From Siphlonurus alternatus (lineage: Eukaryota > Arthropoda > Insecta > Ephemeroptera > Siphlonuridae), in contig OX463784.1 in assembly GCA_949825025.1 (NCBI GenBank), forward strand, positions 1,885,168-1,949,167: a stretch of 64,000 bases of DNA, read 5' to 3'. Every line of letters starts with the position of its first letter. The stretch's first letter is position 1. A program made the translations under genes and the position numbers. Positions 1 to 64,000 of the stretch are shown piece after piece. Under the pieces are notes generated by a model. The model did not search any database, was not told where the DNA came from, and saw only the letters and a list, made by a program, of their open reading frames with translations.

Positions 1-362
1 TAGTAAATATCTATCTCTTCATAAAAATCAAAGATAAAATAGTCAACCCAGTAGGCCTACAGAAATTTAAATAAATTTAGAAAAACATTAAAAACTATTT
101 CTATAAAAAAAATCGTCAGCTTGACATAGCTAATAAATAGTTGATAGTATGTAAATAGTTGATTTTATTTTTTTTTTTTCCTTTTAGGAGCATTTTAACT
201 CAAAAGAATTAAAGAGTAAATTAAATTTCGTGAGACAAAAGTACGAAGTATAAGAAAATTGTCATTCATTATTTAAGCATGATTAATGTTTTACAAAGTA
301 ACTTCTCTGATTTTGAAAATTTTATTAAAAATTATTGATTATTTTTAATAAATTTCGATCAG
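1..362. other. AT-rich intergenic DNA
   Basis: AT-rich sequence with short homopolymers. No open frame, repeat structure or RNA signature was recognised here. Confidence 0.5.
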
Positions 363-419
363 TGTCTTACCAGTGCGCCGCACTGGCGTCAAATGTCTTA
401 CCAGTGCGGCGCACTGGCG
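363..419. repeat. Two-copy GC-rich palindromic repeat
   Basis: A block of about 26 bp beginning TGTCTTACCAGTG occurs twice, 31 bp apart (363-388 and 394-419). Each copy contains a near-perfect palindrome, CCAGTGCGCCGCACTGG in the first and CCAGTGCGGCGCACTGG in the second. The copies differ only at the central base, so each is the reverse complement of the other. It is a strong GC island in AT-rich DNA. Function unknown. Confidence 0.6.
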
Positions 420-604
420 CGCACCGGCTTACTTTCACCACTGCATATATACCACTGCAATACATAATACGGGGCAGGATCAACAGAGTTCTATACTGGA
501 TTCACCCTTTTGTGTCTATACTGCATGAATAACAACTATAATAATGTCGTATTTTTAATATTAAATTTGCGTACGAAGTGCGTTATAGTTTATTAGTTGA
601 TATT

Positions 605-642
<38 letters not shown>

Positions 643-922
643 GTTTCTATTTCCTATTTCGTTCAGTAAAAGGGTTGCTGGTGGCCCGGCGTATTTATTT
701 TGAATACAGACTAGTAATCTAATCTGAGATAAAAAGTAAATTCATTTCTTGTTTTTATGTATTATGTCAGCTAAAATCTCACAAAATAGATGATTGAGTG
801 TTTGGCTATTGTACCTTAGTTATACCTACCTTTGTAATTAAGGTACGTTATTGCCACTAAGCTGTAACTATTCGATGTTCTCAAAGGATACAACACTTTA
901 AATGCATCGTACAATTCAAATA

Positions 923-923
<1 letters not shown>
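420..923. other. AT-rich stretch with a poly(T) run
   Basis: No gene is visible. A poly(T) run of about 28 bases lies near 611-638. It could be the tail of an unrecognised minus-strand retroelement, but nothing next to it supports that. Confidence 0.4.
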
Positions 924-969
<46 letters not shown>

Positions 970-1002
970 TAACAATAATAACAATAACAATAATAACAAT
1001 AA
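924..1002. repeat. (AAT)n / (AAC) microsatellite
   Basis: About 80 bp of AAT trinucleotides grading into AATAAC variants. The long Tyr-rich frame on the minus strand here is only this microsatellite read in frame. Confidence 0.9.
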
Positions 1003-1724
1003 TTTTGTTCAATATAAATGTATATATTGCCATTTTTGCTCAATAAACATTTATTATTATAAACTTTTTACTTAGTATAATAAGAGGAGTATAATAAAAT
1101 AAAAAAAATATATGATGTGCTATTTTATATTACAGTATAATATTTATATTTATATTTATATTACATAAAATATTTATTAAATAAGATTTGGAGAGTAATG
1201 ATTGTATTACAGGTTTGCGGATTACGCATAATTATATTCAACATAAAATATAGTAAATATACTGTATCGTAATTATAGTAAATTAATTAATTTAATTATA
1301 TTATAATATAGTAATTTGCATGCATGTCTTACTGAAACACGTCTAATAAGATTGTCCTAAGTGTAAAGCCTATTTATGTAATATTAATATAGTTTATATA
1401 TTATTTAACATGCATTTCATATATGCTATTAAAATACGACATTATTATAATTCATATATCCTGCCTTGCACAGCTTTCATGGACCATGGACCATAGAGAC
1501 AACTCGACAACTGTATCATTTCCTCCCCCTGCACCCCACCCCCTAAAATACACACTTTTTCACCAGTGATTTGCCTGCGATTTATAAGGATTATGCATGG
1601 TATATTATTATAAATATTAATAATAATATATTATCAGCGGTGGTGTCAAGTATTAACAGCTGTCGTGAATCATCGTGGTTAAAAGTTGCTAAAACCATAT
1701 ATTATATATATTTAATGTATATCG
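1003..1724. other. AT-rich intergenic DNA
   Basis: Runs of ATATT and TATA-rich sequence with no coding, RNA or element structure that I can support. Confidence 0.4.
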
Positions 1725-1950
1725 TCGATCGTCCCTCGTCCGTAATTAACGATTGAGCTATCTGCTAACCAAGATTTCGTTGCAATAAAGAACTATCTGC
1801 TATTTCAGGTAAGCGCAATAATGAACTGTAAATTGATATGAAATTAAATTCATTGTTAAGCTCACCCGAAATAGCAGACGGCTCATTATTGCAACGAGAT
1901 CGTGATAGGCAGAGAGCCCGGCCATTATTATAGACGAGGGACGATAAAAT
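1725..1950. mobile_element. Fold-back (palindromic) MITE
   Basis: Inverted arms are visible: ATCGTCCCTCGTC near 1728 pairs with GACGAGGGACGAT near 1934. Further in, TCTGCTATTTC pairs with GAAATAGCAGA. The whole would fold into one hairpin of about 220 bp, typical of a small non-autonomous DNA transposon. No family was recognised and target duplications were not clear. Confidence 0.55.
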
Positions 1951-3169
1951 ATACACCGGGCTGGTAAAAAATTGCTGGAAATTTCAAAAAAACTTGAAGT
2001 TTTGGGAGAAAAATATATAGGGAGGTGCTCTTAAAATAATTTCAAGCATGTTCATTTTTTACTAAAACATATTATATAGTAAGTAAACAGTACATTATAT
2101 AACGATGGTGAAATGATATACAAAGATGGACCTAAAATATTATTCAAATTACAAAGAGCTACTCTTTTAAAAAGATCCCCCCCCCCCAAATGGTTTTACA
2201 ATTTTAACACCATACATATTTTCTATGTTACCTACAAACCCAGATGTGATTCTTAATCTTTCAAGCCTAAATTGTACAAAGCACGAATTAATTGTAAGCA
2301 ATAAATGACCGTAATATACAGGTTGTATGGGCAGATTTGGCAAACTGGGTACTCTATATGGCAAACTGGATTTTGAAAAAAATCAGGGACACTCTTGCAG
2401 CTATTGCAAGCAAATTTTGTTCCACAAACATTTTCGTCCCGAGCTTCTGTTCCCCAGAAAAAAATCTTTCCAGTTCTCCACAAGCACCATATTCAAAGGT
2501 CACCAGGGGTCAAAGAGGTTCCCAAATTTTTGGGAACCAATTTTTTTATAGTTCTTATGACTAAATTAATTATTCCTGAAGGTCATGATTTTATCACAAA
2601 ATGAATTTGTTTATCATATAGCCGTACTATATGGGAAGCATATGGAGTAAACAATAATAATTATAATATCTTACGTCATTGTTGTCTTATCAACAAGCTG
2701 TATGACTTTTTTTCATGGCAATGATGGTGGGCAATTGAAAATTGCCATTATATAACAACAACTTTGCTAGTTTAGTTCAAATAAGCTAAAGAGTGTCGTA
2801 AAAAAACGTAAATTAAAGTTTCGTCGGCCGCCATTTTGTTTTTTATGGACTTAGGTCTTTACAAAAATTCGTCATGAATCTTCAAATTGTTGTCAACACA
2901 TTTGGTAATGACAAATTTTTTCGTAACTGCCTTAGATTCTGAGTAATAAAAATAAAACTAAGTTAATCCGAGGTCAAAGTTCAAAGGTCACCCAAGGTCA
3001 ACCTATGGAACTTTTTTTTTGGTACCGCCGAAAAAAATTAATTTTATGGTCATATCTTGCATCCCTGAAAATTTCAGCTCTTTGTCACTAATAGCCCGTT
3101 TTTTTCCGTTAATTCCCTAACTAAAAGACTCATTTCGTGGGTCAATCATGCATGGCTGATCCAGTGACC
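1951..3169. other. Non-coding stretch with short ORFs only
   Basis: Several overlapping short frames occur at 2250-2600, but none has a family signature and they use competing frames, so I do not call a gene. A cluster of AGGTCA-type hexamers lies at 2971-3000. The rest is unremarkable. Confidence 0.4.
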
Positions 3170-3530
3170 TGTGGAAAGACGTTATGGTTTTGCCGCTCCC
3201 ACACTGCGTACACCCAGTGGCGGTCATTCGGAAAAACCCTAAATTGTTTGCTTCGCGGTTGTCGATCAAGCCAGCTAGAATTGCAATCTATCCTGGCATT
3301 TTAATGTGACTAATCGCAACGTGGAAACTTGTCACGATGAATCTTAAAATTTTGTCAATGAACCAGAAACTGAAATGGAATGGATCAAATTCGTAGAGAA
3401 ACCACGTTGTGGTAAAAAGCGTTACCCCTGGATGGGATAAGTGCAATCTTTGTTTAAATGGTCACCCATCCAACTACAAAACAGTCTTGTGTTGCTTTAT
3501 TTTGGTGATCTAAGGAAAATTGGCCAAATG
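3170..3530 (-). mobile_element. Decayed 5S-derived SINE (SINE3 type)
   Basis: On the minus strand the head, near 3455-3530, keeps a 5S rRNA-like block: GGTCACCCATCCAA on the plus strand is the complement of the 5S box C region. The body shows the same landmarks as the better SINE copies in this window, including a 'TGTCAATGAACC' block and a decayed 'GCATTTTAATGTGACT' block. Heavily mutated and inactive. 5S-headed SINEs are transcribed by RNA polymerase III from the 5S internal promoter and are mobilised by LINE enzymes. Confidence 0.6.
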
Positions 3531-3815
3531 CATTACATATCACTCCCACACCTACACCTACCTTGCCATCCAGTGAAGGATTCAACAGTTAATTTCATGT
3601 TACCACCGATATTTGAACAAAAAAAAAACTGCTCAATTTTGTTTCTTTTTCATCTAAAAAAAAGACAAGTCCGCACATGTAGTTTATGAAGTTTTGAAAA
3701 TGTTAAAATGTAAGCTTTAATTTGATGTATGACATGTCTATATTACCATCGAACTTCATTCCTTAATTATCACATTTATCACTTTAAAACGTTCAAATCA
3801 AAGTAAACACACTTT

Positions 3816-4010
3816 AAGGGTAAGATAACGCCACCTATGTTAAAAAAAAAAACCTTACACAAAAATTCTGATAAAAATTTAAAATGTTCTCCCTTACACC
3901 CCCTATCAGTAAGTAAAATATCAGGTATACAAGTACGATCTAGTTTTTGAGTTATGAATTTTTAAAGTTAGCTAATTTAACATGGGAGTGGGGGGCGTTA
4001 TCTCACCCTT
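3816..4010. mobile_element. TA-flanked MITE, short variant
   Basis: The termini are AGGGTAAGATAACGCC and its near complement GGCGTTATCTCACCCT, next to TA dinucleotides on both sides. This fits a mariner-like TA-target MITE. The interior, around 3888-3960 (CCCTATCAGTAAGTAAAATA), is shared with the elements at 5288-5655 and 26009-26190. About 195 bp, non-coding. Confidence 0.7.
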
Positions 4011-4640
4011 ATAAAAATGAACCTTATGCGTTTGTTTATTTTCTTAAGTTTTCATTAATAATTACAACGTGTTTCTACTTGCTTCGCAGCTGGCGAAACT
4101 TATTCGTCACTGGAGAATGCAAACTATAGAAGATCGCGTTGCACTATAGCTGCACTTTGTACAACGCCACCACCTCGCGTTAACTGTCTCTCTCTCTCCA
4201 TTGAGTTTTATGAAGTTTAATTGCTATTAATCATAACGAATGTTATTTTTCACTTATAGCTTAGTGTATATGGAATTATATGGCATATACGCACCAGACG
4301 TTGATTATATTATGTATTTTGCAATGCTTTTTTATAAACCTTAAAATTACTTTATACTACTTAACTACCTAATTAATGACGATAAAATTTACTATGATAA
4401 AATAATAAAAAGTATTTTATCGCTACATTAAAATTATCATTGCATTTATTTCAACATCGGATATTTTACTATGCATTATTTCAAGTTATTGAGGGAAAAA
4501 ATCGTTGCCTCAGAATATGTCGTATAAAACATGAGGTTTTGATGCGACTTTAGACCCTATGTACATGAAGCATAGGGTCTATAATTGCATTTATCATATA
4601 TATGTCTCAAAAGTCATAGCAATCAGTGCAGTAAATGAAG

Positions 4641-4644
<4 letters not shown>
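4011..4644. other. AT-rich intergenic DNA
   Basis: No coding or RNA feature recognised. A short direct repeat of TAGACCCTATG/TAGGGTCTAT type lies near 4551-4581. Confidence 0.4.

Positions 4645-4728
<84 letters not shown>
4645..4728. repeat. (AT)n microsatellite, left part
   Basis: About 84 bp of pure AT dinucleotides. The tract resumes at 7047, on the other side of the hAT-type element, so both parts were probably one tract before that insertion. Confidence 0.95.
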
Positions 4729-4731
<3 letters not shown>

Positions 4732-5287
4732 GGGCGGCTCGTGATCCTTTTCTCTGGGGGTGCTGTCCGACATTGGACCAGCAGAATATCATTGGGGGGC
4801 TTGGGGGGCGGAGCCCCCCAATGGCCCGCCGCAGGCGCGATTTTTTTTAAGGACACGCCCCTTTTATGGGTAAAATTATATGACAAAATCATATAATAAT
4901 GCTCCCAACAAAGAAGGAGAAATTATATAAAAACAAAAAATTAATCATTTTATTTATAATTTGTTATGACACGCACTTAATTATGCGAGCGTATGACCCT
5001 TTTGAAATCGTGATTTAATGTTTCAAACTTAATGGATATAATTTCCAATTTTTAATTATTTTTTTAATTCATGAGTCTTCAAGTGTGTGGTAAGAAAAAT
5101 ATATAAAATATTAATTGTTTTTATTTATTTTTTCTAAATAAAATAGTGTCAACCAAACTGCATTGTTAATATGTTAGTCTGTTTTTTTAATAAATATAAT
5201 AAATAAATGATGAAACCTGAATGTCTGGTATAATTTTTACGCAATGTAATATATTATGAATAAAAAATGTGATGCATACTTTTTTTA

Positions 5288-5655
5288 AGGTAGAGATAAC
5301 ACGCCCATTTTAATAAAAATCCCATTCATGAAAATTATAACAATAAAATGTTCTCCCCTACATCCCCTATCAGTAGCTAAAATATCAGGTATACAAATTC
5401 GAGCTAGTTTTCGAGTTATTAATTTTTAAGGTTAGCCAATTTTGCATGGAAGTTCCATTTCTCCATCTCCATGTCAAATTAGTCAACTTCAAAAATTAAT
5501 AACTCGAAAACAGCTCATTTTCGCAAACCTGATATTTTAGCTACTGCATGATAGGGGATGTAGAGGAGAAAATTTAATTGTTATTTTTTTTTTCATAATT
5601 TTCATAAATGGGATTTTTTTAACATTGGGTCACCTGATCCGTGTTATCTCTACGT
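5288..5655. mobile_element. TA-flanked palindromic MITE, long variant
   Basis: Ends AGGTAGAGATAACACG and CGTGTTATCTCTACGT are flanked by TA (5286-5287 and 5656-5657). The arms stay complementary through the interior: ATGTTCTCCCCTACATCCCC pairs with the GGGGATGTAGAGGAGAA block. It is a near-complete hairpin of about 368 bp nested inside the hAT-type element, with interior shared with 3816-4010. Confidence 0.8.
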
Positions 5656-6692
5656 TAACAGGATTATGATTATTTTTTCTTAAATAAATAAATACTAATA
5701 ATAATGAAATAATGTTTGATAATGCAATTTTTTCTTATAAAAATTTCATTTGTTATTTTTTTATTAAATTTTGTCTTTAAAAATTTATATTAGATTCTGG
5801 TTGTCGCCTAATTTTGTACAAATTATATATTCTATGATCGATTTATTTGATGTTCAGTTCTGATGGGTGATTACGACACGTCAGTATTATAATTGGCTTG
5901 ACCGCACATATGAGAGATTTCTCGAGCGGTATGACAGATCAAAGATCCCAATTTTTTATTATTGTTTTATTTTTTATTTTTTTTTAGCCATGCAATATTT
6001 CTTTGATTGCTCACGCATATTTGCTGCTAAATAATGTACTGCCGGTACACGCAAAACCGGGAAAATAAGCTATTTTTCTCATCCTGGAGTAGTTAACGTT
6101 TTCTTATATTTTGTACTCACGCTCGTACACTTTTACAACTTGTTTTTGTTTTATTTTTATGTTTGAATTTTCACATTAATGGTATAAAATGCTGTAGTGA
6201 ATAATTAATAAATCTAGCTCCCATGTATATCGACTTGTTCCTGGTAAACTTATAATAATGTATGGTCGCGATTCACGAACGAATTATGTTATCCAGATTT
6301 CTCAATTAATTCGATCGACGTTTAGTGTCATCGAGTTAGACTGGCGCTATTAACTGCGTGGTTATAAGTTAAGAATCCTGTTTTTGCCGTTGTTCGAACT
6401 TGAGATCTCACGATTGTTTACATGCATATCAATGTGCCATGCATGCACCACTTAATTTTCAAAAGACATCAAGTATTGGTTCTTTTTTGGTTATATATAC
6501 AGACATATTTTTTATTAAAGTAAAATAAAAGTGCTGGTCTCCATTTCTTAGATACTTCAATATATTTAGTCAATCTATGTTAGTGTATTCACTGATGAAT
6601 GTAATTAAAATTTTGATAATCTGCTCAATGAAACCATATTACAGGAAATGTCTTAGAAGTGTTGTTCACATTATTCCCGCATGTCAAATACC

Positions 6693-6728
6693 GCAAGCTC
6701 ATTGGTTCTGTTGAACCAATGAGCTTGC
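6693..6728. repeat. Perfect 16 bp stem hairpin
   Basis: GCAAGCTCATTGGTTC (6693-6708), loop TGTT, then the exact complement (6713-6728), inside the hAT-type element. It may be the core of a smaller palindrome or a fold-back footprint. Function unknown. Confidence 0.7.
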
Positions 6729-7043
6729 AGGTACTGCCGACAGCACAGTCCCCGAGCGCTTCAAAATCACACGGCTTGGGTGGGAGTTGAAGAGGAGGAG
6801 AATGAGGGAAGGAGCACTGCCTTCGGTACTGCTAGTAGTGGCAGTACCCGCCGCTAGACAGCGCTGAGGAAGTAAATTTACGCGGCAGCGGCAAAATTTT
6901 GATGATTTGAAATGTTAGAACTGATAAAAATTTGCTAGAAAGTTCAAAAAAATTATAGGATTATTTGATATTTCTAATTGTGTGTTTGTTCCCAAAATTT
7001 CTGGGGGGGCTGCAGTACCGCAGTACTATAGTACGAGCCGCCC

Positions 7044-7046
<3 letters not shown>

Positions 7047-7088
<42 letters not shown>
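7047..7088. repeat. (AT)n microsatellite, right part
   Basis: Continuation of the AT tract interrupted by the hAT-type element at 4729-7046. Confidence 0.9.
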
Positions 7089-7095
<7 letters not shown>

Positions 7096-7739
7096 ATATA
7101 GAAATTCTATTTATCTCGTAAGCAGCCGGGTTTATAATATAATATATGATAAATAAATGTACTAAAATAAACCTTAAGATGTGTTCTATAAAGCGCAGGG
7201 ACTGTGGACGGTGCTGCATAACGTTCGTTTGTGTTCCGTTTGCGTTTCTGAGGTGACGCGACGGTGAAGTGATTTACCTTTACATTGAATCTAAAACGGA
7301 AATTTGTCTTTTTTTATATTTTAATATCAATTAATGGCCAAAAATACTTATTTTTTCATAACAAAATTTAATTCATATGATGCAAAATACTTGAAAATAT
7401 CGCTCATAATGGCTTAATAAAACAAAAAAAAGCAACGGATATAGTGTAATAGTTTCTATATTAAATTTCTTTTCGTATATAAATCAAGCAATAATATAAT
7501 TTTTATAAACAATGATAAAATTTCTTAAAATGAACCATGCATTGCAACTTTATTAAAATGAGCGTAGAATCGCATTGTTTAAGATATTGTGGATCACATG
7601 TGGGAATTATCGAATTAAGAAAATAACCATATTCAGTGTCTGGTGTCTTGCCTCTCCCTCTCTCTCTATAAATATAATATATGTAATATATTATTATTTT
7701 TTTTTTTCATTTTTTTTTCGAATTTTTCGTATTTTTTCA
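7089..7739. other. AT-rich intergenic DNA
   Basis: No supported gene. A short CT-rich stretch lies near 7650-7668, with T-rich runs just before the SINE tail. Confidence 0.4.
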
Positions 7740-7740
7740 T

Positions 7741-8141
7741 TTTTTTTTTTTTTTTTTTAATACAAGGACACACCCCTAAGAGCTTACAGCTCGCGGCGGG
7801 GTAATGGGTAGGGATAAAGTAGGAAAAGGATGGCGGCCCATGGCTTGTTACGCATCCCAGCATTTACTGAGGTGAGACTGAATAAGGAATCATGGAAAAC
7901 CTCAGTCTGGACGGACACCTCTACTTTTTATCAATGGACCAAAGTGATGTCCAAAGCCTGGGTAACCACACACAAGTGCATCACTGCACTGGGTGGAAAG
8001 AGAGAAGAGTTTACCGAGTAGCGTAATTTCTACTTAAAACGGTCACCCATCCAAGTACTAACCACGCGCGACGCAGCCTGACTTCTGTGCTCTAACGAGA
8101 ACCAGTCGAATCAATGCGCTGCGCCACGCTCGACCTACATA
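7741..8141 (-). mobile_element. 5S-derived SINE (SINE3 type), subfamily 1
   Basis: Read on the minus strand: a head at 8141-8041 matches the 5S rRNA 3' half. GGTTAGTACTTGGATGGGTG, the box C region, is the complement of the plus-strand sequence near 8041-8062. The body contains GCACTTGTGTGTGGTTACCC, and a 3' A-rich tail (poly(T) on the plus strand) lies near 7740-7759. The 5S head supplies an internal polymerase III promoter. This copy is nearly full length and the best preserved of this subfamily here; the copies at 28590 and 41858 share its body. Confidence 0.85.
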
Positions 8142-8198
8142 TTTGCTACACCCTTCTTTTATAATTAATTAATTATTATTTGAAAATCATAAAAATTA

Positions 8199-8710
8199 CA
8201 GGGATCGGATGCGGATGCAAGATGCACACGGTTGCGCAAAAATGGGCTTGCATCCGCATCCGTGCATCCCAGATGCACAGGAAAAAATGAATGCATCCGG
8301 ATGCGCATCCACGGATGCACGAAAAATAAATTTGCATCCATTTAACACTTTTTTTTTTCTATTTTTTATCAGGTTTTTTGCTAATGGCCTCAAAATAAAT
8401 CTTTAACACAAGGCATTTTTTTTTAAATTTATTTGCCACTTGTCGTTTAAAATTGCAAGAAACAAAGTCTATTATAAAAACCAAAGATCGGATGCAGATG
8501 CAAGATGCACACGAATGCGCAAAAATGGGCTTGCATCCGCATCCGTGCATCCCAGATGCACGGGAAAAATTAATGCATCCGGATGTGCATTCCAGATGCA
8601 TGAAAAATAAATTTGCATCCGGATGCGCATTCATGGATGCACGAACAAATTAATTTGCATCCGGATCCGCATCTCGGATGTATGAAAAAAACGCGTGCAT
8701 CCGGTCCCTG
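8199..8710. mobile_element. GGATGC/GCATCC hexamer-array element with CAGGG ends
   Basis: Begins CAGGGATCGGATGC and ends GCATCCGGTCCCTG, a terminal inverted repeat with one mismatch. Inside are two dense clusters (about 8203-8336 and 8487-8704) of GGATGC or GCATCC hexamers in both orientations, separated by an ordinary AT-rich spacer. The ends resemble hAT termini, but I found no convincing 8 bp duplication. Subterminal arrays like this often bind transposase in other families; that role is inference. No coding frame is credible. Confidence 0.55.
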
Positions 8711-8824
8711 AATTCATAAAAAATAATTATCTATTATAGTCTATAATAATCAGTATTAAAAATAAATAATTTTAAATTAATAAAAATTAAAAATCTTCAA
8801 TTATTTTTGTAACAAGATTAGAGC

Positions 8825-9118
8825 CAGATATCCGGTTTTGCCAGATTCATGAGACAGCTTTTTAAACCACTTGTCCGCTTTTGCCAGATTCATGATGAAC
8901 TTTTTTCAACCACTTGTCCGGTTTTGCCAGACTCAACTATGAGAAAAATATTTTCAAAAATCTTGATATTTTTGCCCTTAAATATTAAAAAAAAAATAGT
9001 TGCATTGTTCAGATGACTAAATGCTTCTAGAATATCATAGAATTCAATGGAATGTACAGCACTATGCAAAAAAACGCATATTGAAAATTTCGCCACTTGA
9101 CCGGTTTTGCCAGATGAC
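8825..9118. repeat. Short tandem repeat with 'CCGGTTTTGCCAGA' core
   Basis: The motif CCACTTGTCCGGTTTTGCCA and close variants recur near 8831, 8868, 8913 and 9093, spaced by about 40-58 bp at first and then after a gap. It lies immediately upstream of the LINE at 9177. Origin unknown. Confidence 0.6.
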
Positions 9119-9176
9119 TACCGATATTATAAACACTGTACCATAAAAAGATGAATCATTCAGTGCATACATTATA

Positions 9177-11427
9177 ATGAAATTATATAAAATTAAAATT
9201 AAGAAAGCAAAAGAAGAGTACTTGTGGAGGTTAGGGTGTGGCGCAGATGGTCATAAAAATTTATGGAAGTACATTCATAGTAAGAATAATAGTGGAAAAT
9301 GTCAATATTTTGTAATTGATGGTATTATTAATGATAATTCTAATGAAATTGCCAATGAATTTAATAATTCTTTTAAAAATAATTTTAAAACTGATAATCA
9401 TTCGGTGCATTTTCTTCCAAGGACTAATAAATGCATTCCTCAAAAATCTAACATTATGTTAGATCCTGTAATGGTATGTAATTTATTAAAGTCATTGAGA
9501 TCTAATGTTCCTCCTGGGCCAGATGGTATTCCAGCTAAAATATTGAAGGAATGTTCTTTGTTTTTGGCTCCTTCTATTTGTAACTTGTGTAAAACATCAT
9601 TATCTTGTTGCAAAGTTCCCGAGGAGTGGAAAAAGGCCATTATTACACCAATATTCAAATCTGGTAATAAAAAACAAATTTCTAATTATCGTCCAATATC
9701 AGTAACCTCTGTTCTTTGCAAAGTCTTGGAAAGATTAATTAATAATGAATTAATTGATCAACTGTATCATTCAAATCAATTCCCTGAAAATCAACATGGT
9801 TTTTTTCCTCGTCGAACTTGCACAACAATGCTTGCTAAAACTGTTGATTTGTGGCAAAAGTTATTGGATAGGTATCCGGGGGCACATATCCATGCTATTT
9901 CATTAGATTGGGAAAAAGCTTTTGATAGAGTGTCTCACTCGAGACTAGCATTGAAATTAGATCATGTTGGTATCAAGGGTAATTTACATGGATGGCTACG
10001 TGATTTTTTAAGAGGACGTACTCAAAGTGTAGCATTTGGAGGAACGTTGTCGCAGCCATCCGATGTTATCTCTGGTGTTGTTCAAGAATCAGTTTTGGGT
10101 CCTCTGCTCTTTAATATTCATATGATTGACTTACTTGATTGTGTTTCTTCGGAGTTAATACAATATTCCGATGATTCTACCTTATTTAGAGTGGTTAAAA
10201 GTAATGTGAAGATGTACATGAACTTCAAAATGATTTAAATAACATTATGTTATGGTGTCAAAATAACAACATGTCATTAAATGAATCAAAATGTAAAATC
10301 ATGGATATCACTTTGAGTAATACTCCATTGAAAAGTCAATATATGTTGAAGGACAAAGTTATTTCTTATTGTGACTCTATTATAAAGTGCTGGGTGTTAT
10401 GTTTTCTGGAGATTTGAAATGGAATTTGCACTCAAAGTCTGTTAGATGCAGGGCTGCCAAACTTTTAGGATTTTTGAAGCGTAATTTGCATGGTTGCACT
10501 GTGAAAGTAAAGCGCTTGGCATATATTTGTCACTCATTAGATCTTTTATTTATTTATTATATTTATTCAGAAAACAGACTACAGGTTAGGTAATCCAATT
10601 ATAAAGAATACAATAATTCATACAAATTCTTAGTTGAAATACACACGTACAAAAATTATTACATAACTAAAATCTTGGTAACATAAAAAACATTATATTT
10701 ATATTACATAATTATTAATTAAACATGCATTTGAATTATTTACATATCCTTGCAATTTCTTGCGAAGATTGATGGAAAATGTCAAGCTCGTATTTACTGT
10801 ACAGTTCATTGCAAAATGATTGAACTCTGGAAATAAAAGAATATTTATCAATATCAATTCTTGGGTTTGGTATGTAGAAAAGATGAGATGATCTGTTTTG
10901 TCTCGCTGGTACATTTAGACTGAGCTTAGCTAGAATTTCAGGACAGTCTCATTTTCCATCGATTAACTTCTTAAGAAAAAGGATATCGCTCATATCGCGT
11001 CTGTATTTAAGTGTTGTTATTGCATATTTTTTGCACAATTTAGGATAATTTTGTTACATACGCAGCTCCTGCATGGCATCCAACTACCAGTTCTAATATG
11101 TTCAAGTTTGTAAGTTTGGAGAAAAAAGCCTTAAAATTTGTGTATAATAATTCTGTTCCTGACTGTTCCAGAACAAATATTGTTCCTATTAAAGATTATT
11201 TTGATGTAATTGATCTTAAATTCTTTAAAAAATGTCAAACTGGGCAGGCAGATTTAAAAATTACTGAAGCAGTAAGTGCTGGCCGTCCAGTTAGAGGGCA
11301 AGATGGTGCAGTTTTGCTCATACCTCCAAAGGCTACAATAAATTTGTATAAAAATGGTTTCGTTATTAGATCTGTTTCCAAATGGAATCAGCTTCCATGC
11401 AATGTTAAAATTTGTACTGACCAGTAG
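9177..11427 (+). pseudogene. Broken LINE reverse transcriptase (Jockey/CR1-like group)
   Basis: The main open stretch is 9177-10238 (353 codons). It carries a PPGPDGIPAKILK block, the NYRPISVTSVLCKVLERLIN fingers motif (about residues 167-187), motif A with DWEKAFDRVSH, a degenerate motif B (VVQESVLGPLLF, where QG is expected) and motif C YSDDSTLF. The reading frame then shifts near 10205 (resuming as EDVHELQNDLNNIMLWCQ) and again near 10383 (LGVMFSGDLKWN). It is interrupted by another LINE at about 10543-11041 and resumes as TYAAPAWHPTT...SLEKKALKFVYN to a stop at 11427. The enzyme would copy its own RNA at nicked chromosomal DNA. The 5' endonuclease part is absent. Frameshifts, the altered motif B and the insertion make it inactive. 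Confidence 0.85.
10543..11041 (-). mobile_element. Nested LINE 3' fragment, opposite strand
   Basis: On the minus strand the segment encodes a LINE C-terminus: KLCKKYAITTLKYRRDMSD, one in-frame TGA, then LSLNVPARQNRSSHLFYIPN and a natural stop near 10740. It is followed by a 3' UTR and a (AAAT)n tail, seen as TTTATTTATTT at 10547-10560 on the plus strand. The host LINE protein resumes on the right side, which shows an insertion rather than a junction of unrelated pieces. It is a different LINE family from its host. Inactive fragment. Confidence 0.75.
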
Positions 11428-11645
11428 TTTCCTTCTGCTGTTAAAAATCACTATTTAGCCAAAAATTCTAAGTTATAACATTGTTATTATGACATTAGCT
11501 TATTGCTGTATTTTTAATTGTAAGTTATTAAGGGTAACAGCCACATATGTGAAATAGTGCTTTGCTGATATCCACATCCTTTTTACAATGTATATTTTTT
11601 TTTTGTAACTTGGGTGAAAAATAAAAATAAATAAAATAAAAATAT

Positions 11646-12107
11646 AATATTTAGTATTAAATCGTATTTCTCTTTATGTAAAGTAACCGATAGTAAAATA
11701 TACAAAAATTAACAATGTGTATTTACTCCCGATTTGAAATTTATTTCCTCATTTATTATTCACTATTAAGCTCTCTCCTAGCTCGTCATCAATTCTCTCC
11801 GATAGTTTGTAACTATTTTTTTGAGGAAAAAACGGGAAAAAGACAATTTTACCATTTATATACCTGTATATGTTATTTTTACATATCTATGTACTATGCA
11901 TGTTTTTTTTAAGTGCTATGTTAATTAGAATTAAGTATCTGTTATGTATAATCTATGTAACAACTCTGACGTGATCTATGCTGTAAAGCCAACGATCGAA
12001 ATAAAAATTTGAATTTACCATATACGACTGCATTTTTTTTTTTTTTTATCTCGTGTTGTCGCAATTCTCGTATACTTCATTTTCATTTTGAGCAAAAAAA
12101 AAAAAGT
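11646..12107. other. AT-rich intergenic DNA
   Basis: No supported gene. The piece at 12048-12092 (TCGCAATTCTCG...TTCATTTTGAG) recurs at 16195-16245, so part of the MITE neighbourhood at 12 kb was copied to 16 kb. Confidence 0.45.
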
Positions 12108-12265
12108 AAAGCCGGTATTAAACGATACAATTTTTCTAAATATTGAATACAATTTTTCCTTACAATAAAATTTGAAATCCATTTGTTTGTATGGAGATGA
12201 AATTTTCTTGTAAGGAAAAATTGTATTCAATATTTAGAAAAATTGTATCGTGTAATATAGGCTTA
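12108..12265. mobile_element. Hairpin MITE (GCCGGTATTA...CGATACAATTT family), copy 1
   Basis: Nearly perfect palindrome of about 158 bp. Arms ACGATACAATTTTTCTAAAT and its complement are joined by a central CCATTTGTTTGTATGG. At least four more copies lie between 14983 and 16432. A non-coding fold-back MITE. Confidence 0.75.
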
Positions 12266-12273
12266 TTAAGATA

Positions 12274-14978
12274 TAGTCCAGTAAAATTAAGTTTTGACCC
12301 GGAAATAATTATTAAAGTTTTGAAACTTTCAGGGTCGATGTAGATTTATGTTCTAGATCACATCCCCAAAATCCCCCAAAATCCCCCTGGGGCATTTCCG
12401 GTTACCCTTAAAAAATGGCGGCCAAAAAGCACTTTTTTAAAAAATTCGTAATTAAATCCCTAATTAAGCTACGTTAAAAATTTTAGCAGATAATTAAAGC
12501 CAAGAGTTGACATTAACAGGAAAATTAAAAATATTTTAAAATTTTGAAGTTAATCGGCGTTTAATCGGTGATTAATTAATTTTTTTATCAAAAGCTTGCG
12601 GATAGATAGTAAAAAAAAGCATAGAAATAATTTTTTTATGAAAAAAAGCTTCAAGTAAGAAACATAGCTTGTGTTTTCTAGTTTTCGAAACTGTCATTAA
12701 CTTTGATTTACGTTTGTATTTAACGGAGATATGAGCGGATGAAGAAGAGCGCGCGTGGTCGCTCCGACGTTCAAACGACAATACAGCTGCCCGCTATGAA
12801 CGCATTTATAGGCTTGCGCGCTCTCTTGTCGCCGGCTTTACTTCTGTCGTGCAAATATTATATGAAGTATGGGGGTAGTAAAACCCAATTTACCCCCTCC
12901 CCCCCCCCGAAATCTGTATGATATGGATTTTGAGAATTTCAGGATATTATATATTTATAAGAATAATATAGAAAGATCATGATATAGAATCCATATATTA
13001 TAGATAATGAAAGACATGTTATGGCATTTTGTAAACAATAAATTTATAATTTTTGTGGGAAGTTATGGCGTAATGCGTTTAACTGGGATTCGTCAGATCA
13101 CCGAAGTTAAACAACGCTGTGCGTGGTTGCTAGTTGGATTGGTGACCATTGTATTGTCAACAGAAATCACGTTTCTCACCCAGGGGTAAATCATTGCGCA
13201 TTTTCTACCCACCATATGGTTCCCCTGCATGGTTTTGTACCATTGCACTTCGGTCCGTTGACAGAAGCAGTAGCGTCTATTGTAGTTGAGATTTCCACGT
13301 TTCCCTCAATCGTATATAGGCAAATTAATGCTGGGATGGATTGCATGGCCGGGGTAATCCCCGTTCTATACAGAAGACTCCGCGAAACGTTTACGAATGA
13401 GCACTTTTTAGTTTTTAGTGAGTGAACTGCTCATCAATCTTTTTCATTTGCCACATGAGCTGTTTTACGGAAATTTTGAGTATAATATATAATATATGTA
13501 CAATTATGTTATAGTATTGTAAAGTTCCCATCACGATGAAATTAAATAAAACGCTCAAGTTGGAGTTTTGGAAGGTCTGGGGTTTCAAACTCACATTTGT
13601 TATATAGTGATCGAAGTAATAGTATATAATTAACATTAGGAATTAAAAGTATCCAATTATGGTTTGATACAGGAAAGAAATATAATCTATGACATGCGAA
13701 AATTTATAATAAAGAGTAAGAAGTTTAGTATAGTACATATTGTATGCAAAAATGTATACATTCTTATTGACTCTGTACTCGCATAAGAGATGCACATAAT
13801 GATAAACATTTTTCTCAATGTTATATATTCTTAGATTCTTACTATATAAATTTACTGTTTATAGGACCTGCAGGTTATAATCCTGGAAAATCAACTACTA
13901 TACGAGAACTTTGCGTTCAATTTGCGTATGCATAATGTTGTGTACATTACTTAACAAAATTGTCTTGAAAATTTAATTTCAATATATTTTTCTCAACTGT
14001 TACAGTAAAATAATTTGCAATATAACGTATAAGTGAAAATAATAATATTTTGATTAATAAATGGGGATATACACAGTACAATAATATAATATATAATTAT
14101 ACATTTCTTGTAAAATTAATTTAATTATTAAATATTTGGTTCTTTTGTAGTCAACTAAAATATTAATTTAAAACAAATAAATATATAATGTGTATTAATT
14201 TTTATATACTCTAAATTTGATTGAATCTGGAGTTAAAAATTTAATAACTTATCTTATTTATTTAATTTCATAAGTCAATTTCATTTTACATAAAGTAATT
14301 ATACGTTTACAAAATCCATATCATACAGATTTGGGGGGGGGGGAGGGGGTAAATTGGGTTTTACTACCCCCATACTTCATATAATATTTGCACGACAGAA
14401 GTAAAGCCGGCGACAAGAGAGCGCGCAAGCCTATAAATGCGTTCATAGCGGGCAGCTGTATTGTCGTTTGAACGTCGGAGCGACCACGCGCGCTCTTCTT
14501 CATCCGCTCATATCTCCGTTAAATACGAACGTAAATCAAAGTTAATGACAGTTTCGAAAACTAGAAAACACAAGCTATGTTTCTTACTTGAAGCTTTTTT
14601 TCATAAAAAAATTATTTCTATGCTTTTTTTTACTATCTATCCGCGAGCTTTTGATAAAAAATTAATTAATCACCGATAAAACGCCGATTAACTTCAAAAT
14701 TTTAAAATATTTTTAATTTTCCTGTTAATGTCAACTCTTGGCTTTAATTATCTGCTAAAATTTTTAACGTAGCTTAATTAGGGATTTAATTACGAATTTT
14801 TTAAAAAAGTGCTTTTTGGCCGCCATTTTTTAAGAGTAACCGGAAATGCCCCAGGGGGGTTTTGGGGGATTTTGGGGATGTGATCTAGAACATAAATCTA
14901 CATCGACCCTGAAAGTTTCAAAACTTTAATAATTTTTTCCGGGTCAACATAGGATTTTAACTTAGTTTTACTGGACTA
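12274..14978. mobile_element. 2.7 kb DNA element with about 660 bp inverted arms
   Basis: Left arm 12274-12932 and right arm 14310-14978 are near-identical inverted copies. Both encode the same meaningless 60-residue frame, on opposite strands. The tips read TAGTCCAGTAAAA and TTTTACTGGACTA. They are flanked by ATA on both sides, or by TA if the terminal TA is counted as target, so the target duplication is ambiguous. The interior is AT-rich with a 5S-SINE insertion at 13055-13405 and no transposase. Long arms with a short non-coding centre suggest a non-autonomous fold-back DNA transposon. It separates two hairpin MITE copies that abut its ends. Confidence 0.75.
13055..13405 (+). mobile_element. 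5S-derived SINE, subfamily 2
   Basis: Head at 13062-13147 contains GATCACCGAAGTTAAACAAC, a close match to the 5S rRNA internal region, and ends at GGTGACC. The body (CCACCATATGGTTCCCCTGC, then GATTGCATGGCCGGGG) is shared with the SINE at 27652-27952 rather than with the 7741 type, so two subfamilies share one head. Inserted within the long-arm element at 12274-14978. Confidence 0.8.
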
Positions 14979-14982
14979 ATAT

Positions 14983-15133
14983 GGTTTAAGCCTGTATTAC
15001 ACGATACAGTTTTACGCACAATTTTTCCTTACAATAAAATTTTATCCTCATACAGACAAATGGAGTTGAAGTTTTCTTGAAAGAAAAAATTGTATTCAAT
15101 ATTTAGAAAAATAGTATCGTGTAATACCGGCTC
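14983..15133. mobile_element. Hairpin MITE, copy 2
   Basis: Same family as 12108-12265: starts near TAAGCCTGTATTACACGATA and ends in the complementary TATCGTGTAATACCGGCT. It abuts the right end of the long-arm element. Confidence 0.7.
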
Positions 15134-15377
15134 TAGAGGTATAAAAAATAGTTTTAGATGTGTAAAGGATAAGTTGAAGACGTAATTTTTCAAAATGCTT
15201 ATTCAACCACAGTTTGATATACATTCAGGCAGTCACCGTTCTCAGTCTGATCCACATTCAGTATCAGGACTCACAGATTAACCTAACAACAATTTTATTA
15301 GTTTTCTACATATTATAGTATGATGATTTCTATATAAAAAAAAGGCTTATATTATTTCCTATTAAGCTATCTCGTCG
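15134..15377. repeat. Repeat unit paralogous to 16425-16448 / 23154-23230
   Basis: The block with AAGTTGAAGACGTAATTTTT and CACAGTTTGATAT is matched, with changes, by the sequence flanking the LTR element (AGATGAGTTGTAGACGTAAT at about 23170). It therefore provides an approximate empty-site relative for the LTR insertion. Confidence 0.55.
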
Positions 15378-15381
15378 TTAA

Positions 15382-15809
15382 AGGGGTACCTAAGTGAATA
15401 CTTTTGTTACATGTTCGGGCAGCTATGAATTATTCTGATATCCCGGTGGCTCAATATTTTCGTATAATGCCTAATTATTTTACAATTAATTATTTAGTTT
15501 GAAAAGTGAGTTTGAAAACCGTTGGTTTATTCAAGCATCCCCGCCGCCGCAGCAGCCGCTGATACGACAAGAAGGGGGCGGGAGGAGGTTCCCCCGATTC
15601 GCGGGAGATTCTCGTCGTATCGGTCGTATCAGCGGCTGCTGCTGAAGTGCACCGACTTAAATCAACCAACGGTCATCAAACTCACTTTTCAAACTAAATA
15701 ATTAATTGTAAAATAACTAGGCATTGTATGAAAAAATTGAGACACAAGGATATCAGAATAATTCGTAGCTTCCCGAACATGTAAAAAATGTATTCACTTT
15801 GGTACCCCT
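15382..15809. mobile_element. TTAA-flanked palindromic MITE (AGGGGTACC ends)
   Basis: Ends AGGGGTACC and GGTACCCCT are exact complements and are flanked by TTAA on both sides (15378-15381 and 15810-15813). The arms remain complementary over most of the 428 bp, with a GC-rich centre containing CAGCAGCCGCTGATACGAC and its complement. TTAA targets are characteristic of piggyBac and Kolobok transposases. Non-coding. A relative lies at 23925-24338. Confidence 0.85.
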
Positions 15810-15819
15810 TTAAAGTCGG

Positions 15820-15950
15820 TACATTTTTACTAAATATTGCATACAATTTTCCCTTGCAAGAAAACTTGAACTCCATTTGTTTGTATGGAAATGAAAATTT
15901 CTTGTAAGGAAAATTTGTTAGCAAATTTGTATCGTCTAAAGCCGGTATTA
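15820..15950. mobile_element. Hairpin MITE, copy 3
   Basis: Decayed member of the 12108 family, recognisable by the central CCATTTGTTTGTATGG and arms ending AAAGCCGGTATT. Confidence 0.6.
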
Positions 15951-16113
15951 AGCCTATATTACACGATACAATTTTTCTAGTTATTGTATACAATTTTTCC
16001 TTGCAATAAAATTTTATCTCCATACAAACAAATGGAGTTCAGTTTTCTTGTAAAGAAGAATTATTGTATTCAATAGTTAGAAAAATTGTATCGTGTAATA
16101 CCGACTTTATACA
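15951..16113. mobile_element. Hairpin MITE, copy 4
   Basis: Palindromic arms from TATATTACACGATACAATTT to the complementary TTGTATCGTGTAATACCGAC, directly next to copy 3. Confidence 0.7.
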
Positions 16114-16261
16114 GGCCTTAATCTCTCCTAATTTGCAACATTTCTTGAGAAAAAAATGGCGAAAATACAATATATAAATATACTGCATTTGCTTATCTCG
16201 TATTGTCGCAATTCTCGTGTACTTCATCTTCATTTTGAGTAAGAAGAAGTAAGATATGGCT

Positions 16262-16432
16262 TAAGCCTGTATAACACGACACAATTTTACGTACAATTTT
16301 TCCTTACAATAAAATTTAATCTCCATACAAACAAATAGAGTTGAAGTTTTCTTGTAAGAAAAAATTGTATGCAATTTAGAACTAAAAAAAAAAAATTGTA
16401 TCGTATATAATACGTACCGGCTTTAGAGGTAA
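16262..16432. mobile_element. Hairpin MITE, copy 5
   Basis: Same family: AAGCCTGTATAACACGACAC on the left and TTGTATCG...ACCGGCTTTAG on the right, with an A-run in the right arm. It lies immediately upstream of the LTR element. Confidence 0.65.
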
Positions 16433-16733
16433 AAAAAAAGGTTTATATTGTCACGATAGTCTATTTTATATTTATATAAATTAGACTACCTCTCTTATAC
16501 AACCCGCCTTGCGTCTTAGTATTTTTAGTATTTGGGAGATACTGGATCAATAGTACTCGTTTACTAGGATTCATATGAGAAAATACAGATGTTTTATGTA
16601 CTTACCCCATCCCGTGAGGAAAATCCTAAATTAACCCCTACCAGTCTCCAGCCCGATTACCACCCCTGTCGGTCCTCTGCCCGATTAGCTGATTACCCGG
16701 GAGCGGGAGTATTTTCTATGTATTACTGTGTAC

Positions 16734-16741
16734 TATATAAA
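16734..16741 (+). promoter_or_regulatory. TATA box of upstream LTR
   Basis: TATATAAA-type box in U3, with the matching site in the downstream LTR at 22775-22782. A start about 30 bases downstream would place R at roughly 16765-16959. Confidence 0.6.
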
Positions 16742-16938
16742 GGCAATGCACAGAGGGAACATTGAGACAGACGGAGAGAGACACTGTTCGATTCCAGAAC
16801 ACTCACATACGCACCATCATGGTGTTTGCAGTTATCGGTACTTAGTTTTTCTTACTGACTGTTCCACTCTGAGCATCCTTCATTCTTCTGTATTTAAAAT
16901 GTAAGTATTATTTCAACTGTACCTCTATTATTTCTATC

Positions 16939-16944
16939 AATAAA
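16939..16944 (+). terminator. Polyadenylation signal AATAAA in R
   Basis: AATAAA followed after 15 bases by the switch to poly(A). The same signal lies at 22980-22985 in the downstream LTR, where the sequence instead continues into U5. Confidence 0.75.
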
Positions 16945-16957
16945 TATATATGTTAAG

Positions 16958-16959
<2 letters not shown>

Positions 16960-16997
<38 letters not shown>
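16960..16997 (+). repeat. 38-base poly(A) at the R boundary
   Basis: Uninterrupted As placed exactly where U5 should start. The position right after a polyadenylation signal argues for a copied mRNA tail rather than a random homopolymer. An assembly or gap-filling error cannot be excluded. Confidence 0.8.
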
Positions 16998-17000
<3 letters not shown>

Positions 17001-20000
17001 CGAATAGTTTTCAATTAAAAAAAAAAATAATACTGTTATAGAAAGAAATATTTTTTTTTAAGATACGCTAATATTTAACTATTTCATATTATAACAACTC
17101 AGTGTCGACATGTGTAAAAAAAAATAAGTAAAATTAAAAAAAAATACTATTAGGTTAAAAGAGTCTTTGGAAAAAATAACATAATTGTGTAATTGATATT
17201 TACAGAATTTTGATTTTACTACATAGAATAATTTTGTGCCAGGTCGCATTTAAATTTAAAAAAAAAAAATAATAATAAAATTGGAAATTAAAATGTTTTT
17301 TGTCCTTTTTTTTTTTTTTATTCAAGCGTGTTAAATTAATGATAGTAAAAACAGTTAAATTAAATGAAACTCAAGATAATAATACACTTAAACGAAAAGA
17401 TTTAAAAATTAAAAAAAAAAAAATGTTAGAAATTGTAACAAGTATAATTATTAAATAAAACAAAATTTGATAGCAATTCAATGAAAAAAAAACAAAAATT
17501 GCAACTATAAAGTAAATAAATACACAAAGAGACAAAAAAATGATTAAGAGATATTGAATAATTCTACTTATAAATTTACAGTCGTAAAAATATTTCATTA
17601 AAAAAAGAATAATTCATAAAACGTTCAGGACTTGCAAAGTTTCAAAGTTTTGTATTATGAATTAAACAAATAAGATTTAAAATATTTATGATCCAATTAC
17701 CTAAGCAGTAAGTAATTAAAATTTGTCAAATACATCGGAAAAAAATTGAAACCATATATAAAACAATTTAACAAAATATTTATTTTGGTTGTAAATTAAT
17801 ACTAATGAGTAAAAACATATCCATAGTCAAAACGAAAAGTAGATATACATTAATATTTGATAATTTCAATTTCAAATTTAAAAAAAAAAAAATATTCAAA
17901 AAAAAATCTATCAATAATTTAGCTCAATAACGCCTATTCTTGGATACACAGAAATTTTTGTCATTTGTCTAATTCAAAAACGTTATCTATAATAATCCAA
18001 TACGAAATAAAAGGAAAAAAAAATAATAACATTTTTAAAATCTTGAAAAAAGTTGTATGCTTCAAAAGTCGTAAACAATATAATACAAAAATGAACCTTA
18101 GATATTTCTATTAATTAATTTTAAATATAAATTTGTTTAAAAGAGTAATGATCAATATTAAGTATCACTCATGAAATAACATAATAAAATCAATTTGCAT
18201 TTTAATTTTTTTATAAAAAAAAAATAAATTGTACTAAATCTCATTTATATGATTTTCAGCGAAAAATATTTAAAAAAAAAATAGGTATATTATGTTTTAT
18301 TATTTCTTTTTTATGCAAAACATATTGTAATGCATTTCATGTAACTAATAACAGAATTATTCATAATTTGATCAAGTTACTTTTCTGGAATAAACTATTT
18401 TAAATATGCGATTATAAGAGTCCAAGTATTGACAAAAATTTAAATTGTAATGTCTTTCGTGTATTACATAATTATTATATATTAATAAATATAATTTTTC
18501 TCCTAATAAATTTTAATTCCAATTTTGATATTACCGTATCCTTATAAGAAAAAAAAAATTTTAATGCGTGATTTTCATACGAAATCTAGATTTAAAAATT
18601 AAAAATAAATAATTGTATCCGAGTTCAAGTAGCTTAACAATTCTTTAATCCGTTTGTGTCTTAAAAAAAATTTAATTCCATAGAAGATTTAAAAAAAAAA
18701 TTATGTAAAAACAGTATGTTACATTTATAGTATTTAATTACTATTATATAAAAGCTAGTTAAATTATTGAATACAATACAAAGTTTAATGAAATGAAAAA
18801 TTTGTACGCATTTAATTCGTAAAAAATATAATTAATTTGCAGATTTCAATTATATAAGCTTCGTAAATAAATGTTTAAGTCATATTACATTCCTATATGA
18901 TCCATGTAATATATAAATAAAAAAAAATAAAAAAATAAAAAAATATAATAAATATAAATAATATAAATATGAATCAAAAAAGTAAAACACTTAAAATATG
19001 CAAAAACATATTTTTTAAAACCAGTAATTAACTTCACATAAACTTGAAAATAATTAGTTTACATACTATAAGTGTGTCAATATTAATAACTAAAATATAT
19101 GTAATTTATGAACATTTTCTTACAAAATATACAGCATGGACAGTAATAAAAGTAAACTCTAAGAAATGAATTAAAATTAAAATTAAATTATTCGTATAGA
19201 AAAAAAAAATGTATTGTTCTTAAAATAATTAAATAATAATTTCTACTTTAATTAAATTTGTTTATAATAATTTGGTCATAAACTTCTTGCAAATTTGCAA
19301 AATGAAGAAATTTTTCCGCAGAGCAAAATTTATTTAAATCATATTCAAAATTAAAATAATTTTCAATTATTCAATTAAAAAAAAAAATGAAATAAAGAAA
19401 TTAATAAAATAAAAATATTATTGTGAAATTTCAAGTTACTATTCTATAAGAACATACTGAGCATGCTATACTATTAATGTATTATTTGTTGGTTTTGTAC
19501 TATTGCTGACAGTAAAAGATAACAAATTCTTACTTAAAGTAGAGAGAAAAAAAGCTAATTAGTCTAAACATTTCTTGAAAATAATAAATATTTTTTTTTT
19601 ATCTTTAAACATAAATACATACTATTCATTAAGTAAATGATAACAAAACTTTTGGAAAAAGAAACAAATTAATTATCCATATGAATTCAATTATAAAATT
19701 TTATTACAGTCAGCATTACTTAAAATATATGTGTATAAACCTATATCTGTACTTTATTTGTTATAAATGTTAAAATTGTGAAATAATGTAATGTGTAATT
19801 ATTGTATATTCAATTCAAAAGCATTAAAATTATTTAACATTCTCAACATTCAAAATTTAAAATAGTTGAAAAAAAATATTTATTAATGAAACTATATAAA
19901 TAAAAATGTTAAAAATTTCAATATATTACATAATCAGTTGGATTGTTATATTCAAATTACAACCTCATCAAGTAATTCAAAAAAATCAATAATGGATAAG

Positions 20001-22112
20001 TGTTATTTATTTTGTGTTATCGTAAACCTAAAAGAATTACTTTCAATATTAAAATTTCTATAATCATAATTATTTCATTATGCTATTATAAGAAACTGAA
20101 ATATTATTTTATAAAATTGATTGTTCTGATATGTGAATTTAAAAATAATAAAAAAAAAAAAATGTTATTTTCAAAATTAAAGCAAATAAGATGAAAATAA
20201 AATTAAATGTATTTTTTTTTTTGAAAATTTTAAGAACATTTATATGCATGTAACAAAAACCAATTTGGTTCAATTGAAATTTTAGAAAATAAAGGTATTT
20301 TAATAAGCTAAAAAAAAAAAAAAATACATATATTTGATAATTACATATTGTATAAATGAAATTAAATATTTATAAGATGGAAAAAAAAAAGTGAAATATT
20401 TGTGACATCTTTATCCTTCATATTTCATTGCAATTTTCACTAACAATTCTATGTTTTTGCACTTCATTACTTATCTCAGCGTAATTGTTTAAAAAAAAAA
20501 CTACTCAGTTTCACTAGAGGACAATATCAACATATGGTTCCATGTCTTCAAAAAGTTAAGTTTATAGTTCAAAAGTATAGCTACAAATTTCTTCTGTGCA
20601 TATATTCACAAACCTATGTATTGATTAATCTCATTTAAATTATACTTCAGCTGTTTTTATATATTATAACAAATGAGAAAGATCTGATATTTCAGCACCA
20701 TTTAAAACTTGATCCTACATCAATACATCGAAATATTTAAGTGTGTGTTAAAAATATCTTAAATTGTTATCCAGTGGCAATACACACTATTGCTGCTACT
20801 AAACAAAAACTATGCATTATGTCAAAATCCCACAGCAGCAGCAGCAGTATTTGGATCTACTATATATCTGTATATGCCACCAATTTTTGCCCTCGCATAT
20901 CTTCTTCGACAAGTGCATATATAATTATTCCACAGTGATTTTCCCCTTCGGCTGGTCTGTGAACTTGAGTTGAACTTTGCCCATCTATAACGTTTTCCCT
21001 ATGCATCAACTATAAGACTTTACCCAAAATTTGTCCTATATTTCCCCACATCAAACCAGCAGTGCAACACAACAACAAACTTTGCATCTAACAACAAGTG
21101 ACAAGTTTAAAAGTGAAGTGCTAAAAATTATTTAAATAGTAACATTTTGTGTGTTACCCATCAATATTACATTACAATTAAATTAACTTCTTAATTATTT
21201 TCATGAATATAAAATTGATTATTTAAAAAAAAAAAAAAAAAAATACACTAATGGTTTTAAACTCTTTAAACAAATACGATTGTAAAATGTTATTACTTTA
21301 AAAGAACTTAATAATACTGAACCTTAAATTTGTTTGACTGTTGCATGCATACTAGTAAAAAAATTATATAAAACATGACCATCTTATTTGTAATATATAT
21401 GTTTGTCTAAACTTCTATAAAAATTTAAATATTTAAAAAAAAAAAGGAATATCTATTAAAAAAATTAATATATATTTTTTTTACCTTTGCATGACAATTT
21501 TCAATGTTTCTTTGTAATTTGAAAATAATTTAAATTTAAAATGTTTCTAACTCTATTCTTTGAAAAAAAAACAAAGTTGAACAACTATAATAGTTCTATG
21601 TATTTTATAATAAACATACTACTTAAAAATTATTGCTACATGTATTCCCAAGAATTTTGTGTCCAAAATTTTTAGTCAATAAATTTGAGGACAAATTTCA
21701 TATAAGTCGTGGTGAAGTTTTGTAATAAATAACAATAAATAAAATTAAGCAAAAATAAGACAATTTAAACTAAATTAAGTCAATTGAATTAAATTATAAC
21801 GAAACTAAGTTAAATAAACTTAATTAAAAATAAATTAAATTGATGTAAATTGACTGCACCGTTTGGATAATATATCAAATAGAACTTAAAAAAAAAAAAA
21901 ACTTGATTTTGGAGCTAATTACGTATTTATTTAAATAAAACTTGGGATTATATGCAATTAATATGCATGTTAATTTTTGTATTCCTTCTTATCAATTAGC
22001 ACTATAAGCAGAAGTGCAGTAGCTAAAAATTTCAAGGGTTTACCAATTATAAATAAATATATATTTCTTTGCTCGTTAAATTTTAAATATGAGTTTCAAT
22101 CTATTTCATTAT

Positions 22113-22146
<34 letters not shown>

Positions 22147-22478
22147 TGTAAAAACTAACTGTAACTTGTACGATTTAAGGGAAAATTGGTAACTAAAAAT
22201 ATTATTGTTCTTTAACTAACTTATATATAAAATTCAAAAGGAAAAATAGAAATTAAAAGAAAAGGAAATATTTATGCTAATTGCCAATTCTTCGTTAAAT
22301 TATTTAATTATGATAAATAATCATTTGTTGCTTCATGTGTTAAAAAAAATGTATATTAATAGCATTATGTATGACAAAACGAGTTCTTTTGACCAGATAA
22401 TTTTTTTTTATAAATAATTGAGTAAATTCTAAATAAAATTTAATAAAATATTTTTGGAAGTCAGGAGCCTTCCACTTT
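16998..22478 (+). other. A-rich non-coding interior of the LTR element
   Basis: About 5.5 kb of very AT-rich sequence. Runs of eight or more As recur throughout the plus strand and clearly outnumber T-runs. The longest frames are 60-75 codons, with no gag, protease, RT, RNase H or integrase motif. A less AT-biased island spans about 20800-21120 and includes CAGCAGCAGCAGCAG; its nature is unknown. A-bias on the sense strand is common in retroelement genomes, but the absence of any coding relic in so young an insertion means it was non-coding when it moved. Confidence 0.7.
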
Positions 22479-22489
22479 AAAGCGGGGAG
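22479..22489 (+). promoter_or_regulatory. Polypurine tract
   Basis: AAAGCGGGGAG lies immediately before the TG of the downstream LTR. It is the usual primer site for plus-strand DNA synthesis. Confidence 0.75.
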
Positions 22490-23153
22490 TGTCACGATAG
22501 TCTATTTTATATTTATATAAATTAGACTACCTCTCTTATACAACCCGCCTTGCGTCTTAGTATTTTTAGTATTTGGGAGATACTGGATCAATAGTACTCG
22601 TTTACTAGGAATCATATGAGAAAATACAGATGTTTTATGTACTTACCCCATCCCGTGAGGAAAATCCTAAATTAACCCCTACCAGTCTCCAGCCCGATTA
22701 CCACCCCTGTCGGTCCTCTGCCCGATTAGCTGATTACCCGGGAGCGGGAGTATTTTCTATGTATTACTGTGTACTATATAAAGGCAATGCACAGAGGGAA
22801 CATTGAGACAGACGGAGAGAGACACTGTTCGATTCCAGAACACTCACATACGCACCATCATGGTGTTTGCAGTTATCGGTACTTAGTTTTTCTTACTGAC
22901 TGTTCCACTCTGAGCATCCTTCATTCTTCTGTATTTAAAATGTAAGTATTATTTCAACTGTACCTCTATTATTTCTATCAATAAATATTTATGTTAAGAT
23001 CAATGCTAGTTTTATAATTTAAAGATCTCACAATCATTAGATAGGCTTACGCTAGTAGACTTGGGTATACGATCCTGGTGTCATGGGGTATGATTATAGA
23101 GAAATATGAATGATGATTAGACGCCCTAGTTAAAGACAGAAATCCCCGTGACA
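22490..23153 (+). repeat. Complete downstream LTR
   Basis: 664 bp, TGTCAC...GTGACA. U3 is about 22490-22805 with a TATA box at 22775-22782, R about 22805-23000 with AATAAA at 22980-22985, U5 23001-23153. A good splice donor-like GTAAGTATT lies in R near 22942. Confidence 0.85.
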
Positions 23154-23229
23154 ATATAGACGCGTATAAGATGAGTTGTAGACGTAATTTTTCAAAATGA
23201 TGATTCAAGCACAGTTTGATATATGTGAT

Positions 23230-23440
23230 ACTTTACTTGCAGAAATGAATAGAGGGTACCAAATTATGGTATTCTGAATTTTTTCATTTTTTCAGATTTT
23301 TTTGAGGACCGAAACTATTTTTTTAAAAATAAATATTGAAAGTGCGGCCACGCCCCCTGGAGGCGTCTCGACTCTATCCTTTTTATTAAAGAGTCAGGGT
23401 GCCAACCTATCTTACAGAACTTTCAATAATTATTTCAATG
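23230..23440. mobile_element. Half copy of the 'GCAGAAATGAAAAGAGGG' palindromic MITE
   Basis: Left arm (CTTGCAGAAATGAATAGAGG, then TTTTTCAGATTTTTTTGAGG) and centre are present. It stops soon after the right arm begins (CAGAACTTTCAATAATTATT). The complete relative is 39412-39747. Confidence 0.65.
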
Positions 23441-23621
23441 TTCATTAATTATTATAATTTATAATTACTAGCTAAGTTAATCTGATGTCCTCCCATTAAA
23501 CATTTCTTGCGATGCACGGTCGTTTCTCGAGCGCTATAGCAGAGTATCCATCATAATGGATTCTCTATGGTAATAGCAACGTTTTAACACAACGAAGCTC
23601 ATACGCAAAAGAAACGCCTTT

Positions 23622-23669
23622 TGAACGGTACATGAACGGTATACCGTTCAAATACCGTTCATGTACCGT
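23622..23669. repeat. Palindromic cluster of GAACGGT boxes
   Basis: GAACGGT occurs at 23623-23629 and 23634-23640 and its complement ACCGTTC at 23643-23649 and 23654-23660, with a further ACCGT at 23665. Around the centre, TGAACGGTATACCGTTCA is a perfect palindrome. It looks like a multimeric binding site or a transposon subterminal region; no evidence separates the two. Confidence 0.5.
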
Positions 23670-23769
23670 CAGAGCGTTCCTTACCCTGCCCTGTTTTATA
23701 GTTCTATAATGTAATACTCTGCGGAAGGTTTTTATTGTCGTTTTGACAGCAACGACTAATGGAGTACCG

Positions 23770-24510
23770 ACCTCAATTTTTTTATTGCAGAAATGGAAAG
23801 AGGGTGCAAAGTTATGCTACCGTGATTTTTTTCAGATTTTTTAGAGCCTTGGAAGTGCTTTAAAAAAATTATTGAAAGTCCTTTTTTCGACGTCACGCGT
23901 TGGCAAGTCTTATCTTTTTCTTAAAGGGGCACCAAAGTGAATACTTTTTTCACATATTCGGGCCGCTAAGAATTATCCTGATATCCCTGTGTCTCAATAT
24001 TTTCGTACGATGCCTAGTTATTTTAAAATTAGTTATTTAGTTTGAAAAGTGAGTTCAAAAGCCGTTGGTTGATACAAGTTGGCGCGCGCCCGCAGCAGCC
24101 GCTGATACGACGAGAATTTCCCGCGAATCATGGGAACCTCCTCCCGCCCCTTTCTTGTCGTATCACCGGCCACTGCGGACGCGCATTGGCTTGAATCAAT
24201 CAACGGCCATAGAACTCACTTTTCAAACTAAATAAATAATTGTAAAATAACTAGGCATTGTACGAATATATTGAGCCATAGGGATGTTAGAATAATTCTT
24301 AGCTGCCCGAATATGTAAAAAAAGTATTCAGTTTAGAGCGCCGGCATCTCGTGACGTCACAAAAAGAACTTTCAATAATTTTTTAAAAATAGTTTCCGGG
24401 CTGTAAAAAATCTGAAAAAAGTCAGGGCGGCCCGGTAGCATATATAGCTTTGCACCCTCTATATCCATTTCTACTATAAAAAAAAATTTAGGTCGATATT
24501 CCATTACGCT
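23770..24510. mobile_element. Palindromic MITE split by a second MITE
   Basis: Left arm 23775-23920 (TTATTGCAGAAATGGAAAGA...) and right arm 24340-24505 (...TATCCATTTCTACTATAAAA) belong to the 39412 family. The arms meet at GACGTCAC / GTGACGTC once the inner TTAA-type MITE at 23925-24338 is removed. Confidence 0.7.
23925..24338. mobile_element. TTAA-type palindromic MITE (AGGGGCACC end)
   Basis: Starts after TTAA (23921-23924) as AGGGGCACCAAAGTGAATAC. The interior matches 15382-15809 closely (TTTGAAAAGTGAGTT, CAGCAGCCGCTGATACGAC). The right tip is decayed (GTATTCAGTTTAGAGCG), so its TTAA is no longer visible. Confidence 0.75.
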
Positions 24511-24904
24511 CGTATAGTTCGAGTATGTCTACGCGAGATGGCTCTTTTCACATTTTCCCCAAAATCTCGGCATCATGATGCATCTCTTTTCTCTTATCCT
24601 CTTTTATGTCTTCTCACTCACGTGGTCCAGCCGGCCTGCTAAGGGTGGGAGGGATGATGCAGAGGTGGCAACCCTCACAAGTAGACGTAACTTGACACCT
24701 CGTTCTTCGCTGCTTGCAGCTACGTAATTTCTTTCCTTTTCTGTTATATTAGCAGAAATATTTTCAGTCGATCGACTTTTTAAAGAAAGAACAATTATAA
24801 TAATTTACAAAATCCAGTAAAACGAAATAAATTATGCATATATTTCTTAAGTAAATAACTTTTTCGTGAAAGGGTATTCATATTGAATGCATTTTTTATT
24901 TCAT

Positions 24905-25465
24905 TTTTCGAACTTTTACCTTTGCCGGTGTTCGATGTAATCCTTCTGTATGTTGTATGTTGCGATGATCACTTAGTGTTCGTGCACGTCACTAACACTT
25001 GCATGTACTACACATATCACTACATTTTGAGAGTCAACCGCTCTCTTCCTCAGGTGATCTGAGACTATAAAATACAATTTGCCTGAGAGTATAATACTAA
25101 GAGATAATTATTTTACTACCATAAAATAATTATTAAAAAGTTAGTCATCTCCCGCCCCTCTCCCCTCCGCCTCCTCTTTCCTCATTCCCAATCCTCCTCC
25201 ACATAAATATATCTTCCACAAAAAGCATCTTTTTCCCCTCCTCCCTCCCTTCTCAAAGTCTTACATCAGGCATCTCTAAGTACTCTCAGATAAATTGTTT
25301 TAGTCTCAGATCACCTGAGGAAGAGAGCTGTTGACTTTCGAAACGTAGTGATATGTGTAGTACATGCAAGTGTTAGTGACGTGCACGAACACTAAGTGAC
25401 CATCGCAACATACTATTACATACAGAAGGATTACATCGAACACCGGCAAAGGTAAAAGTCCAAAA
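24905..25465. mobile_element. Inverted-repeat element with Penelope-like end motif
   Basis: Arms at about 24905-25085 and 25295-25465 are complementary (CTTTTACCTTTGCCGGTGTT on the left, its complement on the right) around a CT-rich centre. The right arm reads CCTGAGGAAGAGAGCTGTTG then CTTTCGAAACGTAGTG. The CTGA...GAAAC arrangement is the pattern seen at the ends of Penelope-like elements, where hammerhead ribozymes occur. Here the conserved UGAUGA is GAGGA, so activity is doubtful. No reverse transcriptase is present. Family assignment is inference. Confidence 0.5.
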
Positions 25466-25731
25466 AGTGTGGGGGGGGGGGAAATGTATTGATGACGCAC
25501 GGGAAAAATTTTATATTACAAACTAATTGATATTAAAAAGAGGTGTGCTATTTATTTCTTTCTTTTACCAATTCTAAAAATATATTCTCGTGACTATTAT
25601 ATCTATAATATAAGATGTATTATAATATATATATTATATTTGTGTTCTATGCACAAACTTTAAAGGAGCTAGGGGAATCGCTTCAGCTTTTATATTTTTA
25701 ACATTTTATAAATAATGTCAAACTTACTGCT

Positions 25732-25964
25732 GCACGAAAAAAATAGTCACCACCCTCCGCCTTCCACCAGTTCAGCAGTTGACATTCGAAAAAAGCACTA
25801 AAGAAAATTGGGGCTTGTGACGTCAAAAGCAATGATTGGTTGCACTTGACCTATCATGACGCTTGACGTCATAATTAAGCCCCACTTTTCTTTGGCGCAC
25901 TTTTTGAATGTCAACTGCTGAACTGGTGGAAGGCTGAGGGTAGTGACTATTTTTTTTTTTGGTG
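25732..25964. mobile_element. Fold-back MITE
   Basis: Arms AATAGTCACCACCCT / AGGGTAGTGACTATT and CACCAGTTCAGCAGTTGACA / TGTCAACTGCTGAACTGGTG enclose a centre with paired GACGTCA sites. About 230 bp, non-coding. Confidence 0.75.
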
Positions 25965-26008
25965 TACAAGTTTGTTTGACATTATTTACAAACGATAAAA
26001 ATATAAAA

Positions 26009-26190
26009 CACACCCAACGTTAAAAAAAATCCCTCACATGAAAATTTTGAAAAAAATTAAAATGTTCTCCTCTACATCCCTTATCAGTATAGCTAAAATG
26101 TCAGGTATACAACGTTGATCTAGTTTTTAAGTTATGAATTTTTAAATTTGACTGATTTAACATGGAAGTTCCATTTCTCTATGTTAAAGT
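26009..26190. mobile_element. Half copy of the TA-flanked MITE family
   Basis: Shares AATGTTCTCCTCTACATCCC and TCAGGTATACAA with 5288-5655 but lacks the complementary arm. Confidence 0.65.
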
Positions 26191-26454
26191 ATTCAGAGTG
26201 AACCAAAATTCCCGCGCGTGCCAACTTTTTTCATACATTTGGTATTGCAAAATTGTTCATACAAACTTCAAATTTGGCCGGTACACTTGTAGCTGAGGGT
26301 TGTCAAAATTAGTTCAGGGTGTTAAAATTTTTATTGGGCACCAATAACACCTCTTTCAGGGGTGTTTCTTTAAAAAAAAATTTTTTTGCCTACTATGGAA
26401 ATTCAAGGAGTAAATACAATTTTTTGTATTATAGGAATTTTGCGGAGAAAATTT

Positions 26455-27150
26455 GTGGCATAGGGTAATTGACCCTCATGAACTTTGAAATAATTTTAAA
26501 TTTTTTCCCTGATGCAACCCTGATAATCGACGGCTACCCACCATATCCGTCTTTCTTAATAATCGAGGAGAAATTGTGAATAAATTTATTTTGAAATTTA
26601 TCAAAATCTTTCAGAGAAAAAAAAAATCCCAGACTCACTCCTTCACTTGCAGCATAACGGTGGTTTCACTCAATGTGTCCACCGTTAATTATTACATGAC
26701 ATGAAGGCACATGTTGGTCCGCTCAATGAGGCTATGTGTGCTTTTACCATGTGAGGTGTTATAAATTCACAATAACGTCTGTCATTTTCAGCTCGTCAGT
26801 GGTCTCAAATCTTTTTCTGAAGCCAAAGGTTTACCAGAAAAGATTTGCGACAATCGACGAACTGAATTGCATGGTCACACCTCTCAGATGTTAGAGGTCA
26901 TGCACCTACACACATAGCTTCGTTGAGTGGACCAACATAAGTGAAACCACCGTCATGCTGCAAGTAAAGGGGTGAGTCTGGTATTTTCGTTTCTCTGAAA
27001 ATTTTCGATAAAACCCGAGAAAATTAATTTTTCAATTTCCCATCGATTATTAAGAAAGAAGGATATGGTGGGCAGCCGTCGATTCTCAGGGGTGCATCGG
27101 GGAAAAAAATACGAGTTCAAGAGGGTTTATTACAACTTGAAAATTTATTT
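26455..27150. mobile_element. Large palindromic element
   Basis: Arms of about 330 bp are complementary around a centre near 26820 (CAAATCTTTTTCTG paired with CAGAAAAGATTTG). Landmarks: GGTGGTTTCACTCAATG / TTGAGTGGACC..., and TCTTTCTTAATAATCGA / TCGATTATTAAGAAAGA. No coding frame. Confidence 0.7.
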
Positions 27151-27284
27151 CATAATTTTAGCCCAATTTTTAAGGGAAATGGATTTTAGAGGTCGCGACG
27201 GTGAGCGCTGAAGGATCTGGGCGTGAGCCTGCCTGGAGCCGCCGTCGGTGCAGATCTTGGTAATGGTGTATATTTCCATAAAAA

Positions 27285-27445
27285 CTCAAGTAAATTTAAT
27301 TTCACAATTTCTCTTCGATTATTAAGAAAGAAGGATAAGTTGATTAGCCATCGATCGTCAGGGGTGCATTGTATATTGGGGAAAAATCTCATATATATAT
27401 ACGAGTTCAGGAGGGTCAATTACGCCATGAAAATTTATTCATAAT
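27285..27445. repeat. Extra direct copy of the right arm of 26455-27150
   Basis: CGATTATTAAGAAAGAAGGA and CAGGGGTGCAT recur in the same order as at 27044-27150, ending in GAAAATTTATTCATAA. Confidence 0.7.
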
Positions 27446-27651
27446 ATGAAGTGATAATCAAACCCACCTCTTCTAGTATGACTTGCGAGCTAAATATTTG
27501 CATCTTCTCACAGGGTTTTAATTTATTTATTAAATTTATTTTAATCAAACTCTATATTAATAGGAAACTAGGGTACCCAATTAGGTATTATACTTACTAA
27601 TTACATACTACTTTGAAACCCCGAACCTTCCGAAGTCCTAACTTGAACGTT

Positions 27652-27952
27652 TCGCGGGTTCTTCCGGAACGTACCAGCCACGGCCTTGCAATCCATCCCG
27701 GCATTTACCTGTGACTGAGGGAAACGAGGAAACCTCAGCCAGGATGGACGCTACAGTTTTTGTCAATGAACCGGAAGTGCTATGGTCCAAAGCCAGAGAA
27801 ACCACACAGTGGAAAAGTGCAACGATATACCCCTGAGTGGAAAACATGGTTTTTGTTGGAAATTATTACCCATCTAAGTGCTAACCACGCTCGGCGTTGC
27901 TTGACTTCGGTGATCTGACGAGAGCCGGTCAAGCGCACTGCGCCACAACTCC
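27652..27952 (-). mobile_element. 5S-derived SINE, subfamily 2
   Basis: Minus-strand head at 27952-27866: the complement of TTGCTTGACTTCGGTGATCT gives the 5S-like GATCACCGAAGTCAAGCAA. The body matches the 13055 copy (GGCCTTGCAATCCATCCCGG). The tail is missing or short. Confidence 0.8.
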
Positions 27953-28588
27953 GAAAAAAGTTTTATTTTTTGTAAGTAGTGACGTAAGAAACTTTTAAAT
28001 TTCATTGTGCTTTAAATTTTTAGTTGCAAAAATGTTACATGCTATATATCTGTGAGTTGTCCACCTGACTGGCGTTTATCTCTCTCTCTTACACAACAGA
28101 GTGTTGCCGAAGTGACATTCTTACAAACATGAAATATGTATCATGTTTCAAGTTTATAGGTTCCTTATTATATGTCCCCGTCGTTATAATATAACTTTTA
28201 ATTAAGTGGTAGAATTTTTTTTTTATTTAATTCTCCTAAAATTAATATATCAAAATTGTTGAGGTAATTGAACAGGTCATGTAGGCAAGTAGTAAGCCAA
28301 GGGATTAATCAAAAGTTATATAAAGTAAGAATTAAAACAGACAATATATAAATTAAGTTTACTCAAAGTTATGATCCATTTAGATATTGATGCTATAAAA
28401 ACAATAATTCTCGAGTAGCATAACCATAACACTAGTTGGAAAAACATATCACTTTTGATGTAATTTATGTCACTTGGGAGCTTATTATAGAGACGTAAAC
28501 AACTCAAAAACTCATATATGGACCACTTCTATACATTTTGAACACGATTAAACGTAGTTAAGCTAATCGTGGTTTAAAGAGATTGAGT
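27953..28588. other. AT-rich intergenic DNA
   Basis: No recognisable gene. Short frames only. Confidence 0.4.
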
Positions 28589-28589
28589 G

Positions 28590-28990
28590 TGTCGCAATGC
28601 ATTGAACGGTTGTCGTTAAATCACCGAAGTGAAGCTACGTCAAGCGTTGTTAGTACTTTCATGGGTGACCGTTTCAAGTAAAAGCAACGTACGTTGCTTC
28701 TTCCCTGGGGTAAATTCATCTCGCTTTCCACCCAGTGCAGTGATACACTTGTGTGTGGTTCCCCAGGCTTTGGACATCTCTTTGGTCCCTTGATAAAAAG
28801 TAGTGGTGTCCTAACTGACTGAGGTTTTCCACGGTTCCCTCAGTCTCACCTCACAGCAAATGTTAAGACGCGTAACAGGCCATGGCCCTCATCCGCTCCT
28901 TATCTTATCCCTACCCATTACCCCGCTGCGAGCTGATGTAAAATCTTTGTATCCATTGTAAAATAAAAAGGGATGGAAATCTGGATAAAT
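28590..28990 (+). mobile_element. 5S-derived SINE, subfamily 1
   Basis: Head with AAATCACCGAAGTGAAGCTA and TTAGTACTTTCATGGGTGAC (5S box C region with changes), body CACCCAGTGCAGTGATACAC then CCAGGCTTTGGACATC, and an A-rich 3' end near 28955. Full-length relative of the 7741 copy in the opposite orientation. Confidence 0.85.
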
Positions 28991-29411
28991 AAAGTATTTT
29001 TTTTTTAACGATAATGACTGATACTTATTTTTTACATTTATACTGAATATGATCTACCTAGTTCAATTTTGAGTCAAAGTTTAATCCTAAAATGTCAGTT
29101 GAATTAATATATTGAATATTTTGTGTTTTCATTTTTGCACTGTTTCTATTATTTTTTTTCTAATATTAATTCTAATATTATAAAATTGCAGTACCTCAGT
29201 TTTATTTTATACGCTTAGCATTAAACCAATATTATTAAAATGACCTTTTGTATTTAGTATATATGATTTAATAATATTCGTAGAAAGTTAATCGTTATTT
29301 TGACCCATATCTTTTAAGTTAGAGTCATCAGGATATTGCACAAACAGACAATTGTTATAATTTAAAATAAAAAGTAGTGTATTGCCTTCGAAATATGCAA
29401 GAAAAATATAT
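28991..29411. other. AT-rich intergenic DNA
   Basis: Nothing supported. Confidence 0.4.
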
Positions 29412-29776
29412 TGTCACGTGGCGGTTTAGTTAAAAATAATAGTAATTTATTAAGTAACGCGGAAGTGCAGCTCTGTGGTTATGCACTGCCATGCTGATGC
29501 GTCTAGACGCCGCATCAGCATGGCAGTGCAATGGCCTGCAGGTATTGCTGACACTTCACGTTTGGGAGTTTTATAAGCCGCCCCGTGACTTGGTCACGGA
29601 GAACTCTGAGAACTCTGTTATAATTATAATTATTGTACTCTTTGCGGCCGGCCCTGCTGGGCTCGGTCGCATGCACCCACAATCATAATAAAAAGTGGAT
29701 CCACAAAATCATCGAGTCTGCATCCTTGTTCCCATCCACGGGAAGATCCCGTTCAAGATACACACGGAGTGGTGCA
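29412..29776 (+). repeat. Possible solo LTR
   Basis: A GC-richer block starting TGTCACGTGG, with an AATAAA-type signal (AATAATAAAAAG near 29683-29695) and ending near GTGGTGCAAC. The left end resembles an LTR start, but the right end is not a clean CA and no target duplication was found. It stops exactly where duplication copy A begins. It contains the hairpin at 29482-29530. Alternative: unrelated unique sequence. Confidence 0.3.
29482..29530. repeat. Perfect 20 bp stem hairpin
   Basis: TGCACTGCCATGCTGATGCG (29482-29501), a 9-base loop, then its exact complement (29511-29530). Confidence 0.8.
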
Positions 29777-29777
29777 A

Positions 29778-30838
29778 CTGCAGTATAGTATATTTTTTAT
29801 TTATAAAATATTTCTTCCTGTATTATTCAAGTCATATTGAAAATAAAACGATTTTGTCACACTGAGAGGCACTTTTACCTTTTTTATTATTATCATTTTT
29901 TTATAATTAAAGGGTATGATTGCAATTATACTCTAGCATTGAATTCTAAGTTGCAGATGAACAATTTCTAAGTTCAGACGACGTACCACACATGACAAAG
30001 AAAAGAGTCCCTCAGATCAGCAGCAGCATTAGCAAATTAAAAGCAAGGTTTTATGTTTTGCAACTGCAAGAAAGGTTGTCAATCTAAAACATGTTGTGCT
30101 AAGAAAAAATTTAAATTATTTTTAAAATGCTATGATAGTAATCCTTGCAAAATGAAGTCAAGTTCAGGTAATAATAAGATCAGGTGAGAATCAGTTATAA
30201 TAATTATTTTTTTTGCATGCTTATGTTTTTTGTTTTTTCAGTTTTTATAATTGATATAATAGGTTTTGTACTATCTTGAGGAGCTCTTATCTTCATAGCA
30301 AGTTCTATAAATTAAGTTAAAATGATTTTATAATATATCAGCTGTAAAAAAATATTTAAATAAACTAACATACAATATTAATATAAACAGTGTGACAAAA
30401 TCGTATTTCTCAGTATGACTTGAATAATACACAGAAAGAAATGTTTTAGTAAAAAATATATACACGCTGTGCTAAAATGTTAAATTTGTATTTTTGTCAA
30501 TTAATTAAAAAAGTGTTGCAATTAAAATATTATTAAATTCACAATATTTTATTATCATCTAGAAATGATCAAAACAGTGAGCAAAGTCCGAAATAAAACT
30601 TTTCGTCGGGGTTTGCTTTTTTCGAGTTGAGCACTTCTAGAAATGATCAAATTTAAATGAGCAAACCCCGAAATAAAACTGCTCGTCAGAGTTTGTTTTT
30701 TTCCGATTTGAGCACTCCTAGAAATCAGCAAAGCCTGAAATATTTGTTAATTTCGAGCTTTGCTCAAATCGCTAGGGGCACACCTAGATATGCGCATTTT
30801 TTTTGGGCTGGGTCCGAATTCGAGCTTTGGTGCCAACA
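29778..30838. mobile_element. Foldback-like element, copy X3, left end missing
   Basis: The internal part is 29778-30550, including sub-terminal inverted repeats: TTCAAGTCATATTGAAAATA near 29828 pairs with the AGTATGACTTGAATAATA region near 30412. The right modular end is 30555-30838: AGCAAACCCCG...CGGGGTTTGCT hairpin units separated by TCTAGAAATGATCAAA, closing in GGTGCCAACA. The left modular end, present in the other two copies, is absent. Confidence 0.75.
30053..30187 (+). pseudogene. Cys-rich mini-ORF in the Foldback-like element
   Basis: 44 codons starting MFCNCKKGCQSKTCCAKKK, with further Cys residues spaced as KCYDSNPCK. Cys-dense blocks of this CxCKKGC type are known as zinc-binding tails in several transposon proteins, which is why I record it. 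A stop lies just upstream in frame. A GTGAG donor-like site lies at the end (CAG/GTGAGAA). In copy X2 (about 56580) the ATG is GTG and the frame ends early. In X1 the minus-strand version reads SKTCCCAKN. It is probably the last exon of a lost element protein. Confidence 0.4.
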
Positions 30839-30898
30839 TATATACGAATAATTGAACAAAAGTCAATTCACTAGCTTTACACATTGGAACAATATTAA

Positions 30899-31097
30899 AG
30901 GTGGATTTTCATGAGCGACAACGGCGATGCGAAGCGATTTTAACGTTAAAGCCATGAAATCCCAAGTAGCGAGCTTATTCACTGGATATTGCGTTAATTA
31001 TAGTCTTCTCTTTTATTTTAATCGCCAAATATGGCTGACAATTGATATTACAGCAAGTGCGCATTTTTCACGTCACGTCGTAGGCTGGAAATTTACC
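30899..31097. mobile_element. TTAA-flanked MITE (AGGTGGATTTTCATGAGCG family)
   Basis: Flanked by TTAA at 30895-30898 and 31098-31101. About 199 bp with GCGACAACGGCGATGCGAAG near the start and CGCCAAATATGG in the middle. Orthologous in copy B at 59811-60009. Confidence 0.75.
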
Positions 31098-31241
31098 TTA
31101 AATTTATATATTTGGCATTTTGAGTTTCTCAATTCTTAAACGAAATATTTTTTAAATTTTGAATTGACTTTCCTAAAATATAAATGTCATGAAGCACAAT
31201 CATTCACCACTGCCAAATTAAATCCTAATTCTTCCTCCTAG

Positions 31242-31390
31242 CACTGGTCTGTCCATCCTCACGATCGCTCGAGAGGCCGCCCCACCAGACGCGCGGTGGA
31301 CAATTTACGAAGCCCCTCCACGTCGGTCAGAGACCCCACGTCACCACGATCGTTCGTCCGGCCTGCAAGGATTACACGTGTCTTCTCCAG
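31242..31390 (+). CDS. Exon-like block E1, copy A
   Basis: A GC-rich island of 149 bp between an acceptor-like TTCTTCCTCCTAG and a donor-like CAG/GTATAA. One frame is open throughout and reads ...RHHDRSSGLQGLHVSSPG; it continues in phase into E2 when joined there. The encoded stretch is Pro/Ser/Arg-rich and probably disordered. No family was recognised. Near-identical in copy B (60154-60302), with a divergent third relative at 52300-52434. It could be a conserved exon of a host gene carried by the duplication, or merely a GC-rich repeat. Confidence 0.35.
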
Positions 31391-31571
31391 GTATAATATT
31401 GTACACTTCTGGGCAGACCGAATGTAAACCTAATTTTTTAATAGGCATGAAGGGTCAGGTAACACGAAACAGCTGATCGACATAGTCCCACTTGATTAAC
31501 ATGTGAACCTTAGCAACCTCATAAAAATTATGAATTAATTTTGAGACAGTTCTTAGCACTAACAGTAAAAA

Positions 31572-31735
31572 TTAAGTTGCAGAAAAAATTTCAAAACAAC
31601 CGGATTAGCCAATTTTTTTTAATTAATTTTTTTTAACTTTTCAATATAGGACTTTCTCATACGGAAAGCTAAACTAAAAAGGTAATTTAAAAAAATCGTT
31701 TTGATTGTTTTGAAATTTTTTCTGCAACTTTTTTT
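31572..31735. mobile_element. Small fold-back element
   Basis: AAGTTGCAGAAAAAATTTCA pairs with GAAATTTTTTCTGCAACTTT around an AT-rich centre. Also present in copy B near 60490-60650. Confidence 0.65.
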
Positions 31736-32159
31736 TTGCCAAGGAATTTCTCTTAACAAAAATTAAAAAGATTATTACTTGAAATATTTATTTATATTAA
31801 TGATATCAACTAATTATTAACTATTTCATCGAATAACATAGTTTCTATACCAAAGTTACACCACATAATAAATTGAGGAGTTTATATACCTTATTTTTTT
31901 TGCATGATTATAAGTTTTAAATACATATATATTTTTTTTTTCATTTTTTTTTTTATAATAAAAATTGAAATAATATTATCCAAATGTGCCTCCTTTTGTA
32001 TATTTATTTTAGTTTAAATTTATATTATAATACAAAAATAAGGAATTTCATGCACTTATTTATAGAATTACAAGGCAAAAGCTCAATACCAACCCGGAGC
32101 TCTGGTATTAGCAATCAAATCAAATCCCCTGAATGAAATAATATCTCATTGTAGTATAT

Positions 32160-32400
32160 GGACAACCTGCATGAAAAATTTTATTGCAGAAATGAAAAGA
32201 GGGTAACAATTTATGCTACTCTGAATTTTTTCAGATTTTTTGAGTTTCAGAACTATTTTAAAATTATAATTGGAACTGCGGCCACGATCCTTGGAGCCGT
32301 CAAATCGCGTCAATGCCCTATAATCCATTTTATGAATGATTTAGGGGTGCCGACTTAAATTACAAAAATTTTCAATAATTATTTAAATATAGATAAGGTA
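32160..32400. mobile_element. Half copy of the 39412-family MITE
   Basis: GACAACCTGCATGAAAAATT, TTTATTGCAGAAATGAAAAG and the GCGGCCACGATCC centre are present, with the right arm mostly missing. Orthologous in copy B at 61068-61310. Confidence 0.7.
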
Positions 32401-32568
32401 CTAGGACTGCATTAGCTAAGCAAAAAAACAAACAATGTACACAATCAGAGAAAAATACGTTAGATATAATGTCTTGAGAGCGTCTTTTATCTCAATTATG
32501 AGGTTGTTATTGAATTTATGGCAAGTATGCAAGATTGATATCGCATTGAAGTTTCATTTCTCCCTCAG

Positions 32569-32739
32569 GTGGTGCTGGAGAACACAATTTGAATCCTCGA
32601 GGTGGTGACCAACCCTTCTCGTGGTCACCGAGAAACTGGAGGGTGGCGGTACCGTCGATCGAACGACCCCTCGGGAACGATTTTCACTCGTGAATCTCAA
32701 AGAGGTTAGTACGTCGCGACCAAAATTGCTTTGCCGTGG
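32569..32739 (+). CDS. Exon-like block E2, copy A (disrupted)
   Basis: Acceptor-like TTTCTCCCTCAG precedes it. The open frame continues E1 in phase (GAGEHNLNPRGGDQPFSWSP then WRVAVPSIERPLGNDFHS) and then hits TGA, where copy B has TGC. Two donors are possible: AAAGAG/GTTAGT at 32704, and GTGG/GTAGAG at 32739; the second keeps phase with E3. Product unknown. The stop makes copy A the degraded one. Confidence 0.35.
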
Positions 32740-33097
32740 GTAGAGCTTCAAGAATTTATGTAAGGAAGGACAAATTAATATGACAATAATAAAAAATAAT
32801 AATGTGTACAGTACAATTCTAAGCATTTTTTAACCAAAATATATTAACAAATTTCATACAGGTTGCTTGTTATATTTATTTTTTGAACAGAAATTTACAG
32901 CATGAGGAACTGTAATTGTTATTGTATTAAATCAAAGTAAATTATAGCTGTCTCTATTCTACGACCAGAGTATGAGCAATTACTGCATGGAAATAAATGG
33001 AAATCGGAGGTAAGGTGGATCTATGTACCCCCCCCCCCCATCTTGTCTACGTCACTGACTATACGAGTGTCATTGACCTCTCTGCATGTTGTTGCAG

Positions 33098-33141
33098 GAG
33101 GTAAAGACATCGAGGAACGAGTTCTCGTGCAGCCAATCAAG
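33098..33141 (+). CDS. Exon-like block E3, copy A
   Basis: 44 bp between GTTGTTGCAG and AAG/GTACTC. In the phase left by the distal E2 donor it reads GKDIEERVLVQPIK. Identical in copy B. Confidence 0.35.
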
Positions 33142-33666
33142 GTACTCTCCTCACCTTGGAAATTTCCCTCGCAATTAAATCTCGTTACGATTTTAATATT
33201 CAGGAGCGGATCCGGAAAAAAAATCGGGGGGGGGGAAGCCTTTACAAGGCTTTTGGAATTGGGGAAATGCCTATGTTTCCCATGTTAAGTCCGAAATTTC
33301 AGAGTGCCCCTTCCCCCCTGGATTCGCGCTTGTCAATATGTAAAAATAAATGCTCTTGGTATATGAGAAATGTTTTCAGGAAGGCGAATTTGTATAATAC
33401 GGAAGTTATACAGATTTCTTTTCATTATTTTTATCAAATTAAAGATGCCATGCATTCATGAGAAGTTTTGTTGTATTTTGACTTTTTCAACACCTTGTTC
33501 GTATCTTAAACAATGAAATGATATCAGATCTGTTTTTATGTTTTCGACATCACATTTTTTACTAAAATTATTTTCAAAATGGTATTTATGTCATCACAAT
33601 TTGATATTTACTACATAAAATTTTCCTAAATTCGGACTCGCCAGCAATCGGACTCGCTGTCTGCAG

Positions 33667-33770
33667 TGGACACACCCGCTGTCAAGACGAAGTAACTCCC
33701 CCCATGTATGTGACACCACGAGGTGCGCTCCGTGGTCGCTAGCCTCCATGACTCAGCATGTCCTCGCCAG
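33667..33770 (+). CDS. Exon-like block E4, copy A
   Basis: Follows CTGTCTGCAG and ends CCAG/GTAGGA. In phase 0 from E3 it reads WTHPLSRRSNSPHVCDTTRC then ...SMTQHVLAR. The third relative at 51391-51464 uses an acceptor about 20 bp further in. Both share the intron flank (TGTATAGTCTGTCCGGGATA). Confidence 0.35.
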
Positions 33771-35603
33771 GTAGGAATCATAATGTATAGTCTGTCCGGG
33801 ATAGGTTGATCTGACGTCACGATCTTTTGTCCTCCAATACGATCCTAATGGGAGGGTCACGTGACTTAATAATGTTCAATGGAAAAAATTTGCTTCAATA
33901 TCGTTCAGAAAATCAAGAGTTTTAATCACCCACATCCTTAAATCAAAATTCTCAGGAGGGGGGGGGGGAATTAAATGGACAGATTGTTGTACTATATATT
34001 TAAATGGAGAACCTTCTTGAGCTATGTAAAATATATTTTGTATTTTTTCTAATTTTCAAACATCCTTATATAAAGCTAATTCAAGGACTTATTATTGACT
34101 TCTGTTACATTTAAAAATCCTTGAATTTGCAAGCAAAACGCTGGGGCGTCATGACGTCATATAAACAAACAATAACACAATAAAGGCGGATTCAGGTGGC
34201 GACAACGGCGATCGATGCGACTTGATTTTGTCACACAAGCTGTGAAATCCTATGCGCACTGAGAAAAATAGTTAAAGAGTAACTTTTGAAATCAAAAGTT
34301 TAACACTGGTGGATCTATGCCAGCCCCAAATTCTTTTAAAAGTTAAGTACTCGAGTACATTGAAATGTACTTTGTATAATATATCAGAAAGTAAAGAGTC
34401 AGAAGATAAAATGCTAGCGACTGCGGTGTAGTATTGTATGAGCTGCAATGCCTAGAATGTCACTGTTTTAAATATAAAATTCTAAGTAGTAACTCCTTAA
34501 AATTGTAAGCAGCGGGCTCTCTATGGCTTTATGTCACAAGTGCGCTACTTTGTTAAGCTGTAAACTCTTTAGGTTTTTAAGCGTAATAACATTACTTTAT
34601 AAGTAGAATACTACTTTACTTTTTATTGAATGTACTTTTTATTTTTAAGTACATAATGGGTAAGATTCAATGTATCAAACCATTATTTTTCAAGAAATAT
34701 CTACATTACTTATTATAGAGTAAACTATATTATTTTATCTACTTAAGCAATAGAAAGCTACCTGTTAATCTTTTTGCTTTCAAATGCATGCAATAACTTA
34801 ACATGTTAAATATTTACTATTTTCATGGCAAATGTGTAGCAACTTAAATCATAAATGAATATATTGTTCAGTTGGATTCATTCATCGACTAACATGAAGT
34901 AAAAGCATTAAAGTACTGTTTCAAGTAAACTTCAATGCTTTTGCTTTGTGTCAATATATAAATTGATCCAACTCCACATTGCTACAAAAAAAGTCACAGT
35001 TACAACAGATTTGGAATCGTTATTTTAAAAATAGTAAATATAAATAAAGACATAAAAATAATAACTACATACTACATCATAACTTAATCAATGAAAAAAA
35101 TGAATATGATTACAATATACAATTTATTGAAATAAATGGACATACAGAAATAGCATACATAATAAACCTTGCTTATTTAACATAACATCAGAGCAGCGTA
35201 TTATATGATGTTGCATGATGTGTTGAAATTACAATTTAATAACTATGAAAACATTATCTACACGGAACTTCTATTCTGCAGACGCTGCAGCTCAGTGCAC
35301 AGGTTTCCTGGAACCTGAAAGTAACATTAAAATCATGCTTTAAAACATTGTCATAGCAATATCATTCCTATTAAAAATATGGGGCGTGAAAAATTATGGA
35401 CATACGTTGCTGCTTCACAAATATTTTTTTTAATGCCGTTGTTTAAAAGTTTTCCTGTATATAAAACTTTTGTTATGACGAATAAAAAAAAAAGGCACAT
35501 TTTAATTTTCAGTGAATAAAATTATTTGAAAATTTTAAATAATATTCAATAAGTTCACATAATATTTTAATGGAAATTTCCCCACGCCCCAAACTTTTTT
35601 TTT

Positions 35604-35792
35604 TTTTGCCCATGTTACATTAATCACTAATCAGATTTGCAGATTTGTCCATAGGACCGAAGTTGACTTTGTCCATGACCAGGGAGGGGGGGGGGGTATT
35701 TTTTTTTTCACTTTACCAAAAGTTTGTCGTCCTGAATCGAGATAGTAAAAAAAAAAAATTTGAGGAGGGGTGGGAAAAATTTCCCCCCACCC

Positions 35793-35839
<47 letters not shown>

Positions 35840-36110
35840 CCACGGAACAATAATCTCTAATCAGATTTGCAGATATACCCATAGGACCGAAGTTGACTTT
35901 GCCCATGACCCGGGAGGGGAGGGGGGTATTTTTTTTCACTTCACCGTCCCTTCGTCGTCCACAATCAAGATAGTGAAAAAAAAATTTTTTTTTGGGGGGT
36001 TGGGGAAATTGGGGGGGTCACCCTTCCCGGATTTTATTTTGCCCATGCGAACCGAATCACCGATCAGATTTGCAAAGTTGCCCATAGGGCCGAAGTTGGG
36101 TTTGCCCACA
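35604..36110. repeat. Tandem repeat of about 200-230 bp, 2.3 units
   Basis: Units start at about 35606, 35835 and 36038, each with TTTGCCCA, ...AATCAGATTTGCAGAT and ATAGGACCGAAGTTGACTTT. They are linked by long poly(T), poly(A) and poly(G) runs, including about 35 Ts near 35803-35837. Confidence 0.8.
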
Positions 36111-36333
36111 TATGTAGTATGTAGTGGCAACTGTAGTAACGTGGAAATTAAAACAAAAATAATACTTAACAACTATAAAACAAAACTTTTAAAAAGGGTT
36201 TGATTCCGATGTTAGCATACTTACAGTTTTATCATCAGATGATCCCCTCCGGGAGTTGGATGCCATGCTGTCTTCGGTAAAAAAAAATTGAACTTTCAAA
36301 CACATTATTTTAATGAAAATATGACATAAATCA

Positions 36334-37193
36334 TAGGGCTGTAAATTTTAACCGGTTGATTAACCGTCTGGTTAAAACCCCACGGTTAATCGTTTTCATA
36401 AAACACTGTTACTCGAGGATACGGTTAATTTAACCATTTAACCGAACTTCGATTAAAATTAAAAATTAACCGATAGTCAAATTTAACCGTTTCTAGCCGT
36501 GTCATAATTTTAAGCACTTTAAACCCCGGTTAATTTTTTTTAATAATTTTTTTAAATGCAAAAAAATTAATTGACACATCGTGAACTGTGAGTAAATTTT
36601 CAGTTAGGTTAAAATATAATTGCACTGATGGCACTAATTGCTAATAAAGCACGTACAATTTGTTTTTAAATTATAACTATTTTATAAGTTTATTCAGTCT
36701 GTTTGCAGAAAATAATTTATAATATATATAACTATTTCAGCATGAATATATTTTTCTTTTTGTACTTTTTAAAATAATTAATACATTAGGTGAACGTTTT
36801 TGCATACCGTATCAGATAAGATCGTAAAAAATTAACTTTTCAAAACTTTTTTTATATCTTTATTTTTTCTATCGTTATATTGAACCTTGAAGGAAAAAGA
36901 ATATATTCAGTTATGTATGCAATTGTATTAAATCTATCTTAATTTAACGTGATAATTGTCAAAAAATAACCGATGGCGCAGAGTAAGTCGTTTCGGTTAA
37001 ATTAACCGATCAAATAAATTCAAATAATTAACCGATCGAACAAAATTAACCGATAACGATTAGACGGTTTTTTTAATCGATCAAACATTTTCAGAATTCT
37101 GAGCGGTTTTTAATCGAACTTCGGTTTGATTAAAAACCGGTTAAAAGTTGACGGTCACCGGTTAAACATTTTTCTCGGTTATTTACAGCCCTA
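36334..37193. mobile_element. 860 bp hAT-type MITE
   Basis: Ends TAGGGCTGTAAAT and ATTTACAGCCCTA, with an exact 8 bp duplication ATAAATCA on both sides (36326-36333 and 37194-37201), the hAT hallmark. The subterminal regions are packed with AACCG and CGGTT motifs in both orientations (TTAACCGGTTGATTAACCG near 36348). No coding capacity. Confidence 0.9.
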
Positions 37194-38120
37194 ATAAATC
37201 ACTAAACTTTATGACACAACAGATAAATAATTAATGGATTTAACTAAAAATCTTTAGTTCAAAAAGATAGTACTAAAGATGACTTCGATGTTTGTAGATA
37301 ACTTGTCGAATATAAATGGCCGCAAACACGGCAAGCAAAGATAGATGAACGACTGACCAACTGTCATCGCTGTGCGCATGTGGTGCGCATGCGCTTGGTA
37401 AGTAAGAATTCCGTAACTTTAAATATTATGTTGTACTCTTTAACTTTTTAAGCATTATACGACTTGATATTTTATGGCGTTATGAAGTAACTTTTACCTA
37501 TTTGATTCTAATGTTTTTTAATGTTAAAAGCTATGAAGCAAAGAGAGTAAGAAACTGTTTAAAAGTTCAAACTGTAAAATGCTATACATCGAGCGCTGTA
37601 AGTTAAAAAACAAACAAGAGCAACACATATAATGTTAAATACAAAATTATTAGATATTGTAGTATCATTTAGGTCGATACTTTATTATATACTTACATTT
37701 ATTGAATTTAAATTATTTAACTTAAGTCTCCAGATTATGTATTTTATAACTAACTAATAACAGAGTTCAGCCTTAAAGCATTATGTACTTGCTGCATTAA
37801 AATTTCTTTAATGTTTTAAAACTTTATAAGTTTAACCTTTCACCGACCTAAGCAGCGAAAAAGCAGCAAAACTTTAAAATTTTATGTAGAAGACGGTTGC
37901 ATTTTAAAAATAATTGCTTTGATTATATACCAAAGTAATTTGAAGCTTTATTTTTTTCCTCAGTGCGGAAGCAAATTTGCCATTGTGGCGGCGAATATCA
38001 CGTTAAATTACGAGGCTTTTTTTTTTAATTGCCAAATATGGCCTCCAATGGATGTTACAGCAAATGCGCATTCTTCGCTTCGCGTCGCAGGCTAGAAATC
38101 GCGATGTGAATCTGCCTTAA

Positions 38121-38324
38121 AGGTGGATTTTCATAAGCGGCAACGGCGATGAAGGGCGATGTGACGCGATTTTGACGTAAAAGCTGCAAAATTCTATGCG
38201 GCGAGCGAATTCTCCAAATATTACGTTAATTGCAATGCTCTTTTACTTTTAATCGCCAAATATGGCCGCCGATGGCAGTAAGTGCACATTATTCTTTTCT
38301 GAAAATCGCTCATGTAAACCCACC
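38121..38324. mobile_element. TTAA-flanked MITE, adjacent copy
   Basis: TTAA at 38117-38120 and 38325-38328. Starts AGGTGGATTTTCATAAGCGG and ends CGCTCATGTAAACCCACC. Orthologous in copy B at 63335-63538. Confidence 0.8.
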
Positions 38325-38375
38325 TTAACGCTTTTTCCTCCCCTACTCGCTACATTATAACTTGCATGGTAAATA

Positions 38376-38915
38376 CTAGGGGGGTTATTCAAAAAGTTCA
38401 CGGACTAGCATTTTAAGGGGCACCACTACATGTAAAATTTAATTTCTATGTTCACCATGAGTATTTCAAATTTCAAGTATCCAGCTCTGTTCTTTTTCAG
38501 TTCGATTCAGGAAAGTCCTCAAATAGTAAGAAAATATGCATTGGCGAAGGTCTCATGGTGTTCTTCGTCGGTAAATCTCGTACCACCAAGTTAATCCATA
38601 TTCTTATTTAAAATAGCGAAGAGATAATAGTCTGAGGGTGCCACAGGTCAGGTGAATAGGGTGGATGGGGAAGCATTTTTCAACCTAATTCCTCGATTTT
38701 TTTAGTTGTCACCTTGCAGGTGTGGAGTCTTGTATTGTCATGATGAAAGATTATTTTCTTCTTGTTTTCACCTGACATTGATTGTCACATAAAAAAAATA
38801 ATTAAAAAAAAATAATAATAATAATTCTGGAGCTGGAGACTTGAAATTTGAAATGTGAACATGTGAAATACACGTGGCAGGGTTAACATAAAAATTAAAT
38901 TGTACATGTAGTGTT
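38376..38915 (-). pseudogene. Mariner-type transposase remnant, copy A
   Basis: Begins next to TA as CTAGGGGGGTTATTCAAAAA, a mariner-like end. On the minus strand the catalytic C-terminal region can be read in pieces: HHDNTRLHTCKV-like, then PPYSPDL, a 2-base frameshift, then APSDYYLF (38616-38641), followed by LGGTRFTDEEHHE. APSDYYLF holds the third Asp of the DD34D triad. The N-terminal half is missing. A partial inverted copy of the element's end is seen at about 38826-38912. Dead. Confidence 0.75.
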
Positions 38916-39023
38916 CCCCCACAGCCCTCTGGGGTCCACCAGATGGCTGTGGTTCCCCTTATACGCTAGGCCGCGAAAGTTTTGAATGACCGTCGTACTT
39001 ACATAACTAAAAGAAGTATCAGG

Positions 39024-39027
<4 letters not shown>

Positions 39028-39071
<44 letters not shown>
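39028..39071. repeat. (TC)n microsatellite
   Basis: About 44 bp of TC dinucleotides. Confidence 0.9.
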
Positions 39072-39073
<2 letters not shown>

Positions 39074-39138
39074 TTTTTGTGTTATTAGCATAAATTATGA
39101 AAAAAAATGTTGTTCCCAAAGCTTCAAGTTAAAGTGCT

Positions 39139-39302
39139 TCACAAAGCACTTTAACCCCCACTTTGGCCTCTATTTTCGATTTTTATCCCTGGTGCTAAAC
39201 CAGGGGCGAACCATGTTAAGCTCCTAGTTAAGCACCATGTATAGCACCAGGGATAAAAATCGAGGCCAAAGTGGGGGTTAAAATGCTTTGTGAATGCCCC
39301 CC
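39139..39302. mobile_element. Fold-back MITE ('ATTCACAAAGCACTTTAACC' family), copy 1
   Basis: TTCACAAAGCACTTTAACCC pairs with the complementary right end GGGTTAAAATGCTTTGTGAA. The interior TTATCCCTGGTGCTA is also paired. A close relative lies at 50815-50994, and one sharing only the tips at 53443-53590. Confidence 0.75.
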
Positions 39303-39411
39303 ATACTTTTTTAAAGTAAATAATTTAAATAAATAAGAGCTTCACATCGAATACCCGTATTCATTTCCAAACTCTGTAACGGAACTATTTGTTTTAAAAA
39401 TTGCAGTAACA

Positions 39412-39747
39412 TGGACAACCTGCATGACAAACTTTTATTACAAAATTGAATAGAGGGTTCCAAATTATGCTACTCTGAATTAATTGTTTCAGATTTTTTT
39501 GAGTCCCAGAAGTATTTTTAAATAATTATTATTGAAAGTGCGGCCACGCCCCTGAAGGCGTCAATAGGCGTCTTGTCCCTATCCTTTTTATTAAGAGATC
39601 AGGGGTTTTACCTTAACTTTCAGAACTTTCAATTATTATTAAAAAATAATTCCGGGACTCAAAAAAATCTGGAAAAAATCAGAGTAGCATAATTTGGTAC
39701 CTTCTATTCATATCTGCAATAAAAAATTTTCATGTAAGTAGTCCATT
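39412..39747. mobile_element. Complete palindromic MITE ('GCAGAAATGAAAAGAGGG' family)
   Basis: Reference copy. The left end ATGGACAACCTGCATGA pairs with the right end TCATGTAAGTAGTCCAT. Arms run through AGATTTTTTTGAGTCCCAGA and its complement, with the centre GCGGCCACGCCCCTGAAGG. Partial or split relatives lie at 23230, 23770, 32160, 47535/50495, 51140 and 61068. Confidence 0.75.
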
Positions 39748-40009
39748 GCATCTTAATTTTTGTAGGAACGATTTTAAATCCTTAAGTAACTTAAGTACTT
39801 AAGTAAGTAAAAGTTCGTACACAAGTTTTAAAAAATTGGAAATTATAAACGTACTTGAAGTCCTCTTTACATAAATGCAGTACGCAAATTATAATCCATA
39901 TAAAAATGATGACACTGTTTTTGATATTGTTTCATAATTATTAAAGAATGCTTCATATATCATGCCACCACATCAGTTTTTCAGTTCAAATGCTGAAAAA
40001 GTTGTCTTA
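39748..40009. other. AT-rich intergenic DNA
   Basis: Nothing supported. Confidence 0.4.
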
Positions 40010-40950
40010 CCTCAAAGCGATGAGATGATATTATGCAAATTTCTGGTATCACGTCAAAATCACGAAAGCATTTTCAACGAAAAACTTTATCCCGAAAACA
40101 ATTACATCAAAATCAAATATAAACGAAATCATTTACCACGAAATTAAATTAACACGAAACAACATAATAACAAGAACAAAAATTTCGAAAACATTTTGTA
40201 AGAAAGTAATTTGACCGATTTAAAAAAGGGCGAAAGTAAATTAGAACGAAATTATTTTAATACAAATTCAAAAATCACGAAACTGATTTGACCGAAAGTT
40301 ATTTGAACGAAAACATTTCAAACGAATGGAAAAATCACGAATACAATGGGGAATTCTCCTACATTTATTTTAAATTTTTTTCAGATGTTCTATGCCTTGA
40401 AATTAAATGTCCCAAAACAAAAAAGTTTCAATCTTCAAAATTGGAGACAAGGGAATTTTTTAAAAATCTTCCTTCTTTTGAATTTAGCGCCAAAACGTGA
40501 CGTAGAAACTGCCTAGCAGGCGAAATTTTCCTGCAATAAATTTATATTTTCGATTATCACTCTTAAAATAAACTGATATTGGAGACAAAACTATTGATAC
40601 TAGGGTAGAAAAACCCGCTGATTTCAATCGTGTTACTAAAATTTATAGCCAATCACTCCTTGACGCTCAAATTATGATATCAGGCAGTTGTTGTGTGTTA
40701 ACTAGGGAGTTTCTACGTCACAATTTTCAGGTTTGCGCGCGGGTTGCATACTTTGCCCCTATTCTAATAATCCCTTCAGAGTCCCCAAATTTGAGTTTAA
40801 AAAGTTGAAACTTAAGTCAAACTTATTTTTAATATGTACCCAATCTTAATATAGTAGTTAAATTAAAATTTGAGTTGTAAGAGAATTCCCCATTTGAACG
40901 AACGCTATTTGACCGAAATAAAAAACACCGATGAAGAAAAATATTAATAA
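40010..40950. repeat. Degenerate 'ACGAAAnnATTT' minisatellite, split by a MITE
   Basis: Blocks such as CGAAAACATTT, CGAAATCATTT and TTTGACCGAAA recur every 17-25 bp from about 40010 to 40345 and resume at 40893-40950 with the same theme (GCTATTTGACCGAAAT). Function unknown. Confidence 0.6.
40348..40890. mobile_element. 543 bp MITE with GGGGAATTCTC ends
   Basis: Ends GGGGAATTCTCCTACA and its near complement TTGTAAGAGAATTCCCC are flanked by AT on both sides. An internal inverted pair surrounds ACGTAGAAACT / AGTTTCTACGT. It interrupts the minisatellite cleanly. Confidence 0.75.
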
Positions 40951-41501
40951 AAATTTATAACAATAATTAAACAAAAAAAAATTGTAAATTAAAAAGAATG
41001 CAATTAATAAAGAAATATATACAGACTGAGCCAGAAATGGTGTTCCGAACCCATGCTAAAATTGTTGCAGGTTAACTTTGAGCTTATAGCTAGAAATTTG
41101 AAATTTGGCATACGTAAAGCCAAGGGTTCTAAATTCTTTTGACATGTGTTTCACAATTTTTAAATTTAATATTTCCTACCGTTTTAGGGGTGGATTCACG
41201 ATTTGCATTTCTTCCTTATGTTATAACCGGTTTGGCTTGTAGTATTGCAAATAAATATCAAATTTGAGATGAGATAAAAAGCAACGTTCTCGCTAATGTT
41301 GAACAAAAATTCTGCTCCGGTAGGGGCCCCTCGTGCAGCAAAACAGGTGTTTTGAGCTCACTACGTGACGTCACCTTGGGTGTTTTTGACCAAATTGCGC
41401 AGGTCAGTCCAAATTCGTAGGGCTGATGGATCTATCTAGTATAGTTGTATCATAGATATATATTATGGTAAATAAATTGAATACATAAATAATAATGTAA
41501 T
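40951..41501. other. No gene seen
   Basis: Contains an ACTGAGCCAGAAATGGTGTT sequence near 41027 that looks like a transposon end, but no partner was found. Confidence 0.35.
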
Positions 41502-41503
41502 TT

Positions 41504-41578
<75 letters not shown>
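41502..41578. repeat. (TA)n microsatellite
   Basis: Long TA dinucleotide tract. A second lies at 41764-41816. Confidence 0.9.
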
Positions 41579-41581
<3 letters not shown>

Positions 41582-41761
41582 ATATATATATATAAAATAA
41601 ATATAAATTAATAATTTTTAGTTACCTTCAGAGTATTTATATAATATGATCAACTATGTTTCCTCCCCCTCCTTTTTTCATTATTCGTAATGGGCATGCT
41701 GATCGGTTTATTTAATTTCATTTTCGTCGCTTCTGTGAAAATTTTTAAATATTGACGTCGG

Positions 41762-41763
<2 letters not shown>

Positions 41764-41816
<53 letters not shown>
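41764..41816. repeat. (TA)n microsatellite
   Basis: About 53 bp of TA dinucleotides. Confidence 0.9.
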
Positions 41817-41819
<3 letters not shown>

Positions 41820-41857
41820 AGGTTTTAATCAATTAATTCATAATATTATATTAATAG

Positions 41858-42072
41858 GATCCTCTCTGGGGTAAATTCGTCTCGCTTTCCACCCAGTGCA
41901 GTGATGCACTTGTGTGTGGTTCGCCAGGCTTTGGACATCGCTTTGGTTTATTCAGAAAAAGTAGAGGTGTCCATCCTGACTGAGGTTTTCCACGGTTCCT
42001 TCAATCTCACCTCAGCGAATGCTGGGACGAGTAACAAGCCGTGGCCATCATCCGTTCCCTACCTTATCCCTA
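41858..42072 (+). mobile_element. 5S-SINE body, head missing
   Basis: Shares CTGGGGTAAATTCGTCTCGC through GTGGCCATCATCCGTTCCCT with the 28590 copy but lacks the 5S head. Confidence 0.8.
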
Positions 42073-42111
42073 CATTCGCTGAGGTGAGACTGAAGGAAAA
42101 TTTAAAATTTT

Positions 42112-43645
42112 AACATGAAATTTTATGCTCAAGAAGAGGAAAAAAGAAGTAATCTCGTCCTTTTCCTTCTTTTTTTTTTTTTTTAAATGGTGCAAATTGA
42201 GATGAAATTAGACGAGAGGGGGCCAATAAAAGATGAAATTTATTTCAAATTTGGGTTTGTAATGGATTGCAGATTTCACAATTTATTCATTATTTTTTTA
42301 AAAATTGTTTACTTATATTTCTAGTAACTATGACATCAAAATAATAACAAGGGTGAATTATATTACATTGCGTATATATAATAATTAATTTATTCTATGG
42401 TAATTCATAAATTAATTAATTACTTAATTAATAATTATGATATATATTATGGTTATTAATTAAAGGCCTTCTAAACCTTTTCACAGTATTAAGTACACGG
42501 TTAGCTTTGCTTCAGTGTGATTCAGCCGCATAATTTTTTGGTTTCAGTAGCACAAATATCAGAGATAATAGCCGATGAAGAAGCACCTGTGACATCACTC
42601 ACGCTCATTCAGCGGCGACAATATAGGGAAATCCCTGCAAAAGATAGGTTTACTCCCGCTGCAACCACAGCCACAATTTTACTTCTGGAATTTTGAAACT
42701 TTACCAGGGCAGTCTTGATAATATTTGTCAAATAGACTGAAAGAATTTTTTTTGGTGGCGTGTGTACAGACTGAGTTATTGCGGTAGCAAGATAAGCAAA
42801 AAATTTAACATTGTTTTCCTATACAACATTTTTGCTCCTCTTTCTACCGCAATAACTCGGTTTGTATGAATGTCATAAAAAAAAAATCTTTCAGGCTATT
42901 TGACAAGTACTATCAAGACTGCCCTGGTAAAGTTTCAAAATTCCAGAAGTAAAATTGTGGCCGTGGTTGCAGCGGGAGTGAACCTATCTTTTGCAGGGAT
43001 TTCCCTATATTGTCGCCGCTGAATGAGCGTGAGTGACGTCACAGGTTCCTTTTCATCGGCTATTATCTCTGATATTTGTGCTGCTGAAACAAAAAGAATT
43101 TATGCAGCCGAATCATACTAAAGCAAAGCTAACCGTGTACTTAATATTGTGCAAAGTTTCATAAGGCCTTTAAGTTAAATTATTTCGTGTAATAAAATGC
43201 ACGGCGGCCGGTATAATAAAAATATATTATTATATATATGTATAATTTTTCATTGAAATAATTCAATTATTGTGTATATTATATTTATGTAATATATTAA
43301 AATTTAAAATTATTTTTAGCCATTTTTTACGATTTTATATATGAATTATCATATAAGAATAAATTATTTAATTATTACAATATATACGCAATGTAATATA
43401 TATTTTACCCTTTATATTATTTTGATTTTATTATAGTTACAAGAAATATAAGTAAACAATTGTAAAAAAAAAATAATGAATAAATTGTGAAATCTGCAAT
43501 GCATTACAAACCCGAGTTTGAAATAAATTTCATCCTTTATTCGCCTCCTCTCGTCTAATTTCATCTTAATTTGCACCATTTTAGAGAAAAAAAAAGAGGG
43601 AAAAGGACGAGATTACGTCTTTTTTCCTCTTCTTGAGCATAAAAT
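42112..43645. mobile_element. Palindromic element split by a TTAA palindrome
   Basis: Outer arms 42112-42446 and 43330-43645 are complementary (AAATTTTATGCTCAAGAAGA / TCTTCTTGAGCATAAAATTT) and surround the inner palindrome 42464-43169. A diverged relative of the arm lies at 53590-53780. No transposase. Confidence 0.75.
42464..43169. mobile_element. TTAA-flanked 706 bp palindromic MITE (AGGCCTT ends)
   Basis: TTAA at 42460-42463 and 43170-43173. Ends AGGCCTTCTAAACC and GTTTCATAAGGCCT. Arms of about 330 bp are highly complementary (GCTCATTCAGCGGCGACAAT / ATTGTCGCCGCTGAATGAGC). A third TTAA-site family in this window. Confidence 0.85.
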
Positions 43646-43919
43646 TTTAGGAATGTTGTCTCCATTTCATTCTCACTTTGAGCGAAGAGAAAATAAGATG
43701 TGTTTTGATGATAAAAAGATTAGACTTATAGATGAGTTGAAAACATGATTTTTCAACTAGGGAATGTTAAAATAAACAACCAAATTATAGTTATATGACA
43801 CTTAAGTACCCCAAATGATATAATATTTAACCAATGAAAAAATTTGAAAACTTATAGTGTGCTTAAATCATAGTTATAAGTTGTTATAACTTAAATACTC
43901 TACTCAATATAGAAGCGGT

Positions 43920-44122
43920 TTTAGTGGCGTAGTAATCTGTCAACGCAAGCAAGCAAGCAAGCAAGCGAGCGAGCAAGCAGGTAAGCGAGCGCGCTGTGAG
44001 AGAGAGAGTGGGGAGGAATCCAACAGGTGCATGCGAGTCAAAGTCCGCTCAGCGCTCAGTTCTTGTTTCACAGCGGACGAGAGAGGATCAAAAATTATCC
44101 CGCGCAGAGTAACATCAAAAAT
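43920..44122 (+). other. Possible first exon with (GCAA)n tract
   Basis: A GC-richer island with a GCAAGCAAGC tract (43944-43980) ends ATCAAAAAT/GTAAGT, a consensus splice donor at 44123-44128. The next acceptor-like site, TTTCTTCCTCAG, is at 44711-44722. An ATG spanning the junction (AT/G) would be followed at once by TGA, so if transcribed this is more likely non-coding or 5' UTR. Confidence 0.25.
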
Positions 44123-44722
44123 GTAAGTTAATTGTATGTAAAAACATTGTTTTAATTTACTTGTTGTGCGTAACCACTTTAAAATGTACTTTGCACATTT
44201 TTCTAATTATTAATGTTATTTCTTGATATTTTTAATTCCATATTACTTTTGTAATGTTAAAAAAAAAAGAAAAAAAACATAATTTCCGCTAAAATGTAAA
44301 ATTATTTATAATATATTTTATAATATATATAATTCTATTTAATTATATTTATTGTTAAAAATAAATCTTATTTTTATGTGCATGTTGTAATGCAATATTA
44401 TGATACACGTTACGTAAATTTATTATGTCCATGCATTCGTATAAAATTAGCTTGCATTAAAAAAGGTTTGAAATTTATTTTACAGTTATCTTTATTGTAA
44501 AATAATGATCAAATGCATTATTTTAAAAGAAAAAATGAAATATGAAAAGACAAACAATTAATTTGGTTTTTGCATGCATAACAACTCTTCCTCATTAAAA
44601 TTTCTATGATTAAACGAAATATCTTTCAGTAAATTACGTTACTTTAATAATTTTGTAAACATTTGATGACATATTTTTTGACCGTGAATGTACTGAATGT
44701 TGCGATATTATTTCTTCCTCAG

Positions 44723-44805
44723 GTGATTCTACGAGATGCTCTGTCTGATGTAGCGACATGTTACAATCTCTCCCACCTTAATTGTCGATCGATGAAATAA
44801 AGTGA
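44723..44805 (+). other. Possible terminal exon with polyadenylation signal
   Basis: Follows a strong polypyrimidine-AG acceptor and contains AATAAA at 44796-44801. Pairs with the donor at 44123. No open frame of note. Confidence 0.25.
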
Positions 44806-44829
44806 ACATGCGAAGTAAATGACATCTTG

Positions 44830-47163
44830 GAAGTTTTCTATTTATTTTTAAATATCTTTATAAATATTTTCATCATAAAAAAAATTAGAATTACGAACAT
44901 TTTAGTTTGAATCGAGTTTATTTGGCGATGTTCTAATTTTTGTAGTTAATTTTACATTTTTATATTTAAATCTTTTCTTGATATTTTACACTCCTTTTTT
45001 TTTTTTTTTTTTTTTTTTTTCAGTTGATTTGTATATGTTATGGTTCAACAACATATAATATATATTTTTATTTGCCGGTATATCATATGTATAGTTAAGC
45101 AATTGCGATTGCATCTTTGGTGCATTAGGGTAATTTTATTTTTATATTATTTGCAATACCATTTTATCAGTGTTTGAAAATAGAGCTAGCAGCTCAGCAG
45201 ATCTTGAAACGTTTGCGCTACCCCGAGGTGTATGAACATCGCTCATGTGATATTTTACAGCTGGCTGACACGTGTGCGTGATCGCGTATTTAAAATTGAG
45301 TGATCGTTTCTTTGAAATATAATTAAATTGCTTTAATTAATTAACATGAACAATGAAATCATCATTAAATTTATATAACTTTAGCGCGAAGACTGGAGTT
45401 CGTTTATAATATATTATAAGTTAACATGTACGAAAATAATTGCGTTTATGAAACGATAAATTTTTTGTTTACAATAATATCTGTTTTAATTTTTTTAAGA
45501 ATAGTTTATTAAAAACGATATTTTTTAAAGTGGTACTGGTATATTTTGTTTTTTAATCACCAAACTAGTAGCAGTTTTGATGCATGGTATTGGTGATATC
45601 CAAATGTAATATGGCCCGTCTATCTTGTAGCTTAGCTGTTACCCTTTTTTGTTATTTATATTTTATTTTTAGTTTACAACAATCTGTAGATTATTTTGCT
45701 CATAACCGCTCTAATACGCCTTGTTTAGATTGGTTTAGGTTAGGGCTTGCAGTCCGTGACTTGTAGTCAAGCCATGTAATGAGACTTAAATCACACCTGG
45801 TGTGATTGAGAGTGCGCAGATAAACCAGACTTTTAAATTACTATGTTTTATTTGATTAATAATTAAATAAAAAAAAAAGATAGAGAGAACAATATTTTTC
45901 TTTGAATTAAAATTATTATTATGGTAAAAACGTGTTACATAAATAATTAATATTAATGTAATGAGCTTTCCGGAACCCAAATTTTGTGTTTTGCAGAATC
46001 ATCCTGAACAAGGTTGTCATGGCCCTGAAAATCATTAAAACAAATAACTTAGAGTAATTACGAGGATGGTTTTCAATCCCTCGACAATGCGAAGGAGAGT
46101 GATCGCTGTACCGTGAGATCAGCAGTTGCTTCCCCCTCCGCTTGTTTTTGGTGTCCTGTGGGAGTGTAGCGGAGGTTCGGTCGTTTCCCTAAGTTACCAG
46201 CGAAACCGGCCTCCGCTGAGCATAGCTTTAAATGGTTAGGATGACACGGCTACTGCTTCTCCCACCCAGGGTACAAAATCGCCACGATTTACCACTATGT
46301 GGTCACCCTGGCGTTGGATAATTCCATTGACAAAAAATTGTGGCGTACCACCCCCTCCCCTTTACCCATAAGAATCCCTTTAATTTATTTTTAGTTTTTA
46401 TTATTATTTTTTTATTATTTTTCGTTTAATTTATTTTTTATTATGATTTTATGATTTTTTATTTTTATCCTTTATCCATCATCCTTCCACCTGAATAATA
46501 TTGTACATGGTGGGACGGCCAGCTCGTTTTGTATGATACTGGGAAGCACGAGGAGTTGTGGTTTTTGGATTTTTTTTTTCTAACATATCTTGCAATAAGT
46601 AAAAATTAAAAAAATATGTATTAAATTTTATTTAATGTTCCGTCACAGAAAAAAATTACCAGTTATTTAAATATATTAAAATATTAAATTAGAATGAAAT
46701 TATTGATAATTATTTGTAAAAATTATCTAATATTACACATATTCAATTTTGTAAGGTTTTGAAGCAATGCTTTCTCTGCCGAAGATAGTTGGGTCAGATT
46801 GCATGTTCTTAATAATTGAAAACAAAGCAGTATATATTTATATATACATGCTTTGTGTGAAGCTTTCCACTTTGAAAAATATCATTTTTACCATTGTATT
46901 GATGTGTTGTATTAGCACAGGAACTGTGTAGTCATGGCTCCTATATCTCTCCTTTGTTTATATAAATTATTCAATATGAATAATTATACGTAAAAATGGA
47001 TATTATTGTTAATGCATTGATCATATTTAAATTTATAAATTGATAAATTATCTAAATTGCGTTTCCGGTAATACAAAATGTAATACGTATGTATAATTTA
47101 ATTATGTTACTTGAAATATATAACAATATAAATTGATTATCATTACATATTAAATTTATTAAG
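44830..47163. other. AT-rich stretch with SINE-like patch
   Basis: Mostly non-coding. A GC-richer patch at 46080-46340 (GGAGTGTAGCGGAGGTTCGG, CACTATGTGGTCACCCTGGC) looks like an old retroelement I could not classify. A single acceptor-like site, TTTTGTGTTTTGCAG, lies before 46000. A poly(T) run of about 25 lies at 44997-45020. Confidence 0.35.
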
Positions 47164-47253
47164 AACGGGGGTCTCTAACTTATTCAATCACCTCAACTCT
47201 ACCTCGTCACGTGACCTCCGCGAGATCACCGCCCTGAAGACCTCACTTGTCTG
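47164..47253 (+). pseudogene. Exon-like block, faintly Rictor-like (a)
   Basis: 90 bp ending CTG/GTGAGTT, a consensus donor. Open in the frame GVSNLFNHLNSTSSRDLREI then TALKTSLV, with two bases left over. The acceptor (TTTATTAAG) is weak. Joined to the next block the frame continues. From memory of the family, the run resembles the region of the TORC2 subunit Rictor around 'LKASLWALG', which scaffolds TORC2 kinase. The similarity is short and could be chance. If real, this is a fragment, since no other Rictor exon is recognisable. Confidence 0.3.
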
Positions 47254-47335
47254 GTGAGTTGAGTTTTTTCAAAAATAATTGACACTGCATTATGAACATA
47301 ACTTTTCAAAACGGCATTCTGTTCTTTCAATACAG

Positions 47336-47453
47336 GGGCAGCGTAAACTCGGCTGGTTTGTGGCTAAAACCTCGACGCTCGTACTGTGCCTGCTGCCATG
47401 GCACCATGTATTGCAACACCTTATCAACGGTCTCGCCAGTTCAATTTGGTTCG
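47336..47453 (+). pseudogene. Exon-like block, faintly Rictor-like (b)
   Basis: 118 bp between TTCTTTCAATACAG and TCG/GTGAGTT. In phase with block (a) it reads GSVNSAGLWLKPRRSYCACC, then HGTMYCNTLSTVSPVQFGS. The HGT...QFGS end is reminiscent of the conserved 'RGTCxYxLGLxSxTxxG' run of Rictor. The absence of stops over 39 codons and two good splice sites are the direct evidence; the family is inference. A second frame of the same block is also open. Confidence 0.3.
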
Positions 47454-47644
47454 GTGAGTTACCATTTATTTATATAAATAGTTGTTGAACTACATTATCA
47501 TTATAATGCACAAAATGTCGTAATGGAAATTTAATTTTTAATTTCAGAAATGTATAGAGGGTGCAATGTAATGCTATACTCTTTTTTTATCAGATTTTTT
47601 AGAGTCAAGTAACAATTTTTTTAAAAACTATTGAAAGTTAAAAG

Positions 47645-50238
47645 ACAAAGAAAGTGTCAATGGAGTAATAGAGACAACACCAGAGGCAGTGTCTAACATT
47701 CTGGCGGACACATTCTCCTCAATCTCAGACCCAACTAACTATGACCCAGCATTCATCCCTCACAAGGACAGGGCAGTGAGTAGACCACCCGACTTCTCCA
47801 CAAGAGAAGACCTGGACTACAATCATCCTTTCACCATGTGGGAGATGGAGGCAGAACTCAAAGATGCCAAGAGCTCAGCTCCTGGCCAAGACCAAATCCA
47901 CATAGAGATGTTGCGACACCTGAGCAATCAAGCGTCTGTTCAACTTCTCCAGATGTACAACCGAATCTGGCTCGAAGGCATTTTCCCACAACTGTGGAAA
48001 AAAGCCATCGTCATCCCGATCTACAAAACCGGCAAAAACAAAATCGATCCGAAGAGCTACCGCCCAATCGCCCTCACTTCTGTCCTGTGCAAAGTGATGG
48101 AAAGAATGGTCAACAAGCGCCTGGTGTGGTTCGCTGAAAAACATGACCTTCTCTCCAATGAGCAATGTGGGTTCAGACAACATCGCTCTACTACCGACAA
48201 CCTGGTGAAACTCGAAAACGAGATCCAGAACGCCTACCTCAACAAAGAACACCTCGTAGCCGTGTCTTTCGACATGGAAAAGGCTTACGACACGACCTGG
48301 AGACACGGAATACTCAAGACCCTCCATGAATGGGGACTGCGCGGTCACATGCCAGTCTTCATCCGAGAGTTCATGAAGGACCGAGTCTTTTCAGTACGTG
48401 TTGGTAACACCATCTCTGATCAACGAGCCCAGGAGACTGGCGTCCCCCAAGGATCGGTGCTGAGTGTAACATTGTTCGCTGTGGCGATCAACAGCATCGT
48501 TCGCAATGTCAGTCACCCCATCAGGAGTTCGCTGTATGTGGATGACTTCATCATCTACTGCGCAGCAAAACTTCTGAGGACGGCTCAACGACAACTTCAA
48601 ATGTGCATCAACAAACTGTTCAGGTGGAGCAGATCCAACGGATTCAAATTCTCTGCGCAGAAAACCACTGTGGTCCACTTCCACAGACTGCGTGGTGTGC
48701 AACCAGAGCCTGAGCTCCAGATGGGAGGAATTCCGATCCCATGCTCTGATACTGTCCGCTTTCTGGGACTCATTTTCGACAGCAAATTGTCGTGGAGGCC
48801 CCATCTTAGAAGCCTGAAGGCAAAATGCCAACAGCCACTTAACCTTCTCCGTGTCTTGAGTGGAAAGTCCTATGGTGCTGACCGAGTGGTACTCTTACGA
48901 CTCTATCGCGCCCTGGTTCGTTCCAAGCTAGACTATGGAGCAATAATCTACAACTCAGCTAGACCGTCATATATCAAAACGCTTGACCCAGTCCACAACA
49001 CTGGACTGAGGCTGGCCACAGGAGCATTTCGCTCTAGCCCAATAGAAAGCCTCTGTGCAGAGGCTGGAGAACCACCACTCAAGAGCAGGCGAGACTTGCT
49101 AACTTGCAACTACATCGCGAGTCTTCTTAGCAAGCCACAGCACACAACATTCGAGTGCGTCTTCAAACCAAAGCACAGGAATAAATACCTCCAAAGACAT
49201 AAAACAACAAGGCCTCTGGGCATCCGGGCGAGGGAACTTCTCACAGGAGACCTGGGAATCCACTATCTCCCCGCTGTGTACAACCAGGTACCAAGCTCGA
49301 TTGCACCGTGGAAAATTCCTCGCCCACGCGTGAGACTTGACCTGGCAAACAACAAAAAAGACAGTACAGACCCCTTACTCTACAGGGGCATTTACTCAGA
49401 AGTGATAGACCAGTACAGAGACTACACTCTGGCCTTCACCGACGGCTCAAAGAAGGACGATGACGTTGATTGTGCCTTCGTCATCAACAACGAAGAACAT
49501 GGATACTGCCTGCGTGAGCAAACAAGTGTATTCACATCAGAAATGTACGCCATCTGGAAAGCTCTCGAGCACTGTTTGGAAAGAGACGACAGATCCATTA
49601 TGATCTGTACCGACTCCCTCAGTAGCCTCCAGACAATTGAGAAAACATTCCCCAAGAATCCACTGGCAAAGAAAATCCAAGATTGTCTCTACCAGTTGGC
49701 GAACCAGGACAAATACGTCTCTTTCCTCTGGGTACCCGGCCATGCTGGAATCCCTGGAAATGAGGCTGCAGACAAAGCCGCAAAGCGAGCCTCTGAGAAA
49801 GAGGACTGGGACTCGGAGGAGATCACATCAGACGACTTCCGCAACTCGCTACAACTGGACATCCAAAGGAGATGGGAAGCATCGTGGCAAGAGGTCACAT
49901 ATGACAACAAACTGCGGAACATCAAGGAAATGCCACGCGCATGGCAGACCAGCTACAGAAAGAACCGCAGGGACGAGGTCATCCTCGCCAGACTGCGCAT
50001 CGGATACACCAGGCTGACACACGGCCACCTCATGGAGCACGAAGCCCCTCCTCTGTGTGCAACCTGTGCCGAAGAACTGACAGTGGACCACATCCTCACG
50101 AACTGTCGCCACTACGTGGAAGAAAGAAGGACCTGCAAAATGACAGGCTCCACTAAAGAGGTTCTCGCAAACGACGAGGAAGCAGTGCAGCGCATCTTAG
50201 AGTTCACCACTAAGGCGAACCTACGAAGAGAGCTGTAA
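47645..50238 (+). CDS. LINE ORF2 fragment: reverse transcriptase + RNase H + zinc finger (I-group)
   Basis: Open for about 864 codons from the element's truncated 5' edge (LKDKESVNGVIETTPEAV...), with no natural ATG at the start. Domains: linker with APGQDQIHIEML; RT with SYRPIALTSVLCKVMERMVN, motif A SFDMEKAYDTTW, motif B TGVPQGSVLSVTLF and motif C YVDDF (about residues 85-300); RNase H with FTDGSKKDD, SEMYAIWKALE, CTDSLSSLQT and WVPGHAGIPGNEAAD (about 590-720), keeping the catalytic acidic residues; and a C-terminal CATCAEELTVDHILTNCRHY Cys/His finger. RT plus RNase H and YVDDF point to the I-superfamily (I, Nimb or a relative). The endonuclease half is lost, so the copy cannot move itself, but RT and RNase H look intact. 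GC content is well above its surroundings, consistent with a recent arrival. Confidence 0.9.
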
Positions 50239-50427
50239 ACAGAAACAAACAAAGAAAAGAAACGAGAAAAACAAAGAAAATCAAAACATAGACACAATAA
50301 ACAAAGAAATAAAATCCCATATGGGAAACAGTAAAAAATCTGCGGTCTCTTAAAGGCCGCGCTGGGGGCATACATGACCAAAATGTGTCAATTGCCCCAA
50401 AATATAAATCAATCAATCAATCAATCA
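47645..50427 (+). mobile_element. 5'-truncated I-group non-LTR retrotransposon
   Basis: Extent of the insertion: the ORF fragment, a 3' UTR of about 170 bp with TAAAGGCCGCGCTGGGGG, and a (AATC)n tail at about 50408-50427. The tail is tetranucleotide, not poly(A). Confidence 0.85.
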
Positions 50428-50814
50428 AAGTGTTTTAACGGTTCTTATAATAAAATAAAAGGGCCTAAAAGGGGCGTGGGTTCAAATCCGACCTCGGTAA
50501 AACTTTTTACCAATAATTCCTGGGCTGAAAATAACTTAAAAAAAATCAGAGTGGCCTAACTTTGCACCCTCTATTCATTTTTGCAATAAAAAAAGTTGAA
50601 GTCACTGCTCTATTGTTTTCTCCACTGTAACACCATTGGGCAGCAGCCACGTCTGGGCTGGCAACTCTCGGTGTGCAGCTGAATAGTCGAGAACCATGTG
50701 ACGTCATGAACGTGGCAGTGACGTCACAGCTCGTCTGCCTCACGGCCCTTTCATCGTGCAAACAATAAAGGTAGCAGTACTTCTAGTGACTTTTAACTAA
50801 AATATATACATAGA

Positions 50815-50994
50815 GGGGGACATTCACAAAGCACTTTAACCCCCACTTTAGCCCCGATTTTTAACCCTGGTGCTTAACATGGTACTAAACCAGGGGCTAA
50901 CCATGTTGAGCTCATAGCTTGGCACCATGTTTAGCACCAGGGTTAAAAATCGGGGCTAAATTGGGGGTTAAAGTGCTTTGTGAATGTCCCCCAG
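50815..50994. mobile_element. Fold-back MITE ('ATTCACAAAGCACTTTAACC' family), copy 2
   Basis: GGGGGACATTCACAAAGCAC pairs with GTGCTTTGTGAATGTCCCCC. Perfect for about 40 bp and well preserved inside (CGATTTTTAACCCTGGTGCT). Confidence 0.85.
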
Positions 50995-51139
50995 AGATTT
51001 TTTTATTACATTACTTTTTTTATTATTTATTACAACTTTTTATTAGTAAAAAGTATAAAAATAATTTAAATGTTTTTAAACTTTGTATACTACGATTTAA
51101 AAGGAAAATAGGCAATACAGTATAGACCTCAAAATTTTT

Positions 51140-51335
51140 ATGACAAGAATGGATAAGGGTGAAAAATAGGCCCCAATGATTTAAATTTATTCAGATTTCT
51201 TAAAGCCCGGGAAGTATTGCTAAAAAGTTTTGCCGAGATTGGTTTTGAACCCAACACTTTTAGTTCCTGTATTGTTAAGAGCAGCGTCACTTTCTAATAT
51301 TTTTTTTTTTTAAATTGTTCCCAGACTCATAAATT
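51140..51335. mobile_element. Degenerate half copy of the 39412-family MITE
   Basis: GACAAGAATGGATAAGGGTG and TTATTCAGATTTCTTAAAGC match the left arm loosely; the right arm is only suggested by GTTCCCAGACTC. Confidence 0.4.
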
Positions 51336-51390
51336 AATTATTGTTTTTAGGATTGACTGTGGAATCTCTCACATTATCATACACTGTCAG

Positions 51391-51464
51391 GACGAGGAAA
51401 CACCCCACGTGACACCACGAGGTGCGCTCCGTGGTCGCTCCATGACTCAGCATGTCCTCGTCAG
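51391..51464 (+). CDS. Exon-like block E4, third relative
   Basis: Follows CATACACTGTCAG and ends TCAG/GTAGGG. Open as DEETPHVTPRGALRGRSMTQ then HVLVR. Flanking intron sequence also matches 33771-33865, so this is a piece of the same duplicated unit, but E4 here precedes E1, the reverse of the order within copies A and B. Confidence 0.35.
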
Positions 51465-51652
51465 GTAGGGATCATAATGTATAGTCTGTCCGGGATAGGT
51501 TGATCTGACGTCACCATCTTTTGTCCTCCAATAAAATCCTAATGGGAGGGTCACGTGACTGATGACCTTCTGTATTCTGAACAGACTATATAAATCCAGA
51601 GATACTATAGAGACCTCCATGTTATGTGGGTAGCAATTTGATGCACCATTAA

Positions 51653-51853
51653 TTTAGTTCCACCGGAATTACGAATGGCCGTGCCACTGTCGACCAATCA
51701 CAATGGTTTCATCATCAGTGACGTCATCCGAGCTGGCCAATCGCTGATCACATAATTTCTTATTGGCTACCTCGGTTGACGTCACTGATGATAAAACCTA
51801 TGGTAATTGGTCAAAATTGGCGTGGCTACTCGTAATTCCAGTGGGACCAAATT
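51653..51853. mobile_element. Fold-back MITE with paired GACGTCA centre
   Basis: Arms GAATTACGAATGGCCGTGCC / GGCGTGGCTACTCGTAATTC and CATCAGTGACGTCA / TGACGTCACTGATG. Confidence 0.75.
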
Positions 51854-52299
51854 CAAGGTTCTTCAAATTCCTCCCCATATATCACGGAGGTCATTAATTC
51901 ATCCCTGCTATAATTTCTCGTGGACTTGCAAAAATTCATGGGGGCTGAACCTAAGTACAATGCTAATTAAATAATGCAATGGGAAATCTTCAGTTACCCC
52001 AAATTAAAATTCTCAAATCATGGAGAGACTTCCCTTATTGTTTGTACGGCTTTGTTATACATTTTGAGCCAGCCTGGGTGTTGTCAATCTGTAATTTTGA
52101 CTCGCCTTGTAAATATGTAAGCATTTGAATATTAAAAAAATTTTAGCGTCATAATTTTTCAATCCTTTATTTTCTTAATTATAATAATTCATTCGGGCTA
52201 AATATTATAGTAAAAAAACAATTAACTCAACGCAAATAAATTTAGAATTCTCGCTTGTTAATTAATACATATTATTAATTGTACCTTCCTTGCTCCTAG

Positions 52300-52434
52300 A
52301 ACTGCTACATCACACGACCGATCGTTCGCCGAAGAGGCCACCCCTTGACTTGCGACAGAAAGACTCCTCGTCGGTCACTGACCCCACGTCACCACGTTCG
52401 TCCGGCCTGCAAGGATCACACGTGTCTTCTCCAG
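52300..52434 (+). CDS. Exon-like block E1, third relative
   Basis: Between CCTTGCTCCTAG and CCAG/GTGAGA. Reads LLHHTTDRSPKRPPLDLRQK, then SVTDPTSPRSSGLQGSHVSS. A 4-base deletion relative to A and B (CACGTTCG against CACGATCGTTCG) means the first half is read in a different frame from E1 of A/B. It cannot be joined in phase to the upstream E4 relative. Confidence 0.35.
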
Positions 52435-52439
52435 GTGAG

Positions 52440-53319
52440 AATATTGTACACTTCTGGGCAGACCGAATGTTATCTCTGCTCGTAGTACGCATTAAGGTGC
52501 TTTTCCATGGAGCAATGTCACGCGGGACTTAATTAGCGCGGGGCGAGAAAAGCGCACCTGCAGTGAAATCGTATGGCGGCCATATTGGCGAGAAAATATC
52601 ACGGCGCGATTAAATCGCTACGGGAAAGCAAATTCTCCTCGCTAATATCATACAACTCTTAGTTTTGAACGCAATGTACTTTTGTAGTTTCTAGCATTTC
52701 TGTAAGCAGGAATGAACATTATCATTTAAAATATACAGATTTTTAATTGGTTTCGTGCAAATATATCACTTGATTTTTTTTTTTTTTTTTTCATACTGAG
52801 CACCATTAGATCACAATTTACGAAGAAAAATTGTGTAATGATAAAATTATAGTTTCGTCCTGCAGCCTGTGACACTTTGGTGATTAAACAGTTGCCTAAT
52901 CTACAGTGAAAACTACCTCATGACGTTACATTCCCCCCGTCATACACTTCTTGACATCTCGAACGTAACGTCTGCTCTCATTACAACCCACCAAGTTGCT
53001 TGTAACTTGTCAACACTCACAACGTTTACATGACGTTGTTTACTATATGGATCTGTTGATGACGCCTTATAATGAGAACAACATCATCCGTTATCAACAC
53101 GAATACATATTAAACACCGTCATGTATAAACGTAGTAACTGTAGAAGAGTCTTGTAAATAAAAATTTACGTCTTCAGCTTGCGGATTTAAGGCATGAGAA
53201 AACATTTGTTTGAATTATAAGGGAATGTCAAACAAAATCTATTAAAGGAAAAACGTTACTCTTTTTTTTATTGCAAATTTCGATGAAGGATCTAGTTATA
53301 ATTTTTTTCAAGCAATTAA
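52440..53319. other. No gene seen
   Basis: 52500-52670 resembles the 'GCGACAACGGCG...CGCCAAATATGG' MITE theme loosely (ATGGCGGCCATATTGGCG). The remainder is non-coding. Confidence 0.35.
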
Positions 53320-53810
53320 ATCCATAGTTGAAAAATAATTTTGTCTTCAACTCATCCTATACACGTCTAAACCTAATATTTTTACCTCTCAAACACGTCT
53401 TATTTCTTCTTCTCTCAAAGTGAGGATGCAATGGAGACAATAAGAGGCATTCACAAAGCCTTAAGGCCACATTTAGGGCTCGATAATTTAAGACCAGAAA
53501 TTTTGGGTCTAAAAAAAAAAGCATGCCTAAAATCAGGCTTTAAATTATCGATCCCTAAATGTGGCCTCAGGGCTTTGTGAATGCCCCTTAATATTTCTAA
53601 GAATATGCTCAAGAAGAGAAAAAAACTTAATCTCTTATTTTCCACTCTAATTTCGTCTAAAATGGTGCAAAATAGGAGGAAAAAATACGAGAAGGAAATA
53701 GCGAAGATATTATGAAATTAATTTCAACTTGGGATTATAATCAAGCTGCAAATCACTGTTGCTTCATTTTGTAATTCTTTACAGTGAATCACAAGGAAAA
53801 CACGTTACAG
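53320..53810. mobile_element. Relative of the 42112 element arm, with nested fold-back
   Basis: CTTCTTCTCTCAAAGTGAGG and ATATGCTCAAGAAGAG match the neighbourhood of 43590-43760 in inverse orientation. Interrupted at 53443-53590 by a small palindrome. Confidence 0.6.
53443..53590. mobile_element. Fold-back MITE with GGCATTCACAAAGCC ends
   Basis: GCATTCACAAAGCC pairs with GGCTTTGTGAATGC. The interior ATTTAGGGCTCGATAATTTA pairs with TAAATTATCGATCCCTAAAT. Tips resemble the 39139/50815 family; the interior differs. Confidence 0.75.
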
Positions 53811-53935
53811 GACTGTGACGTCACAGTATCTTTAATCTCAATTTTAAGTGTTTTTCAGCAAGAGAGAATACATATTCGCATGCAACGCTCTTAATTACAA
53901 TAATCTGTAACATTATACTTGTCCACGGCTGTATA

Positions 53936-55575
53936 TGTTCGCACCAAAGCCCGAATTCGGGCAAAGCCCGAAAAAAATGCGCACAACTAGGTGTGGCCCT
54001 AGCGATTTGAGCAAAGCCCTAAATTAACAAATATTTCGGGCTTTGCTCATTTAAATTTGATAATTTTTTTCTAGAAGTGCTCAAATCGGAAAAAGCAAAC
54101 CCCGACGAGAAGTTTTATTTCGGGGTTTGCTCATTTAAATTTGTTAATTTCTAGAAGTGCTCAACTCGAAAAAAGCAAACACCGACGATTAGTTTCATTT
54201 CGGGCTTTGCTCACTGTTTTGATCATTTCTAGAAATGCTCAAAGCAAAATGAAAAATAATAAATTTAGAAATCAGTGGAATTTGTGCCATATAATAGAAC
54301 TAAAAAATAAAACAATAAAATAATGTAAATTAAATAATATATTAATTTATATCACTTTTTTAATCGATTGAAAAATGTACAAATTTATTATTAGCATAGC
54401 GAGTATATATTATTTTTTATTGAAACATTTCTTTCTGCATTATTCAATATGATTTTGCCACACTTCTTATATTAATACATTGTATATGTTAGTCAATTTA
54501 ATTAAATTTATTACAGCTGATTTAACATTATAAAATCATTTGTTAACTTAATTTATAGAAATTGCTAATAAGCAAAAAGCTCCTCAAGATAGTACCAAAC
54601 CTACCAATTAAAAAAAGAAAAGGAAAATTTAAGCCTGCAAAATATATAATTATTATATTACCTGTCTTATTTTTGCAGGGATTAGTCTTATTTTTTTTTT
54701 TTGTTTTGTTTTTTGCACAACAACATGTTTTAGATAGCACAACCTTTCCTACAGTTGCAAAACACAAAACCTTGCTTGACTTTGCTAATGCTGCTGCTGA
54801 TTTGAGACTCTTTTCTTTGTCATGGTGTAGTATGTCGTCTGAACTTGAAAATTGTTCATCTGCAAGCTGGAATTCATTGCTAGAATATAATTTAATCATA
54901 CACTTTAATTATAAAAAAATGTTAAAATGAAAAAATTAAAATTGTCTCTCAGAGTGTCAAAATCGTATTTTTTAATATGACTTGAATAATACAGGAAGAA
55001 ATGAGTTTTAATGAAAAAAAATACCATACAAGCTATGCTAATATTAAATTTGTACTTTTTTCAACTAATTAAAAATATATATTAATTAAAATATTATTAA
55101 AATTACATTATTTCATTGTTTTATTACTAAGTACTATAATACGGCACAATTTCCATTGATTTCCAAATTTATTATTTTTCATTTTGCTTTGAGCATTTCT
55201 AGAAATGATCAAAACAGTGAGGAAAGCCCGAAATAAAACTTATAGTCAGGGTTTGCCTTTTTCGAGTTGAGCACTTCTAAAAATTATCAAATTTAAATGA
55301 GCAAACCCTGAAATAAAACTTCTCGTCGGGGTTTGCTTTTTCCAATTTGAGCACTTCTAGAAATGATAAAATTTTAATGAGCAAAAACCACGAAATATAA
55401 AACTGCTCGTCGGGGTTTGCTTTTTTCGATTTGAGCACTTCTAGAAATGATCAAATTTAAATGAGCAAAGCCTGAAATATTTGTTAATTTCGGGCTATGC
55501 TCAAATCGCTAGGGACACACCTAGTTGTGCGCATTACTTTCGGGCTTTGCCCGAGTTCGGGCTTCGGTGCCAACA
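53936..55575. mobile_element. Foldback-like element, copy X1 (complete)
   Basis: Ends TGTTCGCACCAAAGCCCG and the near complement CGGGCTTCGGTGCCAACA. Each end is a module array of about 300-390 bp: hairpin units built on AGCAAACCCCG/CGGGGTTTGCT, separated by TCTAGAAATGATCAAATTT and inverted between the two ends. The centre (54400-55000) carries the second inverted pair and the Cys-rich coding relic in reverse (minus frame 54899-54543 with SKTCCCAKN). Long terminal repeats made of short repeated modules are the defining trait of Drosophila Foldback elements; kinship is inference. Confidence 0.7.
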
Positions 55576-55946
55576 TATACATATTAAAATAAAGCACAAT
55601 ACATGTTAATATTAAAAAATGAAGCAGAAAACCCCTTATTTTAATTCCAAATTTTCTACGGTGGCTTCCCTCCTTTTTTGGCCTTGCTGGAATTCACTTC
55701 GAGGCAGCCTGAATGTTATCACTGCTGGTCACTGATTGGGTCTCTCACCTTGACACTATAAATATGTAACCGTTTGAACGACAAAATTTATAAAAAAGCT
55801 GCAACATCCATAATTATGATTAAATTATTTAACTTTTATTTAAAGTTGGAATTGTTATTTTGGTGCATGACAAATTTCATGTCAAAACAAACATTGCGTG
55901 CTTTTTTAATAAGTATAACAATAGAAATACTTTATTTAAATGAATA
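55576..55946. other. Spacer between two Foldback-like copies
   Basis: AT-rich, no gene. Confidence 0.5.
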
Positions 55947-57076
55947 TGTTGGCATCAAAGCCCGAAAAAAATGCGCACACCTAGATGTGCCCCTAGCGAT
56001 TTGAGCAAAGCCCGAAATTAACAAATATTTGGGCTTTGCTCATTTAAATTTGATCATTTCTAGAAGTGCCCAAATCGAAAAAAGCAAACCACGACGAGAA
56101 AATTTATTTCGGGCTTCGCTCACTGTTTTGATCATTTCTAGAAGTGCTCAAAGCAAAATGAAAAATTATAATTGGAATATGTGCCGTATTATAGCAATAA
56201 ATAATAAAACAATAAATAGATGTAAATTTAATAATATTTTAATAATGTCACTTTTTTAATTAATTGATAAAAATACAAATTTAACATTAATAGCGTTTAT
56301 ACTGCAGTATAGTATATTTTTTATTTATAAAATATTTCTTCCTGTATTATTGAAGTCATATTGAAAATAAAACGATTTTGTCACACTGAGAGGCACTTTT
56401 AATTTTTTTATTATTATCATTTTTTTATAATAAAAGGGTATGATTACAATTATACTCTAGCAATAAATTCCAGGTTGCAGATGAACAATTTCTAAGTTCA
56501 GACGACGTACCACACATGACAAAGAAAAGAGTCCCTCAGATCAGCAGCAGCATTAGCAAATTAAAAGCAAGGTTTTGTGTTTTGCAACTGCAAGAAAGGT
56601 TGTCAATCTAAAACATTTTGTGCTAAGAATAAATTTAAATGAATTTTAAAATGCTATGATAGTAATCCTTGCAAAATTAAGTCAAGCTCAGGTAATAATA
56701 AGATCAGGTAAGAATCAGTTATAATAATTATTTATTTTGCATGCTTATGTTTTTTGTTTTTTTCAGTTTTTTTAATTGATATAATAGGTTTTGTACTATC
56801 TTGAGGAGCTCTTATCTTCATAGCAAGTTCTATAAATTAAGTTAAAATGATTTTATAATATATCAGCTGTAAAAAAATATTTAAATTAACTAACATACAA
56901 TATTAATATAAAAAGTGTGACAAAATCGTATTTCTCAGTATGACTTGAATAATACACAGAAAGAAATGTTTTAATAAAAAATATATTACCGCTGTGCTAA
57001 AATGTTAAATTTGTATTTTTGTCAATTAATTAAAAAAGTGATGTAATTAAAATATTATTAAATTCACAATATTTTA

Positions 57077-58042
57077 TCCACTTTTTTTTTTTTTTTTTTT
57101 ATTATTTATTTTAGCAATATATACATACCGGCCAAGGTTAAACAATTAACCCTGTCGGCCGCTATAGAGATTCATAAAAATCTTCAAGATATTAGATCAG
57201 TATTAAAGAAAAATATTAATGCATTGAGAAATAAATGAATAAGAGAATAATTTTACACAAAATCATACAGAGATGAGAATATTTTTTACCCTAATGCTCT
57301 AATACAAAAAGTGTAACATTTTAATTACAATATATTACTTACTTATATTTATTTTACTGCATCTTTATACATTATTTTTAACATATTTATTATGAAAACA
57401 CAACCAAACAAAAAGAATTATTTCATGCTAACCAGCAAGCAAAGACAAGCAACATTAGATGCAGCAATATGCATGCATAAGGTCCATCTGAAACAAAAAA
57501 GCTTTAGAATATGTTTTTCCAAACAATGCACAACATACGTGACTCTAAAACAATCCAAAAATGAATCTTTACATTTATTTTTATTTGCTTATTATTTTTT
57601 AATAATTACTTTGAATTCAAAATTTGAGATTTTTATTATTATTATTATTATTATTATTTTTTTTATTGTTGCAAATTATTAACTGAAAGCAATTTTACAT
57701 AATTTAATTTTAATTTAGTTATTTTTTATTAATAAAAGTAAATAATGAGAAAATAATAGAACATGAAAATAAGCTGTTAATTGACACTTTAAAATTTGAA
57801 TAAATAAACTGAATTTGAGCCTTTAATTCCTAGAATAGAAATAATTTATTAGTTTGGCTGACAAAGATTGAGGCTGAAACAGATCACATACATAATACAT
57901 ATTAATAAGCATTATTAAAGGGGCATAAAAACAAAATTATACAATTTTAAATATGTAAGGATCCATAAAATGAAATACATAGCAAATAAATAATGGTACG
58001 TAAATAATTATTTCCTGTATGTTACATTTATCTTAATAAATT
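57077..58042 (-). mobile_element. Poly(T)-bounded insert next to the LINE
   Basis: Absent from copy A. Begins with about 19 Ts (57082-57100), then TATACATACCGGCCAAGGTT, consistent with a minus-strand retroelement 3' end. It may be the 3' UTR of the LINE at 58043-59383 or a separate insertion. No coding frame is convincing; the 57392 frame ends in an (ATT)n tract. Confidence 0.45.
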
Positions 58043-58045
58043 ATG

Positions 58046-58079
<34 letters not shown>

Positions 58080-59383
58080 ACATGGAGAGAAGCCATTCTT
58101 TAACATGTTTTTTTATGAGATTTTTAGAATCTAAATTTTTTAATACAGTTGGCATTTCGTTCCATAATCGAGGAATTAAAAACTTCCAGGTCCTGTCATT
58201 AAATCTATTTATCCTTTTTGGGGTAATTAATGGTTCCGAGACATAAAATCGGGTTTGATGAGTGTGAACCCTTGGTTCCTTATAATTATCATCAAAATAC
58301 TTTTCATTAATTAAGGAATGTTTAGCTTGGAGGTTCACTGGGAGTATCTTCCAGTATTTGTAAATATTATCATTAATATTAAATTTATCACCATATTTCA
58401 TACGCTTCAATAACCTTTTTTGCATTTTAATTAATTTGGTCATAGCTCCAGATTCAGTGAACCCCCAACCTGTTATGCCATATAGAATAAAAGGGTGAGC
58501 AAGAGCGAAGTATACATTTCTTATAGTTTTTTCATTTACAATAGCTTTAAGTTTATACATTTGTGATAAAAATGATCTTAATTTTTTTATGATTTTTAGT
58601 ATATGTTGATTCCATTCAAAATGATTATCAATAGTCACGCCCAAATAAATATGCTCAGTCACTTGCTCAACTACTTGACACATACAATTTTGTCGAAATG
58701 AATGCAGGCACTCGTTACAATGAATGGTTACATTAATTAGTTCATCTTTTCTTAAATATTTATTACATATGTGCATGACTTTTGTTTTCTTTGTATTTAT
58801 AATAAGGCCATAATCATGAGCCCAATTTGTAATATGATCAATATTATTTTGTAAAATGCATCTAGCCTCATCAAAATTTTTATAAGCAACTAATATTAAT
58901 AAATCATCAGCAAACATATATATTTTACAGTTTTTCAAAACTGAAAAAACACTATTAACATAAACATTGAACAAAATTGAAGAAAGTGTTCCCCCCTGAG
59001 GGGTGCCAAATTTTATCTCCCATTCATCACTTTTAACATTGTTAATTTCAACTGACATTTTTCTATTATATAAATAATCTTTTATTAAATCAAGGGTAGG
59101 ACCATTTATTCCTACTTTTTTTAGTTCTTCAAACAGAATTTTATGATTGAGACTGTCAAAAGCTTTAGTGAAATCTACAAAAAGTGCAAGCACATGATCA
59201 TTATTACTTAATTGTTCATTGATAAAATTTGACATATCACCAATTAGTTCATTGGTTGATCTACCTTTCTGATATGCATATTGTTGTTTGTTAATTATTT
59301 TGTATTTTTCTAAATATTGATTTCTATTACTTGCTAAATAGATTTGTAAAATTTTATCAATTGTTGGTGGGAGAATAATTTCT
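58043..59383 (-). mobile_element. 5'-truncated LINE on the minus strand
   Basis: Inserted within the Foldback-like copy X2: on the right the element stops at 59383 against TTCTAGAAATGATC, which is contiguous with the rest of the module array in copy A. The 3' edge has a poly(A) of about 34 bases (poly(T) at 58043-58076) abutting the stop codon. Confidence 0.8.
58075..59383 (-). CDS. LINE reverse transcriptase fragment (Jockey/CR1-like group)
   Basis: The annotated ATG is at 59235, but the same frame stays open upstream to 59383 (ILPPTIDKILQIYLASNRNQ, then QQYAYQKGRSTNELIGDM), so the real edge is the truncation. Motif A LFVDFTKAFDSLNH, motif B GTPQGGTLSSILFN and motif C MFADDLLIL keep the catalytic Asp residues. 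The thumb and C-terminal part (HIYLGVTIDNHFEWNQHI, LYGITGWGFTESG, RLWNEMPTVLKNL) are present to the stop. Endonuclease and the first fingers motifs are missing. The stop TAA is formed at the junction with the poly(A) tail, leaving no 3' UTR on this side. Frame intact but truncated, hence not autonomous. Confidence 0.85.
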
Positions 59384-59810
59384 AGAAATGATCAAAACAG
59401 TGAGCAAAGTCCGAAATAAAACTTATAGTCGGGGTTTGCATTTTTCGAGTTGAGCATTTCTAGAAATGATCAAATTTAAATGAGCAAACCCCGAAATAAA
59501 AATTCTCGTCAGTTTTTTTTTTTCTGATTTGAGCACTTCTAGAAATGATCAAATTTAAATGAGCAAACCCCGAAATAAAAATTCTCGTCAGTTTTTTTTT
59601 CTGATTTGAGCACTTCTAGAAATGAGCAAATTTAAATGAGCAAAGCCCGAAATATTTGTTATTTTCGAGCTTTGCTCAAATCGCTAGGGGCACACCTAGA
59701 TATGCGCATTTTTTTCGGTCTGGGTCCGAATTTGGGCTTTGGTGCCAACATATATACGAATAATTGAACAAAAGTCAATTCACTAGCTTTACAGATTGGA
59801 ACAATATTAA

Positions 59811-60009
59811 AGGTGTATTTTCATGAGCGACAACGACGATGCGAAGCGATTTTAACGTTAAAGCCGTGAAATCCCAAGTAGCGAGCTTATTCACTGGATA
59901 TTGCGTTAATTAAAGACTTCTCGTTTATTTTAATCGCCAAATATGGCCGACAAATGATATTACAGCAAGTGCGCATTTTTCACGTCACGTCGTAGGCTGG
60001 AAATTTACC
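59811..60009. mobile_element. TTAA-flanked MITE, copy B ortholog of 30899
   Basis: TTAA at 59807-59810 and 60010-60013, with the interior nearly identical to 30899-31097. Confidence 0.75.
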
Positions 60010-60153
60010 TTAAATTTATATATTTGGCATTTTTAGTTTCTCAATTCTTAAACGAAATATTTTTTAAATTTTGAATTGACTTTCCTAAAATATAAATGTC
60101 ATGAAGCGCAATGATTCACCACTGCCAAATTAAATCCTAATTCTTCCTCCTAG

Positions 60154-60302
60154 CACTGGTCTGTCCACCCTCACGATCGCTCGAGAGGCCGCCCCACCAG
60201 ACGCGCGGGGGACAATTTACGAAGCCCCTCCACGTCAGTCAGAGACCCCACGTCACCACGATCGTTCGTCCGGCCTGCAAGGATTACACGTGTCTTCTCC
60301 AG
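60154..60302 (+). CDS. Exon-like block E1, copy B
   Basis: As E1 in copy A, with a few substitutions (CACGTCAGTCAG against CACGTCGGTCAG; GCGGGGGAC against GCGGTGGAC), none creating a stop in the shared frame. Acceptor TCCTCCTAG, donor CAG/GTATAA. Confidence 0.35.
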
Positions 60303-61067
60303 GTATAATATTGTACTGCACTTCTGGGCAGGCCGAATGTAAACCTAATTTTTTAATAGGCATGAAGGGTCAGGTAACACGAAACAGCTGATCGACCTAG
60401 TCCCACTTGATTAACATATGAACCTTAGCAACCTCATAAAAATTATGAATTAATTTTGAGACAGTTCTTAGCACTAACAGTAAAAATTAAGTTGCAGAAA
60501 AAAATTCAAAACAACTGGATTAACCATTTTTTTTTAATTAATTTTTTTAACTTTTCAATGTAGGACTTTCTCATATGGAGAGCTAAACTAAAAAGGTAAT
60601 TTAAAAAAATCGTTTTGATTGTTTTGAAATTTTTTCTGCAACTTTTTTTTCCAAGGAATTTCTCTTAACAAAATTTAAAAAAATTATTACTTGAAATATT
60701 TATTTATATTAATGATATCAACTAATTATTAACTATTTCATCGAATAACATAGTTTCTATACCAAAGTTACCCCACATAATAAATTGAGGAGTTTATATA
60801 CCTTATTTTTTTGCATGATATTTAGTTTTAAATACATATATATTTTTTTTCATTCTTTTTTTATAATAAAAATTGAAATAATATTATCCAAATGTGCCTC
60901 CTTTTGTATATTTATTTTAGTTTAATTTTATATTATAATAAAAAAATAAGGAATTTCATGCACTTATTTATAGAATTACAAGGCAAAAGCTCAATACCAA
61001 CCCGGAGACCTGGTATTAGCAATCAAATCAAATCCCCTGAATGAAATAATATCTCATTGTAGTATAT

Positions 61068-61310
61068 GGACAACCTGCATGAAAAATTTTATTGCAGAAA
61101 TGAAAAGAGGGTATCAATTTATGCTACTCTGAATTTTTTCAGATTTTTTGAGTTTCAGAACTATTTTAAAATTATAATTGGAACTGCGGCCACGATCCTT
61201 GGAGCCGTCAAATCGCGTCAATGCCCTATAATCCATTTTATGAATGATTTAGGGGTGCCGACTTAAATTACAAAAATTTTCAATAATTATTTAAATATAG
61301 ATAAGGTACT
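61068..61310. mobile_element. Half copy of the 39412-family MITE, copy B
   Basis: Ortholog of 32160-32400; GACAACCTGCATGAAAAATT onward. Confidence 0.7.
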
Positions 61311-61476
61311 AGGACTGCATTAGCTAAGCAAAAAAACAAACAATGTACACAATCAGAGAAAAATACGTTAGATATAATGTCTTGAGAGCGTCTTTTATCT
61401 CAATTATGAGGTTGTTATTGAATTTATGGCAAGTATGCAAGATTGATATCGCATTGAAGTTTCATTTTTCCCTCAG

Positions 61477-61647
61477 GTGGTGCTGGAGAACACAATTTGA
61501 ATCCTCGAGGTGGTGACCAACCCTTCTCGTGGTCACCGAGAAACTGGAGGGTGGCGGTACCGTCTATCGAACGACCCCTCGGGAACGATTTTCACTCGTG
61601 CATCTTAAAGAGGTTAGTACGTCGCGACCAAGTTTGCTTTGCCGTGG
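61477..61647 (+). CDS. Exon-like block E2, copy B (open)
   Basis: Continues E1 in phase: GAGEHNLNPRGGDQPFSWSP, then PSIERPLGNDFHSCILKRLV and RRDQVCFAV. TGC replaces the copy A stop. The distal donor GTGG/GTAGAG keeps phase with E3. No family recognised. Confidence 0.38.
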
Positions 61648-62014
61648 GTAGAGCTTCAAGAATTTATGTAAGGAAGGCCAAATTAATATGACAATAATTA
61701 TAATACAAAAAAAAAGTAATAATAATGTGTACAGTACAATTCTAAGCATTTTTTAACCCAAATATATTAACAAATTTCATACAGGTTGCTTGTTATATTT
61801 AGTTTTTGAACAGAAATTTACAGCATGAGGAACTGTAATTGTTTTTGTATTAAATCAAAGTAAATTATAGCTGTCTCTATTCTACGACCAGAGTATAAGC
61901 AATTACTGCATGGAAATAAATGGAAATCGGAGGTAAGGTGGATCTGTGTACTCCCCCCCTTGTCTACGTCACTGACTATACGAGTGTCATTGACCTCTCT
62001 GCTTGTTGTTGCAG

Positions 62015-62058
62015 GAGGTAAAGACATCGAGGAACGAGTTCTCGTGCAGCCAATCAAG
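62015..62058 (+). CDS. Exon-like block E3, copy B
   Basis: GTTGTTGCAG acceptor, AAG/GTACTC donor. GKDIEERVLVQPIK in the joined frame. Confidence 0.35.
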
Positions 62059-62588
62059 GTACTCTCCTCACCTTGGGAATTTCCCTCGCAATTAAATCTC
62101 GTTACGATTTTAAATATTAATATTCAGGAGCGGATCCGAAAAAAAAATCGGGGGGGGGGGAAGCCTTTACAAAGCTTGGATTTGGGGAAATGCCTATGTT
62201 ACCCATGTTAAGTCCGAAATTTCAGAGTGCCCCCCCCCCCCCCTGGATTCGCGCTTGTCAGTATGTAAAAATAAATGCTCTTAGTATAAGAAATATCTCA
62301 GGAAGGTGAATTTGTATAATACGGAAGTTATACAGATTCCATTTAATTATTTTTATCAAATTAAAGATGCCATGCATTCATGAGAAGTTTTGTTGTACTT
62401 TGACTTTTTCAACACCTTGTTCGTATCTTAAACATTGAAATGATATCAGATCTGTTTTTATGTTTTCGACATCACATTTTTTACTAAAATTATTTTCAAA
62501 ATGGTATTTATGTCATTACAATTTAATATTTACTACATAAAATTTTCCTAAATTCGGACTCGTCAGCAATCGGACTCGCTGTCTGCAG

Positions 62589-62692
62589 TGGACACACCCG
62601 CTGTCAAGACGAAGTAACTCCCCCCATGTATGTGACACCACGAGGTGCGCTCCGTGGTCGCTAGCCTCCATGACTCAGCATGTCCTCACCAG
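62589..62692 (+). CDS. Exon-like block E4, copy B
   Basis: CTGTCTGCAG acceptor, CCAG/GTAGGG donor. Open in phase 0 from E3, ending ...SMTQHVL. Leaves two bases for a next exon not visible before the window ends. Confidence 0.35.
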
Positions 62693-63104
62693 GTAGGGAT
62701 AGTTATGTATAGTCTGTCCGGGATAGGTTGATCTGACGTCACGATCTTTTGTCCTCCAATACGATCCTAATGGGAGGGTCACGTGACTTAATATAATGTT
62801 CAATGGAAAAAATTTGCTTCAATATCGTTCAGAAGATCAAGTGTTTTTATCACCCACATCCTTAAATCAAAATTCTCAGGAGGGGGGGGGGGGGAATTAA
62901 ATGGACAGATTGTTGTACTATATATTTAAATGGAGAACCTTCTTGAGCTATGTAAAATATATTTTGTATTTTTTCTAATTTTCAAACATCCTTATATAAA
63001 GCTAATTCAAAAGGACTTATTGACTTCTGTTACATTTAAAAACCCTTGAATTTGCAAGCAAAACGCTGGGGCGTCATGACGTCATATAAACGAACAATAA
63101 CACA

Positions 63105-63330
63105 ATAAAGGCGGATTCAGGTGGCGACAACGGCGATCGATGCGACTTAATTTTGTCACACAAGCTGTGAAATCCTATGCGGAAGCAAATTTGCCATTGT
63201 GGCGGCGAATATCACGTTAAATTACGAGGCTTTTTTTTTTAATTGCCAAATATGGCCTCCAATGGATGTTGCAGCAAATGCGCATTCTTCGCTTCGCGTC
63301 GCAGGCTAGAAATCGCCATGTGAATCTGCC
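63105..63330. mobile_element. Uninterrupted TTAA-family MITE (empty site for the CACTG element)
   Basis: Counterpart of the split MITE at 34180-38116. It gives the pre-insertion sequence CCTATGCGGAAGC. Confidence 0.75.
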
Positions 63331-63334
63331 TTAA

Positions 63335-63538
63335 AGGTGGATTTTCATGAGCGGCAACGGCGATGACGGGCGATGTGACGCGATTTTGACGTAAAAGCTG
63401 CAAAATTCTATGCGGCGAGCGAATTCTCCAAATATTTCGTTAATTGCAATGCTCTTTTACTTTTAATCGCCAAATATGGCCGCCGATGGCAGTAAGTGCA
63501 CATTATTCTTTTCTGAAAATCGCTCATGTAAACCCACC
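63335..63538. mobile_element. TTAA-flanked MITE, copy B ortholog of 38121
   Basis: TTAA at 63331-63334 and 63539-63542. Confidence 0.8.
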
Positions 63539-63589
63539 TTAACGCTTTTTCCTCCCCTACTCGCTACATTATAACTTGCATGGTAAATA

Positions 63590-64000
63590 CTAGGGGGGTT
63601 ATTCAAAAAGTTCACGGACTAGCATTTTAACGGGCACCACTACATGTAAAATTTAATTTCTATGTTCACCACGAGTATTTCAAATTTCAAGTATTCAGCT
63701 CTGCTTTTTTTCCAGTTCGATTCAGGAAAGTCCTCAAATAGTAAGAAAATATGCATTGGCGAAGGTCTCATGGTGTTCTTCGTCGGTAAATCTCGTACCA
63801 CCAAGTTAATCCATATTCTTATTTAAAATAGCGAAGAGATAATAGTCTGAGGGTGCCAGGTCAGGTGAATAGGGTGGATGGGGAAGCATTTTTCAACCTA
63901 TAATTCCTCGATTTTTTTAGTTGTCACCTTGCAGGTGTGGAGTCTTGTATTGTCATGATGAAAGATTATTTTCTTCTTGTTTTCACCTGACATTGATTGT
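63590..64000 (-). pseudogene. Mariner-type transposase remnant, copy B
   Basis: Same remnant as 38376-38915, cut by the window end. Here PPYSPDLAPSDYYLF is readable without the 2-base shift present in copy A, so that shift happened after the duplication. Confidence 0.75.

Follow-up and report, generated by a model that had tools for sequence, protein, structure and literature searches.

Large retrotransposon derivatives (LARDs) are non-autonomous LTR elements with a long non-coding interior. Here we describe an LTR retrotransposon copy in a 64,000-nucleotide stretch of the Siphlonurus alternatus genome (the window) whose family resembles LARDs, as usually defined, in its LTRs, PBS-like motif, polypurine tract (PPT), long interior devoid of long ORFs and presence in several copies. 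The window copy itself departs from that plan, as U5, PBS and a 5' portion of the interior are missing and a run of 38 A (A38) stands in their place.

Several described systems bear on such a structure. Template switching between packaged RNAs is documented (PMC4997597, PMC5408686), and the LTR-mediated retroposition and retroviral transduction treated there resemble the present case in that nascent cDNA moves to a different packaged RNA where the two are briefly similar, after which the molecule is integrated with its LTR ends. Those systems differ from the window copy, in which the acceptor would be the poly(A) tail of an RNA of the element's own kind, placed inside the left LTR, and in which no host gene has been captured (PMC5408686, PMC4997597). 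Asymmetric-LTR proviruses, which likewise have one incomplete LTR, have been attributed to misalignment during reverse transcription and plus-strand transfer from a second genome copy; the available part of that study counts 24 of 26 proviruses with a partially deleted 3' LTR and two with 5' LTR deletions of less than 100 nt, and, unlike the case here, describes none with poly(A) in place of U5-PBS (PMC9278108). In Ty3, plus-strand transfer uses R and U5 at the end of the minus strand, and a minus strand ending in the complement of R could similarly receive plus-strand strong-stop DNA; however, the Ty3 minus strand ends in a normal U5 complement, whereas in the window copy the complement of an A tail would lie inside R instead (PMC5371799). 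There are thus precedents for template switching, for the capture of host RNA and for LTR asymmetry (PMC5408686, PMC4997597, PMC9278108); in the open literature, to which most subscription journals do not belong, no title was found that points to an integrated left LTR with poly(A) where U5-PBS would be.

The window copy and its left junction

The coordinates of the element are collected in Table 1. A sequence-only reading of the window had reported that both LTR parts measure 511 bp and that the left one ends 15 nt past AATAAA and continues as 38 A. Alignment of 16449-16959 with 22490-23000 confirms the lengths, with 2 mismatches (16570/22611, T/A; 16948/22989, A/T), and places the end of R at 16959, with A38 adjoining at 16960. 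The short inverted ends TGTCAC...GTGACA are present on a direct LTR pair of which the left member is partial, and the PPT AAAGCGGGGAG stands directly 5' of the right LTR. Directly after the left LTR of the window copy a PBS is absent; the earlier claim that this end is without U5 and PBS holds up, with relatives carrying U5 and a PBS-like motif where the window copy has A38.

Table 1. Features of the window copy (positions within the window)
Feature	Position	Strand	Remark
Whole element	16449..23153	+	LTR retrotransposon copy; C7:1901616-1908320
Left flanking ATAT (target site)	16445..16448	+	ATAT is the usual family target
Left partial LTR, U3-R, 511 bp, without U5	16449..16959	+	
Probable TATA box TATATAAA in U3	16734..16741	+	Putative promoter function, judged from sequence
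AATAAA polyadenylation signal	16939..16944	+	Present in 37/38 other LTRs too
A38	16960..16997	+	Putative copy of an RNA poly(A) tail; part may be an internal A-run
19-nt segment TCACGAATAGTTTTCAATT	16998..17016	+	16/19 like an A-run-flanked segment of the C1 sister copy
A11 run of interior	17017..17027	+	Homology to relatives starts around here
A-rich interior	17017..22489	+	Equals the 3'-terminal ~5.5 kb in the complete relatives' ~9.8 kb interior
A19 run	21225..21243	+	Followed by the copy's own counterpart of the 19-nt-like sister segment
Polypurine tract (PPT) AAAGCGGGGAG	22479..22489	+	Directly 5' of right LTR
Right LTR, complete U3-R-U5, 664 bp, TGTCAC...GTGACA	22490..23153	+	
U5 of right LTR	23001..23153	+	No left-LTR counterpart
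Right flanking ATAT	23154..23157	+	

The interior (16998-22456) is 80% A+T and 44% A, with 5.1 runs of at least eight A per kb against 1.1 equivalent T-runs; the window flanks hold 0.6-0.7 such A-runs per kb. Under the standard code its + strand contains no ORF of at least 80 aa and its - strand a single 80-aa ORF, and under code 5 no ORF exceeds 153 aa; neither an Rfam family at the gathering cut-off nor a tRNA was detected by scanning the window. Capture of a host gene was considered and rejected, given the missing + strand 80-aa ORF and an interior that is the family's own, and a mitochondrial origin of the interior was rejected on ORF content and on identity to the family interior.

Elsewhere, the window contains long direct duplications of 95-98% identity (30558-34256 and 59459-63181; 37957-38785 and 63173-64000), a large palindrome of about 720 bp (42456-43178) with an 88% match to its own reverse complement, and an open 867-aa non-LTR retrotransposon frame (47635-50238), whose best match is 50% identical and whose relatives carry reverse transcriptase and RNase H domains.

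A search of the 455.7 Mb host genome with the right LTR gave 84 candidates, 40 of which were scored, with 48 matched stretches; the 38 comparison LTRs are all the others among these 40 of 84. R continues into U5 in every one of the 38, and none has an A-run of at least 8 at the boundary. Among the stretches that cover query position 511, only the left LTR of the window copy stops (at 514), while the rest reach 664. A38 also exceeds the longest interior A-run (27) in 11 interior pieces totalling ~46 kb. The junction string ATGTTAAGAT followed by A15 has one exact match in the 455.7 Mb, namely the window copy, and 424 matches against 300 for the control when up to 2 mismatches are allowed; none of the seven near-match loci looked at (of 423 besides the window copy) matches the LTR. 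The genome search for the LTR-poly(A) junction that had been proposed alongside the first description was thus carried out and returned no other copy with the junction, and we reject the junction as a shared family trait on the strength of this single exact match genome-wide, with seven of the 423 near matches looked at.

Complete and rearranged relatives

Normal U3-R-U5 relatives with a PBS-like motif, whose recovery had likewise been suggested, do exist: two complete close relatives lie at C1:30220945-30232049 and C5:38642728-38653935. Complete relatives span ~11.1-11.2 kb in the order LTR, PBS-like motif, ~9.8-9.9 kb interior, PPT and LTR, with family LTRs of about 650-715 bp, and a second subfamily with an LTR identity of about 78-79% follows an identical plan. 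The PBS-like motif ATTTGGTGGAGGCG follows 16 of the 38 other LTRs, the putative PBS TTTGGTGGAGGCG coming after U5 in these 16, and a PPT motif precedes 14/38 (in one case AAAGCAGGGAG), with neither motif at the remaining 8/38; these same motifs assign each LTR its left or right role, and the 16/14/8 counts are descriptive rather than a test. Of the 16 left ends in the family, ATAT flanks 12; of the 14 right ends it flanks 11 (1 of the 14 is not assessable). Long interior matches of 73-94% occur at many places (40 of 57 candidates scored), and up to the PPT the window interior is 94% identical to the C1 copy (starting at query 20) and 91% identical to the C5 copy (starting at query 23).

Long ORFs are scarce in the stretches scanned. 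Within the complete close relatives, stretches L009 and L011 have no ORF of at least 150 aa and L010 has a single 104-aa ORF on the - strand; L014, L016 and L019 have none of at least 120 aa. The scans covered L009-L011, L014, L016, L018 and L019 and list only ORFs closed within the stretch. On the RNA strand, the interior pieces hold 2.2-7.1 runs of at least eight A per kb, compared with 0-1.1 for T-runs. LTR pairs are mostly free of mismatches: 8 of 13 have none (one of these with 8 gap columns), and the other five have 1, 2, 2, 15 and 16. The family is recently active, large and non-autonomous, because its LTR pairs are mostly mismatch-free and its long interiors lack long ORFs; with a long non-coding interior that is conserved in several copies, it is LARD-like. 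The window copy is young and derives from the same kind of RNA as its relatives.

One otherwise ORF-poor copy (L018, C7:12955800-12963000) holds four overlapping ORFs of 121-284 aa at about 4935-5845; this cluster, near a break in the match to the window interior, is probably a foreign insertion. Loci on C2, C9 and C12 (L076, L075 and L077, at C2:3638000-3644000, C9:2030000-2036000 and C12:120000-126000; also L087) have stretches near the 3' end that are 70-80% identical to the family, and they carry a long proline-rich ORF with no Pfam match. Further upstream at C2, an ORF resembles Baculo_F weakly, with a score below cut-off; apart from it, two ORFs of at least 90 aa are listed in the 3 kb upstream at C2, of 97 and 91 aa and both on the - strand. 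It is possible that these C2, C9 and C12 loci are env-bearing relatives, and perhaps helpers. Exact LTR and PPT strings had no matches in viral and prokaryote contigs.

Rearrangement at A-runs is not confined to the window copy. The C10 copy (L013, C10:18095061-18098427) has two full LTRs, a PBS motif and an interior of only ~2.0 kb, in which sequence near L009:930 is joined to L004:260 with a 34-nt A-rich overlap, both sources having A-runs there. Its LTRs differ at 16 sites, and the copy is older for that reason. The C15 copy (L014/L049, C15:77867-86288) is missing ~2.3 kb directly after the PBS motif, with an A-run near the 3' side only, so that one of the two internal deletions examined joined A-run to A-run. 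The LTRs of the C15 copy show no mismatch, and since this copy is without the ~2.3 kb, an intact 5' region may be dispensable for transposition. An odd, 3'-truncated product, the copy at C3:20694805 (L006:2150-2660), consists of a left LTR, a PBS motif and ~410 nt of interior followed by an inverted R/U5 piece, past which lie a short palindrome and an AAAT-type microsatellite.

Proposed origin of the A38 junction

Three features go beyond what the sequence-only reading had noted: ~4.3 kb of missing interior, a family without long ORFs, and 19 nt of apparently third origin. The place in the C1 copy that matches the start of the window interior lies ~4.3 kb inside the LTR (L009 about 4426), which means that U5, PBS and ~4.3 kb at the start of the interior are missing from the window copy, where A38 and 19 nt stand instead. 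In 15 other copies that reach this interior end, homology starts at query 12-23, that is, around A11 (17017-17027). The 19 nt between A38 and A11 were sought at the homologous place in 12 relatives, a set made up of the fetched stretches apart from two with no match there, and none carries them. With 3 mismatches, they resemble TCACTAATAATTTTAAATT of the C1 copy (L004:249), which is flanked by A13 before and A22 after. This is the closest of 28 listed A-run-flanked family segments (some counted twice through overlapping loci, and so not all independent), and none of 3000 letter shuffles was equally close, single-letter shuffling being a lenient control. When up to 3 mismatches are allowed, a genome-wide search for the 19 nt extended by A6 finds the window copy, its nearest sister (the C1 copy) and two sites outside the family, a number equalled by the 2 matches of the reversed control. 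TCAC, the first four letters of the 19 nt, also fit the C1 copy in place, and the window copy's own counterpart at 21244 is less similar to the 19 nt than the C1 segment is. Judged by these resemblances, an A-run-flanked family segment is a probable but not proven source of the 19 nt.

The junction could in principle postdate integration. End joining during a later DNA deletion would have fused the end of R to an internal A-run, which then expanded to 38 A, with loss of U5, PBS and 4.3 kb; expansion of A-runs is possible, and in six of 12 relatives a run of 10-19 A lies on the upstream side of the homologous place. We nonetheless regard this as improbable. Chance alone would have had to put the left break at just the cleavage distance expected after AATAAA, the 9-19 nt that separate the A-run from the homologous place in those six relatives are gone in the window copy, the 19 nt would demand an extra templated insertion, and A38 is longer than the interior A-runs read. 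An assembly error or chimeric consensus is very unlikely, even at so difficult a homopolymer as A38: R passes precisely into A38, which is followed by a distinct 19 nt, the contig measures 27 Mb, and the R/U5 boundary is ordinary in the 38 other LTRs. Furthermore, the copy is not a collapse of scored copies, because its junction is distinct and its interior shares no more than 94% identity with any scored relative.

ATAT on both outer flanks, together with the TGTCAC...GTGACA ends, had been taken to mean that the element integrated as a unit; ends and flanks are indeed there, but ATAT is no proof, as it is also the family's usual target and matching flanks carry little weight when the family mostly inserts at ATAT. 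Two same-family insertions, each with its ATAT, could then have been rearranged together, a poly(A)-ended left piece being joined to the right part of another copy. This would take two events and a separate origin of U3-R-A38, and the two LTRs of the window copy have in common 5 bases that 7 other close LTRs do not show, with differences at just 2 of 511 positions, which makes it, by a narrow step, the least credible of these accounts. For the empty site, no listed place had both flanks adjacent (40 of 2719 and 40 of 2179 candidates scored); repetitive sequence extends through the left flank to within 3-9 bp of the LTR, and among the right-flank matches listed none starts less than 66 bp into the flank.

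We consider it likely, instead, that the window copy is a product of aberrant reverse transcription, in which the growing strand moved from one A-run to another and then to the poly(A) tail of a second RNA, where it went on through R and U3 before normal integration. The minus strand would have started normally, with tRNA-primed synthesis of R-U5 and a first jump to a 3' R, and U3, the PPT and ~5.5 kb of interior would have been copied from the 3' end. At the internal A11, the T-ended nascent strand may have lost its template and re-paired with other A-runs, landing first, probably, on an A-run beside a 19-nt segment of another family RNA and then on the poly(A) tail of a second, co-packaged RNA, from which A38, R and at least part of U3 would have been copied. 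The resulting minus strand would end in R/U3 complement, and transfer of plus-strand strong-stop DNA through R would leave U3 with an exact end. Another possibility is that the left end was primed from the PPT of the second RNA itself. Integrase would then have inserted the product at ATAT.

We infer a poly(A)-tail origin of A38 from the sequence, and we likewise infer the order of the jumps and the mode of plus-strand transfer. A poly(A) tail is the simplest source of A38, because such a run is found in 0 of 38 LTRs, begins at the expected cleavage distance and exceeds the interior A-runs. RNase H degrades the template's own 3' end once it has been copied, and the tail should for this reason belong to a second RNA. 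Since the 5 bases common to both LTRs are absent from the 7 relatives, both RNAs would have the same or nearly the same source. The switch originally put forward, of the minus strand to a second RNA's poly(A) tail, is supported by these bases, which point to an RNA of the same lineage, and by the U5 and PBS-like motif of the relatives. Plus-strand priming at the PPT of that RNA, the other half of the proposal, is a candidate route, and transfer through R would equally give an exact left end. Were reverse transcriptase to have run past the second RNA's PPT, a 3' overhang would need removal; by analogy, a stop within U3, with strong-stop DNA pairing to the R/U3 complement, would be the preferred route to the exact end. 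A read-through RNA polyadenylated in the 5' LTR would be as good an acceptor as genomic RNA.

It is possible, though we regard the generalization as rather doubtful, that in this A-run-rich family internal A-runs and the poly(A) tail are interchangeable landing sites for nascent cDNA, and that hopping onto tails is a recurrent route to integration-competent elements without a left U5 or PBS, bypassing PBS-dependent second strand transfer. If the proposed origin is right, the window copy would be a natural fossil that records in one molecule two RNAs per particle, a jump to a poly(A) tail and integration, and its integrated left end would never have had U5 or PBS. An LTR cut at the poly(A) site and followed by an A-run would offer a searchable signature, countable in long-read genomes, and the A-run richness of a non-coding element would be linked to the manner of its rearrangement.
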